Translations under genes and position numbers: made by a program | Source of the DNA: Aplectana chamaeleonis | Lineage: Eukaryota; Nematoda; Chromadorea; Rhabditida; Cosmocercidae | Direction of reading: 5' to 3' | DNA length: 64,000 nt | Assembly (NCBI GenBank): GCA_029168955.1 | Contig: JAPDOI010000009.1 | Location: 682,001-746,000, forward strand | Notes under the pieces: model-generated | Database searches by the model: none | What the model saw: the letters and a program-made list of their open reading frames with translations, nothing else | What the model was told of the DNA's origin: nothing | Part shown: piece by piece, positions 1 to 64,000 of the stretch | Position numbering within the stretch: position 1 is the stretch's first letter | Layout: every line of letters starts with the position of its first letter

Positions 1-1140
1 CGTGCAGGACCCCAAAGGGAGTGTGCAGGTCGTCATAGGAAGTGTGCAGGACCCCAGTGGGAGTGTGCAGGACGTCATAAAAAGCGTGCAGGACCCCAGT
101 TGGAGTGTGCAGGTCGTCATAGGAAGTGCGCAGGACCCCAGTGGGACTGTGCAGGCCGTCATGGTAAGTGTGCAGGACCCCAGTGGGAGTGTGCAGGACG
201 TCAGAAAGCGTGCAGGACCCCAGTGGGAGGGTGCAGGTGGCCATAGGAAGTGTGCAGGACCCCAGTGGGACTGTGCAGGCCGTCATGGTAAGTGTGCAGG
301 ACCCCAGTGGGTGTGTGCAGGACGTCATAAAAAGCGTGAAGGACCCCAGTGGGACTGTGCAGGCCGTCATGGTAAGTGTGCAGGACCCCAGTGGGAGTGT
401 GCAGTACCCCTGTGGGAGTGTGCAGGACGTCATAAAAAACGTGCAGGACCCCAGTGGGAGTGTGCAGGTCGTCATAGGAAGTGTGCAGGACCCCAGTGGG
501 ACTGTGCAGGCCGTCATGGTAAGTGTGCACGACCCCAGTGGGAGTGTGCAGGACGTCATAAAAAGCGTGCAGGACTCCAGTGGGAGTGTGCAGGTCGTTA
601 TAGGAAGTGTGCAGGACCCCAGTGGGACTGTGCAGGCCGTCATGGTAAGTGTGCAGGACCCCAGTGGGAGTGTGCAGGACGTCATAGAAAGTGTGCAGGA
701 CTACAGTGGGAGTGTGCAGGACGTCGTAGAAAGTGTGCAGGACCCCAGTGGGAGTGTGCAGGTCGTTATATGAAGTGTGCAGGACCCCAGTGGGACTGTG
801 CAGGCCGTCATGGTAAGTGTGCAGGACCCCAGTGGGAGTGTGCAGGACGTCATATAAAGTGTGCATGACCCAAATGGGAGTGTGCAGAATGTCATAGAAA
901 AAGTGCAGAACGTCAGAGAAAATGTGCAGACCACAGTGGGAGTTTGCATGATCCAAATGGGAGTGTGCAGGACATCATAGAAAGTGCGCAGGTTCCCAGT
1001 AAGAATGTGCAGGACGTCATGGAATGGGTGCAGTACCCCAGTAGTGCGTGCGGGACGTCGTGAAATGTGTTAAGGACCCAGGTGGGAATGTGCAGGACGT
1101 CATAGAGAGTTAGCAGGGCCACAGTGGAAGTGTAGGACGT
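1..1140. repeat. GC-rich minisatellite, 42-bp unit built from two 21-bp half-units
   Basis: The sequence alternates two 21-bp modules, one resembling GTGTGCAGGACCCCAGTGGGA and one resembling GTGCAGGTCGTCATAGGAA. The array starts before the window and decays after about 870, with weaker copies to about 1140. Because 21 and 42 are multiples of three, every frame without a stop in one unit stays open, so long ORFs appear on both strands. I see no splice or start context making any of them a gene. Confidence 0.9.
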
Positions 1141-1856
1141 CATGAAGAAAGTAGAATTGAATCAGCGAGATTTTCTCAATTTTTCATGCGAAATCTTAGC
1201 CTTTGTGTAGCGAAGAAAACAGTTGGGAAATCATGTATCTTGAGAAGCGTGCAACGCGTTTTGAGGAGTACGCGAAACTCTGGAGACACTTCCTCGCCAG
1301 TCTGACGAAACAATCAGCAGCTCCACTTCCGCATCATCTCTGTTCGTCACTCAATACAACCGCTCAGTCATTTTGATTCACTAACTTCGATAAACCAGTT
1401 TTATATATGTTGAACGTCTGAGCTTATCAAAATCTGCTTCACAAAAACGTAAACATCAACGGACATATTTCATTTATTGAGAACAAAGGCATGGTGTTGG
1501 TCAACAAGGAAATCCACATCTAAAATGCGAGGTGCTTTTCTCTCAACATGACAGGGATGGTAGAGCGAGAATAATAGCTTGCGTACATTACAGAAGGAAG
1601 GGGTCGTAAATAAGATGCCGGTAACAACCGACGATCTACCGCTGGCTTCTTATGTTTTGCTTTTATGCCACGTTTTTTATACCCTACGCCCTGCTATAAA
1701 TGTCCGGCAGCCAGTTTTGCTCAGGAGAGTTCATACGGACAGCAACTTTCGGATATACGGAAGGCAGTCAACACCGTTTTGTCAGAATAATCTGCCTCAG
1801 GAAGCTAGCGGACGTGAAAATTTTTTTGAGCGAGAACTTCGCTAGGTCTCGCTAGT
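1141..1856. other. Unannotated stretch upstream of the chemoreceptor gene
   Basis: Moderately AT-rich sequence with no recognisable exon, tRNA or transposon end. The short ORF at 1579-1845 resembles nothing I know and has no coding character. It may contain the promoter of the Srt-like gene, but no element can be pointed to. Confidence 0.5.
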
Positions 1857-1867
1857 TATTATTATTA

Positions 1868-1920
<53 letters not shown>

Positions 1921-1921
1921 T
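1857..1921. repeat. (TTA)n microsatellite
   Basis: About twenty TTA/ATT units with one interruption (TTG) and a terminal TTTATT. Plain trinucleotide repeat. Confidence 0.95.
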
Positions 1922-2146
1922 ATTGACGTGAAAGCATTGTCACACGTTTAAATGGAGGTATAAGGACAACAAGCAAACCAGAAAACAACACTGATCATGA
2001 AAAAGCTAAACAATCGCTTTGTTCCTGCGAGGATCATGAGTGGCGAATGAAAGTCTTGGATCTATGAGAAGACATCAACAACACCTCATTGTTTTGGCTT
2101 AACAGAAGTTTTTTTTTCAAATTCAAATTTTTCTTTCCATGTTCAG

Positions 2147-5100
2147 TCGAAGGCTAACCTCCGTCAGGACATCATGGAAAAATTCATTGTGTACGGCTTT
2201 CACGCAGAGAACGTTCCTTACTACGACTGCACGTGAGTGGAGCAGACAGTTGGTTTGGCTGAATGAAAAAACTTTTGTCTAGCGCCATACTGCCGCTGCG
2301 CATCTGAGATGTGTTGTTTCTGTTTCAGCAATTCATCTCGAAAGCTTGGTGTTACAAACTATCCAATGGGGATATCGTTTATCGTTTTCGGAGTTATTGT
2401 GCAGGTAGGTCTTGAATAGCTTGAAACCATTGATCTCGAAACTAGAAGCACAGTAACGCGCAGATTTTTTGCAAAAAAAAGCGATTTGCGATAGTCGCTT
2501 CACGTCTTTCATTCCGCTTCCTCGAAGCCTCCACATTTGCTGTTCCAGAAAAATTATTGCCTTTTAATGGCGTGGTTTATGACCACAAGATATAACAAGG
2601 TAATTAATTTGATTACGAAACTCCACTCGAAACCTGCATCGCGTCGCTTTCTGGGCCAGAGTATTACCATTACGCCACCGACAACCACTCGGCATTCCTA
2701 GGTTAGTTGACAGAAGAACTGTTTGGGCACAACAGCAATCACCCGACAACGGTTATGATCCAGCAAGCACAAATCGGCATCAAACACAGTTAAAGGCAGT
2801 GGTCACGATGAAAAACGTTCTCGAGAAAACTACAAAAATCAGCTTAGATCAAAAACAGCTGAAAAACTATTAAGGTAGCGCAGTAAAAGCGGACTAGAAT
2901 TAGAGTTGTTAGGGGCCCAAAGAAGCCAGTTCGTGCACACGTGCACAGCGCCGACCGAAATGATCTCATGCCAAGCAGTCTGAAACCCTCGACATTCAGA
3001 GGAAGAAATAAATGCAAATTTACCTAATAAAAACAGTTGAGCCATGGAAGAAAACACTCCAGTCAATGTTTTTGACTAGATGAGTACATAAATTCGAAGG
3101 TTCATTGATTGAAATTCAATTTCAAGCCAGCTAATGTTCTTGATATAAGAGGTCATCAATGCCGATGATGTGGAGTGTGCTCGTTCGCCATCAAAAGACT
3201 CGAAGAGTCCATCGAAGACTGGCTCCATCGAAGAGTTCAGGCTTCAAATTTGGCCCAAAACAGTTGGTTTTTTCGCGATTTTTTCTTATAGGTCCTACAA
3301 CTCGAGACCCAGAAAAGGGTCTAGAGAGAAAAAGACGACAACCATATTTGATCGCGAACACTGCCTTTAAGCTGATGCCTTATGAAGATTGACTTTGGAT
3401 GTTTTCATAACTAATGCCTTTTTATGGCATGGTGTATAATCACAAGATATCACAAACTAGCCGAGCCCAGAAAGCGACGGAGATTCGAGTCCTCCCTGAG
3501 ACTTAAGTTTTGTTTTCTGCTCAGCTACACTGTGAAGCCTCTGAATTGTTCGTTGGCCTGTTGAGTTAGAAGCCATTTGCGCCCATTCATCGTCCAATGG
3601 GTCTTCTGAGAAGCTCACACCAGTATTAGATCTACATTCATTCGATTGGGCGATCACGATACATAGGCTACTGTTGGTATGCATAATCAACTTCGGCCAC
3701 ACTGAATTAGCGCAGTCTTCAGCAGAATCGGAAACAAGCCTCAAGCTGTATTCATTGTTTAGATTAAAGGCAGTGTTCACGATGATTCTCGTTTCCAAGT
3801 TTTCAACTCAAAACAATGCGTTGGCTACCAAGTGTCACCAAAATCACGAAGAAACGGCGAGAAACGCACTAATCCGTCTTATTTCAGTGACATTATTCTA
3901 TGGCCTGGACTATGTAGTTGTCTGGTTGGATGAACATGTTCACGGTGGTTGTCACCGGTCAAAAATGGGACTAATCGAAAATGGAAGAATATTTTGGGCA
4001 AAACAGTATTATTTAGGGCCCGAAGGAAAGAACGGAGCAACACAGAATGAAAAATTGCAAAAGACTGGTCCACAAAAGATTTCATTGTCACAACGAACAG
4101 TTCCATTGATACTTAAGAGGCGGGCTGATACTTGAGGATTTCGTGCCCTTCTGGTGCGTTTTCTCGGTTTCTTCGTCATTTCAGTTCTACTCGGGGGCCA
4201 AACAATCGATTTAGCGATTAATCTCAAAATCGAAGACTATCGTGAACACTGCCTTTCAAGCAATGGGCAAAGTCTGTGCAAAAAATATCGGAGTATAATT
4301 TTGGATTTTGACACGTGGAAGGTATGCTATGCCGTTTGGTAATGATTTACTCGACGAGTGGAGACCGGACCCTGTCACTGATTAGTAACCACAGTGTATG
4401 TACACTCGTCGAGTCGGGAGTGATAATCGACTGTGGGAATAACATAGCATGCCCCTACTACACTCTTGACTCGCAACCGCGATTCAAAGGGGTTAGCCTG
4501 GGATTGGAATGCGCGTACAGTCCCGTAGAGTGAGTGCAATCTCACAACGCCACACTTATTGAACGCCTTTGCCGGCGTTGATTATGTTGGTAATTTGCCA
4601 ACATAAACTGGAGCGCAATACCTCACTGGAGCGGGAGAGTGACGCGAAACCCGAGTCTCTTCTAGAGTATTTCGCACCCTACGCTATACCCCCAGTCCTG
4701 AGGGTATGGTCTATGGTGAATCACAAAATGATGGTAACATTCTACTCTTTACCCTTTTATACCGCGGTATACCCGTTCATAAATCCGTACACCCGAAAAA
4801 GGGTTCGTAACCTTCCGCATATAATCGCAATGCCGTGCTGAACATCTGCCCTTTTTCCCAACGATCCTCGTACCTCTAGAACATGGATTCCAGCAATCCT
4901 TTTTTGAAAAACTCAGGTCAATCGCATGCTACAATGTGATTTCATTTGGTTGAACTCAAACTGCAGACTGCAGTTGTCTATCCTTCCATATCTCTCGATG
5001 ACAATGATAAACATTGTTTTAAGTTTTCTCCACCACCTATGAGGTCACACTGTGCGCAATGAAACGATCAAACAGCACTCCAAATGTGCTTCACTGGCAA

Positions 5101-8100
5101 AATAGTTGGGATGTATGGAATTTCGGAGAGACGACATCACTAGGAAGATCCTGCATCATGTTTTCATGACCCCTCTCCGGAGCAGGCCAAGCCATTGGTT
5201 GTGCGACCTCAAAACTTGATTTCGCATCGACAATTATAGCTGATGTGTTCCAGCCACCCAAGTTTAAAAACTCATAACTCTTCGAGATCGAAGTTTTAAC
5301 TGGACTAATCAATGTTTTCTGCTACAAATAATACTGACATCTTCGAACGGTAATCCAATCAGCACAGGTTTTTAGCCGCTATATAACCTCCCCCTGTGAG
5401 AGCGATTCCGGCATAGGCGTGAAGTTGGTTTGATCATTCGTTGCTCAAACTTTCAGATTATGTATTTGTTAGTGCTAAGCATCATAACTCAAAAGGAAAT
5501 GCGAAAACGTTCCTGCTACAAGATACTCTCTGTTCTGGGTGGGTCAATGTACAACTCTAGATTATTTATGTTTTATTAGGTAGCTACGGTAGAAGTGGAA
5601 GCACCGAACTTGTATGAAGCATACCCGCCCATCTGAAATGAGTGTGATTTCAGGATTTTATGATGTTGCTTCGATCTGTATGGCCTCTTTAATATCTGGA
5701 TACTTCTGGCTTGTGGGAGCTAACTACTGCACTCATCCTAACCTGCAGTATGTGAGCGGATCACTCGCAATAGGTAGGATGGTGTTCTATCCATGCGTAA
5801 TGAATAAAACACGGAAATTACCCCCAGTCAGCTTATCGGCGACTGTGTGGCGCTGGAATCTCGTCCGATTCGGGACGCGTGGGCACATCGCGCCGCAACA
5901 CGCTTTCGCAATCAGCATGCATTTTGCGGACTGAACGCGATTGCGTAGATGAACTGTGCATACTTCTGCAAACGACACGCTCCCGGTGAGCCAAAGTTTA
6001 GTCACTGCCGCCACCCGGTCACTCATCACGCCTCTCCGACACCCAGCTGGCTAATGTACTACCGTTCTCGGTGCAAAATTCCGGTCCACATTTGCGCACT
6101 ACGGCTGTTGCATCATGCGACACGTGATAATCGTGTTGGTCGAAAGGTGGATCGAGCCGGGACCAAGTGGTCCCACCACGATTATCACGTACCGCATGAT
6201 GAAACAGCCGTAGTCCGCAAATGCGGATCGGAATTGGGCCCCGAGAGCGACCGTATTTCAGCTCATTCCGATTCTCAAGCTCACATGGTTTATTCCATCA
6301 GTATTTCTACAACGAGCTCGTGTTGGGGATTCGGTCGAATGTGTGTGTGTGTGTGTACAGTTTTGAGGCCATATTTCTGCACCTTACAGGATTTTTTCTT
6401 CAATTTGAAGAGGTGGAATCTTCTTGCTGTTTCCCATCAAACTGATCTCTCGTTTGAACTTGGAAGTGATGGATTCAGTCAATAATTATGATGCTGTTTC
6501 GAACATCCTCAGTACACTTTTTTCGGGCCTCTGTAATCACATAATTATTCTGTTTACCCAATTGCTTCTAACAAGAGAACCACAATAAGTCATAGTGACC
6601 ATTCCAAATGAAATGTACTTTCCTAGAACCATTTTCGGACGAACAGTTCGAATATGCCCATCACAGCTGCCTAGACCCACTCTGAAAAAGTTATAGGCAA
6701 TTCTCTCTGATTTTCGTACTTATTGTACCCTCCAAAAAGCGCATTATTTCTAAGAAAATCCGGAAATCGACCTCATAATTGTATCTCAGCGCCAAAATCT
6801 ACCCCACTAAGCAAAGTTAGGTTGAAGAAACATTTTCCAAACTTTGCACAGACTAACAGCATTTTGGACTGCTACGGATTTTCGGTTGGGCGTTTATTTA
6901 TACCAATTAGAGGGCTCTCGAAGCGTTTTAGAAAAATATTCCAGATTTGACTAAAAATTCGCTCTGGGGGTTATTTGGGGTGCTGATCACGAATCTGGAG
7001 TTCATTTATCGATTTCCGAAGTTTTCAACTGTATTCGTTCATAGACTCCCATCGGGGAAGAATTTGATGGCAAATCTGACTTTTGTTGATTTCCGGAGCG
7101 CTTCTATAGAATATGCTCAAGTTAATTCTCCGGGGGTTATTTGGAGTGCTGAACACGAATCTGATGTCGGTTTCTCGATTTTTGGCAGCTTACGGTAGAT
7201 CACGGTGGGTATACGGTAGTTTGGTCAAAGTCTCAGATTTGTTTCAAAGTTTCTATGTGGGGGTTATTTGGGGTGCTGAATACGAATTTGATGTTCATTT
7301 GTCGATTATCGGAATATTGAGATAGGTTTTGCCTCCTAAATAGCATGTTACCTACCGTAACCTACTGTAAACCTCGAAATCTTGACAAGCGAACCCCAGA
7401 TTCGTGTTCAGCACCCCAGATTACCCCTAAATACATGTTTTAAGCAAAATCAGGAGAAAAATTTAAGAACACCCTAAAAATTCCATGGGCTAAAATTTAA
7501 ACCCTTACCATGCCGCGAAGCTTTAAAAAACGCTCATAACTTTTTTCGGAGTGGGTCTAGGCAGCTGCGATGGGCATATTCGGACTTTTCGTGCGGGAAT
7601 GGTTCTAGAAAATTACATTTCATTTGGAATGGTCACTATGACTTATTGTGGTTCCCTTGTAAGCTTCAATGTTAAGAGGAGACCTTAAAAAAGAGCGCTG
7701 AGAATTTTCAAAAAACCGCGGAAGAAAGTCCCTAAAATTTCCATTTGCATCTAACTTCTCAAATGATCGGCAGAAATGACCTCAAGGCCAGACTCATATT
7801 TTACTAAACCCCTGACACGTACTCTAAATGCAATTACTATTATAATAAATAACGTGAGCTGAAAAAAACACGAAAATAACTCAAGAATGCACTAACCAAC
7901 TGGAGACAGAGCCGTGTGAGTGGTTTTTCTAACGAACTGAGCCATCGAAATAAGGTCGATAGATTGGCACCTCATAAACCGCTACCTATTGACAATCAAA
8001 ATGCCTTGTATTGTCCGCCTGAGACCTGCCCATTGCCCAACGCGCTCCGCCTGTGGAAGTCCTACTTTACGAAAACGTTTGAACTGCCAAGTGGAATTCT

Positions 8101-11100
8101 CTACCTGCATGTAATCGTGTGTGCTAGGTGCGGTAAGCTGTGCAATATCGATTTTTAGAGAAACTCGTTGTAGGCTGCCTTTTTCGGGGGAGGGGGGACT
8201 ATTTATTAGAGTGTGGACCGAATATTCGAGTTCGAATAAAGATTCGAATTTTTCGAACGAATTCCTATTCGAACATTCGAATATTCAAAAAGTGTGAGTA
8301 TTCGAACACTATTCGAATTCGACTATTCACAAAAGGTGAAAATTCGAACATTATTCGAATTCGACTATTCGCAAAAGGTGAATATTCGAATATTATTCGA
8401 ATTCGACTATTCGGGAAAGGTGAATATTCGAATATTATTCGAATTCGATTATTCGGAAAAGGCGAATAGTCGAATATTATTCGAATTCGACTATTCGCAG
8501 AAGGTGAATATTCGAACTTTATTCGAATTCGACTATTCGCAAAAGGTGAATATTCGAACATTATTCAAATTCGATTAATCGCAGAGGTGAATATTCGAAC
8601 GTTATTCGAATTTGAATACCCGAGCTGATTTAACAAAAAATATGAAAACCAGCCCTGATGTATGAAGGAATCGACATACCTTTCAAGACTGATGTCATTT
8701 TCTTCATTACTCCATTGTTCCATTTTCCCGAACGCAAGAGCTAAATTTTTTCCCCACACCGTCTGATGAGGCTACTAGGGCGGTTCTAACAAGGGGAGCC
8801 ACATGACAATCGCACTTGGCCACTCCCATTTTTTCATGCCGCTCCGCAATGATAACGCCACCCATAGCTTCGTTGGATGGAGCCATGGCAGGTGAAGGGG
8901 GGACCTCCATCATTGGGAAAACCGGTGACAACCGGTGAAACGCCCCGAGGCACAGGGGGAGATGGGAGTACGGGGTGGGGTTCATCCCTCTGTTGACCAA
9001 TCACCCACGTCTTAAAGGCACAGGACACCCAAAAAATTATTTTTCAGATTTTATGATTATCTTGGAGAGAGCCACACGCTGATCACAGCGGTATCTCTGG
9101 AATCGTCCAACACCCCCTTTGAACAGAGTTATGGCTCTTCAAATATGCGTAGTTTCTGAGGGTGAAAAATTGGTGGACGAGTTGTCTCAGGCATGTAATT
9201 CTCTTCAATCGCAATCGTTGCGTGAGAGAAAGCCAGGATAAGAAGACAGTCCGGTAATGGACTGAAGAACGACGACTTGTTGGAATTCATCCATCCATCG
9301 AGCCGCTATCGAGTTCGAAAATCCGGAAGGGGGCCGGGCCTGTGGTGGTGAGCGAAGGGGGTCGGGCCTGTGGTAGTCGCTTATATCTCGCTTACTTGGA
9401 GGAATTGAGATCTCGCATTTGGCACTTGTTATACAGGAGGGGTCTTCTACACAATTACATGGAAATCTCAAAATTCATATCTGAGGGTGTACTGTGCCTT
9501 TAAGCACTAGTCGCTCTGTCGTCTGCCGCTGGTGAGGAGTGGACAGACGTCTGTCGATTGGACGACTGAGCAATAAACCCCGCCCCGTACTCCGATCTCC
9601 CCCCAGTACCCGCCCCGAAAAAGAATGAAAGTGACCCAACACTCATGCAAGTCATTTTCAAGATTGGGTGGGTGTCACTCCCGGTTTTTCGTCCATAACT
9701 TTTTTGTGCTTGGAGATAGAATTCTGCGTCAACTTGTGATTCCAGTTTGGAAAAATATTTTCTCGATCCTTCAGCCTAATTCATTTTACGAAACACCGGT
9801 TTTTCGCCTATGACTCTTTGACCTGGTGAGGGCTGTTTTTGAATTCACGGATAGACTCCCCTCGGTTTCTGGTAGGGGCCGAGAGGATACTAGCATGGGG
9901 CTATCGCGCAACAATCGCGAAATTCTGCCAGTCTCAAACCGAGAGTGTACCGCGTTTGTTCATCGATGCTCCTACGATGCTCTATAGCAAAACCGCGAGT
10001 AGTCGAGCGTGGGTCTATCACGGAACGATTGCGAGATCCTACCAAATTCAACCTGAAGGCGAACCGCGTCTATACATTGATGAATTCGGGGCGTTGCATC
10101 GCGGATCCGCGACGAACCGAGCTTCGAACAATCTCGGGACGATCGCGGATCGCGGGACTAGGGGGAGACGAACAAGGGTACTATCGCGTATCACGGGAGC
10201 ATCACGGTACTAGCGCAAAAGATTCTCTCAGAGTAAGCCAGCCAGGTCGGTGGAGCCGAGCCCCGTTGTTGGCTCCAGCAGAACTCTGCGCCTCTCATTT
10301 AAACCATAGAGGCGAAAGCATCCTATGGAAATAACTATGGAGCTCGGCCCCACCAATATGGAGCTCGGTTCCACCAATTTGGCTGGCTTATGGGGCAAGC
10401 AAATTAGATAGGCTCCTCGAATAAGCTCCTTAGACTAAGCTATAGCGGAAAAGTTGATTTTGTAGCGTTCTTTGCGTTGTAGCCCGTACAGGTTTAGAGA
10501 TGAGTCGTGCCTTATTAATTTCAATTGTACGTGGCTTTTCAATTGTAGCTTTCGAAGAAGAATTCAACTTGTTATTGCCGCTCACTTCGTAGTTGCGCGA
10601 TATTGCTATGGATGCTTAAATTATTCGTCATTCGGATATTCGAATGCCGAATATTCCTTCGTTCGAAATGAAAAATGAACGAATTTATTCAAAATTCGTT
10701 CGTTCGGAATGAAAAATTAACGAATTTATTCGAAATTCGTTCGTTCGAAATAAGAAATGAACGAATTTATTCGAAATTCGTTCGTTCGAAATAAAAAATG
10801 AACGAATTTATTCGAAATTCGTTCGTTCGAAATAAAAAATGAACGAATTTATTCGAAATTCGTTCGTTCGAAATAAAAAATGAACGAATTTATTCGAAAT
10901 TCGTTCGTTCTAAATAAAAAATGAACGAATTTATTCGAAATTCGTTCGTTCCAAATATAAAATGAACGAATTTATTCGAAATTCGTTCGTTCGAAAGAAA
11001 AAATGAACGAATTTATTCGAAATTCGTTCGTTCGAAATATAAAATGAACGAATTTATTCGAAATTCGTTCGTTCGGTCTCTTTTTAAAAAGTCCCCACTC

Positions 11101-14100
11101 TACTATTTATGTAAATGGCTCAGTATGGGGTGATATCTATTAACGTTCTTAGAAGCAGGGAGAATTGAGTAACAGAGGGCAGGCAATAGTCCGAAAGAAA
11201 GAACAAATAAAAGCCCATCTTTCCAATCGAGACGAGTACTCTGTGCTGGAAGCAAATGTTCAAAAAGTGGAACAGTGTCTAGAAAAAAGAGTACTGGAAG
11301 AATGAGAAGCAAACAGGAACAAAAGTGGGTTATGAAGGGTAAAATTAAGGAGATGGGCCCAAGCATGTAAAAATGAAAGACGCTGCCACTTGAGATTGCG
11401 TCAACGCTTGTCAGGAACTCCGGAAAACCAACGCCTGCAGCGCGAAAATGCTAGATAAACAACGGGCAGATCTCTACCAGTTCATAAGTCGAGATCACCC
11501 CCCCCCGACTCAGCAAATCAACCTAATGTCGACGCCTCAGTACGCCAGTTAGTGACGGAAATAACGACTCAATCGCTGACCGAGGTCGCCGAAACACACC
11601 CTGGTCGGCCGATACAGTAGTGGACGACGTCTCGCGGACCAGGAAATAGCGCATTTCGTTATTAACAGACTGTATAGTCAGTCACTGGATGAGTGGTAGC
11701 CGCGACGCTGCTCAGCGGAAAAAAATGCGTGCAGGAACACGTTGGGAGGATGGCTACTGATCGAATGATTTCGCGCCCGATCGCTGAGCGCGGCTTCCTA
11801 CTTGGGAGACACTGACGATATATATCACTATTGCAAACCATGCGAGACGTCCCTGCAGTCAATTTATCCTCTGTCACAACATATTTCCAGGTCTCTGGTG
11901 TGCAACATGCATGAATGGCTTCGTGTTAGCGTTACATCGTGTTCTGGACGTCTGGAACGAAAATCTCGCACATAAGGTCACCAATTCAATTTTTTTTCAG
12001 TTGTTATAACTTATTCTATGAAACCGATATGCACATCTCAAAGGAGTGCATAACGAGCGCTGATATTGGGTCAAATGTTTTGATTAAAGCGTGTCCTGCC
12101 CGGACCAGAGCAATCATTGGTGAAGCTTTTTACGAATCTCCTTCACGCAAGCAACGCGAATTTCCAGATTTTCGAGGGCAACAGAACTTACTTTGTGCTA
12201 TCGATGCCGTTTTTATATCTACTATACTTCGTATTTTTCACTCCACCTCTCATTTTCAACTCAGACCATTTGGCATGGTACTTCGATCCGTTCACCAAGT
12301 TACACAACCCGGATTTGGTCAGTTTTTGCATAGCAGAAATTGATAAACTCTGCACTTAGAACTTTGATGTTCCATTATTAGTTTGGTCGAGCAATGTTTT
12401 CGACCATTTGTACTACGAAAAAGTATTCAACTGTACTACGTAAAGGGTGCATTGAAAGAGTTTTCTACATCCATGGAAGACCTTCTTTGAAACTGTTAGG
12501 CTCTCGCTGTCACTCGAGTAATTTTTCAATTTATTAGACGAAGAGTAACAATAATAGACGGCGGTGGGGATTGGTGCAGGAGCACCAGGCGAGACAATAT
12601 GTTCAATGGATTCTCTACAACATAGCACGCCCCTTTTATAGGTCACCCACTCTTATCAATAAACTGTCTGGGTCAAGGTCATCAGCGAGTGATAAGGCCG
12701 CCGTCAGAGGTGGTCGATGAACTGAGTCCCACCCAGTCGATACGCACCGAAATAGTGACAGACGGGTGCAGAAAAATCAGCCGACTGCGTCCAACTGCGA
12801 CCGCCTCCTTCCTTCCGCAATCCACCCAGTCGATACGGGTGTCCTACGCGCGAACGCGCTCACGGCCAATGCACCCGAGGTTGGTTTTTCTGCCTTGGAT
12901 TTTTTTAAGTCGGTTTTTCGACCAATTCTGACGGGGGCCTAAGAGACGCAGAGATGCAATGATACAAAGTCCATAGTGCATGTGTAAAATGACTGAGTTA
13001 GTAATGAGCTCCATTCTCTCGTATCTATCAGATTCTAATGTGTTTCACGTCTACCATCTGGATCCAATATAACAGGAACCAATCGTGAATCTAATCAAAG
13101 AGCGGCCCAAATGAGTACCGAATCATGGATTCGGAATAAGAGCACAACTTCTGTAACATCTGCTTTGTTGGGTCAACACTAAGTTTCCCTGGCGGTTCTA
13201 GCTGCAGTTAAATGATATGTATCTACAGTACCTCTCGTCAATTATTAGGACGCCAACACCGCACGGCCAGCCGCCTGGTCCATGCGTCAGACTAAATCGG
13301 AAACGGAAATCATACATGGGCTTTAAAAAGAAGGCGCGCGGGGAGCACTTCTCGCCATTTTTCCGTACTTTTTCAATGTCTTCTTCTTATGCAGATCTGA
13401 AAAGTTGTTTAGGGCCAACGTGTGAAGGACTGTTCATAAATATCAGGGAATTCTTGGCGGACACGCAGACTTTAACGTACAATGTCTTGACTGTTGAAGG
13501 AATTCCATCAAAAATCTTAAAACGGGAATCAGATTTGTGATCAGCCCCCCCCTAACCTTTTGGGCGGAATCGCACATAAACCGGAAACGTTCGTCGACGG
13601 ATAACGAACTGCAGCCAAAAAATTCAATCGAAACATCAGTTTGTCGTTTTCAGCACCCCCACATAATCCCTTGAGCGAATTCCCGGCGAAATCTTTAACG
13701 TAGACACACGGCTTACCCACAGCTCCCAGGAACCCCCCCCCAGCGGAATTCCAGAAAAAATCTGGAAGTTTCAGAGACGAATAAGCTACCGCAGCCAACT
13801 AAAATTTCATCGGAAATTACGTATTGAACATCAAATTCTTGTTCAGCACCTCGGATAGCCACCGTGGCTAAATTCAGTAAAGATTTATACGCTGATCTAC
13901 AACACTCAGATAAAAACAGCCCACTTCCCGCCGGCCGAGTCGGCCTAGTCGACTTCGCGCGGCCCCAATTTTGTGGGCGTCGCACAGCGCCCCACTTCCC
14001 GCGTAGACGGAGGCTTTCCCGTCTTTCCGCGAGGGTCGGCGGGCAGTCGGCTATTCCTGGGAGTCATCGAACACTCACTCATCGATCCTCACTCTGATAT

Positions 14101-17100
14101 CATCATTGCACCATCCGCTAGAGTGGAGCCAACGATCAATTGCTGAGCAGAGAACGCTGTGTTGAGACCCCTTCCAAAACCCGCGCTGTGTGCAACGCTG
14201 GCCTTGGGCAGGTGAACCACTGTCCGTTGATGGCATCTGCGAATGGGAAGGCTGAAAGAAGCAGTGAGTGTAGGAAGCTTCCCCTTAGAAGCTCACTCCT
14301 ACTTGTCAAGAGCAGTTCAAGATGAAATCCCCAGAAGCGGATTTTTCAAATTTTGTTTTAACAGACCTTTACTTAAAGGGTGATTTTCAAATTTGCCGCA
14401 AACTGCTTTAAGACTGTCTCCTGTCAGTCATCAGATTAGCCGTAAGGCGGTGGCAGAAGGGCCGCAGAGTGCGTGTTCACCGTGTACGGGGAGTCAACGA
14501 AACAGCGCTGCCGACTGCCCGCGACCGATCTGTTGGCCTTCTGCGAATGGGTTACGGGACGTCGGCTTGTGGTACCGCGGAAAGTGTGATGTCCCTATCT
14601 AAGTACCTCCGGTTTCTTGCACTACTATTCTGGAAATCGACTAGTGGACATTAATTTCGTAATGGGCATCGATTATAACTCCTTTAGCAAAGTTTTAAAC
14701 AAATTCTTAAAGACCACAGAGGCAGAAAATTCGGAATGTGTTATTTTCCGAGATGCTGGTAAAGTAACTAAGAACGCTCAAAATGCTTGACACAGTAACT
14801 GATAAAAGACTACACAACGAACAATCAATTCGTATCCAAGAAAGACCCCACTTCTTCAACCTTTAAAAAATGGCCTGTTTTATGTCGTGGGTGTCATATT
14901 GTATGTATTTCATGTTTACTTTTCCTTAGTTGCTGAAGAGAAATGCAACTTATATCGCATCTGAGATTTTTTCGAAACACTGAACGAATGTCCCAACCAC
15001 TTGGCTTTTTAGTACGTAAGCGTGCCGCATATGGCCAACAACTTACTGATAGTGGTTGCAACGGCGATCATATGCATACTATACAGCGGTGCGTTTTTGA
15101 TACGTTTCTCGCATGGTGGACTGTCATGGACGAAGATATCGGTAAGCGTCATTTTGTGTTACCTAAGACGCACTATATCAAACTAAGGTACTGATGCATA
15201 ATTGGCTAAGTAGTGGAATGGTCTGGTATGACGGCGGGTTCAGTTTAGCGGCGGTAAACAGTCTCAATTTAGGGTAGGATAGTGCTATTCCTGAGCATCA
15301 TTTTCGTTTACAATCACTACACAATACGAGGCTGCAAATGTTAATTGAGTTCCAAACGTATCAAAAACACTCCAAAAATCAAAATGCTCAATTTAGTTGA
15401 AAAACTATGAGTTTTCCCTTTCCCCTTTTTCGTCACCTCATTTTTCTCCAACAGCTGCAGCATCGGCTATTCCTTTCTCAATCATACATCAGTACCCGAA
15501 CATGATTGTTTTCCAACGTTCCCGGCACTCGACTCTTCTGCACAAACTCTTCAAAAACTGTTTCACGCGTTCCGTACTTCGAATTAACTCCATGATGGAG
15601 AAGGCTCACCTTAATACGGAACTCCACGCCCTCATAGTTTTCTGTCGCCATGCTGCGATTTTTTGATAACTGGGGCCGTATGCATATCTCTCCCCGCGCG
15701 TCCCCGTCCGCGCGAAGGCCATCCATGATCGGTCATTTTCGTCTGATGACCAATCACAGAGTGGCTTCGCGGGGACGTGGACGTGTGGGGAGAGATGTTA
15801 ATACGGCCCCTGGTGTTGTTGTCTCAAACGCTCGCCAATCATCTGTTTTTGAAGGAATTTTTTTGCTTCTCAGAAACTTAGTGTACGTTGCAAAATTGCG
15901 TGCGTGTTCGTTGGAAAATTTCGTTAATTCAACCTGCTCAGATCTTCAAATTGTCCCACCCGCATCTAATTCACATTTAAGCATAGGATCGCTGTGCGCT
16001 TAATACTCTATATTTCCCCCCACTTTTGCGCCCGCGACATTTTCAAGAAACGATGGCAAACAGTTTTCTCCAGAAACAAAGTGATCTTGGGGAAGTTCGG
16101 CCCACAAAGCACACCATTAGGTTCCGCTCATTGCCCACGACCAGCGGCAAATGGTCAAGGCGTCGGAGCGTCACGCGCCAGCGCTGAAATGCTGGCGCAT
16201 GACGCTCGACGGCTGGCACATGCAACGTGTCCAAGGACGACACGTGGTTAACGATGGTATTGATAACATTAGTGACAGCCGCTACTGCCGCTTTGCCTCC
16301 ACCGTTATCGACGGGCCGGTTGCGTTGGTTGCTGGGGAGTCGGGTAGTGAGATCAATAGCAAGTGTTGAAGATGCAATTCCCTAGCGTCACCTGGCGCTC
16401 GAACATTTGCTATGTACGGAACCTTAGGTAGCCATTCAAGATGTGAATAAGACAGCGTTTTCAGAATTAAAAAAGTCCTCGTTCAAAAAAGTCATAGACA
16501 TTGGTTCTTTTTTCGCTAAGTTGGACAGATGCTTCTCGTTTCCGCAGAACTTGGGGGGGGTACAACATACAAAAACAAAAGAGCAAATCGTTTTCATAAC
16601 ACCGACAAACATAACCAAACGGATAACAAAGCAGAAGAGAAAAATGTGTGTGAAACACTGAAGGAAGGATAGAAACAGTGAACGCAAAAACAATTTCCGA
16701 ATCACGCGCTGCTTGTCTCCAACTCACCGTGCACCACACGCCAGCCTGCACATCTTGAGATGGTTCGAAACTGACGGATGATCGTCTCATGGCGCCAAAT
16801 AGTGAAAAGGGCGGGCGGATCAGATGAAGGACTCTCACCGCTACAAATCGACGCCATTTTGGTGACCAATAGCGCTGCTTCGCCGTGCCCTCTGATCCGC
16901 CCGTCCTCTTTACTGTTTGGCGCCTTGAGGCGTCCATTCGAAACTGTCACAATTACACGTTTTTGAATTCGCGCGATGGAATATTTTTATGAGATATCTT
17001 TGCTTTCCTCCTTTCCGTTCTACTACTTCCTGTTCTTTGATAAACTACTTCTTCAAACATTAATCTGCCCGTTCGTGTTCAAGTGCGCGCTGTGTAATCG

Positions 17101-17846
17101 CAGACAAAGCTCCATATCGCAGAGCACGACGGACCCAGACAACTTGTAGCGTTTAAGCTATTTTCAGCTGGAACTTTTTCAATATATACAAGGGAGAACA
17201 TAAGAAAAAGAATAAAGGAAATCGTGAGCTGACTACTTTTCTGGTAACATTACCCTAAAATGCAGGAGCACAACCACTTCACTTGTCTGTGGTGGATCCG
17301 TTCAGCCCCCCCCCCACTTTAGCCTATCTGCAGCGTTCAATATAATTCTCTGTCTGAGCTTTTCAATTACATGCCGTCCCTGCTCGAGATTATCGCAACA
17401 ACTGGCGCTGAACCCGGCATTATCTAGACCTCAGTTCCGTTTTCTACACCCTAAATGCAAAGCTCGCGTTCCTTCATCGCTTCTAAATCGACCGCGCTGC
17501 ACAAAAAAAGTGTTCATTTCCAGTTTCTCATTCAATCGTCATTGATATGTGTGGCAAACTTCGTCTGCGCAATGATATATCTTTACATGCAATATTTTTC
17601 TACGCCGGATTTTCTGATTATTGTTGCTCAAGTAACGTGGCAGTTCACGCATGGTGCGTTTAGGATTGCTACATTATGAGAATCTAGCTAACACACAGGA
17701 ATACTTAAGGATTCCCGGCGATTGTCAGTTTGTCGCTAAATGGCACTGTTCGCCGCGGAGTGATATCTAAACTGAAATGCCTGCCTGACAGAAAGGAAAG
17801 CGTTCAAGGTCCTGGAAAATCAGCATGGACTACAGTTGGAAGAAGG
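2147..17846 (+). CDS. Srt-family seven-transmembrane chemoreceptor (nematode serpentine GPCR), nine exons
   Basis: Exons 2147-2232 (ATG at 2174), 2329-2404, 5457-5538, 5654-5773, 11891-11976, 12168-12317, 15013-15141, 17524-17653 and 17710-17846 join in frame with GT/AG borders and matching phases into about 323 residues, the usual Srt length. Without the last donor the frame runs to a TGA at 18015-18017. Srt landmarks in order: an N-terminal YYDC segment, loop KEMRKRSCYKILSVLG, TM2 with YFWLVGANYC, TM3 starting LWCATC and ending near LHRVLD, the IFEGNRT loop before TM4, HMANN at TM5, TM6 with IYLYMQYF, and TM7 ending SLNGTVRR. Family knowledge: such receptors sit in chemosensory cilia and couple to G proteins; the ligand is unknown. 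The acceptor at 2145-2146, 27 bases before the ATG, could be a trans-splice site. The last two acceptors (TTCCAG, CTTAAG) are inferred from homology. The introns are large and full of transposons. Confidence 0.87.
2794..3366. mobile_element. TTAA-flanked MITE, AGGCAGTG subfamily (copy 1)
   Basis: Left end reads TTAA|AGGCAGTGGTCACGATGA; right end reads the inverse, CGCGAACACTGCCT|TTAA. TTAA on both sides looks like a target duplication, as in piggyBac-type elements. No transposase ORF. It sits in intron 2 of the Srt-like gene. Confidence 0.75.
3768..4254. mobile_element. TTAA-flanked MITE, AGGCAGTG subfamily (copy 2)
   Basis: Left end TTAA|AGGCAGTGTTCACGATG and right end ATCGTGAACACTGCCT|TTCA match copy 1; the right TTAA has changed by two bases. 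Internal sequence resembles the copy at 33.6 kb (GGGCCCGAA...GAACG near the middle). Non-autonomous, intronic. Confidence 0.7.
4255..5456. other. Rest of Srt gene intron 2
   Basis: No exon recognised. A near-palindromic pair (TCGACGAGTG near 4350-4360 and CACTCGTCGA near 4404-4414) suggests a decayed foldback element. Otherwise ordinary AT-rich intron sequence. Confidence 0.5.
6089..6222. mobile_element. Foldback MITE, about 134 bp
   Basis: Arms of about 50 bp are inverted copies of each other (ATTTGCGCACTACGGCTGTT near the left, AACAGCCGTAGTCCGCAAAT at the right), leaving a loop of about 30 bases. No ORF. Lies in intron 4 of the Srt-like gene. Confidence 0.75.
6571..7660. mobile_element. 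Non-autonomous DNA transposon with about 130-bp terminal inverted repeats (family X, copy 1)
   Basis: The left end (ACAAGAGAACCACAATAAGT...) is repeated inverted at the right end (...ACTTATTGTGGTTCCCTTGT), with about 130 bp of arm. A second copy with the same arms and interior lies at 37111-38122. The interior has three diverged direct copies of a module starting near GGGGGTTATTTGGGGTGCTG (about 6966, 7131, 7258). No transposase. The target duplication is not clear. Confidence 0.8.
7661..8221. other. Intronic stretch without recognised features
   Basis: No exon, RNA gene or element end is supported between the family-X element and the TTCGAA array. The ORF beginning at 7916 shows no similarity I recognise. 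Confidence 0.5.
8222..8625. repeat. TTCGAA-rich satellite, 42-bp unit
   Basis: About eight copies of a 42-bp unit, of the form CTATTCGCAAAAGGTGAATA followed by TTCGAACATTATTCGAATTCGA. Each unit holds several palindromic TTCGAA or GAATTC cores, so single strands can fold. Period 42 keeps frames open on both strands, which creates spurious ORFs. Confidence 0.93.
9016..9499. mobile_element. TTAA-flanked MITE, AGGCACAG subfamily (copy 1)
   Basis: Left end TTAA|AGGCACAGGACACCC and right end GGGTGTACTGTGCCT|TTAA are inverted, with TTAA on both sides. The body (CACGCTGATCACAGCGGTATC) matches a diverged copy at 22058-22528. No coding capacity. Confidence 0.78.
9839..10210 (+). repeat. Degenerate direct repeat of about 120 bp
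   Basis: Two to three diverged copies of a module containing TATCGCG, ACAATCGCGA and a CCGCG...TTCATCGATG block. In one frame they read as repeats containing TIA and PRLxID motifs. Could be the relic of a repetitive element or a decayed coding repeat; nothing known is recognised. Confidence 0.45.
10630..11080. repeat. TTCGTTCG/TTCGAA satellite, about 41-bp unit
   Basis: About ten copies of a unit reading ATGAACGAATTTATTCGAAA followed by TTCGTTCGTTCGAAATAAAA, ending sharply at 11077. Self-complementary cores recur in each unit. It shares TTCG/CGAA words with the arrays at 8.2 and 18.1 kb but has a different unit. Confidence 0.93.
11081..11890. other. Intronic stretch before Srt exon 5
   Basis: No feature recognised beyond the acceptor ATTTCCAG at 11883-11890 that begins exon 5. 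Confidence 0.5.
12318..15012. other. Srt gene intron 6
   Basis: About 2.7 kb without exons. It holds an unoccupied copy of the repeat seen at 28.6 kb (13253-13320) and fragments of the 'gggggttatttggggtgctg' repeat family in reverse orientation (about 13540-13870, next to C-runs at about 13545 and 13733). No gene is supported. Confidence 0.5.
13253..13320 (+). repeat. Dispersed repeat, version without the MITE insertion
   Basis: The sequence around CGCACGGCCAGCCGCCTGGT to GGAAACGGAAATCATAC matches 28573-28608 joined directly to 28745-28776. TCAG at 13287-13290 is the unoccupied site corresponding to the MITE at 28609-28744. Confidence 0.75.
15672..15810. mobile_element. Foldback MITE, 139 bp, GGGGCCGTAT ends
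   Basis: Begins GGGGCCGTATGCATATCTCT and ends with the inverse, ATGTTAATACGGCCCC. Arms of about 50 bp pair imperfectly (CCCCGCGCGTCCCCGTCC with GGACGTGGACGTGTGGGG). No ORF. Intronic in the Srt-like gene. Confidence 0.75.
16161..16211. repeat. Perfect-looking hairpin, about 50 bp
   Basis: CGTCGGAGCGTC...CGCCAGC, then a short loop, then GCTGGCG...GACGCTCGACG. GC-rich stem in an AT-rich intron; probably the core of a small foldback element. Confidence 0.65.
16762..16946. mobile_element. Foldback MITE, about 185 bp
   Basis: Left arm GGTTCGAAACTGACGGATG...GGCGCCAAATAGTGAAAAGG and right arm are inverted copies over about 60 bp (right end CGTCCATTCGAAACTGTCAC). No coding capacity; lies in intron 7 of the Srt-like gene. 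Confidence 0.7.
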
Positions 17847-18084
17847 GTGAGCTTTGAGATTGCAGTTGAATCCTGGATGTGCCGAGAAGAGGTTTCTTTC
17901 TGGAACATGAGGATTAACCTTAGGTTGGTAGCTGGTAGTGGCCGTGTCAGCGCACACACGTGGTTCCCTCACGCAATCTCCTCTTCATATTCGAAATATT
18001 GTACGACCGTTCCGTGATGTGACATCAACCTCGCTGATTCGCTCAACGCTGGTCTCTTAAAGAAGCATTACATGCATACTATAG

Positions 18085-18720
18085 TTGTACACGAACGAAA
18101 TTTTCGGAAGATTTTTCGAAATTTTTTTCGTTCGTTTTCGTTCGCTCGAAAATTTGTCGAACGAAATTTTTTCAGATTCCGTTCGTTCGAAATTTCGTCG
18201 AACGAATTTTTTTCAATTTTCGTTCGTTCGTAATTTCGTCGAACGGAATTTTTTCATTTTTCGTTCGTTCGAAATTTCGTCGAACGAAAATTTTGCAAAT
18301 TTCGTACGTTCAAAATTTTTTCGAACGGAATTTTTTCATTTTTCGTTCGTCGAAATTTCGTCGAACGAAAATTTTGCAAATTTCGTACGTTCAAAATTTT
18401 TTCGAACGAAAAATTTTCAATTTTCATTCGTGCAAAATCCGATTTTTAGAATTTTTTTCGAAATTCGTTCGTTTTGAATACTTTCCAACCAATTTCAAAA
18501 AAAAATTTCGAAATTTTTCGACTAATTTCGAAAAAAATACGAAATTTTGAAAAAAATCAAAATTGCGATTAGTTTCGAATTTCGTTCGTTCGACCTCCGA
18601 AATTTCGAAAGTTTTTCGTTAGTTCGAAATTTTTTCATTTTTTGTTCGTTCGAAAATATTTCGAACAAAAAAAATTTCGATTTTCGTTCGTTCGACATTT
18701 TTTTCGAAATTGTACAACTA
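18085..18720. repeat. TTCGTTCG/TTTCGAA satellite, variable unit of about 60 bp
   Basis: Irregular tandem copies of words such as TTCGTTCGTTCGAAATTTCG and GTCGAACGAAATTTTTTCA. Units differ in length and decay towards the right. Third array in the window built from TTCG/CGAA words. It lies just past the end of the Srt-like gene. ORFs inside are by-products. Confidence 0.9.
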
Positions 18721-19979
18721 TAATGCATATGTCTATGCTATAGATGTGAAACTCAATGTAGTTCAATCCCATTTCGTTTGTTTCACATGTTTATTGAACA
18801 TCAAATGAATGGAAATTGCTTGTTTTGGCTTAGTTGCTTGCGCTAGCATAGTAGCGTTTACCAGAAGAGGAAACATGGGTTGATGGCAAGGAGGTGAACT
18901 CAGCTGAATGGTATAACGCTTTCCAAATTGGGTTTGGGTGTTTGTAATGATAGGTTTTATCTCGTTGTTGTTCTCAGAGGCTTTCTGTAAGCATTCTCTT
19001 TCGTTGTAAATCATCAGCTTTCCCGGAATACTGGAGCAGTTCCAATTTCTACAAGTCAATCGACAGTACATGTAATTTAGAGAAAACCTGAACAGGCAGC
19101 AGCGACCGTTTATCCATACGTGTTCCATCAAACTGCTTTGCCAGTGGAGGTGTTCTACGAGTTTTATCATGTATCAACGTACCAACTTTATGCGTATTCA
19201 GCTTGATAAACGATGTGGATAAACGGTCGCTGCTGCCTGTTTAGGAGGCCCCTGTAATTTATATTCGCCAAGTTTAGTGTAGTGGATGGACGAGACGCCA
19301 TCATTGCGGCATGTCAGCGGAGTTTCTATCGCGAATGGCGACCTAGCTCCTTAGCCCTGTCCATTCTCGAGACTTAATTTGACGAAGAGACTTCAAGTGT
19401 ACAATTAAGCTTATGATGAGATATAAAGGCAAATAATCAAAAAGTCCTAAACAAGGAACACATAAACAAGCGTCGTCATTCCGAAACGCCGTCTTGAGAT
19501 TCAGCAAGCCAAATTATACCATCGGTTGCAGGTCACTACAATCTGAATCTGAGTATTGTTTTGAAACCACCTGCGTGCATACATATACGGCGTCTACATC
19601 CGTATTTATTACTGTTTCCATGAAGACGGACTTCTATGCGGATACCGAAAATTAGCCAAAGAGATTTCTATCTTCTACTGCAGTGTATCCTGAATAAATA
19701 TCGTGCGTCATACGTAATCACGCGGACAACAAAGTGTGACCCGCTTGACGTGAAAATCTGGATGTCTGACCATTCGCGTAACAATCCAAGCATGATTAAA
19801 AGCCCAGCGGCACAAAATCTCGTGCTCTGATTCGAACCGACCGACCCGCTCAATCGCTACCACCGGCAACGTCTTTTTCAATGAATTGTAATAAGCGGAT
19901 GAACTTTACCCGCGTCTTTGTTTTCCGCGCCCTTGACGGTCTGTCCCTTCACTTAATTTCGTCCTTGTTCAGCGACTGC
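18721..19979. other. Intergenic stretch with one small MITE
   Basis: Apart from the inverted repeat at 19091-19242 nothing is recognised. The - strand ORF at 18763-19170 has no similarity I know and no exon borders. Confidence 0.5.
19091..19242. mobile_element. Short inverted-repeat element, about 152 bp
   Basis: Left end AACAGGCAGCAGCGACCGTT and right end AACGGTCGCTGCTGCCTGTT are near-perfect inverted repeats of about 25 bp. No ORF between them. Confidence 0.65.
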
Positions 19980-20056
19980 TCATGAAGATTGCAGCTACCT
20001 GCGAGCGGTCTCCGAGCGTCAACCTCGCCGCGAAGACAAAAATGTTTTCGAACATT
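19980..20056. repeat. Left fragment of GC-rich TIR element, split by the palindrome
   Basis: In reverse orientation it matches the part of the 23.26-23.78 kb element around 23690-23765 (AATGTTCGAAAA... to TGCAGCT). Its continuation resumes at 21183 with ATCGTCGCGGCG. The palindrome at 20057-21182 is therefore inserted in it. Confidence 0.65.
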
Positions 20057-21182
20057 CTCAGATAGTCGGTGGTACTCGGACGCCGCCGATGCGGAGCTCG
20101 GACGCTCCCACAGCAACGTCTGGCCTGGAGGACGGGCGCTCACCGGCCACAGAGCCTTCTCGGACGCCGACCTCTATCAAATTTTGGCGGTGAGCGCCCC
20201 TTCACGCTATTGTAGGCCGTCGGTTTTTCATGATGCTTCATGACGAAGCTCTAAAGTTGTTGAAACAAGCCGTAAAGCCTGTTTCCTACAAAATTGCCTA
20301 GGAGGCTTCAGTCCCCAGGCCTCCCCTTCCTTTTTGGGTCATCTCGACAATGTCAAGACTTTGCTTTGCCCTTTAACGACCATTAATCGGCCGACCACCT
20401 AACCCCCCGCGTCCCGTATACAGCGCGGGTTTGCACTAATCCTTCAACATGTACTCTCGTGTATTTGGTCGCTTGACGGTTGTTGGTCTGCGTCCGGGAA
20501 AATCGACATGGCTCGTCTCGTTAGGGAGCTACCGGTCTGCGGCTCTCATCCCGCTCACTCCAGTAGGTGCGCTCACCGGACACGACAACTAGAAGTCGGC
20601 GTCCGAGTACCACCGACTGTCTGAGATAACTCAGACAGTCGGTGGTACTCAGACGCCGACTTCGTTGTCGTGTCCGGTGAGCGCACCTTTGAGTGGAGCG
20701 GATGAGAGCCGGCAGACCGGATTCCCTAACAGGGACGGCTATGTCGGATTTTCCCGGACGCAGACCAACAACCGTCAAGCGACCAACACGAGTACATGTT
20801 GAAGGATTAGTGCAAACCCGCGCTGTATACCGGGACGCGTAAAGCAGGTCGGCCGATTAATGGTCGTTAAAGGGCAAGCAAAGTCTTGACGTGTCGAGAT
20901 GACCCAAAGGAAGGAGGCCTGGGGATTTCTGAGCCTGGCAAATTTTTGTAGGAAACAGGCTTTACGGCTTGTTTCCTAACAACTTTAGAGCTTCGTCATG
21001 AAGCATCATGAAAAACCGACGGCCTAAAATAGCGTGAAGGGGCGCTCACCGCCAAAATTTGATAGAGGTCGGCGTCCGAGAAGGCTCTGTGGCCGGTGAG
21101 CGCCCGTCCTCCAGGCCAGACGTTGCTGTGGGAGCGTCCGAGCTCCGCATCGGCGGCGTCCGAGTACCACCGACTATCTGAG
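20057..21182. mobile_element. 1.13-kb palindrome: two head-to-head MITE copies
   Basis: Arms 20057-20625 and 20630-21182 are near-perfect inverted copies separated by ATAA. Each arm itself starts with CTCAGATAGTCGGTGGTACT and ends with the inverse of a near-identical sequence at the centre, so each arm is a complete element of about 560 bp with terminal inverted repeats of about 28 bp. The two copies lie mirror-wise. No transposase ORF. Differences between arms are scattered substitutions and small indels. Confidence 0.85.
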
Positions 21183-21660
21183 ATCGTCGCGGCGTCGGTT
21201 GCCGCTCGCTGCCAGTGAAGGGGTCCGCAGAGTTAAAGTAGCGGCGTTGCTCGCAGCGACGAACAGTACTGGGCGATGCAATATCGATTACATTCGACGA
21301 CGATGGCGACCGACGCTACGTGAAGGGCGACGAGGGGGCACCGCAGAGGGTATTGACGCCGCGACGGCCCTACATCACTGCCAGCGGAGAGGCAACCGAC
21401 GCCGCGTCGATAATATTTCGAAACATTCCTGTCGCCGCGTGAAGGCTGACGCTCGGCGACCACTCGCCGGTCCGTGCAACTCTACAGACCCCTTAACACA
21501 GGGCCGTCGCGGCGTCAAGATACTCTGCGGTGCCCCCTCGTTGTTCTTCACGCTGCTTGGGTCGCCTCCGCTGCCGAATGTGATCGATATGTTATCACCA
21601 AGTGCTGTTCATCGCTGCGAACAACGCCGAGACTTGAACTCTGCAGGTCTCTTGAGACAA
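21183..21660. mobile_element. GC-rich TIR element, rearranged copies
   Basis: Contains the AAGGGGTCCGCAGAGTT end at 21218 and the inverse end (AACTCTACAGACCCCTT) at about 21479-21496. A further inverted left end follows (CTTGAACTCTGCAGGTCT, 21635-21652). It matches the cleaner copy at 23259-23777. Nested and partly duplicated. Confidence 0.6.
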
Positions 21661-22057
21661 CTCGTTCTCCGAATATTCGCCCTCAAAGTATGTGCTAGTC
21701 CTGTGCAGCCAATACTCCGTTTCTCCGTTTGTAAAGAGTCTCGAACGATTATAGAGATACCATTGTGGTCCTAATGTGGATCTCTCTAGGATAAATCTGG
21801 AAACTGAAACATGATTTCTCTTGTGTTGTGTGCCAGTTGTGTACCAGTAGTAGTTCAATTCAGTGGTGTCGACGACCCCATGCGCCATCGAAAAATCGGA
21901 AAATTCAGAGTCAATTTTCAGCTCTCTGGAGTAGCCCCATAGCAACTCCTCAAGGGCTCTATGGAAATACTCCGACTGATAGCGTTACCACTCAGTCGTC
22001 CATTTATATGCCACGTCGCAGTTCACCCGTTCACACCGAAGGCTTCCCTTAGCTTAG
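21661..22057. other. Stretch between repeats
   Basis: Nothing recognised; ORFs here have no similarity I know. Confidence 0.4.
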
Positions 22058-22528
22058 AGCCACAGTCCAAGCTCAGAATCGATTTTTCGTTTTTCTGCCT
22101 ATCTTGGAGGAAATTTCACGCTGATCACAACGGTGTCTCCAGAATTGCTCAGAACTCACTACGAACTGAGTTACGGCTTCTCAAAAAATTTTAATTTAAA
22201 CTGGTAGAAGTTCGCGGACGAGTTGTCTGGAGCCTGTAATTTCTCGTTATTCGCAGCCATCCTTCTGAAGCTGGTCACAATATAAAGCCAGACTGAAAAC
22301 AAAAAGAAGAACATAGAGTTTGAATAAAATCATTCGCGGGTCTCTTCCTTATTGAGGTCGGAAACCTGGCACTGGGCGTTACCCAGTTTTTCTTTCAGGG
22401 GCGTGGTTGACTTTTCCTAGCTTTTTCTCACTTATTTGAGCGAATTGAGATTCCGCGCTTGGCAGGGTTACTATAGACGGCGACCGGACCAAAATATCAA
22501 AAATTACCTCTGAGGTTGGACTGTGCCT
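22058..22528. mobile_element. TTAA-flanked MITE, AGGCACAG subfamily (copy 2)
   Basis: Left end TTAG|AGCCACAGTCCAAGCTCAGA and right end TCTGAGGTTGGACTGTGCCT|TTAA are inverted. The interior CACGCTGATCACAACGGTGTC matches the element at 9016-9499. Older copy: the left TTAA has mutated. Confidence 0.7.
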
Positions 22529-23258
22529 TTAACTGCCCTGGACATAGACATCTATCAAAGTTTTTTTCAGGAATCCCGTGAAACACTTCGTCGAGTGATG
22601 TTTTTCAGTTCAGAATAATATCCTTCAGCAGGTTTCAATTCACGAAATAACGGCTTCCTCTTGTAACTTTGAACAGCTGAGCGTGCGTGGTGAAGGTTGT
22701 TTTTGAAATCTCTATTAAGTTTTGCAAAGAAGTGAACATTGGGTTCCAACCTCTATTTGCTCTTTGGGCCGGTCAGGTCTTCAAAGCCGAATCCCACATT
22801 TACCTTCTATAGCGGGGTGGAGCTGCTGTCCGCAGCAGCAGGCGATCGCTTTTGCAGACTGCAGGCCGAAGATAATCGTGCTGGGACGAAGATTAATCGT
22901 GCCAGGACCTCGTAGTATCAGCATGCCTCTGTCAGCAGCTGTCTGCAACTACGGGGCAGGTCGGTGGAGGAGCTCTACAGTTGCATATCTCCATGGAATG
23001 CTCTCACTCCCATAATGAACACGAGAGATGCAGACATTTGGCCGAGCTACTGTCTATATCGGAGAAAAGTTCTGGTCCGTAGTTGCAGACAACCGCTGTT
23101 GCAACACTTAGTGCGAACAGAGGCGTGCTGGGACTACGAGGGGTGGTATACGTTATGTACACGTGGAGTACAGCTGGCACCAAGCGCGCTCGCCGCGGCG
23201 CGCCTTATTGACACCCGGGATTGCAGGCAACTAGCATGGGGACATATACACTTTTCTA
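22529..23258. other. Repeat-like stretch without a clear element
   Basis: Contains a short inverted pair (GTCTGCAACTACGG near 22946 and CCGTAGTTGCAGAC near 23076) that may be foldback arms. No gene is recognised. Confidence 0.4.
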
Positions 23259-23777
23259 AAGGGGTCCGCAGAGTTCAAGTCGCGGCGTTGCTAGCAGCAA
23301 CGAGCAGCGCTGGGTGATGCAACGTCGATCACATTCGGCGACGAGAGCGACCGACGCGGCGCGAAGGGCGACGAGGGGGGCCACTGCAGGGGCCGAATGC
23401 ATCATTGGGCCGAGTTGATGCGGGGGCAGGGCAGTCTGCGCCCTTAAACAACTCTTGTAAATCACCAAATCAATCGTGCCCCAGCTCGGAGGCTGGGGCA
23501 GCTAGAACAGCGAAAAACACAGCTGGGGCACGATCGATTAGATGATCTACTGCCCTCGCACTGCGACCTTCAATGATGCCGACTGCCCTGCCCCTACCGC
23601 GACCCGGCGCGTTGGTGCATCCGGCCCCAGAGTGCTTTGGCACTGCGACGGCCTTGCGTCACTGCCAGCGAGCGGCAACCGACGCGGCGGCGATAATGTT
23701 CGAAAAATTTTTTGTCGCCGCGTCAAGGCTGACGTTCGGCGACCACTCGCCGGTCACTGCAACTCTGCAGACCCCTT
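23259..23777. mobile_element. GC-rich TIR element with TA flanks, 519 bp
   Basis: TA|AAGGGGTCCGCAGAGTT at the left and AACTCTGCAGACCCCTT|TA at the right. A TA duplication is typical of Tc1/mariner-like elements. No transposase. An internal palindrome around 23480-23540 (GTGCCCCAGCT / AGCTGGGGCAC) may be a nested insertion. Much more GC-rich than its surroundings. Confidence 0.7.
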
Positions 23778-24359
23778 TACACCCTCTCCAACCTCGAGTC
23801 AAGGTTACTGAGTGGCCTAACCAATAATTGAGCCAATTTGTGCTTCTCCTATTGACTCCAAGTAAGCCACATTCAAACAGTGACTCCTTCGATCTTGGCA
23901 AATTTCCAAGCTCCTTAATATAATTCGTAATTCCATGTGAAACGGTTCGCCAGGGTTATTTTTGACGCTGATTCGATAGAAGAGGATGGCGAAGCCTGAA
24001 ATACCAGCATTCAAGATATTTTCTCTATGAGGTTAACTGAATCCAGATATTTATCTATTGGGTTGACTGACCCAGTTTGACTCAACATGAATTCAAGTTG
24101 TATTTATATTTATTAGGTCTTATTAATTTTCGTTATTGATGAATTCAATTATAAAAATGGGTGGAAATCAAGAAGGATCAGCTGTACAAAGGCTTTTGCT
24201 GAAAAACTGCGAAAACTTTAGAAAAAGGCAAAAAAGATATCACTCGCAATTTGAAATTGAAACTGGAAAAGTAGAAATCTGGCGTATGCCGAGCTTCATT
24301 CGGGGACGTTTTGGACTCTCGATAACGGCTCACTAATCATAAGGCTTCACGACACGTGG
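23778..24359. other. Unannotated AT-rich stretch
   Basis: No exon, repeat or RNA gene recognised. Confidence 0.4.
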
Positions 24360-24367
24360 GTGCAAAC

Positions 24368-26930
24368 CAGGGGTGTGCGGCAATTGCCGTTTGCCGATTG
24401 CCGTTTGCCGGCCATTTTTGGGGTTTGCCGTTGCCGTTGCCGTTTGCCGAAATTTTCGTCTAAAACGGCAAATTTTCGGCAAAAATCCGTTAAAACTACA
24501 AGATTTGCCCTCACCGCAGTTTCTGTATTGGTCAGCGATTCGAAGCTGCTACAAATAATTATTTTGACTAGTTTCAGTTACTAGTTCCAGCTCATGTAAT
24601 GTGTAATTGTATCCATTAAATCGGTAAAAGACATTGATTTCTCTAGCGCAAATGACAGAAGAGTTTCACAACAGTACCACGCATGTTTTTGTTTGCAGAA
24701 ACGGCGTTTTGCGGCGTTTTTTGAGCTCACAAAGCGCCCGATCGCCATAACTACTTTAAAAATTGATGAAATGAAGTTTTTCAGGAAGTTTTCGTGTTCC
24801 GTGTAATGGTACGAGTAGAAAGCACTTGTATTTCCAGTATTCCTTTGAAAAATCTGTATTTCCTTCCACGATTCACATCGACCACAAATCAAAACAGGAC
24901 AGATTTCTGCTATCATGACCATCTGACCAGTTCATAATGAGGGATTTTGTGGTTTAAATATTCATTTTTCGGTAAACTTCTGGAGTTGGATCTACGATTT
25001 TGTAACACCATCGTATAGGACTAAATGGAGACAATCTAAAAATGACTTCAGAATTGAAATTGGACTACTTTGAAACAAGTTATGGCGTTGCGGCGCTTTG
25101 TGAGCGCAAAAAAGCGTCGCAAAACGCTTTCTTTGCAAGAAATTTGCTCGGTACTGTAGGTCTCCCGACTTTCTCTCAAGAAGGGCTAAGTTTGACTCGG
25201 TTTTTGCCTTCAAAATCTAAACCGGTAAAACGCCCGTATTGTTAAGCAAACTTTTCAACCTCACATCCTCCAGAACTAGAAGAGGATGCCTGAAGCTCAG
25301 TATTATGACAACCAAAACCCAAATAAGAGTCATTTTTTCTCCAACAGAACGAATCCTGTTTTAAATAAGTACTATCATCAAAAGAAACAATTCTCTTTCA
25401 CTTTCTTTAGTTCTCGCGCACGTCACAGTGAATAAAAATGAACTGATCAAAAAATCTTGACTAGCTAATCAGAGGAGTTCGTTCAAGTTCTAAGTTGTTG
25501 GAAGCCTCGAAGATTACAAAACCGAATGATACAAATTTGTAGCGTAAAAGCTGCTTTTTTCAGACATATGAACCCGTTGAGAACTCGTGTAGATCAGTCC
25601 GCTTATCGTCGGTTGGTGAGCTGATGGTAACATGTAATTGTGACAGGAAATTGATCAATTATGCAAATGCTTTCTGCACCTTTTTTAAAATTGAAAAATG
25701 TTCACAGCGGTCACCAAAGGCGTAGTTCGATGATGTTTCTGATTTAGAGCTCGTTAGCTGATACAAAGGGTTGACTCATGGCTGAGCTGAGTTTGTTAAG
25801 AAATGGTGTAAAGAAGAAAAAATAATTTTTACATAGGCAACGATTGAAACCGCACTCAATTTTTAACCAGAAATCAAAAGATTCAAGGTCCATTGCAACA
25901 ACAATGTCGAAAACCGTCTCAAAACGAGCAACCACTTCCAATATACGGCCCGAAACTCGAACATGGTGTACAACCCCTCCCCCCCTCCTCCACGTCCACT
26001 GTAGCCACAGGGGAAGTGGGTGGAGCGAGCACACCACATTCAAGTTCGGGACAGTCTAGAGCGATTTACTGCTCGCTTTTAGCCGATATTGTTGTTGTAA
26101 TGTGCCTCATGCCGGCTTGTAGGCTCTATCCACAGAAAGGGAAGGGCCCAAAAGCTGTCCGGCTGGCTAAACGCTCTGCTCGCGGCGCTTCAGCGACGAC
26201 GTGAGCGCAGCGGCTTTCCGTCGCGCGCGTAGTGCCACTCAAACTGTCACTAGATGCCTCTCGTTTTGAGTGTTCCATCAACATGTCCCTCGGAGCTCTT
26301 GCCTTCCTATGGAAATTCACAGGCTGCTTTTGTTGTGAGCTCTGCATTCAGCTAGACGAGTCTCACTCCAATCTTATAGCCTTACAAGGGAAACCATTCG
26401 ATCGTAGTTTGAAGTGAGAGGAATAAAAATCTTGAGTTAGCTGCTCGCCCCCGGATTGATCAGGCTGGGTCGCGCTGACCGCAAGCCCCTTTCAGAGTGA
26501 ACCCTTTGCACATCAATCACACTTTGCACAGTTCAAAAAGAAGCCCAAACCTTGGATCCTTAGAACTGCTGGTACGGAAGCTTTGGTTAGAGGGAGGGGA
26601 ATCAACAGAATTATCTCCGGCGAGGGATAGGCTAACGGCATTTTCAAACTTGACAGCGACTCCTATACAGATCACATACAGAACAGCGCTACTGGCGTTT
26701 TCTGATCATATGAGGCTTTCATGTAGCTTCGATATATGGGATTTTTCTTCCTGTAAGAGCTAGTGAAACGCCAGGCACATAGTAACTGGCAGATATTGCA
26801 TGGAACACCACATGACTGAACAAATGTTGGTGTATTATAGCACAAAGCAGACTTTGCCGTTTGCCGGTCATTTTTGGGGTTTGCCGTTGCCGTTTGCCGT
26901 AGTTTCAGATTCCTTTGCCGCACACCCCTG
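24368..26930. mobile_element. hAT-type DNA transposon, 2,563 bp, 8-bp target duplication
   Basis: The ends are CAGGGGTGTGCGGCAA and its inverse TTGCCGCACACCCCTG. They are flanked by identical octamers GTGCAAAC at 24360-24367 and 26931-26938. CAGGGG-type termini with 8-bp duplications are the hallmark of the hAT superfamily. Just inside both ends lies a GCCGTTTGCCG-rich module in direct, not inverted, orientation (TTTTTGGGGTTTGCCGTTGCCG). No intact transposase was found; a possible BED-finger remnant lies on the - strand near the left end. A related, reversed copy lies at 50235-51018. Confidence 0.85.
24581..24922 (-). pseudogene. Possible hAT transposase remnant with BED-like zinc finger
   Basis: A 113-residue reading frame inside the hAT-type element. 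It has a Cys-x2-Cys pair (ICGRCESW) followed about 25 residues later by a GNTSAFYSYHYTEH stretch, the spacing expected of a BED finger. There is no catalytic domain, DDE residue or C-terminal dimerisation block. The match is weak and could be chance. Nearby, 24690-24775 and 25045-25135 are inverted copies of each other. Confidence 0.25.
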
Positions 26931-26938
26931 GTGCAAAC

Positions 26939-28310
26939 CCAGTTGGATCGGGGTCACTCAGGATACGAGGGAAGAATGATTGATTTCCTATCAAAACTCT
27001 GAGTATTTTTATGTAGTTTCTGTAAGAACAATGACTGATAGCACAATCAAATAGCAAATACCGGCAGAAGTCTACATTTTGATAAGAAACCTCCAACTAG
27101 GTGTGCACAGTGCCCGCAAAACCAATGCCGGTGGCAGACGCGGTTTGGAACTGGAGCGCGATATTTTTCGACAGCTCTTAGCAGTGGTAAATTGAACCCC
27201 TTGCTGCGGAATGCTCTAAACTGAGAAGTTTCCGAGCGACATCGTGGTAGTCAGTAGACGATAGCCCAAGGATGAAAAGTTTACCTTCAGGATCTCAATA
27301 CTGCTTTTTTGAAAAAAAAATTTGCGTTGTCCAATTTCGGCCAAAGGCACGGTTTTGGACAACGGTTTTGAACAGCGGTAAAACGTGGTATAGGCAAATC
27401 TCTTCGTGATTTTAAGGTGATGGGAGGGGTTTCAGGTAGCAGTTTGTGGGGAATTTCATGGAGAATCTGACTCTTCTTTCAGAATTCTGAAAATCTGACA
27501 TTTTATTGGGGACGTATGTTGTTCAATTTTTGAAGTGAAGAATTTAAGCGCTAATAGGCCCGATAAATGAATTTAACTCATCTAAAAATTTGTTTTAAAT
27601 GCTGAAAATCTGAATACTGCCTAAAATATGTCTATTACGTCGTTATGCAAAAATACTTTCCTCGAATGTACTGTTGTGGTGCTGTACTATCGTTCTCTTT
27701 AATCTTTTTGTAGCTATTACAATATGTGAGACAACCACGTCCGAACCCTCGTTCCACGACCTGTTGTCTTCACAGAAAGAGAAATGCGACTCAGACTTTC
27801 CCGATTTATTAGGCCCGAAAATTTTACGCCCCTTCCTTAAAAAAATCTAAGTTTTGAGAATTTTTACGTCCCCCTGTTGTCCAGCTGAACAACCCCCGCC
27901 AGACCCTGACTCCGAGCAAAGTCAACTTGCAAAGATGGCACGATTCACAGCAAGAACGACTCTGCCTTCGCGAGGAGCACACCTATTTCGTACCGTGTCA
28001 TCTTGAGAGGGCGGCCGTAAATCCTATACTAGGAGAAAAACCGCCACTAGTCTGAACATCCGAGTCTCATCTCGGAAGAAGGGCTAGATGCACACTCGCA
28101 TCGCTACGCTGCGATCACTCTACAACGCACATGTCTAACGTACCGCCGGTCTTCCTGACTGTCCCGCTCCGTGATCCACCGGCCTTCCCAACAAATTCTT
28201 CCTCCTCTTCGGCCTTGGCAGCCGAATCGCTTCCATTCAAATTCCAAGAGCTCTCAGTCGCGTTTTGAGATGATTGGAAAACCCTTATTGCTTTTGGTGC
28301 GTTTCCACGA
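26939..28310. other. Intergenic stretch
   Basis: AT-rich sequence with no exon, RNA gene or transposon end that I can support. Confidence 0.45.
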
Positions 28311-28461
28311 GACAGGGGCTCTCTACACACCGAGGGAGGAGTTGTCCCGCTTTTGGCAGCTTTAATTCCACTCGGGACCACTTCGCTCGCGTTGAGGCGC
28401 GTGACATTTCAAACTGCGAAAACAGGCCAACTCCTCCCTCGGTGTGTAGACAGCCCCTGTC
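28311..28461. mobile_element. Foldback MITE, 151 bp
   Basis: Begins GACAGGGGCTCTCTACACAC and ends with the inverse, GTGTGTAGACAGCCCCTGTC. The paired arm continues through CCGAGGGAGGAGTTG. No ORF. Confidence 0.78.
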
Positions 28462-28608
28462 CCCGTTTCCACATCTAGAGTTTGCGCAATCATTTAAGCC
28501 TCATGAATGGACGGGGCTGCGACGGTAGATCAAACCGCGAGAATCAAAACCCCATTCTCCAGTGAGGCCGCCAACCCCGCACGGCCCGCCGCCTGGTCCA
28601 TTCGTCAG

Positions 28609-28744
28609 GCCCTGGTTATACACCAGCGTTTCGCCGCCGCTGGCTTCCGCGGCATGGTTGCTATTGATCAATTTCGAAATCTGACCAATCGCAGACGTCC
28701 CTCGAAAACCAGCGGCACAGAATCGCCGATGTATAACTAGGGCC
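28609..28744. mobile_element. MITE, about 136 bp, with a matching empty site in the window
   Basis: Ends GCCCTGGTTATACA and TGTATAACTAGGGC are inverted; TCAG flanks both sides (28605-28608 and 28745-28748). The host repeat without this insertion occurs at 13253-13320, with a single TCAG at the corresponding place, which confirms insertion and its borders to within a base or two. Confidence 0.78.
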
Positions 28745-30690
28745 TCAGACTAAAATGAAAACGGAAACCATACGTGGATCATCGACGAGTCCCACTTACA
28801 AACATGTCATTAGGCTCTCAGCACGCCCACTACTTCCAGGGCCAGATCGTGCCAGTATTGCTAAAGCTCTTCTTGCCTTTCAATTTATCAAAGTGTGTGA
28901 CTGCAAGCCGTCGCGTTCATTCTGCTCCAACTGCCTACGTCTCCAATCTTGTGCCATTTCCCATCCAAACAGAAAGATATTCCACACACTAGCCACAATG
29001 ACTTTGCTACACCAAAGGGATGCTCATCAACCTGGAGGGACGCAGGCATCTCCAACTGTCGTCCTCTAGACATTGACCGTATCTGTATTTGTTTTCAGCT
29101 ACCACAAAAATTGCCGGCCTACGAGCTGTTTGGCAGATCGTTGGCCCCTGCTCAACAACGAACCGGTGCGGCTCCGCGTACCACTGCTTGTTGAACAAGG
29201 GCGAGCGTCCGAGCAAGCGGAGCCCAGCGCATATCAATCTCAGCTATGATAATTTGCTTGCTAGTGAACTTGCACAACAAATTTAATTGAGACCCCGAGT
29301 CATAAGCAGCTTTCGCGCAGAAAAACACGGATGATTTTTTTAAATCCCATGATTGAACTAATTCCAGGTAGCTTGCAGGGCTTGGGACCTCCATATTATC
29401 ACAGCACAATGACATGAAAATGCTCACATTATCTGGAAAAGCGTACCCTCGTTTTATCATGTACCACGGTTAACAAAATCGAAAAAAAAACAGGTGCAAG
29501 CACTTCACTTCTAAATGTTCATAAAGCCAAGAGATCTTAAAAGCCGAACATTGAAAGCTTCCTAATCTCCGAAAATTTTTGGAAGAACAATGACAGAAGG
29601 AATTGTTTCGTCTAGGAAGTTCAAATCGAGAGGATCTTTTTCGACGTCTCGAGTCCTGCACCACAAAAATAACACCGAAATAAGGCAAGGCGAGGGTTTT
29701 GTGAGTTCATCTCTGAATTTTGCGAGTTCGGTGAGGCCTTTCTGCTATATTCCACCATCTCTTGCGCCTATCTATGAAGGTTTTTTTGTGGATACGTGGC
29801 GACCCTGCCAAACGAGGAATCTCAACTCTCCAGAATGAGAGAGAAAAATCGAGCACCCAAGCTCTCCGCCCCCCCCCCCAAATCAGCGCCCGTTCCCTCG
29901 GTCCGCTTCAAGGTTTTCGGTCCCAATAGGGGCGAGACGTGCGCTGAAATTTAATCAAAATCTACGTTCTTCCATTAGTCCAGCTTTATTGCGTGGTCTG
30001 CTCCTGCGCGATGGTAGCGAAGGATGAGGAAAATCAGGCCTGAGACAATTCGTCCACAAATTTCTATCCGCCCGAATTCGTGGCCAGACGAGACCAAGTG
30101 ACCAAGTGCCCCCCCCCCCCCCCCCCACCTGCTGCGATAGCTCTGGAGCAAAATATATTGGAATAACTGTTAGCGTTGACAAAACCTATCGTCCTACATA
30201 ATCCAGCTGTTTCAGGAATAAACCAGCGCAAACTACAATCATGGCGTGAAATACAGTGTGTGGGTGCAGTCTACACCACGCGCCATTTAGTTAACGTCTA
30301 TGTAAGATACGGTAGCATTTGAATCGGTTTTCACTATTTTTGACTTTAATTTCGCCATTGGACCAAAACGTTGCTCCCGAGTATCTACATCAAATCGGAC
30401 GCGGAGGTCGTATAACCGGGGTCAGGGGCGTCTGTTGTGGATGGCCCGTTGTTTTTTAGGCGTTCCCAACAGACATCCATCACCCTGACGTTATCACATT
30501 TCTTATCGTTGTGGTAGTGTGGCGGTGTCCTCTATTGCTTACGCACTAATCGCTATCGATTGGTTGTGATTGTGATTTTCTAGTGATTTTTGTTCTTGTT
30601 CGTGAAAAAATAGATTTTTTTACTAAGTTTGAGAATTTTTTCAGAGTCGGCGACAGCACGGGGAGGTGGTGGACGTTTGGAGCGGCACAA
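28745..30690. other. Region upstream of the phosphotransferase gene
   Basis: No exon recognised. It includes an 18-base C run (30109-30126) and several small ORFs without similarity. The acceptor TTTTTTCAG at 30636-30644, 46 bases before the ATG at 30691, could be a spliced-leader or 5'-UTR acceptor of the downstream gene. Confidence 0.45.
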
Positions 30691-33600
30691 ATGGGCGGTA
30701 TATTCGATATTAAATATTTATCAAATGATCAACTAAAAGGATTTAATGCTTACAAGGTTCGTGACAATTTTGGAATTTTCGATTATTTTCACATTCTTTT
30801 TTTTTATTTTGCCAGTTTTTATTCAGAGTTCAGTTAAGGTTTTTGAAAAATCCAGCGCCCGAAAAAAATGGTATTTTTATTGTTGGGACAACCACGAAAG
30901 ATATGGTTGCGGACACCTAAGCAGCCTGCGCTGCATCGTGCGCGCCCACGAGAAATGTGGTGATCGATTGACGCACGCGACAGGCGCGGGCTGCTGAGTG
31001 GTGCGCAGCTATCCCTTTCGTGGTTACACCCTCCATATCTGGAAAAAATATTTTTTGAATTTTTTCCGGAAAATTCGGAAATATCGTTTCCGACAGTTTC
31101 CGTCATGAAATTACGCAAAAGAAAGTGGAAATAGCAGAGAAAAAAATTCTTCCTTCTTGTTATTACTTTCATTTCTCATTCATGGTAAAGCCTTTGCCAT
31201 ATTGATAGTGTTTAGGTTGAAGAATATCTTTTTTTTCATTCAGTCGTAAATTAGTACTCTGCCGTCGATTATGGTGCAACCCATAGCATACGAAGTAGGA
31301 TTACGCAACCACACAATTACATTCCTTTTTCGTTGCCGTGGACTGTGTAACCTGTTCCTTGATGGCGAAATTTTGAGGAAAGTTAAACGAATCGTCTGCG
31401 AATTTTAGTTCTTAGACCAAAATTCTTACAGTCCGCACACCTAAATTGCTGTTATGGGTGAAATTCATACCACCCTCCACGCTAGGCTCGTTCTGATGAT
31501 CACACAAGGGGGCCGCAGCTTTGTCCGCTGAGAGGGGAAAGGGGGCCGCAGTTCCTGCTGGCTGCCATGCTGAAGTAGTTGAGGTATTTGGACGTTCAAA
31601 ACGTTTTACAAATCAAAATAATGAAATTATATTCGAAAATCACATTCAAAAATGGCTCGAAATATTGAATTAATAGTAATTTATTCACAGAATAGTCAAA
31701 TTTCGCTGAATTTTCGTTGAACTGAAGATCACACTCATGATCCACGAATTCCTAAGCTTGTTGGAAGGGGGCCGCAAAAATTTCCAGGGAGTGATGGGGA
31801 CCGCGCCACTCATGGACCGATCACAGCGCCATGCTTTATTCTGCCTTCTTCCTTCCACCATGCTTTGCGTAGCGGCGCGACCCCGCTTGACCCTGTGCCC
31901 ACTGAAGGAAACTTTGTTGGCCAAATGCGACTTTTGGCGATATACAGAATGCTACGACAAAATCGTCGCAAAACTTGTTTTACAACAGAAGTGCACAAAG
32001 CGTATGGCGGATCTGCGGAAGCGATTCGTATGGCCAGTATCTTTTGAGCATAAATCCTCTGTTTCCGAGTGAAGTTTATTTGCGTTCATCGCGTGCGACT
32101 GCGCGCGTACGCTGCGTCTCCTTCTCCTTACACTTTCTGGCTGTTTCTACCCTCGCCCCGCACAAGCGCGCGAGGGAACAGAGTAAATTTGGCTTGGAAC
32201 CTGAGGGTATAGTAACACTTAGAAGTACCACGCCAAGAGCAGCTGGCTTCAAAAATTTATCAGCGTTTTTGAAGCTTCGCAGTAAGGGTACCTATCAGAA
32301 ATTCGTTGGTTGGGGTGTTTTGCAAAACAAAATTCGGGTTCTGCTCAAAACCTGTATGTGGGGGGTAAACCAGGGTGCTGAAAACTAATCTGGGGTCTGT
32401 TTGTCGAAGTTCTGAGGTATACTGTAGGTTATGGTAGGTAATATGTCATTTAGGAGGCAAAACCTGCCTAAATTTTTTTTTGTATGAGGCAAACGGACGT
32501 CAAATCTGTATTCGCCACCCTGAATATCCCTCGCATGCAAATTTTGAGTCAAATCTGAGACTGATCCAACTACCGTATACACATCGCAATCTACCGTGAT
32601 CTGTAGAAGATCGGCAAGCGGACCTGAGATTCGTGTTAGCCACATCAAATTACCCTCAGGGACGAATGATTTTGAGACACATCTATCGGTGAAATCTGGA
32701 AATCTCAAAAGTGACGTTTCGCCCTCAAAATTCCCCCCGCTGGGATGCTTTCAGCGAATTAAGCCGGAAGTTTGGGAAAAGCGGCAAATGAACCTCAGAT
32801 TCGTGATCAGCGCATCAAAAGACCCTCCTGGGAGAATTTTAATTCAAATTCATAACATTTATCTGAAGCTTTTCCAGAACCCCTAATTGATAAAAATTAC
32901 CGCTCAAGCGAAAATCCGTACTAGTCCGAAACGCCATCAATCTGTGCAAAGTTCGGAAAACCTGCCTTAGCCCGAACTTTTTTCAGAGAGAGTGTTTTGG
33001 CGCTGAACACGATTATGATGTCCTTTCCCGGATTTTCTAAAGACTGGTGCGCGTTTCGTAAGTTACAAAAAGAACAAAAAACGACAGCGCACCGTAAAGG
33101 GGGTCGTAGAAACTTCGGAAATCAAAAAAAAAAGAAATTTTCTCCAAAATACTTGGTAAGCTAAAATGAAGTAGTAATAGGTGTCCTTCACTACCAACTA
33201 ATTGAAAATTTTCCGGATTTGTCACTCAAAAGGTGCTAATTTTTCATCTCAGGGAAAGGGCTCGTAAAAAACTTTCATATTTTTCAACATTTTGGTCAAC
33301 AGGGAGGGGGTCGTAGCTACGCCGAAAATTGACGCAAGGGCCTGCTCAACCCTGAACTTCTCGGTATCAGCGGCTCGGAACGGGGTTTTGCGCAGTTTTA
33401 CTATAGATGCTCAAGATATACTGACGATACAATCCGTTTCCGCAGATCCGATACACCCATTGTATACCTGCCTTGTTAGGGTTTTTTGATTGCTTAACCC
33501 GGATCTGTGGTCCTGTTGTCGATTTTTTCCCGGCTCACGTTATGTTACGATGGGTATACGGTAGTTTAGCCGAAGTCTCACTCAGATTTGGCTAAAATAT

Positions 33601-36600
33601 TCTCTGTGGGGAATATTTGGTACCCCGAACACGAATTTATAGGCAGTGTCCACGATAAATTTCGCCTTTTTTCGCCAGAAATCGATAGATCGATAGAGGG
33701 TTGAAAGAACGAACAAAAACGAGCCCGAAAGAGCCCTTCTTGTCTCCGAAATCCGCTTGCGCTAGTCCTTTCTTCGCGTTTGTCAAATAAGTATCGATTG
33801 ATTAGAAAAAAACTAGCGCGAGCGGATTTCGGAGCCGATGATGGCTCTTTTGGGCCCGTTTTTTGTTCGTTCTTTCGACCTTATAGCTCCAATGGGACGC
33901 AGGCCTTTCGATTTTCGGCGAGGAAACGAAGACAAAATTCATCGTGGACACTGCCTTTAAGGCTCTTTTGTCGATTTTTGAAATGTTAAGGTAGGCTACG
34001 TTAGTAAAAAGCCTTATGGCTACAGTAATCTACAGTAAGCCTCAGAATGGCTGCGAAATGAGCATAGATTTTTGTTTATCGCCCTAAAAAACGCCTAGTG
34101 GAGCGTTTTCAGCAGAATTCGGGCATGTGTTTTTGAACATCCTAAAAATTCTCTTATGGTAGACCTTTTCGCGAAGCAATCAAAATATATTGTATTTTGA
34201 GTTCCCCGGTTCATTTAAGAATTTTTAAAGCAGAATTATCGCTTTCTCAATCATTGGGGCACCGGCGAAACAGTTTCCAGTAAGGTTTTATAAAGAATAT
34301 GCAGAGGTTCCTGGTTGGTTTTTTACCCTTCAGTGAACAATGCGATGTGAAAATGTGTGAATGTAATTGGATTTGCTAGTGAATAGCATGTGAACTGCGC
34401 ACTTTGAATATGATTGTCAGCGTTCGACGCGAACTTTTCAATTCTCACGCTTTTCATCTCGGGAATATCCCAAATCACGTTGAATTTGTCTCATTTTTCA
34501 CTCGTTCAGCTATTCCGACACCATTGTTCCCGGGTTTTGTGGAAAAATCCACTTTATTAACATTTAGCGTATTCCAGCGGATTCACATGCTTAATGAATG
34601 GCTGTATTGTATTGCTTTTAACGATTTTCGCGTCAAATTTAACCTTTTCAGTACTCATGTATCGACTCAAGTCCTATATCAATGTATATTTCACATCCGT
34701 TCTGGAATTGGCTGGTACACGTGAGCTCTTCTTTTGTTTTGAGTGTGTTATAAATAGAAATAAATTGAAGCTCTATTCGTTATGTGGAGACAGTTAATTA
34801 TCCACCACTTTATCCGCGACGTTTCGGGTCATAGACCCATCATCTGGCGGCTAAAATTCAATCATATGGCAGCGAAACAAACATGTATAATTAGAGATCT
34901 GACCTACGGCTGCGCGGTAGGGGTGGATGAGAGGGTGGTGGCGGGTAGGGTCTTCTTGGAACGGCCGGCTCAACCACAGCACAGACGACAAATGGTGGGA
35001 GGACCGTCAAATGTCGTTAATCAGTGAGGTCAGATCGGAGTGTAAGCATCTTCAGCGCGTCCTTCATTTCTTCCCGGTTGTTCATCGGTGGTGAATGCAA
35101 CCGTATTTCCAGAGCTTCCCTTATCTTTCTTTCGACCGTATCAGAAATGTTTTTATACAGTATGCTTGCTCTCATTTCTGGCGCGGCTTCATACGCATGC
35201 CGTGATGTCCGATGCTTGGAGAACGCACTGTTGAGATACGAGGACGGTGATCTCAGGGCCCGCATATGTTCATCCAGCCTCTTGTGAAGAGGCCTACCAG
35301 TCTCGCTAATATAAAATTCTCCACAGCCCGGGCAGGTGACCTTGTAGACCACATTCCGTGCTTGGCATATTTGTAGATCTGCAGTGCAATATCTGCAACC
35401 GGTACGCCCACAACGGTTTTCGTAAGGTCTAGATGAAGTTAAGAGGTCTCGGAGTGTGACGGGAGGACGGAACACAAGTCGGAGAGGGAGAGCTGATCTT
35501 CGCACTGCTCTGTTTACTTCTTTCGCAAAACTTTCATTCACAAAAGGAAGAATAAGAGAGGTTCCAGATGTGGATTGATACGGGCGCCAGGTAACGAGGT
35601 CGTTCTCGATGTAGCCGTTTTGATGCAGTATTTCCGCTAACTGGCTCTCTATATCCGCCTGATCATCTGACGTTAGCTTCCTTCCTGTGCTGAGTAAAAT
35701 CTTGACAACACTCCTCTTCATATAGACCGGGTGGCAACTGCGCGAGTGGAGGAGGATATTCTTCGACGCGGGTTTCTTATACCACTTCGTGTGAACAACA
35801 CCTTCTGCCATTCGGACTTTTGTGTTCAAGAATGGCAGGTAGTTATCGTGTCCTGGAGCTTCGATTGTCAGATTTATGGATTCGTATCGAGAGTTCAGAC
35901 CGTTGAAAACTTCCAGCATTCCGCTTGTTGACTGCGTGATAACCATGATGTCGTCGATGTAGCGGCCATAAAAGAGAACATCCGCTGTCAAACAACTCTC
36001 GAAGTTGTCCATGAACAGTATCGCCAGCAATGGTGCCAGCCTGTTTCCCATCGCTAAGCCACGCCTCTGTCGGTAGATCACGTTATAAAAGCTGAAGAAG
36101 TTGAATTCCACCACTTCATTTAGTAGCGTCTTGATGTCGTCGTATTGGAGATTGCACAGCTGGATCTCATCCTGATGTTGGGTCAACGAATTTAGACATG
36201 CATTGATAGCTGCGCTCGTATCTACATTAGTGTAGAGCGCTGTCACATCAAAGCTCTTATACTGCAAATGATCTCCTGACAGTTCACAGCTTCGCAATCC
36301 TTGAAGGAACTCATCCGTGTTTACTAGATGCGATGGAACAAACTTCAGCAAGGGGGACAGAAGATGATTAAGGAACCAGCTCACTCCGTCGGTTGGTCCT
36401 CCGCAAGATGATACGATAGGCCGAGTTTTGATCACATTGTTTGGTAGGCCCTCTCCTGCAGTGAGCGTCGGAAGTTTGTGGGTTTTTACAAGTTGGTAGA
36501 ATGTTGGGACTGTGGCATGGGTGGGAAGAAGTCGTTTTACATTCTTTTCGTCTACTTTCTTATCCAGGGTTTTCTTAATCACACCTTCTAATTTCTTGCA

Positions 36601-39600
36601 GCTTCTCTTGTATTCCTCCATGGATGAGACACTGTACGTACTGGGATCAGAAAGTGTTGTTAAGCATAAGTCGACGTCTCTTTCCTTGGTCATTACCACA
36701 AATCCTCCGCACTTGTCACCCACGGAGTAGCGCATTTCAGGACGGAGACGTAGCGCTTTCTGCAGTCCCGCTCTCTCCGATATGGTCATATTGTCTGCGA
36801 TTCTTGTTCTCCGATGATTGTCTTTCAAGTTTCGGGGAGCACAGACGAACTTCCGGGGAAATGGCATTGCTCTGGATAGGTGTTCACTGAGGGTAGGTAC
36901 GGACGGCCCGATCTGCTCTTTCCATCTTTGTGGTTATCAAGACTAGCTGCTCTGGAATATGACATTCTTCGTATAATAGATTTATATGTATGTATTTTCT
37001 TTCGTATTTTTTACGTATATTTGTATAGTATTTTCTTTCTAGGTGAGTATCAGCACCAGAAAATTATTTCGTATGCAGAAAACCGAGTGTTTTGAAGTTT
37101 CGAATGACTCACAAGGGAACCACAATAAGTCATAGTGACCATTCCAAATGAAATGTACTTCTCTAGAACCATTTTCGGACGAAAAGTTCGAGTATGCCCA
37201 TCGCAGCTGCCTAGACCCACTCTGAAAAAGGTTATAGGCATTTTTTCTCTGATTTTCGTACTTATTTTACCCTCCAAAAATCGTGTTATTTTTACGAAAA
37301 TCCGGAAACGGACCTCATAATCGTGTTCAGCGCCCAAAACTACCCCACTAAGCAAAGTTAGGTTGAAGGAACATTTTCCAAACTTTGCGTAGTCTAACAG
37401 CGTATTGGACTTGTACGGATTTTCGGTTGGGCCTTTATTTATACCAATTAGTTAGAAGGCTCTCAAAGCGTTTCAAAAAATTATTCCAGATTTGACTTAA
37501 AACTCGCTCGGGGGGTTATTTGGGGTGCTGATCACGAATCTGAGGTTCATTTATCGATTTTCCGAAGTTTTCGACTCTATTCGTTCACAGATTTCCATCG
37601 GGGGAGAATTTTATGGCAAATCGCGACTTTCGACGATTTCCGGAATGCTTCTATAGAATATGCTCAAGTTATTTCTCTAGGGGTTATTTGGAGTGCTGAA
37701 CACGAATCTGATTTCGGTTTATCGATTTTTGGTAGCTTACGGTGGGTGTACGGTAGTTTAGTCGAAGTCTCAGATTTCTCTCAAAGTTTCTATGTGGGGG
37801 TTATTTGGGGTGCTGAATACGAATTTGATGTCCATTTGTCGATTATCGGAATATTGAGGTAGGTTTTGCTTCCTAAACGGCATGTTACCTACCGTAACCT
37901 GAAGTAAACCTTGAAATTTGGGCGAGCAAACCCCTGATTCGTGTTCAGCACCCCAGATTACCCCTGTACCCTTACCTTGCCGCGAAGCTTTAAAAAAACG
38001 CTCATAACTTTTTTCGGAGTGGGTCTAGGCAGCTGCGATGGGCATATTCGGACTTTTCGTCCGAAAATGGTTCTAGAAAAGTACATTTCAATGGTCACTA
38101 TGACTTATTGTGGTTCCCTTGTCAGTCTGCTTGAATTTCTTGACTGATTTGAAGATTTGAAAAATTCTAGATTTCTGATTCAATCTGATATTCGAATACT
38201 TATTCCATTTTGTCTTCAAGTTCCACCTGTTTTGTGTGCGAAGAGAGACAGTTTGAGGTTTTCAAACTAGATACTGGTGGCGTCAGGGTCAAACGGGGCG
38301 TTGCGTAATTTTTCGAGTTTAGGGCGACCCCCACACCATCAATTTCTTTTTTCAAATTTTTTGCGACTTCCCCCAGTCGCGATTTGTGGACAGCTTATAT
38401 TTGATTACTGAAACCGTCAAACGCCGAAAATTTGGTTACTGAAACTGTTAGACGCTGGAAAGACCAAAAACATCAAATGTTTTTGGGGTGTCCTCATCAA
38501 ATTTTCATTTCAAGACCGAAATTTTTGCGATCCCCCTAACCTTCATTTTCAGGCCAAAATTTTTGCGACCCCCCGTTGCGAAATTTCGCAACCCCGCTTG
38601 ACCCTGGGCGGTGTCCAAGAAGGGGTAGTTTTTGGTCACAATGGGGATGGGGTCGCAAAATGTTTGGGCCAGGCCAAAAGTTAATTCTTTGGACTGAAAA
38701 TTGAGAAAATTTCTGCCCATGAGTCGGGCTTGAGTAGGGTTGCGACTCGGCCCAACGGGGGTCGTAACAATTTTCCTAAAATTTCTGAGAGAAGATGGAA
38801 ACTTTGGGGGCTCGTTAAATTTCTGGGGAAAAATGAAAAGTCTGTAAAAAAATTCAAACCTTGAAAAAAAATTGAAATTTGTTCTCTATTACCATGAGTT
38901 TCAAATATTTTCCAATATGTAACTCGAAAAACGCTTAAGAAATTTTTCGTATTGTGAGAGGGGATCGTGAAAATTCTTCAAATTTATACAGAATTTCTGT
39001 CAAGAGGGGTGGGGTGTCGTAGCTCAGCCGAAAATTGGCGCAACGGCCTGCTCAACCCTGCCAGGGTTGAGCAGGTTTGCCACTCGTCACAACGGGGGGG
39101 ATCGTAAAAAGTTGGAGAAATTTTAAAGAAAAGTGAATTCTGGGAGGGGGGGTTCGTTAAAATCTCGCAGTAAAAGTAATTTTCATCATAATAGTCAATA
39201 GCGTGAAAGAAATATGAGTTTTAAACTTTTTATTAATCGCTGAAATAAGGCCTTCAATCTCGGGAGGATCGTGAAAGTTTCGGAAATTTTCGCAAAATTT
39301 TACTCAACGGGAGGGGGGTCGTAGTTCCGCCGAAAATTGGCGCAACGGCCTGCTTAGGTGGCACCTAGAGTTCTGCGAGCTGTGAGTTGCGACAATGATA
39401 GGGAATAAAGGGCAGCCATGGAGCGTTGTAGCTGCCCTTCATTTCTTACCACTGTGGCAACTCGCAGCTCGCAGAACTCTAGATGCCACCTTAACCGTGT
39501 TCTTAGGCGTCTGCAACTGGAAGTCTTCTCCTTATGATGCGTCGCCTTTAGGGTCAAGCGGGCTGTTTTGTAGGATCGCAGCGGAGCTAAGATCCCCTTT

Positions 39601-42600
39601 TGTGGGTCACCGGATTTCTATGAAGGTTTTACGATCTTCTCCTAAATTTTCGTTTTTTTTTTGGAGCATAAATTATCAATATTTGCATCAGTTTTAGTTT
39701 GAGCTGAGTTTTTAGCAACCCCCCCCCCTCCTCTCCCTATTCGCGCTTGACTCCGTTTCAAACCCTCTTCTGGTATGAATGGAGCCCCAGGCAAAAGTGT
39801 GAAAGAGCCCAGGAACGTCAAGGAACAAGTTCTATTCTATGAAAAGAAGTTCTCTCAATTTATGCACTGAATCAAGTCTTTCAATTTCAGTTTTATCCGA
39901 GGACGTGGGCTCCGAACGTTCTCACACTAGTCACTGGTGATGGTGATGGTGTGGTCACTGGTGATGGCATGCTTCCTGTTGGAATCCTTACTGGACTATG
40001 ACCTCACCGCGAATAATGAAGGCTCTGATCATCCCGTGCCTAACTGGTAAGTCTCACTCTGCTCGCCTTAAACGAAGGATGCTGTGTTAGCGTTTAATTC
40101 GAGCTTGAAGTAGATAGATGCAAGCAGTATCCTGGCCTTTTTCTAGCTTTGGATGGAGCTGCAACTTTGCAGCGTTGTTGGGACCGGCCTACCATAAGCC
40201 ACCTGACATTATCGTTTGTTTAGGTTCTGGCTTCTCGCCGCCGTATTCACATTTCTGGGCTATACATTAGATGGCACAGATGGTAAGCAGGCGAGACGAA
40301 TAGGCGCATCGGGACCTACCGGAGAGCTGTGTGATTTTTTTTCTTCAAAGAAGACTGATGAGTTGCCTCTCTAAAGACTAGTTTCAGTTGATCATGGCCT
40401 CGATTCGTGGTCCACTGTGCCATTCACGATAACAATATTTTCAGTTTTTGGTAGAGGTAAATTCAGGTTAGTCAGGAAGTTTTTTTCTTGTTTCAAAATG
40501 GCTACTGGAGACCATTAGGCACAGTTTCTTGCTGTCTGTCCTTCCTAGCCTCGCACTGTTGCTGCCTTTCCTGCTCTCTCGTTTCACTGTCTCCCAGTCT
40601 CCCTTTTGTTATCCGTTGTCTGTCTTATTATCTCATATTGTTCTCTCTCCCAGGCAGCCCTCACCTGTTTTTGTGAATCTTCTTCTTCATTGCAGCCGTA
40701 GGAAGGTTTTGTCAAAGGTTCAAGAAACGGGCGACTGAAACCGGATTCGTCCACAAATCCATTGTTATCAGAGTGGTCGGCCTCTTTGGGCAATCAAATA
40801 GGTGTTCAGTTGTGGGGCCACGGCTACCACAGTCCGGGCACTCGTCAGGCTTACTGCGATCGATCTTATGCAAGTATGACATCAGCATGGGGAATGACCG
40901 CAGCGTAACGAGGCAAAGGTACTTCTAGCCCGCCTACCGAGTTCCATCTCGGTGTTGCTGATTACAGATGGTACGACCCCAATATGGGATTGACGGTCAT
41001 CCTACTCAAGTGATCCCTGACGAACTTGGTGTGCTCCGCACGTAAAAGACGCAGACGATCCAGTTGGGAGTCCGTCCATCTTTGTATATTGACTTTCTCG
41101 GGAGCATCCGCAAAAGGCCTGATATGTCTCTCTCTCACGGGATTCATGATCCTTCTTAATGGGTGGTCAGGCTGCTTGACAATGTTAATAACCAGTTGCT
41201 GCGCTTGGAGTTGGCAGTGCTCCTTAACCGGCAGAACGCGGGCCTCAGCATGAAGATGTTCCACTGGGGTGCTTTTAGAACACCCTGTGGCAATCCGAAG
41301 TGCAGCATTTTGGACTCGCTGCATCTTTGTCCACGATGAATCCGGTATCATGTGCTGCTATACCGGTGCAGCGTACTCCAACGCCGGCTGCAATATTGCC
41401 TTGTAGGTAGTCAAAATTGTCTCCTTGCTACTTCCCCACGACGTTCCTCCCAGAGCTCGTAGGACGTTGAGCTTTGCTTTCACTGTAGCCTGTTTCTGCT
41501 CAGTATTCTTGTGGAACCTCAACGAAGGATCCAATACTAGGCCGAGCAGCTTAGGGAAACGTGCGGCAGGCAGACGAGCGTCTTCCCAGTTCACAACGGG
41601 GTGAGCGCAGTGTTTCTTAGGGTCAGTGGAGAAAACTGATACAGATGATTTAGCGGTAGAGACAGCATCATATCATCGAGAAAGCTCTTCAGAACGATGA
41701 GGTAGCTATTGATCTTGCGTGCAGCTATATTAATGTTTCTGTCTCGGCACAAGATGGTGATGTCATCCGCATGCGCAACGACTTTGATGTCGCTTGGGGG
41801 GACGGGCAAATCTTCCAGGTAAAGACTGAACAGAGCAGGCGATATGACTCCTTTTTGAGGGACACCGGCAGCGATCGGGATGCTGTTAGAGACATGTCCC
41901 TGAAACAGCACTTTTGCTCGGCGTCCTTTGATGAGTGCGGTAATCCATCGCTTCTGCCAAGGCGGGATGGTGGACCTCAACAGCTTCTCAGACAGTATGC
42001 CTAAGTTGACAGTGTCAAATGCCTTCGTGAGGTCCAGGGCTACTCCAACAGTGCGTTGAGGCTTTCCGGCGTTGAAGCCATCCAAAACATAGCTCACAAT
42101 CTCCAGCAGCGCCGTGGTGGTAGAGTGTAATTTGCGGGATCCATGCAGGTGCTGCTGATTGTTATTATGCTCGGCCAGCTCCTTGACGACCAGTTTCTCA
42201 GCGGCTTTGGCGATTGGTGATAAAAGACTTATTGGCCTGTATCCCTTAGCCGTGGAGGGCGATTTACCTGGCTTGGGCAACGGGATGACGCTTGCCATTT
42301 TCCAGTCTTGCGGTAAGATGCACGTTCGAAAGGATGTGTTGATGACGTCAGCCAGAATTGGCATAATCTCACTCGGTAGTTTCTTCAAGACCGCCGGACT
42401 AATACCATCCGGCCCTACAGCCTTCGAGTTGCGCATCTCTTTAACCACCTTTTCAATCTGCGTGGGCGTCACAGCTTCTGCTTCATTCATGAGTGGTAAC
42501 TTACAGAGCTCTCTTACAGTCACTCGGTTCTTTCTTCCCTCTCTTAGCCTGAGTTATGAAAAAATTCTTTCCGAAAGCAGTTGCAGCCTCCTGCCCCGAC

Positions 42601-43875
42601 TTGAAAACTCCATTCTCGAACTCGATCGTGGAATAGTTGGTGGAGGTGCTCTTGCCCGAGATCTTCTTTAGAACTTTCCAAGTTGACACTCCATCACTCT
42701 TGAAATTCATCTTCTCCGTAAATTTCTCCCAACATTCCTTCTTGTGCTTGTCCAGATCTCGCTTAATCTCACTATCCAGCTCAGCAATGGTCGGATCCAG
42801 GTGATCTACGACTCTCCTTGCATCCCTTGTCCTTATCTTCTCCAAGATTTCCCTGGTGACATTGGGAAAGAAGGTCTCAACTCGGCCCTCCGGAATGGCT
42901 GCTTTCATGGCCTTGCGAATCGCGTCAGTCAAGTGACGTTCCTTCTGGTGCACGTTTCCATTTTGTGAATCTCACTGTCCCTCACTATCTTCATCCTACT
43001 GTCGCTTCCTCTACCTCTTTCACGCTCCCGGTCTGCTCCCCTCTCTGACTCTTCCTCTTTCTCTTTTCCTTCACTGTCCTAATCTCTGTTTCCTGCACAG
43101 TTCCTTCTTGTCTTCTTCATTCTACAATTCGCAATTTCAATTTCTCTGCATAACTCTACCTCCGTCTCTGCTCGCTTATTACTCTTTTTAACTCTGATTT
43201 TCCTTTCATCTCTCTTAGCCTTTCACTATCTGTCTTTCCGACTCTCACGCGTTTGCTTCCCCTCTCTTTCTTTATCTCCCGCTGTCTCTTTCTTTTAGGC
43301 GTCTCTCACTCCTATAATCGCTGTCTCTATTTCAGAAGTTTATCCCTCTGTTTCTCTATCCCTTTCTCTGCCATTGATTTTCCCTGTTCCCCAGCCTTTC
43401 GTTATAGCTGTTGTCTGTATGACTGTCTCTGTTCTCTCACCTTCACTGTCTTCATCTGCTTCTCTGCTCATTTCCCTTCCACTTCCTCTCGTCCTCTCTT
43501 TGCCTCTACCATAGATTTTCTTAGTCTCGTACACTCACTGCCAATCTCCATTTGTATTTTGTTCTCTCCATCACTTCTATGCCGGTCAGTTTCACTCTCT
43601 GTAGGCTTCTCAGTCTCTCACTCTCCTCCCCTGACTGTCGTACTACCTCTCTTCACGTTACCTCCATTGTCTCTTCCACTACCCTTCGCTGCCTCCTTCT
43701 CACGGAACACTATCGTTCATCCTCAGTTTCTCACTCTGCCCTCCTAACGGTTCTCTCTTTCTGTATTTCTCGTTATCCCTCGCCGTCTGCTTCTTTGATA
43801 TCTCTTCTGCCTACTCATTTTGTGCCGTTTCTTCCACTAAAGTGCTCTCAATCTCTATTCCTGTCCGCCCCAATC

Positions 43876-43922
<47 letters not shown>

Positions 43923-46900
43923 ATCCGCTGACTGCCAACAACTCGAACGAGGCAAAGTGTAGAGTTTTGGTCTTGCTCATCTGAATACGGGTGGAATAAA
44001 GTGCGTACGGTACCTTAAGCTTTCATTTTAACTCATGATTTAGGCCGGACTCATACTTCTAGCGCCGGGCGACGCGATTTGCTGTTTACCACTGATATCG
44101 ATCTGAAAGCCAGATGCCTCATGTCGCTGTCGCCGGAAGTATGACCCCGGCCTCAGGCTCAAACACACCTCTAACTGGCCTGAATGTTCTTCAACAGAGA
44201 ACATTGATTTTTTTCCTAATGAAAACTTTTTTCAGCGTTTCACCTGTACATTTGTTATGTATATTAATAAGCGTCCAAGTCGTCTTTCTAGTCACACACT
44301 GGGAGAAATACAACACTGGATTGTTGTATCTCTCATGGGGTTATGATCCTAGTCAATATTTAGGTTTAAAGGTTTATTTTTGTACTGGTGTAGTAAACCT
44401 ACCACGAAGTCGCCAAAGCGGCATCGCGCGTCATGGTAGGTTCTCTTCGTCATGGTTTCCCTTTTTCTCCGTCATGGTAGGTCATGGTAGGCATATTAAC
44501 GAATTCGACAATTTTCCGCGTCTCGCTTGCTGAAACCCGCATTTCCGCGCGTTTTGAGGCATTTCGCGCCGTTTTCTAGAACCCGAGAAAAAAATGTGTC
44601 GAAACCCGAAAACCGATTCCCGAAGTTTAATAATTTTTCTGCTGCCGAGATGTCGTACGTTCGCGCCGTGGCAGTGTGGAGGAAAGAAGACCACCTCCGT
44701 GCAAACCGACGTCAATCCCTCCGCGGAGAGGGTTTTTGTCATGGGAGAGGTGCTGGCTGGCCGCAGCTCTCCTGAAGATCTTACTGCAAAGAGCCGGCGT
44801 CGAGAGGAACCCAGGACCCGCGAAGAAGAAGTACCCATGTGCCACATGCGACAGAGATGTCAATTGGTATCGAACCAGCGTCCAATGTTTTGGATGCCAA
44901 AGGTGGGTGCACTTCTCTTGTTCGGGTCTCAGCTCTGTGAGGCACCACGATTCTTCCTTTCGTTGTATTGTGTGCTCCGCCTCCAGTAACTCAAATTCCT
45001 CATCTACCAACCCCCCCCTCTCTATTGTACATATCAATCTCAACGGCCTTCGCGCCAAGCTTTCTGAATTATCTCTCTTTGCCCGTACTCATCACCCGGA
45101 TGTTATCATGGCTCAGGAAACCAAACTCTCTCCCTCTGCTACCTCTCGACATCCAAACATCCCGGGCTATACTGCTTATCATACTCCTAGGTCATCTCAG
45201 GGAGGCGGAGTCTCTACTTTTTGTTCTGTCGTTCTCTTCCCTCTCACATCATTCCAAACACTCCAGTGGATGGCACTCTCAGTACATCCCCATCCATCTA
45301 CCTCTAAAAACTCCACTTTCTCTTTTCAATATATACATTCCTCCTCCTACATCCTGTCCACCAACCTACAACCCTATCCCTCTACTCAAGCAGCTGTATG
45401 ACTGCTCTCTATCTCCCTCAATTGTCTTTGCGGGTGACTTCAATGCTCACACGTTCTGCTCATCGCTTGACTCTGATGCTAGAGGAAATGACGTCGAAGA
45501 ATGGGCGGAGGAGTGCGATCTGGTTATCCTTAACGATGACCAGCCCACTCGTCTCCCTGCCTACGGCCGATCTTCCAGCCCAGACATCTCCCTTGTCTCT
45601 TCTAATCTCTCTAATGCCTGCTCTTGGTCTACATCCACAACTCTTTCCAGTGATCACATTCCGGTCTTTGTCAATATCGATCTCTCTAACTCTCTTGCTC
45701 CCTATACAGGTGTTCGTCATCGTTCTTATCTCAATTTAGGCCTTGCAGACTGGAGCCTGTTCAGGAGGTTGCACTGCGCCAAGCTGGCCGAATATCCGTG
45801 GAATGGCAATATACACCAGAAGGAGCGCCACTTCTCTGATGCCATCCGGAAGGCGATGAAAGCTGCGATCCCTGAAGGTCGTGTCAAGACCTTCTTTCCC
45901 AATGTCACCAGGAGACACTGCAGAAAATAAGGACAAAGGGACGCAAAGAGAGCTGCTGATCATCTTGACCCAGACATTGCCGAGCTGGATAATGAGATCA
46001 GGATGGACCTTGATAGGCACAAGAAAGAATCTTGGGAAAAGTTCACTGAGAAGATGAACTTCAGGAGTGATGCTGCAGCAACGTGGAAGGCTTTGAAAAG
46101 GATCTCCGGAAAGTTCACCTCCGCCAACAATTCCACGATTGAATTCGACTGCGGAGTCTTTGAGTCAGGGAAAGAGGCCGCAAATGCTCTTGGGAAGCAT
46201 TTTTTCATAACTAAAACAAAAAGAGAGAAGCAGAATAGAATAACTGTTCGGGAACTCTGTAAATTGCCATTTATGGCTGAAGATGATGCAGTCACGCCCG
46301 CTCAGGTCGAGAAGGTTATCAAGGAAATGAGTAACTCGAAGGCAGTAGGGCCAGATGGCTTGAGCCCAGCAGTTCTAAAGAGACTGCCAAGTGAACTACT
46401 ACCCCTGCTCGCTGACGTCATTAATACATCGTTTCGGACCTGTACATTACCTCAAGATTGGAAAGTAGCACGCGTCATCCCATTGCCTAAGCCGGGTAAA
46501 TCACCATCCACGGCAAAGGTTACAGGCCAATCAGTCTTCTCTCACCTATTGCCAAAGTTGCGGAAAAATTGGCTGTGGAGGAGCTCTCCGAACACAATAG
46601 CAAACAAAAGCATCAACATGGTTTCCGTAAGCTACATTCCACCACTACGGCCCTACTGGAAATTGTGAGCTATGTTTTGGACGGCTTCAATGCCATGAAA
46701 CCTCAGCGAACCGTAGGTGTAGCCCTCGATCTAACGAAGGCTTTTGACACTGTAAACTTGGGCATTTTGTCCGGAGAGCCTGTTAAGGTCTACCATTCCG
46801 CCCTGGCAGAAGCGGTGGATAACCGCATTCACCAAAGGACGTCGGGCAAATGTGCTATTTCAGGGCACGTCTCCAATAGCATCCCAATCGCCGCCGGCGT

Positions 46901-49250
46901 ACCTCAAGGAGGAGTTCTATCGCCTGCTCTTTTAGTCTGTATATTGAAGATCTACCCGTTCCATCCCAAGACATCAAGGTCGTTGCATATGCGGATGATA
47001 TTACTATACTATGCCGGGATCGCGACATAAATGTAGCTGCCAGTAAAGATCAATGACTACTTGATCGAGTTGAAATGTTTTCTCGATAGCAAGATAGCTT
47101 GTGGTCTCTGCCGCTAAATCATCCGTCACAGTCTTTTCCACTGTTCCTGCGGAGCATGGTGCTCATCCCATGGTGAAATGGGACGAAACTCGCTTGCCGG
47201 CCGCCCGTTTCCCTAAGCTACTCGGACTCGTGTTCGATCCTTCGTTGAAATTTCATAAGAACACTGAGCAGAAGTAAGCTGCAGTGAAAACAAGACTTAA
47301 CGTCCTACGTGCTCTCGGCGGAACATCCTGGGGGTGCAGTAAAGAAACGATCCTGACCACGTACAAGGCCATCGTGCAGCCCGCCCTAGAGTATGCTGCA
47401 CCAGTCTGGCAGCATATCGTGTCGGACACATCTTGGTCCAAGCTGCAGCGCATCCAAAATGGAGCACTGCGAAACGCAACAGGCTGTTCTAAAAGCTCTC
47501 CAATAGAGCAATTACATGCGAAGCTCGCATCCTGCCAGTTAAGGACCATTACCAACTCCACGCACAACAGCTGTACATAAACATTCTGAAGCAGCCAAAT
47601 CATCCGTCGCGAAGAGTATTAGACCCCGTGAGAGAGAGGTATAAGAAAGCCGTTTGCTGATGCTCCCACGAAAATCAATATACAGAGATGGACTAACGCA
47701 CAACAAGAACGCCTCCGTCTCTTACGTGCTGAGCATACCCAATTCGTCCAAGGATCACTTATGCAAGACCGCCGTAAACTCCATTCTCGGAAGTCGTGCC
47801 GCCTGAGGTCAGCGAAACCGAGATGGAACTCGGTGGCGCGTGCCAGGTGCACCATGCCTCGTTGCGCTGCGGGCACTCCCCCATGCTTATGTCTTATTTA
47901 CATAAGATCGATAGCAGCAGACCTGACGAGTGCCCGGATTGTGGTAATAAAGGGCATACTACTGCGCACCTTTTCCAACTGCCCGATGAGACCGACATCA
48001 GTTAACAACAGTAGATCTGTGGACGAATCCGACGCTTGTGGCTCAGTTCCTCAGTCTATGACAGGACCCTCTCTGTGGCTGCAGAAGAAGAAGAAGAATA
48101 ATTTTTCTCCCCTCATTCCTGGTTAGGACTAGGTGGGATCACAGACAACCCAAGAGAGCGCGAAGAGAGATAATTTTCTGTCCTTGTTCGGCGCGCGATT
48201 GATAAATATCGACCGGACGGGACTACGGCCGGTTGGCCAACCATTATGGGGTCTTTAGTGTACATACGTTACGGTGGCTACAGTGCTACTTAGTTGGCGC
48301 AACCTGCTTTAGTACTTCGAAAGTCGATTAATTGAGTCTATGTTATTCTCCGGAGCCCCAAGTAACCCTCACAGAGATACCAAACTACCGTATACCCACC
48401 GTGACCTACCATAACCTATTTAAAACCGATGAACGGACCTCAAATTTGTCTCAAACACTCCAAATATTCTCTACAGAGAAGTTCAGAGGGAAATAGATTG
48501 GCTCCCGGTGAGAGCATTGGCAAAACTATCCAGGTTCTCCGAAAGTCGACAATTGAACTCCATACTCTAGTTCAGGACGCCGAATAACCACAAAAAAAAG
48601 GTTGTGAGCCAAATCGGAACAATTTTTCTAAACACCTCGAAAACTTCCTGAAATATATGCTCTTACCCTCTCGCCCAACTGAGGGAACCTCCCTAACTTC
48701 GTTCACAGTTGCGAATTGCGAACACAGATTCGAAAACTTCATCGGAAGTACATTAGCTAGACACGACGTTTTTGACCAAAAGTGGTTTCCCTAGTTTGAT
48801 CCAAGGTTGGGCTGATGTTGCCTCGGACTTCGATGGAGTTACGCTCCCATGTTGACCAAAATTTTATTGGGAAGTTTCGGAAATATTTACGTTCTTCGTA
48901 AGTAAAGCAATTTTTCTGCCAGTTTTAGGACCGGAAAAATTCGAAACGACCGACTTATGGTAAATTTCGTTTGTGTTTTTAAATTAACTCTACCTTCCTC
49001 AACCTAACGGCGAACCTAGGGGAGTGCTTCTATTTTGGGCGAAAATATCACCCCCTCCTCCAAATTAGAACCTCCTGCGTTCCCACATTGTCCATGGTGA
49101 CAGAAACCGCTTAACTCTTCTTATATCAAACCAGTTTGGTAGATCATACGTTTAGTGATGGGCATGCTAGTGCCAAGCGCGGAGCTGGTCCTCCTTCGAG
49201 TTGCAAACGTGATCATTGTGCTGCTACACATGCACTATGGCGCGTGCGTG
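30691..49250 (+). CDS. CDP-alcohol phosphotransferase, ethanolaminephosphotransferase (EPT1/SELENOI) type; incomplete or damaged
   Basis: Transfers phosphoethanolamine from CDP-ethanolamine to diacylglycerol in ER/Golgi membranes (family knowledge). Exons seen: 30691-30756 (MGGIFDIKYLSNDQLKG...), 39891-40046 (WAPNVLTL...YDLTANNEGSDHPVPNW), 40224-40330, 40388-40466, 44236-44363 (VTHWEKYNTG, WGYDPSQYL) and 49156-49250 (HMHYGACVV, near the C-terminus). The signature DGx2ARx8Gx3Dx3D is complete: DGKQARRIGASGPTGEL ends exon 40224-40330 and FDHGLD starts the next, phases matching. Not found: the exon after codon 22, about 150 middle residues, and the last residues. In exon 39891-40046 the frame shifts by one around 39930-39955, where TCACTGGTGATGG is duplicated 24 bp apart. 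Either a decayed copy, an assembly fault, or exons missed by eye. Confidence 0.8.
30835..31090. mobile_element. Inverted-repeat element, about 250 bp
   Basis: AACCACGAAAGATATGGTTG...AGCAGCCTGCGCTG at the left is inverted at the right (CAGGCGCGGGCTGCTGAG...CTTTCGTGGTT). Outer A/T-rich flanks also pair loosely. Exact ends are uncertain. First intron of the phosphotransferase gene. Confidence 0.55.
31091..33640. other. Intron of phosphotransferase gene, repeat remnants
   Basis: Holds diverged modules of the 'ggggttatttggggtgctgaacacgaatctg' family (about 32330-32860, 33000-33030, 33590-33640), also seen inside family X. The missing second coding exon should lie between 30757 and 39890, but I could not identify it. 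Confidence 0.5.
33641..33956. mobile_element. TTAA-type MITE, AGGCAGTG subfamily (copy 3), 316 bp
   Basis: Left end AGGCAGTGTCCACGATAAAT, right end inverse ATTCATCGTGGACACTGCCT followed by TTAA (left flank TTAT). Long pairing arms include AGCGGATTTCGGAG and GAACGAACAAAAACG segments. No ORF. Confidence 0.75.
33957..34812. other. Intron stretch left of the Penelope-like element
   Basis: No exon or element end identified. The 3' region of the Penelope-like element probably starts somewhere after 34750. Confidence 0.4.
34813..34850 (-). ncRNA. Hammerhead-ribozyme-like motif at the 3' side of the Penelope-like element
   Basis: On the - strand the segment reads CCGC, CAGATGA, T, a GGGTC/GACCC hairpin with TAT loop, GAAAC, GTC, GCGG. 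The order stem I / CUGANGA / stem II / GAAA / short stem III / GUC / stem I is that of the minimal hammerheads reported in canonical Penelope-like elements. Stem I (CCGC with GCGG) and stem II pair fully. The core has A where U4 of CUGANGA is expected and an extra U before stem II, so activity is doubtful. Confidence 0.5.
35017..36867 (-). CDS. Penelope-like element protein: reverse transcriptase with C-terminal GIY-YIG endonuclease
   Basis: A 616-residue open frame, unbroken, unlike most elements here. Reverse-transcriptase blocks: KTRPIVSS (about 148-154), SFDVTALYTNV with catalytic Asp (205-215), RGLAMGNRLAP (269-279), YIDD (303-306), YLPFLNTKV (343-351), KWYKKPAS and SRSCHP (361-380). A Cys-rich linker (CGRTGCRYC, 486-494) leads to the GIY-YIG nuclease: VVYKV...FYISETGRPLHKR (507-530), with CCHH residues at about C512, C515, H534 and H552. 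The domain order is that of canonical, endonuclease-positive Penelope-like elements. The frame stays open for about 22 codons upstream of the chosen ATG and the usual N-terminal 100 or so residues are lacking, so the copy is probably 5'-truncated. It lies antisense in an intron of the phosphotransferase gene, with a hammerhead-like motif about 165 bp beyond its stop. Confidence 0.93.
   Translation of the reverse strand: MPFPRKFVCAPRNLKDNHRRTRIADNMTISERAGLQKALRLRPEMRYSVGDKCGGFVVMTKERDVDLCLTTLSDPSTYSVSSMEEYKRSCKKLEGVIKKTLDKKVDEKNVKRLLPTHATVPTFYQLVKTHKLPTLTAGEGLPNNVIKTRPIVSSCGGPTDGVSWFLNHLLSPLLKFVPSHLVNTDEFLQGLRSCELSGDHLQYKSFDVTALYTNVDTSAAINACLNSLTQHQDEIQLCNLQYDDIKTLLNEVVEFNFFSFYNVIYRQRRGLAMGNRLAPLLAILFMDNFESCLTADVLFYGRYIDDIMVITQSTSGMLEVFNGLNSRYESINLTIEAPGHDNYLPFLNTKVRMAEGVVHTKWYKKPASKNILLHSRSCHPVYMKRSVVKILLSTGRKLTSDDQADIESQLAEILHQNGYIENDLVTWRPYQSTSGTSLILPFVNESFAKEVNRAVRRSALPLRLVFRPPVTLRDLLTSSRPYENRCGRTGCRYCTADLQICQARNVVYKVTCPGCGEFYISETGRPLHKRLDEHMRALRSPSSYLNSAFSKHRTSRHAYEAAPEMRASILYKNISDTVERKIREALEIRLHSPPMNNREEMKDALKMLTLRSDLTD
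37111..38122. mobile_element. Non-autonomous DNA transposon (family X, copy 2), 1,012 bp
   Basis: Same ends (ACAAGGGAACCACAATAAGT and its inverse) and same interior modules as 6571-7660, about 80 bp shorter. No transposase. The flanks GACTC and CAGTC look like extensions of the inverted repeat rather than a direct target duplication. Confidence 0.8.
38123..39356. other. Intron stretch with repeated G-run modules
   Basis: Several diverged pieces of the type 'aggggggtcgtaaaatttt' and 'caacggcctgctcaaccctg' recur, with a perfect small palindrome GCTCAACCCTGCCAGGGTTGAGC at about 39050-39072. No coding exon is recognised. Confidence 0.5.
39357..39490. mobile_element. Foldback MITE, 134 bp, with TTA target duplication
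   Basis: TTA|GGTGGCACCTAGAGTTCTGC at the left and GCAGAACTCTAGATGCCACC|TTA at the right, arms of about 35 bp. A 3-bp TTA duplication fits PIF/Harbinger-type elements. No ORF. Confidence 0.8.
40530..40668. repeat. Pyrimidine-rich tract, left part
   Basis: The + strand is mostly C and T (CTGTCTGTCCTTCC..., TCTCTCGTTTCACTG). It continues as 42973-43930 on the other side of the retrotransposon, so the insertion split one long tract. Confidence 0.8.
40777..41594 (-). pseudogene. C-terminal part of the retrotransposon polyprotein (truncated copy)
   Basis: Encodes the region after the reverse transcriptase: KVKANVL-type helices, SRALEYAAPVW-like stretch and ATGCSKSTPVEHLHAE. It ends with a CCHC knuckle CPDCGSRGPTTEHLFDCP at about 40777-40845. 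Such a knuckle is common at the C-terminus of jockey/CR1/Ingi-group proteins. Stops and frame changes divide it from the reverse-transcriptase frame. Confidence 0.7.
41591..42523 (-). pseudogene. Reverse transcriptase of the truncated non-LTR copy
   Basis: 310 residues with the ordered blocks KAVGPDGISPAVLK, WKMASVIPLPKPGK, YRPISLLS, LHSTTTALLEI, VGVALDLTKAFDTVN (catalytic Asp), GVPQKGVISPALFSLYLEDL and AHADDITILC. Expected residues are altered: HADD instead of YADD (the full copy has YADD) and QKG instead of QGG. Probably inactive. The frame continues from 42501-42953 after a shift. Confidence 0.85.
42501..42953 (-). pseudogene. Linker region upstream of the reverse transcriptase (truncated copy)
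   Basis: About 150 residues starting HQKERHLTDAIRKAMKAAIP, closely matching the region at 45814-46230 of the full copy. The family's PHD and endonuclease parts are missing because the copy is 5'-truncated here. Confidence 0.7.
42973..43930. repeat. Pyrimidine-rich tract, right part, ending in (CT)n
   Basis: About 950 bp with an almost pure C/T + strand and a (CT) run at about 43872-43922. Apparent ORFs rich in Ser, Leu and Pro arise from this composition. With 40530-40668 it forms one tract of about 1.1 kb in the intron between phosphotransferase exons 40388-40466 and 44236-44363. Confidence 0.85.
44364..44628. other. Intron stretch with CGTCATGGTAGG repeats
   Basis: Three short copies of TCATGGTAGG between 44430 and 44490. 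No exon of the phosphotransferase is recognised here although middle exons are expected. Confidence 0.45.
44676..45240 (+). pseudogene. 2A-like peptide, PHD finger and N-terminal half of endonuclease
   Basis: In this frame the first in-element codons have no ATG (44676 is GTG); the only early ATG, 44650, is in another frame, so an early indel is likely. A hydrophobic WLAAALLKILLQ stretch precedes GVERNPGP, a 2A consensus where ribosomes skip the Gly-Pro bond. A C4HC3 PHD finger follows (Cys 55, 58, 71, 74, His 79, Cys 82, 97, 100 counting from 44676). Then the endonuclease starts: VHINLNGLR and VIMAQETKL, carrying the Asn and Glu of the active site. The frame is lost shortly after GGGVSTFCSVVLFPL. 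Confidence 0.85.
44796..44819 (+). other. 2A-like ribosome-skipping sequence GVERNPGP
   Basis: Eight codons spelling G-V-E-R-N-P-G-P, matching the 2A signature D/G-V/I-E-x-N-P-G-P, directly after a leucine-rich amphipathic run. Position between a short N-terminal leader and a PHD finger parallels the 2A sites known at the N-terminus of Ingi/L1Tc and some CR1 elements. Confidence 0.8.
45230..45930 (+). pseudogene. C-terminal half of the endonuclease and linker
   Basis: One frame off from the N-terminal half. It holds IVFAGDFNAH (catalytic Asp and Asn), EEWAEECDLVILND, SSPDISLVS and LSSDHIPVFV (catalytic Asp-His pair), so the endonuclease active site is complete apart from the frameshift. It runs on into HQKERHFSDAIRKAMKAAIP, shared with the truncated copy, and stops at 45928-45930. 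Confidence 0.8.
46003..47100 (+). pseudogene. Reverse transcriptase of the full-length copy, several frameshifts
   Basis: Frame 1: KAVGPDGLSPAVLKRLPS and DWKVARVIPLPKPGK up to about 46520. Frame 0: LHSTTTALLEIVSYVLDG, VGVALDLTKAFDTVN (catalytic Asp) and GVPQGGVLSPAL up to about 46925. A third frame carries VVAYADDITILCRD (YADD box near 46981-47010). At least three frame changes mean no functional protein from this copy as sequenced. Confidence 0.85.
47250..48005 (+). pseudogene. C-terminal domain with degenerate CCHC knuckle
   Basis: Matches the C-terminal region of the truncated copy (VLRALGGTSWG, YKAIVQPALEYAAPVW, CSKSSPIEQLHA) in shifted frames, then CPDCGNKGHTTAHLFQLP at about 47932-47985, where the last Cys of the knuckle is replaced by Leu. 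The truncated copy keeps that Cys. Confidence 0.7.
48109..49155. other. Intron stretch right of the retrotransposon
   Basis: Contains diverged modules with CCGTATACCCACCGTGACC and similar words also seen around 7.2, 32.5 and 33.5 kb. No phosphotransferase exon was recognised although about 150 residues of the protein are unaccounted for before the exon at 49156. Confidence 0.5.
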
Positions 49251-49535
49251 GTAAGTGCTTCTCTGGTATGCCACAAAGTATTAAATCCTTTTTTCCAAAG
49301 TTGGAATTTGATGAAGTCATCGATTAAAAAAACTTCATTTTTGCAATTAGTCGTGCATCTTGTAGTCAATATGCGTCGTGAAATGTTTAGGAAAATGACA
49401 AAAGTTGGACCCAGGGTGAATATGGGATTTATAACAGCATTAAATGCAGATTTAGCGTTGAAGTGTGGGATAGGTTTTCTTGAAAGTGTTATAGGGAATT
49501 ACGCAGTTGATTTACAGAGTACACTGACGTCAAGA

Positions 49536-50220
49536 AAGAGAAATAAGAGATAGAGAGACACAGCTGGAGAGGAAAAGAGAGAGGGAGACAGTGTTGCAGA
49601 GGATTAGACAGAGGAGGAAAGATGTGGAGATCAAGATGGAGATAGATTAGGGCGTGGAGATGTGGATAAACACTGCAAGAGTTCGAAGACACCTTTTCCA
49701 TCCCCAAAGTTCGATTGAGAATAGCAAGGATTAGGGATGGAGAGAAGATAAGGGGTTGAAGAGACAAGAGCCGAGCACAGACTGATAGATCGACTGACAG
49801 ACAGACAGACATACAGACCGATAGACAGACAGACAAACAGATAGGCATACAGATAGTCAGGCAAACAGGCATAGACAGACAGACAGTGAGACAGAGTGAC
49901 AAGGAAAAAATATATGAGAAGGGGAAGATCAGGACAGATAGAGAGAAAAACGAAAAAAGACAAACAGAAGGAAAGGTAGATTAAGAGAAAGATTAGAAAG
50001 AGAGAAGGAGACATGCATATAAAGAAAGGAAAGAGAGAAGTAGATACGTAGATGAGGAAAGGAAGGAAAGAATAGATGCAGATAAAGAAGGGAAAGAGAG
50101 TTTGACAGAGTGATGTGAATGGAACGGAAGGAGACAATTTTCATTACCCTAAGAGGTATACATGTACAGAAATTTAGAGAGAATACACAGAAATATGGAG
50201 AAATAGAAAGGTAGAAATAT
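49536..50220. repeat. Purine-rich tract with GACA/GATA repeats
   Basis: About 680 bp in which the + strand is mostly A and G (AAGAGAGAGGGAGACAG), with a GACAGACAGACA run near 49795-49840. It is the mirror case of the pyrimidine tract at 40.5-43.9 kb. No gene; ORFs on the - strand are low-complexity Ser/Leu/Cys strings. Confidence 0.88.
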
Positions 50221-50234
50221 GGTTGGATTGTAAG

Positions 50235-51018
50235 CGTGGGTGTGCGGCAAAGGAATTTAAAATTACGGCAAACGGCAACGGCAAACCCCAAAAATGGCCG
50301 GCAAACGGCAAAATCAGTTTTTTGCTATAATACACCAACATTTTTTAGTCGTGTGGTGTTCCACGCAATATGTACCAGTTACTATGTGCCTTGCGTTTCA
50401 CTCGAATTACAGGAAGAAAAAATCCCGTAAATTAAAAGCTATTCGAAAGGCTCAGGTGATCAGAGAATCGTAGCGCTGTTCTATATGTGAACTGTAAACG
50501 GAGTCACTATCAAGATCAGCAGGGCTGGATGATTAGTCGACATTTGTGGCGATAGACAGCCCTCACCTAACTCATGACATGGGCCACTCACAATTTTCAC
50601 TTTTATAGCAAGTGGTACACGCAGGATTCTCTTTGTCGCTCACTTGATATGGTTTCACTTGTGAGGCTACAGGAGCGGAGTGAAAGCCGCTGCGCTCACG
50701 TCGCCGCTGGAGCGCCGCGTGCAGTGCGTTTAGATAGCCGGACTGCTCTTGGGCGCTTCCATTTCGGTGTATTCGGTCTACAAGCCGGCACGAGGCTTAT
50801 TACGACAACAATGTCGGCTAAAAACGAGCAATAAGTCGCTCTTAACGGTCCCAAACTTAAATGTGGTGTGTTCGCACCACCCACTTCCCTTGTGGCTACA
50901 GACGAAGTGGGAGTGGCGAGCACACCACGTTCAAGTTTCGGGGCCGTATATGTGCTGCAATTATTATCATTTTTCCCTCTTTAGACGGTTTCTCAACAAA
51001 CTCAGCTCTGCCACTGAG
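50235..51018. mobile_element. Second hAT-type element copy, reversed, cut by the tandem array
   Basis: Starts CGTGGGTGTGCGGCAAAGGA, a slightly mutated form of the CAGGGGTGTGCGG end at 24.37-26.93 kb. It then follows that element in reverse orientation: the TTGCCG module, ATACACCAACATTTTTTAGT, the GCGCCGC/CGTGAGCGCAGCGG segment and AACAAACTCAGCTC. A stretch corresponding to about 26.23-26.69 kb is missing. Similarity stops at GAGTC(AA) around 51018-51022, where the Penelope-type array begins. Confidence 0.78.
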
Positions 51019-51309
51019 TCAATAGAAAAGAAGATATGTTACAGAAAACGGAAGAAAATGAAAGGCTATAACTGACAATGTTTCGCCTCTTATCCCTAGA
51101 CATTGTAGAAAATGAGCAAAATGGAGTTAAAATTATGTAGAATAAGCACTCCCCGAGGCTCATCGGTAGGGTAGAGGAGTGCAATAAGAATCATAATGTT
51201 AGTAGCCACTTTATATACGGGAAGAGGTCAAGAAATTGGCGCCAAGTGAGTCAAGCAGAGACCAAATACAGAGACGTGTTGCTAAAGAAAAAGAAGAGAG
51301 TAGGGGAGG

Positions 51310-54203
51310 ATTAACTACAAGCTAGTTTACCTAAACTGGTAAGGATATTTACCAAGTCACGAGTATTGCTATAAGGTAATCCAAATTTATGAAATAAGTT
51401 ATTTCTAACAATGCATTTGAAAATCGACTTAAAAATAGTATTTTCTGTATAACCTAGGTCAAACAACTCATTAATCAAGATACTAATCCTATTCGTAAAA
51501 CGACTCTGTTAGAAAACAAGTTCTAGAAATTCTCAAAGTTTCGGTGTAAATGATAGATTCTTTCAACTGTTTTGAAATCACAGAACTATTATGGGGAACC
51601 TATGTACCCTAAAGTTGAAAAGTTCGGTTTATTAAATAACTTGGTAATAATCTTATTTTCTTTAATTAGAATATCCAAGTCTAGGTACTGGCAATGACTA
51701 GGGCAGGAATGAGTAGTATCAAAATGCATAACATCATTGTAAGTGGTTTTCAAAACTTTGGACAAAATTTTCTTCATAATTATGTATGATCAAAAGATCA
51801 TCCATGTATCTAAAGGCTTGAAAATTTTATTTTTAGATTTTTCCAATTTTTAGAATAGTTGTATTCAGAGTAGCATAAGGTGAGGTCTGCAATAATTGGA
51901 CTAGCATTTCCACCCTGTGGTACTCCTTTAACTTGTTTAAAAATAGAATTGCCTGTTCTACAAAAGCTGTTATCCAGAAGAAAATTCAAAAGGTAAACAA
52001 CATCCTGTATTTGATAATACCTAAAGTTAGTCAAATTAGTCTCATCAGAATAGAAACTGTGATAACCATTAGTGGCTATGTATTTTTTGTTAGCATTTCT
52101 GAAACAAATTTCAAGAATAGCTGAGATATTTCTAATAATAAAGCTATGAGGAATGTTAGTGAACATATTAGTGAAATCAGCTGAATATACTTTGATGTTA
52201 CTATACTCTAAGCAAAAAAGTTGTTGTGAAATATCAATATTGTCGATAGACCAGAAATTAGAAAAGCAATTAGTATTATTAAATACCATTTTACTATAGT
52301 TTCGGAAATGTTTTTGAAAAAGGTAAGAATGTTTTTGATTTCTATGGCTAGGCTTTTGATGGAGCTACAAAATGCTCCACAAATGAAGCGGAATTTAATA
52401 GGGTTTTTATGTAACTTAGGTAAGCAGTAAATTATAGGTATATCGCCTTTTTCAACAACTGGTAAGTTATTAGCAAGGAGAAATTTTTCATGTTTTTTAA
52501 TGATATCCGTAGTGTCACTAATATCAGTTCGTTCATAAATTTCATTTGAAGTATTCCCGCTAGATGATGTACCCATTTCTGATAAAATTGTTTTTATATA
52601 CAATTTTTTACAAATGAATCCATAATTGTTACTAGCTTTATCCAAAGGGCAAATAACAAAGTTGTCCTGAATATGTGTCAAGGTTGTTTTGAAATTAACC
52701 GGTAAATCATCATAGGCATGACTATTGTAAATGAAAGGTTTAATCTTCTTTTTAAGAAGTTGGGTATAGGATTTATCGAGATCTTTCACCTTAGAGGTAC
52801 TAAGTTTATATCTAGTTTTGATTTTATAAATAACGTGCTCAATAAAATTGTTCCAAATGTGCTTAATGTCAGTAATTTTGAGTTTAATCTTAGGTCTAAA
52901 TTTCGTTCCTTTCCTAAGAATCTGTCTGATATCAGATTGGGGAAAGATTTCCAAATCTCCTGTAACAATATGCATGTGGTGAGGATCTTTGAAGCGGTCA
53001 AACTGTTTATTTTCACAAATACAAGGAGAGTTAATAATGTGGTTGATTTCAGAAGTAGGTATAGTTTTTAGGAATCGGTTATAATTGAATACTAATTTAG
53101 AAATAGGTTGATTATAGGAGTAAATTACTCTGAATGGGGTGTATTTAATGTTAGTGTTCCTATCAAGGAATCTTTTAAGAAGTTTGTGGTTAAGAAGTCT
53201 ATTAATATTAATATTGTTAAGAATTTCATTGTAGAAAGGAAATTTGATGTTTATATACTGGGTACTATTTCTATCAGTTCTATATTGAGTTTTACCAAAA
53301 TAATATGGACAAAGAGAAGTAAGCAAAAGGAGTCTTTTTCTTTCAGAAAGGTTTAATGGTAACTTTTGTTTGAGAATTATGTCAATTAAAATATCACGGA
53401 ATTTATCAGTTTTACATTTGAGTTCACGAAACAATTTGTAATCATTATTTTCTATTAACAAGCAGGAGATGGTGTTCAAAACACTGTATGAATCAAATTT
53501 GGTTTCAGATTTTTTCTTTTTAGTGTTACCTCTATTAAAACGTTGTTTAATAATTTAAAGGTTGAAGAAAGGGTGATTAGGTTTATGTAGAAGAGGATTA
53601 GGTATATTAGTAATATTCCCGTATCCTTTGATATTGTCGTTAAATCCGAAAGGAAAGGAAGTCATGAGTAACTTGATCCAAAAAAGTTCTTTATTAAGTA
53701 GAACTTTTTTATCTTTATTTTCTTCTAAATTATCAAGGATAGTAATCCTAATATTTGCTATGTTACACCCAGAGTCACTAAAATGTCGGTAAAAAAATTT
53801 TATCGTCTTTTCCAATATTTGTGAGATGTTCTAACATCCGAGATTTGAGTTCTCGAGTGGTAACACCAACATATTGTTTCCGACAATCAAAACATGTTAG
53901 GCAGTAGATAACATTTCTAGATTTGCAGTCGGAAAAGGACGCCTTATATGTATTAATACGAAAACATGTGGTGCAACTATCTATAATAAAGCTTTGATTC
54001 AGTAACTTACAAACGCTACATTTTTTATTAGAACAATTAGTACTAGTGTACTCGTTGCCAAAATTTTGTAGATAGTACCGACCTTCTCTTTTAATTTTGT
54101 AAAATAATATTTTTTCATAATATTTAGGGGAGCTTTGCGTCAGATTGACAGCGCGACCAACTTGACCCGCAAGATGCGAGTACGCCGGCGAAAACGATCC
54201 CAA
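51310..54203 (-). pseudogene. Permuted Penelope-like protein, unit A (frameshifted)
   Basis: Same protein as in unit B. Pieces: 53778-54203 (N-terminus and GIY-YIG motif), 53555-53815, 52208-53479 (CxC motif, LPKLHKNPIKFRFICG, start of reverse transcriptase), 51810-52289 (YSADFTNMFTNI, GVPQGGNASPII) and 51589-51777. Breaks coincide with homopolymer length changes relative to units B and C, for example one A fewer before the YMDD box near 51810. They may be true decay or sequencing error. Confidence 0.85.
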
Positions 54204-54229
54204 TTTGTTATTTTTGGAAAGTTTTAGCC

Positions 54230-54430
54230 CGAAATTTTTGGACCAGTAGACTGGCTAAGATAGGCCCATGAGTGTTAGCCAGTGGGGGGGTTGCATGAAA
54301 ATGCTTTGGCTGGGCTGCAGCCAGGGCTTAGCGAAGCCCTAAAAAGAGGGGCAATCTCTAGCCTCCCGAGGACACCCACCCCCACCAAGCTGGGTGCCCT
54401 CTTATAAGGGGATCAAAGAGATTGTGCAGA
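54230..54430. promoter_or_regulatory. GC-rich structured segment between the divergent genes, unit A
   Basis: In an AT-rich unit this 200-bp stretch is GC-rich and can fold: AGGGCTT-AGCG-AAGCCCT is a perfect 7-bp hairpin, GGCTGGGCTGCAGCC pairs with itself, and CAATCTCT pairs with AGAGATTG about 70 bases on. CTTATAAGG (near 54412) resembles a TATA box pointing towards the spliced gene. Role as a shared promoter or structured leader is inference. Confidence 0.45.
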
Positions 54431-54805
54431 AGGTGGTACTATCTATAGACAGTTAGGAAGGAAATAATTCAAAAGGCTGATAGAAAATCATAAAAAAGAG
54501 GAAATACAGGTGAGTATGTCAAAAGGTTAGTATGTTAAAAGATTGCAGCGATTCCAAACCAGAAATTATTCTAAATTATTGAGAAAATAGATGAAAGTCT
54601 AAGTAATGGTGCTCCAATATATCACAGAAGTACTGTATTAAAGGGCGAAAATATGGGTGTTCTAGGCCTAAAAATTGTTGGAAGTTAACAATTATATCAG
54701 AAGTTCTCTAGATTTCATTGAACCATTCCCTTCATCTTGGTACTAGTGAAAGTTAATCAAATAGTTCTAGCTATAGTGATAATCTAAAATATTCAAATAT
54801 TTCAG

Positions 54806-55920
54806 TATGGAATCTGATGCATCAAGGATCAGGAATCATGAGGAATTCGTTCAAGGGCGAGCACTGATGGAACGTTTACGAGTGATAAATATTCCGATTC
54901 GATTTTACAAGGATTTGAAATTGCTGGTAAAGGACATACCGGAATGGACATAGGGTGAGTAATGAAACACTCTTATAAAAAGAATATAAGGAGGAGTAAT
55001 TAAACGTACTAAAATTAGTGTGAGCAGGATTTAAAAAAAATGCTCAGATGAAAAAGGTCTAGAAAAGGTCTAGAAAAATACCACAGAAGAAATAGGATAA
55101 AACGATATAAGTCATTACAGGTATGTCAACGCAGATGATAAATTTCCGCTAACATGGCCAACACAGATAGGAAAGAAAACGGATGTATTCTCAGTCAGCG
55201 TAAGTAAGCAAATCGAGAAATCACAAATGTAAAAAGATCAAGATACAATTGCAGGTCAAAATGTCATATGCTTATTGGAATGATTTCCTGTCGAATGGTA
55301 AAGATGTCTTGGAGGCTTTCAACAAGAAGAACACATGTAAAATTAGGTTCATCCAGGAGAAGACAATGAGAAGTAATGAAAAATGCAGACTATGGTAAGC
55401 AAGGTTAAACGTAATAAAAAGCTGTTGTGGTTAAAATGAATAAGATATTACAGCTTGTATGTGAGACATCAACTACGTCAACGTTATCAAAAACAAGGAA
55501 AATCTCCAATAGAGATGAAGATACAAAGGACAAACTGAAATTAGGTGAACTAGGGGTAAGTTAAAATTCAGCTAGGAAATTAGGAGAGTGAAAGAAAAAA
55601 TGATATTTGATTAGCATAAATGTACATATGTTCAGATATTTGATCCTGTAGTTTTGGTAGCTAGGCTCGAAATCGATATGACGGACTGGAAAGGGCTATC
55701 AATAGAGTCACTAATGGATGAATGGACAAAGAAACACCTGGTGAGTGAGCAACATAGATAAGAGTGTGAAAAAGGAATAAATAAAAGTATTAAGATCGGA
55801 GAAAAAGCGCTGGGTACAATGACTCTTCCTGGATTAGACAACAACAAGAGGAAGGCTGAAGAAGAAGTCATAGTGGACAAGAGATGCAGAATGGAGGAAA
55901 CAGATGATAATATAGAGTAA
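54806..55920 (+). pseudogene. Antisense six-exon passenger gene, unit A (broken copy)
   Basis: Same exon plan as the intact copy in unit B (ATG at 54807, TAA at 55918-55920). Two differences break it. At the end of exon 1 the sequence reads ACATAGGGTGAG where unit B has ACAGGGTGAG, giving a TAG before the donor. In exon 4 one G is missing from AAAGGGACA, which brings an in-frame TGA. Splice borders and the AATAAA after the stop are kept. Confidence 0.7.
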
Positions 55921-56561
55921 TCAATGCATTAAGAAGGAATAAATCATTGTGCTCGGATTACAAGATTGAAATTGTATATAAGCGATATCGCAAAGGAGTT
56001 AAGCTAAAATCAAAGTAAGACTGAATATAGGATCGTTAACAAGGAAAAAGTTAAGTGTAAGTAGGAAGGGGATAGGAACGCAAACAATGAGGATGGCCGT
56101 ATGGCCTGGCCGTATGGTTTACGAGTTACTAGGACCGTATGGTCTAGCAAAAATCAAGGAAAGGATCCGAATGAAATTAGATATCAAAAAGAGTACATCA
56201 ATATGTATTCGGGCTAGTAAAGATTAGCCCCCTGGGTTACCCTCAAGGAGGAAAATCTCACTAGCGAAAATCAATAGAAAAGAAGATATGTTACAGAAAA
56301 CGGAAGAAAATGAAAGGCTATAACTGACAATGTTTCGCCTCTTATCCCTAGACATTGTAGAAAATGAGCAAAATGGAGTTAAAATTATGTAGAATAAGCA
56401 CTCCCCGAGGCTCATCGGTAGGGTAAGGAGTGCAATAAGAATCATAATGTTAGTAGCCACTTTATATACGGGAAGAGGTCAAGAAATTGGCGCCAAGTGA
56501 GTCAAGCAGAGACCAAATACAGAGACGTGTTGCTAAAGAAAAAGAAGAGAGTAGGGGAGGA

Positions 56562-59423
56562 TTAACTACAAGCTAGTTTACCTAAACTGGTAAGGATATT
56601 TACCAAGTCACGAGTATTGCTATAAGGTAATCCAAATTTATGAAATAAGTTATTTCTAACAATGCATTTGAAAATCGACTTAAAAATAGTATTTTCTGTA
56701 TAACCTAGGTCAAACAACTCATTAATCAAGATACTAATCCTATTCGTAAACGACTCTGTTAGAAAACAAGTTCTAGAAATTCTCAAAGTTTCGGTGTAAA
56801 TGATAGATTCTTTCAACTGTTTTGAAATCACAGAACTATTATGGGGGAACCTATGTACCCTAAAGTTGAAAAGTTCGGTTTTATTAAATAACTTGGTAAT
56901 AATCTTATTTTCTTTAATTAGAATATCCAAGTCTAGGTACTGGCAATGACTAGGGCAGGAATGAGTAGTATCAAAATGCATAACATCATTGTAAGTGGTT
57001 TTCAAAAAACTTTGGACAAAATTTTCTTCATAATTATGTATGATCAAAAGATCATCCATGTATCTAAAAGGCTTGAAAATTTTATTTTTAGATTTTTTCC
57101 AATTTTTAGAATAGTTGTATTCAGAGTAGCATAAGGTGAGGTCTGCAATAATTGGACTAGCATTTCCACCCTGTGGTACTCCTTTAACTTGTTTAAAAAT
57201 AGAATTGCCTGTTCTACAAAAGCTGTTATCCAGAAGAAAATTCAAAAGGTAAACAACATCCTGTATTTGATAATACCTAAAGTTAGTCAAATTAGTCTCA
57301 TCAGAATAGATTAGCATTTCTGAAACAAATCTCAAGAATAGCTGAGATATTTCTAATTATAAAGCTATGAGGAATGTTAGTGAACATATTAGTGAAATCA
57401 GCTGAATATACTTTGATGTTACTATACTCTAAGCAAAAAGTTGTTGTGAAATATCAATATTGTCGATAGACCAGAAATTAGAAAAGCAATTAGTATTATT
57501 AAATACCATTTTACTATAGTTTCAGAAATGTTTTTTTGAAAAAGGGAAGAAAGTTTTTGAGTTCTATGGCCAGGTTTTTGATGGAGCTACAAATGCTCCA
57601 CAAATGAAGCGGAATTTAATAGGGTTTTATGTAACTTAGGTAAGCAGTAAATTATAGGTATATCGCCTTTTTCAACAACTGGTAAGTAATTAGCAAGGAG
57701 AAATTTTTCATGTTTTTTAATGATATCCGTAGTGTCACTAATATCAGTTCGTTCATAAATTTCATTTGAAGTATTCCCGCTAGATGATGTACCCATTTCT
57801 GATAAAATTGTTTTTATATACAATTTTTTACAAATGAATCCATAATTGTTACTAGCTTTATCCAAAGGGCAAATAACAAAGTTGTCCTGAATATGTGTCA
57901 AGGTTGTTTTGAAATTAACCGGTAAATCATCATAGGCATGACTATTGTAAATGAAAGGTTTAATCTTCTTTTTAAGAAGTTGGGTATAGGATTTATCGAG
58001 ATCTTTCACCTTAGAGGTACTAAGTTTATATCTAGTTTTAATTTTATAAATAACGTGCTCAATAAAATTGTTCCAAATGTGCTTAATGTCAGTAATTTTG
58101 AGTTTAATCTTAGGTCTAAATTTCGTTCCTTTCCTAAGAATCTGTCTGATATCAGATTGGGGAAAGATTTCCAAATCTCCTGTAACAATATGCATGTGGT
58201 GAGGATCTTTGAAGCGGTCAAACTGTTTATTTTCACAAATACAAGGAGAGTTAATAATGTGGTTGATTTCAGAAGTAGATATAGTTTTTAGGAATCGGTT
58301 ATAATTAAATATTAATTTAGAAATAGGTTGATTATAGGAGTAGATTACTCTGAATGGGGTGTAGTTAATATAAGTGTTCCTATCAAAGGATCTTTTGAGA
58401 AGTTTATTGTTATGAAGTCTATTAATATTAATTTTGTTAAGAATTTCATTGTAGAAAGGAAATTTTATGTTTTTATACTTGGTACTATTTCTATCAGTTC
58501 TATATTGAGTTTTACCAAAATAATATGGACAAAGAGAAGTAAGCAAAAGGAGTCTTTTCTTTCGAAAGGTTTAATGGTAACTTTTGTTTGAGAATTATGT
58601 CAATTAAAATATCCCGGAATTTATCAGTTTTACATTTGAGTTCACGAAACAATTTGTAATCATTATTTTCTATTAACAAGCGGGAGATGGTGTTCAAAAC
58701 ACTGTATGAATCAAATTTGGTTTCAGATTTTTTCTTTTTAGTGTTACCTCTATTAAAACGTTGTTTAATAATTTTAAGGTTGAAGAAAGGGTGATTAGGT
58801 TTATGTAGAAGAGGATTAGGTATATTAGTAATATTCCCGTATCCTTTGATATTGTCGTTAAATCCGAAAGGAAAGGAAGTCATGAGTAACTTGATCCAAA
58901 AAAGTTCTTTATTAAGTAGAACTTTTTTATCTTTATTTTCTTCTAAATTATCAAGGATAGTAATCCTAATATTTGCTATGTTACACCCAGATTCACTAAA
59001 ATGTCGGTAAAAAATTTTTTTATCGTCTTTTCCAATATTTCTGAGATGTTCTAACATCCGAGATTTGAGCTCTCGAGTGGTAACACCAACATATTGTTTC
59101 CGACAATCAAAACATGTTAGGCAGTAGATAACATTTCTAGATTTGCAGTCGGAAAAGGACGCCTTATATGTATTAATACGAAAACATGTGGTGCAACTAT
59201 CTATAATAAAGCTTTGATTCAGTAACTTACAAACGCTACATTTTTTATTAGAACAATTAGTACTAGTGTACTCGTTGCCAAAATTTTGTAGATAGTACCG
59301 ACCTTCTCTTTTAATTTTGTAAAATAATATTTTTTCATAATATTTAGGGGAGCTTTGCGTCAGATTGACAGCGCGACCAACTTGACCCGCAAGATGCGAG
59401 TACGCCGGCGAAAACGATCCCAA
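56562..59423 (-). CDS. Naiad-type Penelope-like protein: N-terminal GIY-YIG, CxC motif, reverse transcriptase
   Basis: Starts at ATG 59423 (MGSFSPAYSH...). N-terminal part: Cys-rich CSNKKCSVC, then GIY-YIG nuclease VIYCLTC...QYVGVTTRELKSR (98-122) with CCHH residues C104, C107, H126, H141 and the downstream ELFWIKLLMTSFPFGFN block. After a frame change near 58550 (homopolymer; continuous in units A and C) comes NSPCICENKQF, the CxC motif at 58235-58243, then the reverse transcriptase: IIYCLPKLHK, GVPQGGNASPI, YMDD (FRYMDDLLIIHN) and QYLDLDILI. Total span would give about 950 residues. N-terminal nuclease plus CxC plus CCHH defines the Naiad clade, which copies RNA into DNA and is related to telomerase. 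Read as one protein with two or three frame breaks; a deletion near 57310 removes part of the block with the first catalytic Asp. Confidence 0.88.
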
Positions 59424-59449
59424 TTTGTTATTTTTGGAAAGTTTTAGCC

Positions 59450-59650
59450 CGAAATTTTTGGACCAGTAGACTGGCTAAGATAGGCCCATGAGTGTTAGCC
59501 AGTGGGGGGGTTGCATGAAAATGCTTTGGCTGGGCTGCAGCCAGGGCTTAGCGAAGCCCTAAAAAGAGGGGCAATCTCTAGCCTCCCGAGGACACCCACC
59601 CCCACCAAGCTGGGTGCCCTCTTATAAGGGGATCAAAGAGATTGTGCAGA
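59450..59650. promoter_or_regulatory. GC-rich structured segment between the divergent genes, unit B
   Basis: Practically identical to 54230-54430 of unit A: same hairpin AGGGCTT/AAGCCCT, same CAATCTCT/AGAGATTG pair, TATA-like CTTATAAGG at about 59631. A consensus donor CAG|GTGAGT at 59728/59729 lies downstream, which would join a non-coding first exon to the ATG exon at 60025. Confidence 0.45.
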
Positions 59651-60024
59651 AGGTGGTACTATCTATAGACAGTTAGGAAGGAAATAATTCAAAAGGCTGA
59701 TAGAAAATCATAAAAAGAGGAAATACAGGTGAGTATGTCAAAAGGTTAGTATGTTAAAAGATTGCAGCGATTCCAAACCAGAAATTATTCTAAATTATTG
59801 AGAAAATAGAAGAAAGTCTAAGTAATGGTGCTCCAATATATCACAGAAGTACTGTATTAAAGGGCGAAAATATGGGTGTTCTAGGCCTAAAAATTGTTGG
59901 AAGTTAACAATTATATCAGAAGTTCTCTAGATTTCATTGAACCATTCCCTTCATCTTGGTACTAGTGAAAGTTAATCAAATAGTTCTAGCTATAGTGATA
60001 ATCTAAAATATTCAAATATTTCAG

Positions 60025-61149
60025 TATGGAATCTGATGCATCAAGGATCAGGAATCATGAGGAATTCGTTCAAGGGCGAGCACTGATGGAACGTTTACGA
60101 GTGATAAATATTCCGATTCGATTTTACAAGGATTTGAAATTGCTGGTAAAGGACATACCGGAATGGACAGGGTGAGTAATGAAACACTCTTATAAAAGAA
60201 TATAAGGAGGAGTAATTAAACGTACTAAAATTAGTGTGAGCAGGATTTAAAAAAAAAAAAAAAAAATGCTCCAGATGAAAAAAGGTCTAGAAAAAGGTCT
60301 AGAAAAATACCACAGAAGAAATAGGATAAAACGATATAAGTCATTACAGGTATGTCAACGCAGATGATAAATTTCCGCTAACATGGCCAACACAGATAGG
60401 AAAGAAAACGGATGTATTCTCAGTCAGCGTAAGTAAGCAAATCGAGAAATCACAAATGTAAAAAGATCAAGATACAATTGCAGGTCAAAATGTCATATGC
60501 TTATTGGAATGATTTCCTGTCGAATGGTAAAGATGTCTTGGAGGCTTTCAACAAGAAGAACACATGTAAAATTAGGTTCATCCAGGAGAAGACAATGAGA
60601 AGTAATGAAAAATGCAGACTATGGTAAGCAAGGTTAAACGTAATAAAAGCTGTTGTGGTTAAAATGAATAAGATATTACAGCTTGTATGTGAGACATCAA
60701 CTACGTCAACGTTATCAAAAACAAGGAAAATCTCCAATAGAGATGAAGATACAAAGGGACAAACTGAAATTAGGTGAACTAGGGGTAAGTTAAAATTCAG
60801 CTAGGAAATTAGGAGAGTGAAAGAAAAAATGATATTTGATTAGCATAAATGTACATATGTTCAGATATTTGATCCTGTAGTTTTGGTAGCTAGGCTCGAA
60901 ATCGATATGACGGACTGGAAAGGGCTATCAATAGAGTCACTAATGGATGAATGGACAAAGAAACACCTGGTGAGTGAGCAACATAGATAAGAGTGTGAAA
61001 AAGGAATAAATAAAAGTATTAAGATCGGAGAAAAAGCGCTGGGTACAATGACTCTTCCTGGATTAGACAACAACAAGAGGAAGGCTGAAGAAGAAGTCAT
61101 AGTGGACAAGAGATGCAGAATGGAGGAAACAGATGATAATATAGAGTAA
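60025..61149 (+). CDS. Unknown 232-residue protein from a six-exon gene carried antisense in the Penelope-like unit
   Basis: Exons 60025-60171 (ATG 60026), 60350-60428, 60484-60623, 60682-60784, 60865-60969 and 61024-61149 (TAA 61147-61149). Five introns of about 55-180 bp have GT...AG borders, four with strong GTGAGT/GTAAGT donors; phases agree throughout. AATAAA follows at 61167-61172. The acceptor ATTTCAG sits one base before the ATG, typical of a nematode trans-splice or 5'-UTR acceptor; a possible upstream donor is at 59729. The product is basic and mostly helical in look: MERLRVINIPIRFYKDLKLL, FLSNGKDVLEAFNKKNTC, CLYVRHQLRQRYQKQGK, ending with an NLS-like NNKRKAEEE and an acidic tail. 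No family is recognised. It is divergent from the reverse-transcriptase gene, about 600 bp apart. Could be a host gene captured by the element or an element-encoded factor. Confidence 0.75.
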
Positions 61150-61498
61150 TCAATGCATTAAGAAGGAATAAATCATTGTGCTCGGATTACAAGATTGAAA
61201 TTGTATATAAGCGATATCGCAAAGGAGTTAAGCTAAAATCAAAGTAAGACTGAATATAGGATCGTTAACAAGGAAAAGGTTAAGTGTAAGTAGGAAGGGG
61301 ATAGGAAGGCAATCAATGAGGATGGCCGTATGGCCTGGGCTGTATGGCCTACGAGTTACTAGACCGTATGGTCTAGCAAAATCAAGGAAAGGATCCGAAT
61401 GAAATTAGATATCAAAAAGAGTACATCAATATGTATTCGGGCTAGTAAAGATTAGCCCCTGGAGTTACCCTCAAGGAGGAAAATCTCACTAGCGAAAA

Positions 61499-64000
61499 TC
61501 AATAGAAAAGAAGATATGTTACAGAAAACGGAAGAAAAATGAAAGGCTATAACTGACAATGTTTCGCCTCTTATCCCTAGACATTGTAGAAAATGAGCAA
61601 AATGGAGTTAAAATTATGTAGAATAAGCACTCCCGAGGCTCATCGGTAGGGTAAGGAGTGCAATAAGAATCATAATGTTAGTAGCCACTTTATATACAGG
61701 AAGAGGTCAAGAAATTGGCGCCAAGTGAGTCAAGCAGAGACCAAATACAGAGACGTGTTGCTAAAGAAAAAGAAGAGAGTAGGGAGGATTAACTACAAGC
61801 TAGTTTACCTAAACTGGTAAGGATATTTACCAAGTCACGAGTATTGCTATAAGGTAATCCAAATTTATGAAATAAGTTATTTCTAACAATGCATTTGAAA
61901 ATCGACTTAAAAATAGTATTTTCTGTATAACCTAGGTCAAACAACTCATTAATCAAGATACTAATCCTATTCGTAAACGACTCTGTTAGAAAACAAGTTC
62001 TAGAAATTCTCAAAGTTTCTGGTGTAAATGATAGATTCTTTCAACTGTTTTGAAATCACAGAACTATTATGGGGAACCTATGTACCCTAAAGTTGAAAAG
62101 TTCGGTTTTATTAAATAACTTGGTAATAATCTTATTTTCTTTAATTAGAATATCCAAGTCTAGGTACTGGCAATGACTAGGGCAGGAATGAGTAGTATCA
62201 AAATGCATAACATCATTGTAAGTGGTTTTCAAAAAACTTTGGACAAAATTTTTCTTCATAATTATGTATGATCAAAAAGATCATCCATGTATCTAAAAGG
62301 CTTGAAAATTTTATTTTTAGATTTTTCCAATTTTAGAATAGTTGTATTCAGAGTAGCATAAGGTGAGGTCTGCAATAATTGGACTAGCATTTCCACCCTG
62401 TGGTACTCCTTTAACTTGTTTAAAAATAGAATTGCCTGTTCTACAAAAAGCTGTTATCCAGGAGAAAATTCAAAAGGTAAACAACATCCTGTATTTGATA
62501 ATACCTAAAGTTAGTCAAATTAGTCTCATCAGAATAGAAACTGTGATAACCATTAGTGGCTATGTATTTTTTGTTAGCATTTCTGAAACAAATTTCAAGA
62601 ATAGCTGAGATATTTCTAATAATAAAGCTATGAGGAATGTTAGTGAACATATTAGTGAAATCAGCTGAATATACTTTGATGTTACTATACTCTAAGCAAA
62701 AAAGTTGTTGTGAAATATCAATATTGTCGATAGACCAGAAATTAGAAAAGCAATTAGTATTATTAAATACCATTTTACTATAGTTTCGGAAATGTTTTTT
62801 GAAAAAGGTAAGAATGTTTTTGATTTCTATGGCTAGGCTTTTGATGGAGCTACAAAATGCTCCACAAATGAAGCGGAATTTAATAGGGTTTTTATGTAAC
62901 TTAGGTAAGCAGTAAATTATAGGTATATCGCCTTTTTCAACAACTGGTAAGTTATTAGCAAGGAGAAATTTTTCATGTTTTTTAATGATATCCGTAGTGT
63001 CACTAATATCAGTTCGTTCATAAATTTCATTTTAAGTATTCCGCTAGATGATGTACCCATTTCTGATAAAATTGTTTTTATATACAATTTTTTACAAATG
63101 AATCCATAATTGTTACTAGCTTTATCCAAAGGGCAAATAACAAAGTTGTCCTGAATATGTGTCAAGGTTGTTTTGAAATTAACCGGTAAATCATCATAGG
63201 CATGACTATTGTAAATGAAAGGTTTAATCTTCTTTTTAAGAAGTTGGGTATAGGATTTATCGAGATCTTTCACCTTAGAGGTACTAAGTTTATATCTAGT
63301 TTTAATTTTATAAATAACGTGCTCAATAAAATTGTTCCAAATGTGCTTAATGTCAGTAATTTTGAGTTTAATCTTAGGTCTAAATTTCGTTCCTTTCCTA
63401 AGAATCTGTCTGATATCAGATTGGGGAAAGATTTCCAAATCTCCTGTAACAATATGCATGTGGTGAGGATCTTTGAAGCGGTCAAACTGTTTATTTTCAC
63501 AAATACAAGGAGAGTTAATAATGTGGTTGATTTCAGAAGTAGATATAGTTTTTAGGAATCGGTTATAATTAAATATTAATTTAGAAATAGGTTGATTATA
63601 GGAGTAAATTACTCTGAATGGGGTGTATTTAATATTAGTGTTCCTATCAAGGAATCTTTTAAGAAGTTTGTGGTTAAGAAGTCTATTAATATTAATATTG
63701 TTAAGAATTTCATTGTAGAAAGGAAATTTGATGTTTATATACTGGGTACTATTTCTATCAGTTCTATATTGAGTTTTACCAAAATAATATGGACAAAGAG
63801 AAGTAAGCAAAAGGAGTCTTTTTTCTTTCGAAAGGTTTAATGGTAACTTTTGTTTGAGAATTATGTCAATTAAAATATCACGGAATTTATCAGTTTTACA
63901 TTTGAGTTCACGAAACAATTTGTAATCATTATTTTCTATTAACAAGCGGGAGATGGTGTTCAAAACACTGTATGAATCAAATTTGGTTTCAGATTTTTTC
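61499..64000 (-). mobile_element. Tandem unit C of the permuted Penelope-like element, cut by window end
   Basis: Third head-to-tail unit; only its 3' half is inside the window. Near-identical to units A and B with small homopolymer differences. The array continues past 64000, so its length and right border are unknown. Confidence 0.88.
61789..64000 (-). pseudogene. Permuted Penelope-like protein, unit C (partial, frameshifted)
   Basis: 62917-63963 is open from the linker after the nuclease through the CxC motif into the first reverse-transcriptase blocks. 62441-62773 carries YSADFTNMFTNI with the catalytic Asp, and 62056-62259 and 61789-62013 the C-terminal part. A lost base near 63030 (ATTTTAAGTATTCCGC versus ATTTGAAGTATTCCCGC) and others at homopolymers break the frame. 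The N-terminal nuclease lies beyond the window. Confidence 0.82.

Follow-up and report, generated by a model that had tools for sequence, protein, structure and literature searches.

A spliced gene that lies antisense to a reverse transcriptase (RT) within a tandemly repeated unit raises the question of whether the gene belongs to the mobile element or has only been multiplied along with it. Such a gene is found in a 64,000-nucleotide stretch from the nematode Aplectana chamaeleonis (contig JAPDOI010000009.1, positions 682,001 to 746,000), which is called the window here and from whose first letter all positions are counted. A preliminary description of this locus had claimed an intact six-exon passenger gene in each complete unit of a permuted Penelope-like element. 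In this study we examine the array, the element, the gene model, the unit boundary and the encoded protein, and then weigh the explanations that could account for them.

Results

The right part of the window is occupied by a tandem array (51019-64000, no strand assigned) delimited by blastn self-comparison, by the junction letters and by repeat family D1. Unit A is placed at 51019-56270, unit B at 56271-61498 and unit C from 61499 onward, the last being cut by the window end before the passenger gene. The array is truncated there and its right edge lies outside the window. The units are about 5.24 kb long. Shifted by one unit, the array matches itself at 97.5% identity across 7.8 kb, and unit A matches unit C at 98.9% across the 2.5 kb visible (both by blastn), showing tandem and partial-tandem copies of the Penelope-like type. 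The gene in unit A is flanked by element sequence of two units, which follows from the tandem array alone, no separate pseudo-LTR (pLTR) being delimited. About 80 bases left of the array edge lies a long near-perfect foldback (50853-50938), perhaps a small inverted-repeat transposon, with a weak match to mir-4433 in Rfam (27.6 bits against a cut-off of 77). No tRNAs are found in the window.

Each unit contains a Penelope-like element on the minus strand, in which a GIY-YIG endonuclease stands ahead of the reverse transcriptase, an order that we take to be the permuted architecture named Naiad. In unit B the N-terminal element ORF (58512-59474, minus strand) carries GIY-YIG at residues 115-197 (Pfam PF01541, E 1.2e-5, 26 bits, cut-off 22.6), and the RT core with the C terminus (56562-57356, minus strand) matches RVT_1 (E 9.4e-8, 32.4 bits, cut-off 29.6). 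Between them the ORF list gives a linker with the early part of the RT (57587-58570, minus strand), in a frame that differs from that of the N-terminal piece. This middle piece matches no RT family in Pfam, and its counterpart in unit A has 25 relatives among 7480 candidates, several of them with RVT_1. In unit B both domains thus pass their Pfam cut-offs and share a strand, with frame breaks dividing them between separate ORF pieces, and the preliminary reading of a permuted Penelope-like element in tandem units is borne out. In unit A the ORF list gives the element ORF in broken pieces (51810-54254, minus strand: GIY-YIG at 53778-54254, linker at 52208-53554 and RT at 51810-52364), and its domains fall below the cut-offs for that reason (GIY-YIG 19.7 bits against 22.6; RVT_1 25.1 against 29.6). 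The unit alignment reveals a 35-bp deletion at 57310 in the RT of unit B relative to unit A, and the reading frame of the RT is interrupted in each of the three units seen, in some cases at single-base runs, so that the array may have died or been poorly assembled. Near the start of the RT ORF (59475-59516, minus strand) there is no ATG, and those just upstream in that frame are separated from it by a TAG; the ORF may begin at a non-ATG codon or in a 5' exon.

The endonuclease ORF has four relatives at 33-43% identity among 1048 candidates, one of which, P0004, has its endonuclease after the RT, contrary to the permuted order. A relative of the RT, P0018 (784 aa), opens with the final part of this endonuclease (residues 5-39, 46% identity, E 1e-4); RT motifs follow downstream by pattern, with no family assigned by Pfam. 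Pfam finds both domains together in none of the 10 relatives scanned, out of 29 in all, and no relative of the endonuclease ORF is confirmed in viral and GTDB contigs, a set that may omit records of the window's own genome.

Other elements occur elsewhere in the window. A 638-aa ORF with RVT_1 (35017-36933, minus strand) has a GIY-YIG-like stretch near its C end that is visible by eye only and absent from Pfam results; it resembles a canonical Penelope-like element, which would then share the window with the permuted one. There are also two LINE remnants, one on the plus strand (44634-47030), with an endonuclease and a sub-cut-off PHD finger at 44634-45401, and one on the minus strand (40962-42971), with RVT_1 at 41591-42553. 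The plus-strand LINE copy carries near its start a 2A-like VERNPGP motif. The first 1100 bases (1-1100) consist of minisatellite-like repeats with open frames on both strands.

The passenger gene lies on the plus strand between successive RT ORFs, and its antisense position, as first described, is confirmed. In unit B, the gene model has six coding exons, at 60026-60171, 60350-60428, 60484-60623, 60682-60784, 60865-60969 and, including the stop, 61024-61149 (all plus strand), which join into one open frame of 699 nt encoding 232 amino acids and a stop. The ATG stands at 60026, one base after the start given earlier. The five donors, GTGAGTAA, GTAAGTAA, GTAAGCAA, GTAAGTTA and GTGAGTGA, all read GTRAG, and the introns, of 54-178 nt, all end in AG; the proper borders claimed before hold in this respect, but the fifth acceptor (TATTAAG) is weak. 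The agreement of phases over six exons likewise holds in unit B but not in unit A, where the frame is broken. An AATAAA polyadenylation signal at 61167-61172 (plus strand, by motif scan) starts at the 18th base after the stop, as had been reported. The ATTTCAG noticed just before the ATG is also present, as TTTCAG|T in unit B, and is repeated in unit A. Upstream, a motif scan picks out a candidate promoter (TATAA at 59623) and a putative 5' UTR exon with the donor ACAG|GTGAGT (59623-59728, plus strand), from which a predicted UTR intron (59729-60024) would run to that acceptor, the next exon beginning at 60025. The same motifs recur in unit A at 54403, 54510 and 54806. These motifs suggest that the passenger begins with a non-coding exon, and such an exon would account for the ATTTCAG just before the ATG. 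A scan for bacterial-type promoters stays at the level of shuffled sequence, and the GC-rich hairpins at 59474-59640, read in RT sense, are not significant (z -0.48).

A blind search for the longest spliced ORF recovers the same six exons in unit B as 729 nt, favouring in-frame acceptors 9 nt upstream for exon 2 and 21 nt upstream for exon 5, while none of 200 dinucleotide shuffles reaches this length (mean 199, sd 77, maximum 516) and the minus strand of the gene stretch yields 240 nt. The off-frames of the joined sequence contain 24 and 17 stops against the terminal stop only in the true frame. There is a modest codon-position bias (chi-square P 0.005), and among 243 phase combinations the true one comes only 15th. 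The 729-nt length is also attained in five of the 72 other 1.4-kb pieces of the window; minisatellite, LINE or RT sequence underlies four of these, and the one from 5600 has no such explanation. That stretch, 5600-7000, gives a 735-nt spliced ORF by the blind search, and a 178-aa ORF within it (5949-6485) matches no Pfam family. The gene model of unit B is strong.

The copy in unit A (54807-55920, plus strand) is broken as assembled, so that the claim of an intact gene in each complete unit does not stand; of the two complete units, only B has an intact copy. In unit A, a 2-bp insertion (AT) near 54951 creates an in-frame TAG at codon 49, and a G is missing from a three-base run in exon 4, near 55527. 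The blind search yields only 447 nt in this unit. A tblastn search of the window with the protein recovers the copies of both complete units, plus a single chance match (E 5.5). The alignment of the two units contains 51 substitutions and 26 indels, 19 of the latter within single-base runs of three or more, a pattern that resembles long-read consensus errors. The missing G of exon 4 may be such an error, and the frame breaks of unit A are possibly assembly errors; the AT insertion, however, lies outside any single-base run of that kind. We conclude that a spliced gene antisense to the RT, intact in one of two complete units, is probably real.

The substitutions between units A and B are very unevenly placed: none in the 699 nt of exons, none in the 425 nt of introns, one in 551 nt of 5' spacer, six in 349 nt from the stop to the junction and 34 in the 2.9 kb of the RT part. 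The dN/dS comparison suggested earlier was made and has nothing to count. All five introns are present, free of substitution, in both array copies, which lie at one locus. Since the introns are as identical as the exons, this indicates recent copying or conversion and says nothing for constraint on the coding sequence. Where all three units can be compared, 23 substituted sites set apart unit B, nine unit A and three unit C. Those of unit B fall largely in two blocks (57331-57688 and 58343-58480), in which it mostly departs from A and C alike, and suggest conversion from a diverged RT copy existing now or formerly elsewhere.

Beside the unit junction, a strong RNA fold is predicted on the minus strand at 61290-61493 (z -5.16), with its unit A copy at about 56060-56265 (z -4.38); the plus strand of unit B gives z -3.02. 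The fold accounts for the two lowest z-scores among 70 minus-strand windows scanned along the unit. The left edge of the array, at 51019, is equivalent to 56271 and 61499 and lies about 290 nt past the RT stop. In both units the strong outer stem starts 6 nt from this edge, and the 200 nt that form the fold begin, in RT sense, at the edge-equivalent point in the next unit. The leftmost copy therefore ends at the point where the terminal fold of the unit would start, as is expected of an element terminus. This match, noticed post hoc and at a single edge, favours a position of the passenger within the element's bounds, with the fold on one side and the RT ORF on the other. The purine richness of the plus strand extends from the gene region through the junction to the RT stop with no visible border between host and element. 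A hammerhead near the repeat junction occurs in some Penelope-like elements and is not a defining feature of them. At the junction described here a hammerhead was considered and rejected: Rfam gives no match in the window at the gathering cut-off, none of the eight sub-threshold matches (E<=10) in 50500-64000 is a ribozyme, and the sole match to the core pattern in unit B sits in exon 6.

The passenger protein has 42 K/R and 37 D/E residues, and its lysine/arginine-rich tail resembles a nuclear signal. In the profile search proposed earlier for the 232-residue protein, the best Pfam match (E 0.35, 10.9 bits) falls far short of its cut-off of 26.6. None of 163 candidates drawn from about 5.8 billion proteins is a relative at E<=1, no PDB chain matches at E<=10, and no relative is confirmed in GTDB and viral contigs, which may omit records of the window's own genome. 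A known protein family for the passenger is therefore rejected on the Pfam, collection and PDB results. The protein collection may well miss spliced genes, so the absence of relatives is weak evidence.

Discussion

We put the probability at about one half that this locus is a permuted, Naiad-type element of about 5.24 kb, with the divergent spliced gene for 232 amino acids in its spacer copied together with the unit. The unit structure, the domain order and the gene model in unit B are observed in the window. Co-mobility of the passenger with the element is the favoured interpretation of the one array seen at one locus. The spacer between successive RT ORFs would take the place of a pseudo-LTR and hold the divergently transcribed passenger. 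A plus-strand passenger mRNA, spliced and polyadenylated at the AATAAA, would start from a promoter next to the RT ORF's 5' end, and RT-sense transcripts from the minus strand would run through several units. Because these transcripts are of the minus strand, the passenger introns would not be recognised on them and would be copied with the unit. For a canonical Penelope-like element, published work describes tandem arrays transcribed over several copies, reverse transcription that starts near the ORF start, and insertion into its own pLTR as a possibility (PMC11167929). With a cycle of this kind, the passenger's spacer, upstream of the RT ORF, would be copied at an early stage. The array could grow by insertion of element cDNA into its own junctions, by unequal exchange or by both, and the passenger may have arisen as an accessory gene of the element or as a captured host gene. 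In favour of this explanation are the close match of the array to itself when shifted by one unit, the endonuclease-first order, the open gene model of unit B, the fold at the array edge and the substitution blocks in the RT of unit B. Counted against it are the presence of copies at one locus only, none with other flanks having been seen, the broken state of one of the two complete passenger copies, the frame breaks of the RT in all units seen, the lack of any sign of coding constraint and the post hoc nature of the match between fold and edge.

The strongest rival, which we regard as somewhat unlikely, is local segmental amplification, in which a host gene beside a Penelope-like insertion was duplicated in tandem with it by unequal exchange and lies outside the mobile unit. 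All copies seen at a single locus fit this history, as does the near-identity of exons, introns and 5' spacer alike, which is consistent with recent duplication or conversion, and no protein relative ties the gene to other elements. However, an arbitrary breakpoint would rarely land, as the array edge does, 6 nt away from a fold found again at the unit junction, and the purine-rich plus strand running unbroken through the junction to the RT stop shows no visible host-element border. It is improbable, in our judgement, that another transposon carrying the gene entered the spacer of a single Penelope-like copy prior to formation of the array and was then amplified with it. The lack of relatives for the passenger and the several further retroelement remnants in the window are compatible with such an insertion, but no direct or inverted repeat pair of at least 14 nt brackets the gene in unit A, and the protein matches no transposase or integrase family in Pfam. 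Least probable is the reading in which open stretches of A-rich sequence were linked into a gene model by chance, for which the weak fifth acceptor, the modest codon-position bias, the phase rank of 15 of 243, the five of 72 other pieces of equal length and the lack of a homologue may be cited, and against which stand the failure of all 200 shuffles to reach 729 nt, the 24 and 17 off-frame stops against one terminal stop, GTRAG at five of five donors and the AATAAA 18 nt after the stop.

A bolder form of the co-copying explanation is that the passenger is a dedicated second gene of a permuted Penelope-like family, with six coding exons on the antisense strand and a nuclear protein that acts in or regulates retrotransposition, its introns persisting because the transposition RNA is always of the opposite strand. 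We consider this version unlikely and offer it as speculation. If it were true, the window would show, by the literature searched, the earliest known case of a Penelope-like element with two genes transcribed divergently, one of them a stable partner with introns. Should the gene be part of the element at all, Penelope-like elements can keep a stable intron-bearing partner gene on the antisense strand. This would bear on the open question of which strand serves as the transposition template, since antisense introns retained in copies across many loci would indicate an RT-sense RNA. A further consequence would be that, where genomes are rich in these elements, some of the genes with introns may be retrocopies.

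How does such an arrangement compare with known systems? Naiad and Chlamys are Penelope-like elements with permuted domains, reportedly described by Craig et al. (2021). By definition their GIY-YIG domain is N-terminal to the RT, as in the window element. To our knowledge, an antisense spliced gene is no part of their description. The combination found here was not met in the literature searched, a set without the main Naiad paper and the original Terminon paper. The novelty is nevertheless smaller than the preliminary description had supposed, since both the spread of an intron-containing gene by Penelope and Penelope-like elements with many extra ORFs, the Terminons, have been published.

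Antisense genes are known from other classes of mobile elements. The plant LTR retrotransposons Grande, RIRE2 and Retand also have an antisense gene of unknown family, although they belong to a different retroelement class and their antisense ORF follows pol (PMC7264820). An own promoter is described for the Grande antisense ORF and a possible nuclear role for such ORFs; the word intron is absent from that text, yet the conclusion urges looking for antisense and spliced transcripts (PMC7264820). A Didymium group I intron likewise contains an antisense, spliceosomally spliced gene inside a mobile element, but this is a homing intron whose gene encodes a known enzyme, a homing endonuclease, and has a single spliceosomal intron of 47 nt (PMC9548176).

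Closer relatives are found among the Penelope-like elements themselves. The Terminons, giant Athena-type elements of rotifer telomeres with many extra ORFs, resemble the window array in having Penelope-like RT units, extra ORFs and head-to-tail arrangement, and host genes are often captured between neighbours (PMC6431247, PMC5408684). They are described as endonuclease-deficient, up to 40 kb long and provided with a 3'-terminal hammerhead (PMC6431247, PMC5408684). In contrast, the window element has its own GIY-YIG, which sets it apart from Terminons, a unit of 5.2 kb and no hammerhead found.

A further close case is Penelope of Adineta vaga, which according to Arkhipova et al. (2013) moved an intron-containing NRPS gene placed between pLTRs, so that there, as proposed here, Penelope machinery carried a gene with its introns (PMC3846280). 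The retention of the introns is explained there by a proposed antisense template, and the gene lacks internal element sequence, was moved in trans and is marked by an 8-bp duplication (PMC3846280). The suggestion made in the preliminary description, that introns persist on a strand where they go unrecognised, had thus already been put forward for Penelope (PMC3846280). The window gene differs in sharing its unit with the RT, in being antisense to it and in encoding a protein for which no family was found. The template would also be reversed, as RT-sense RNA would be the one to keep the introns of an antisense gene here. The parts of this arrangement are each known from other retroelements, though not in this combination in the literature searched.
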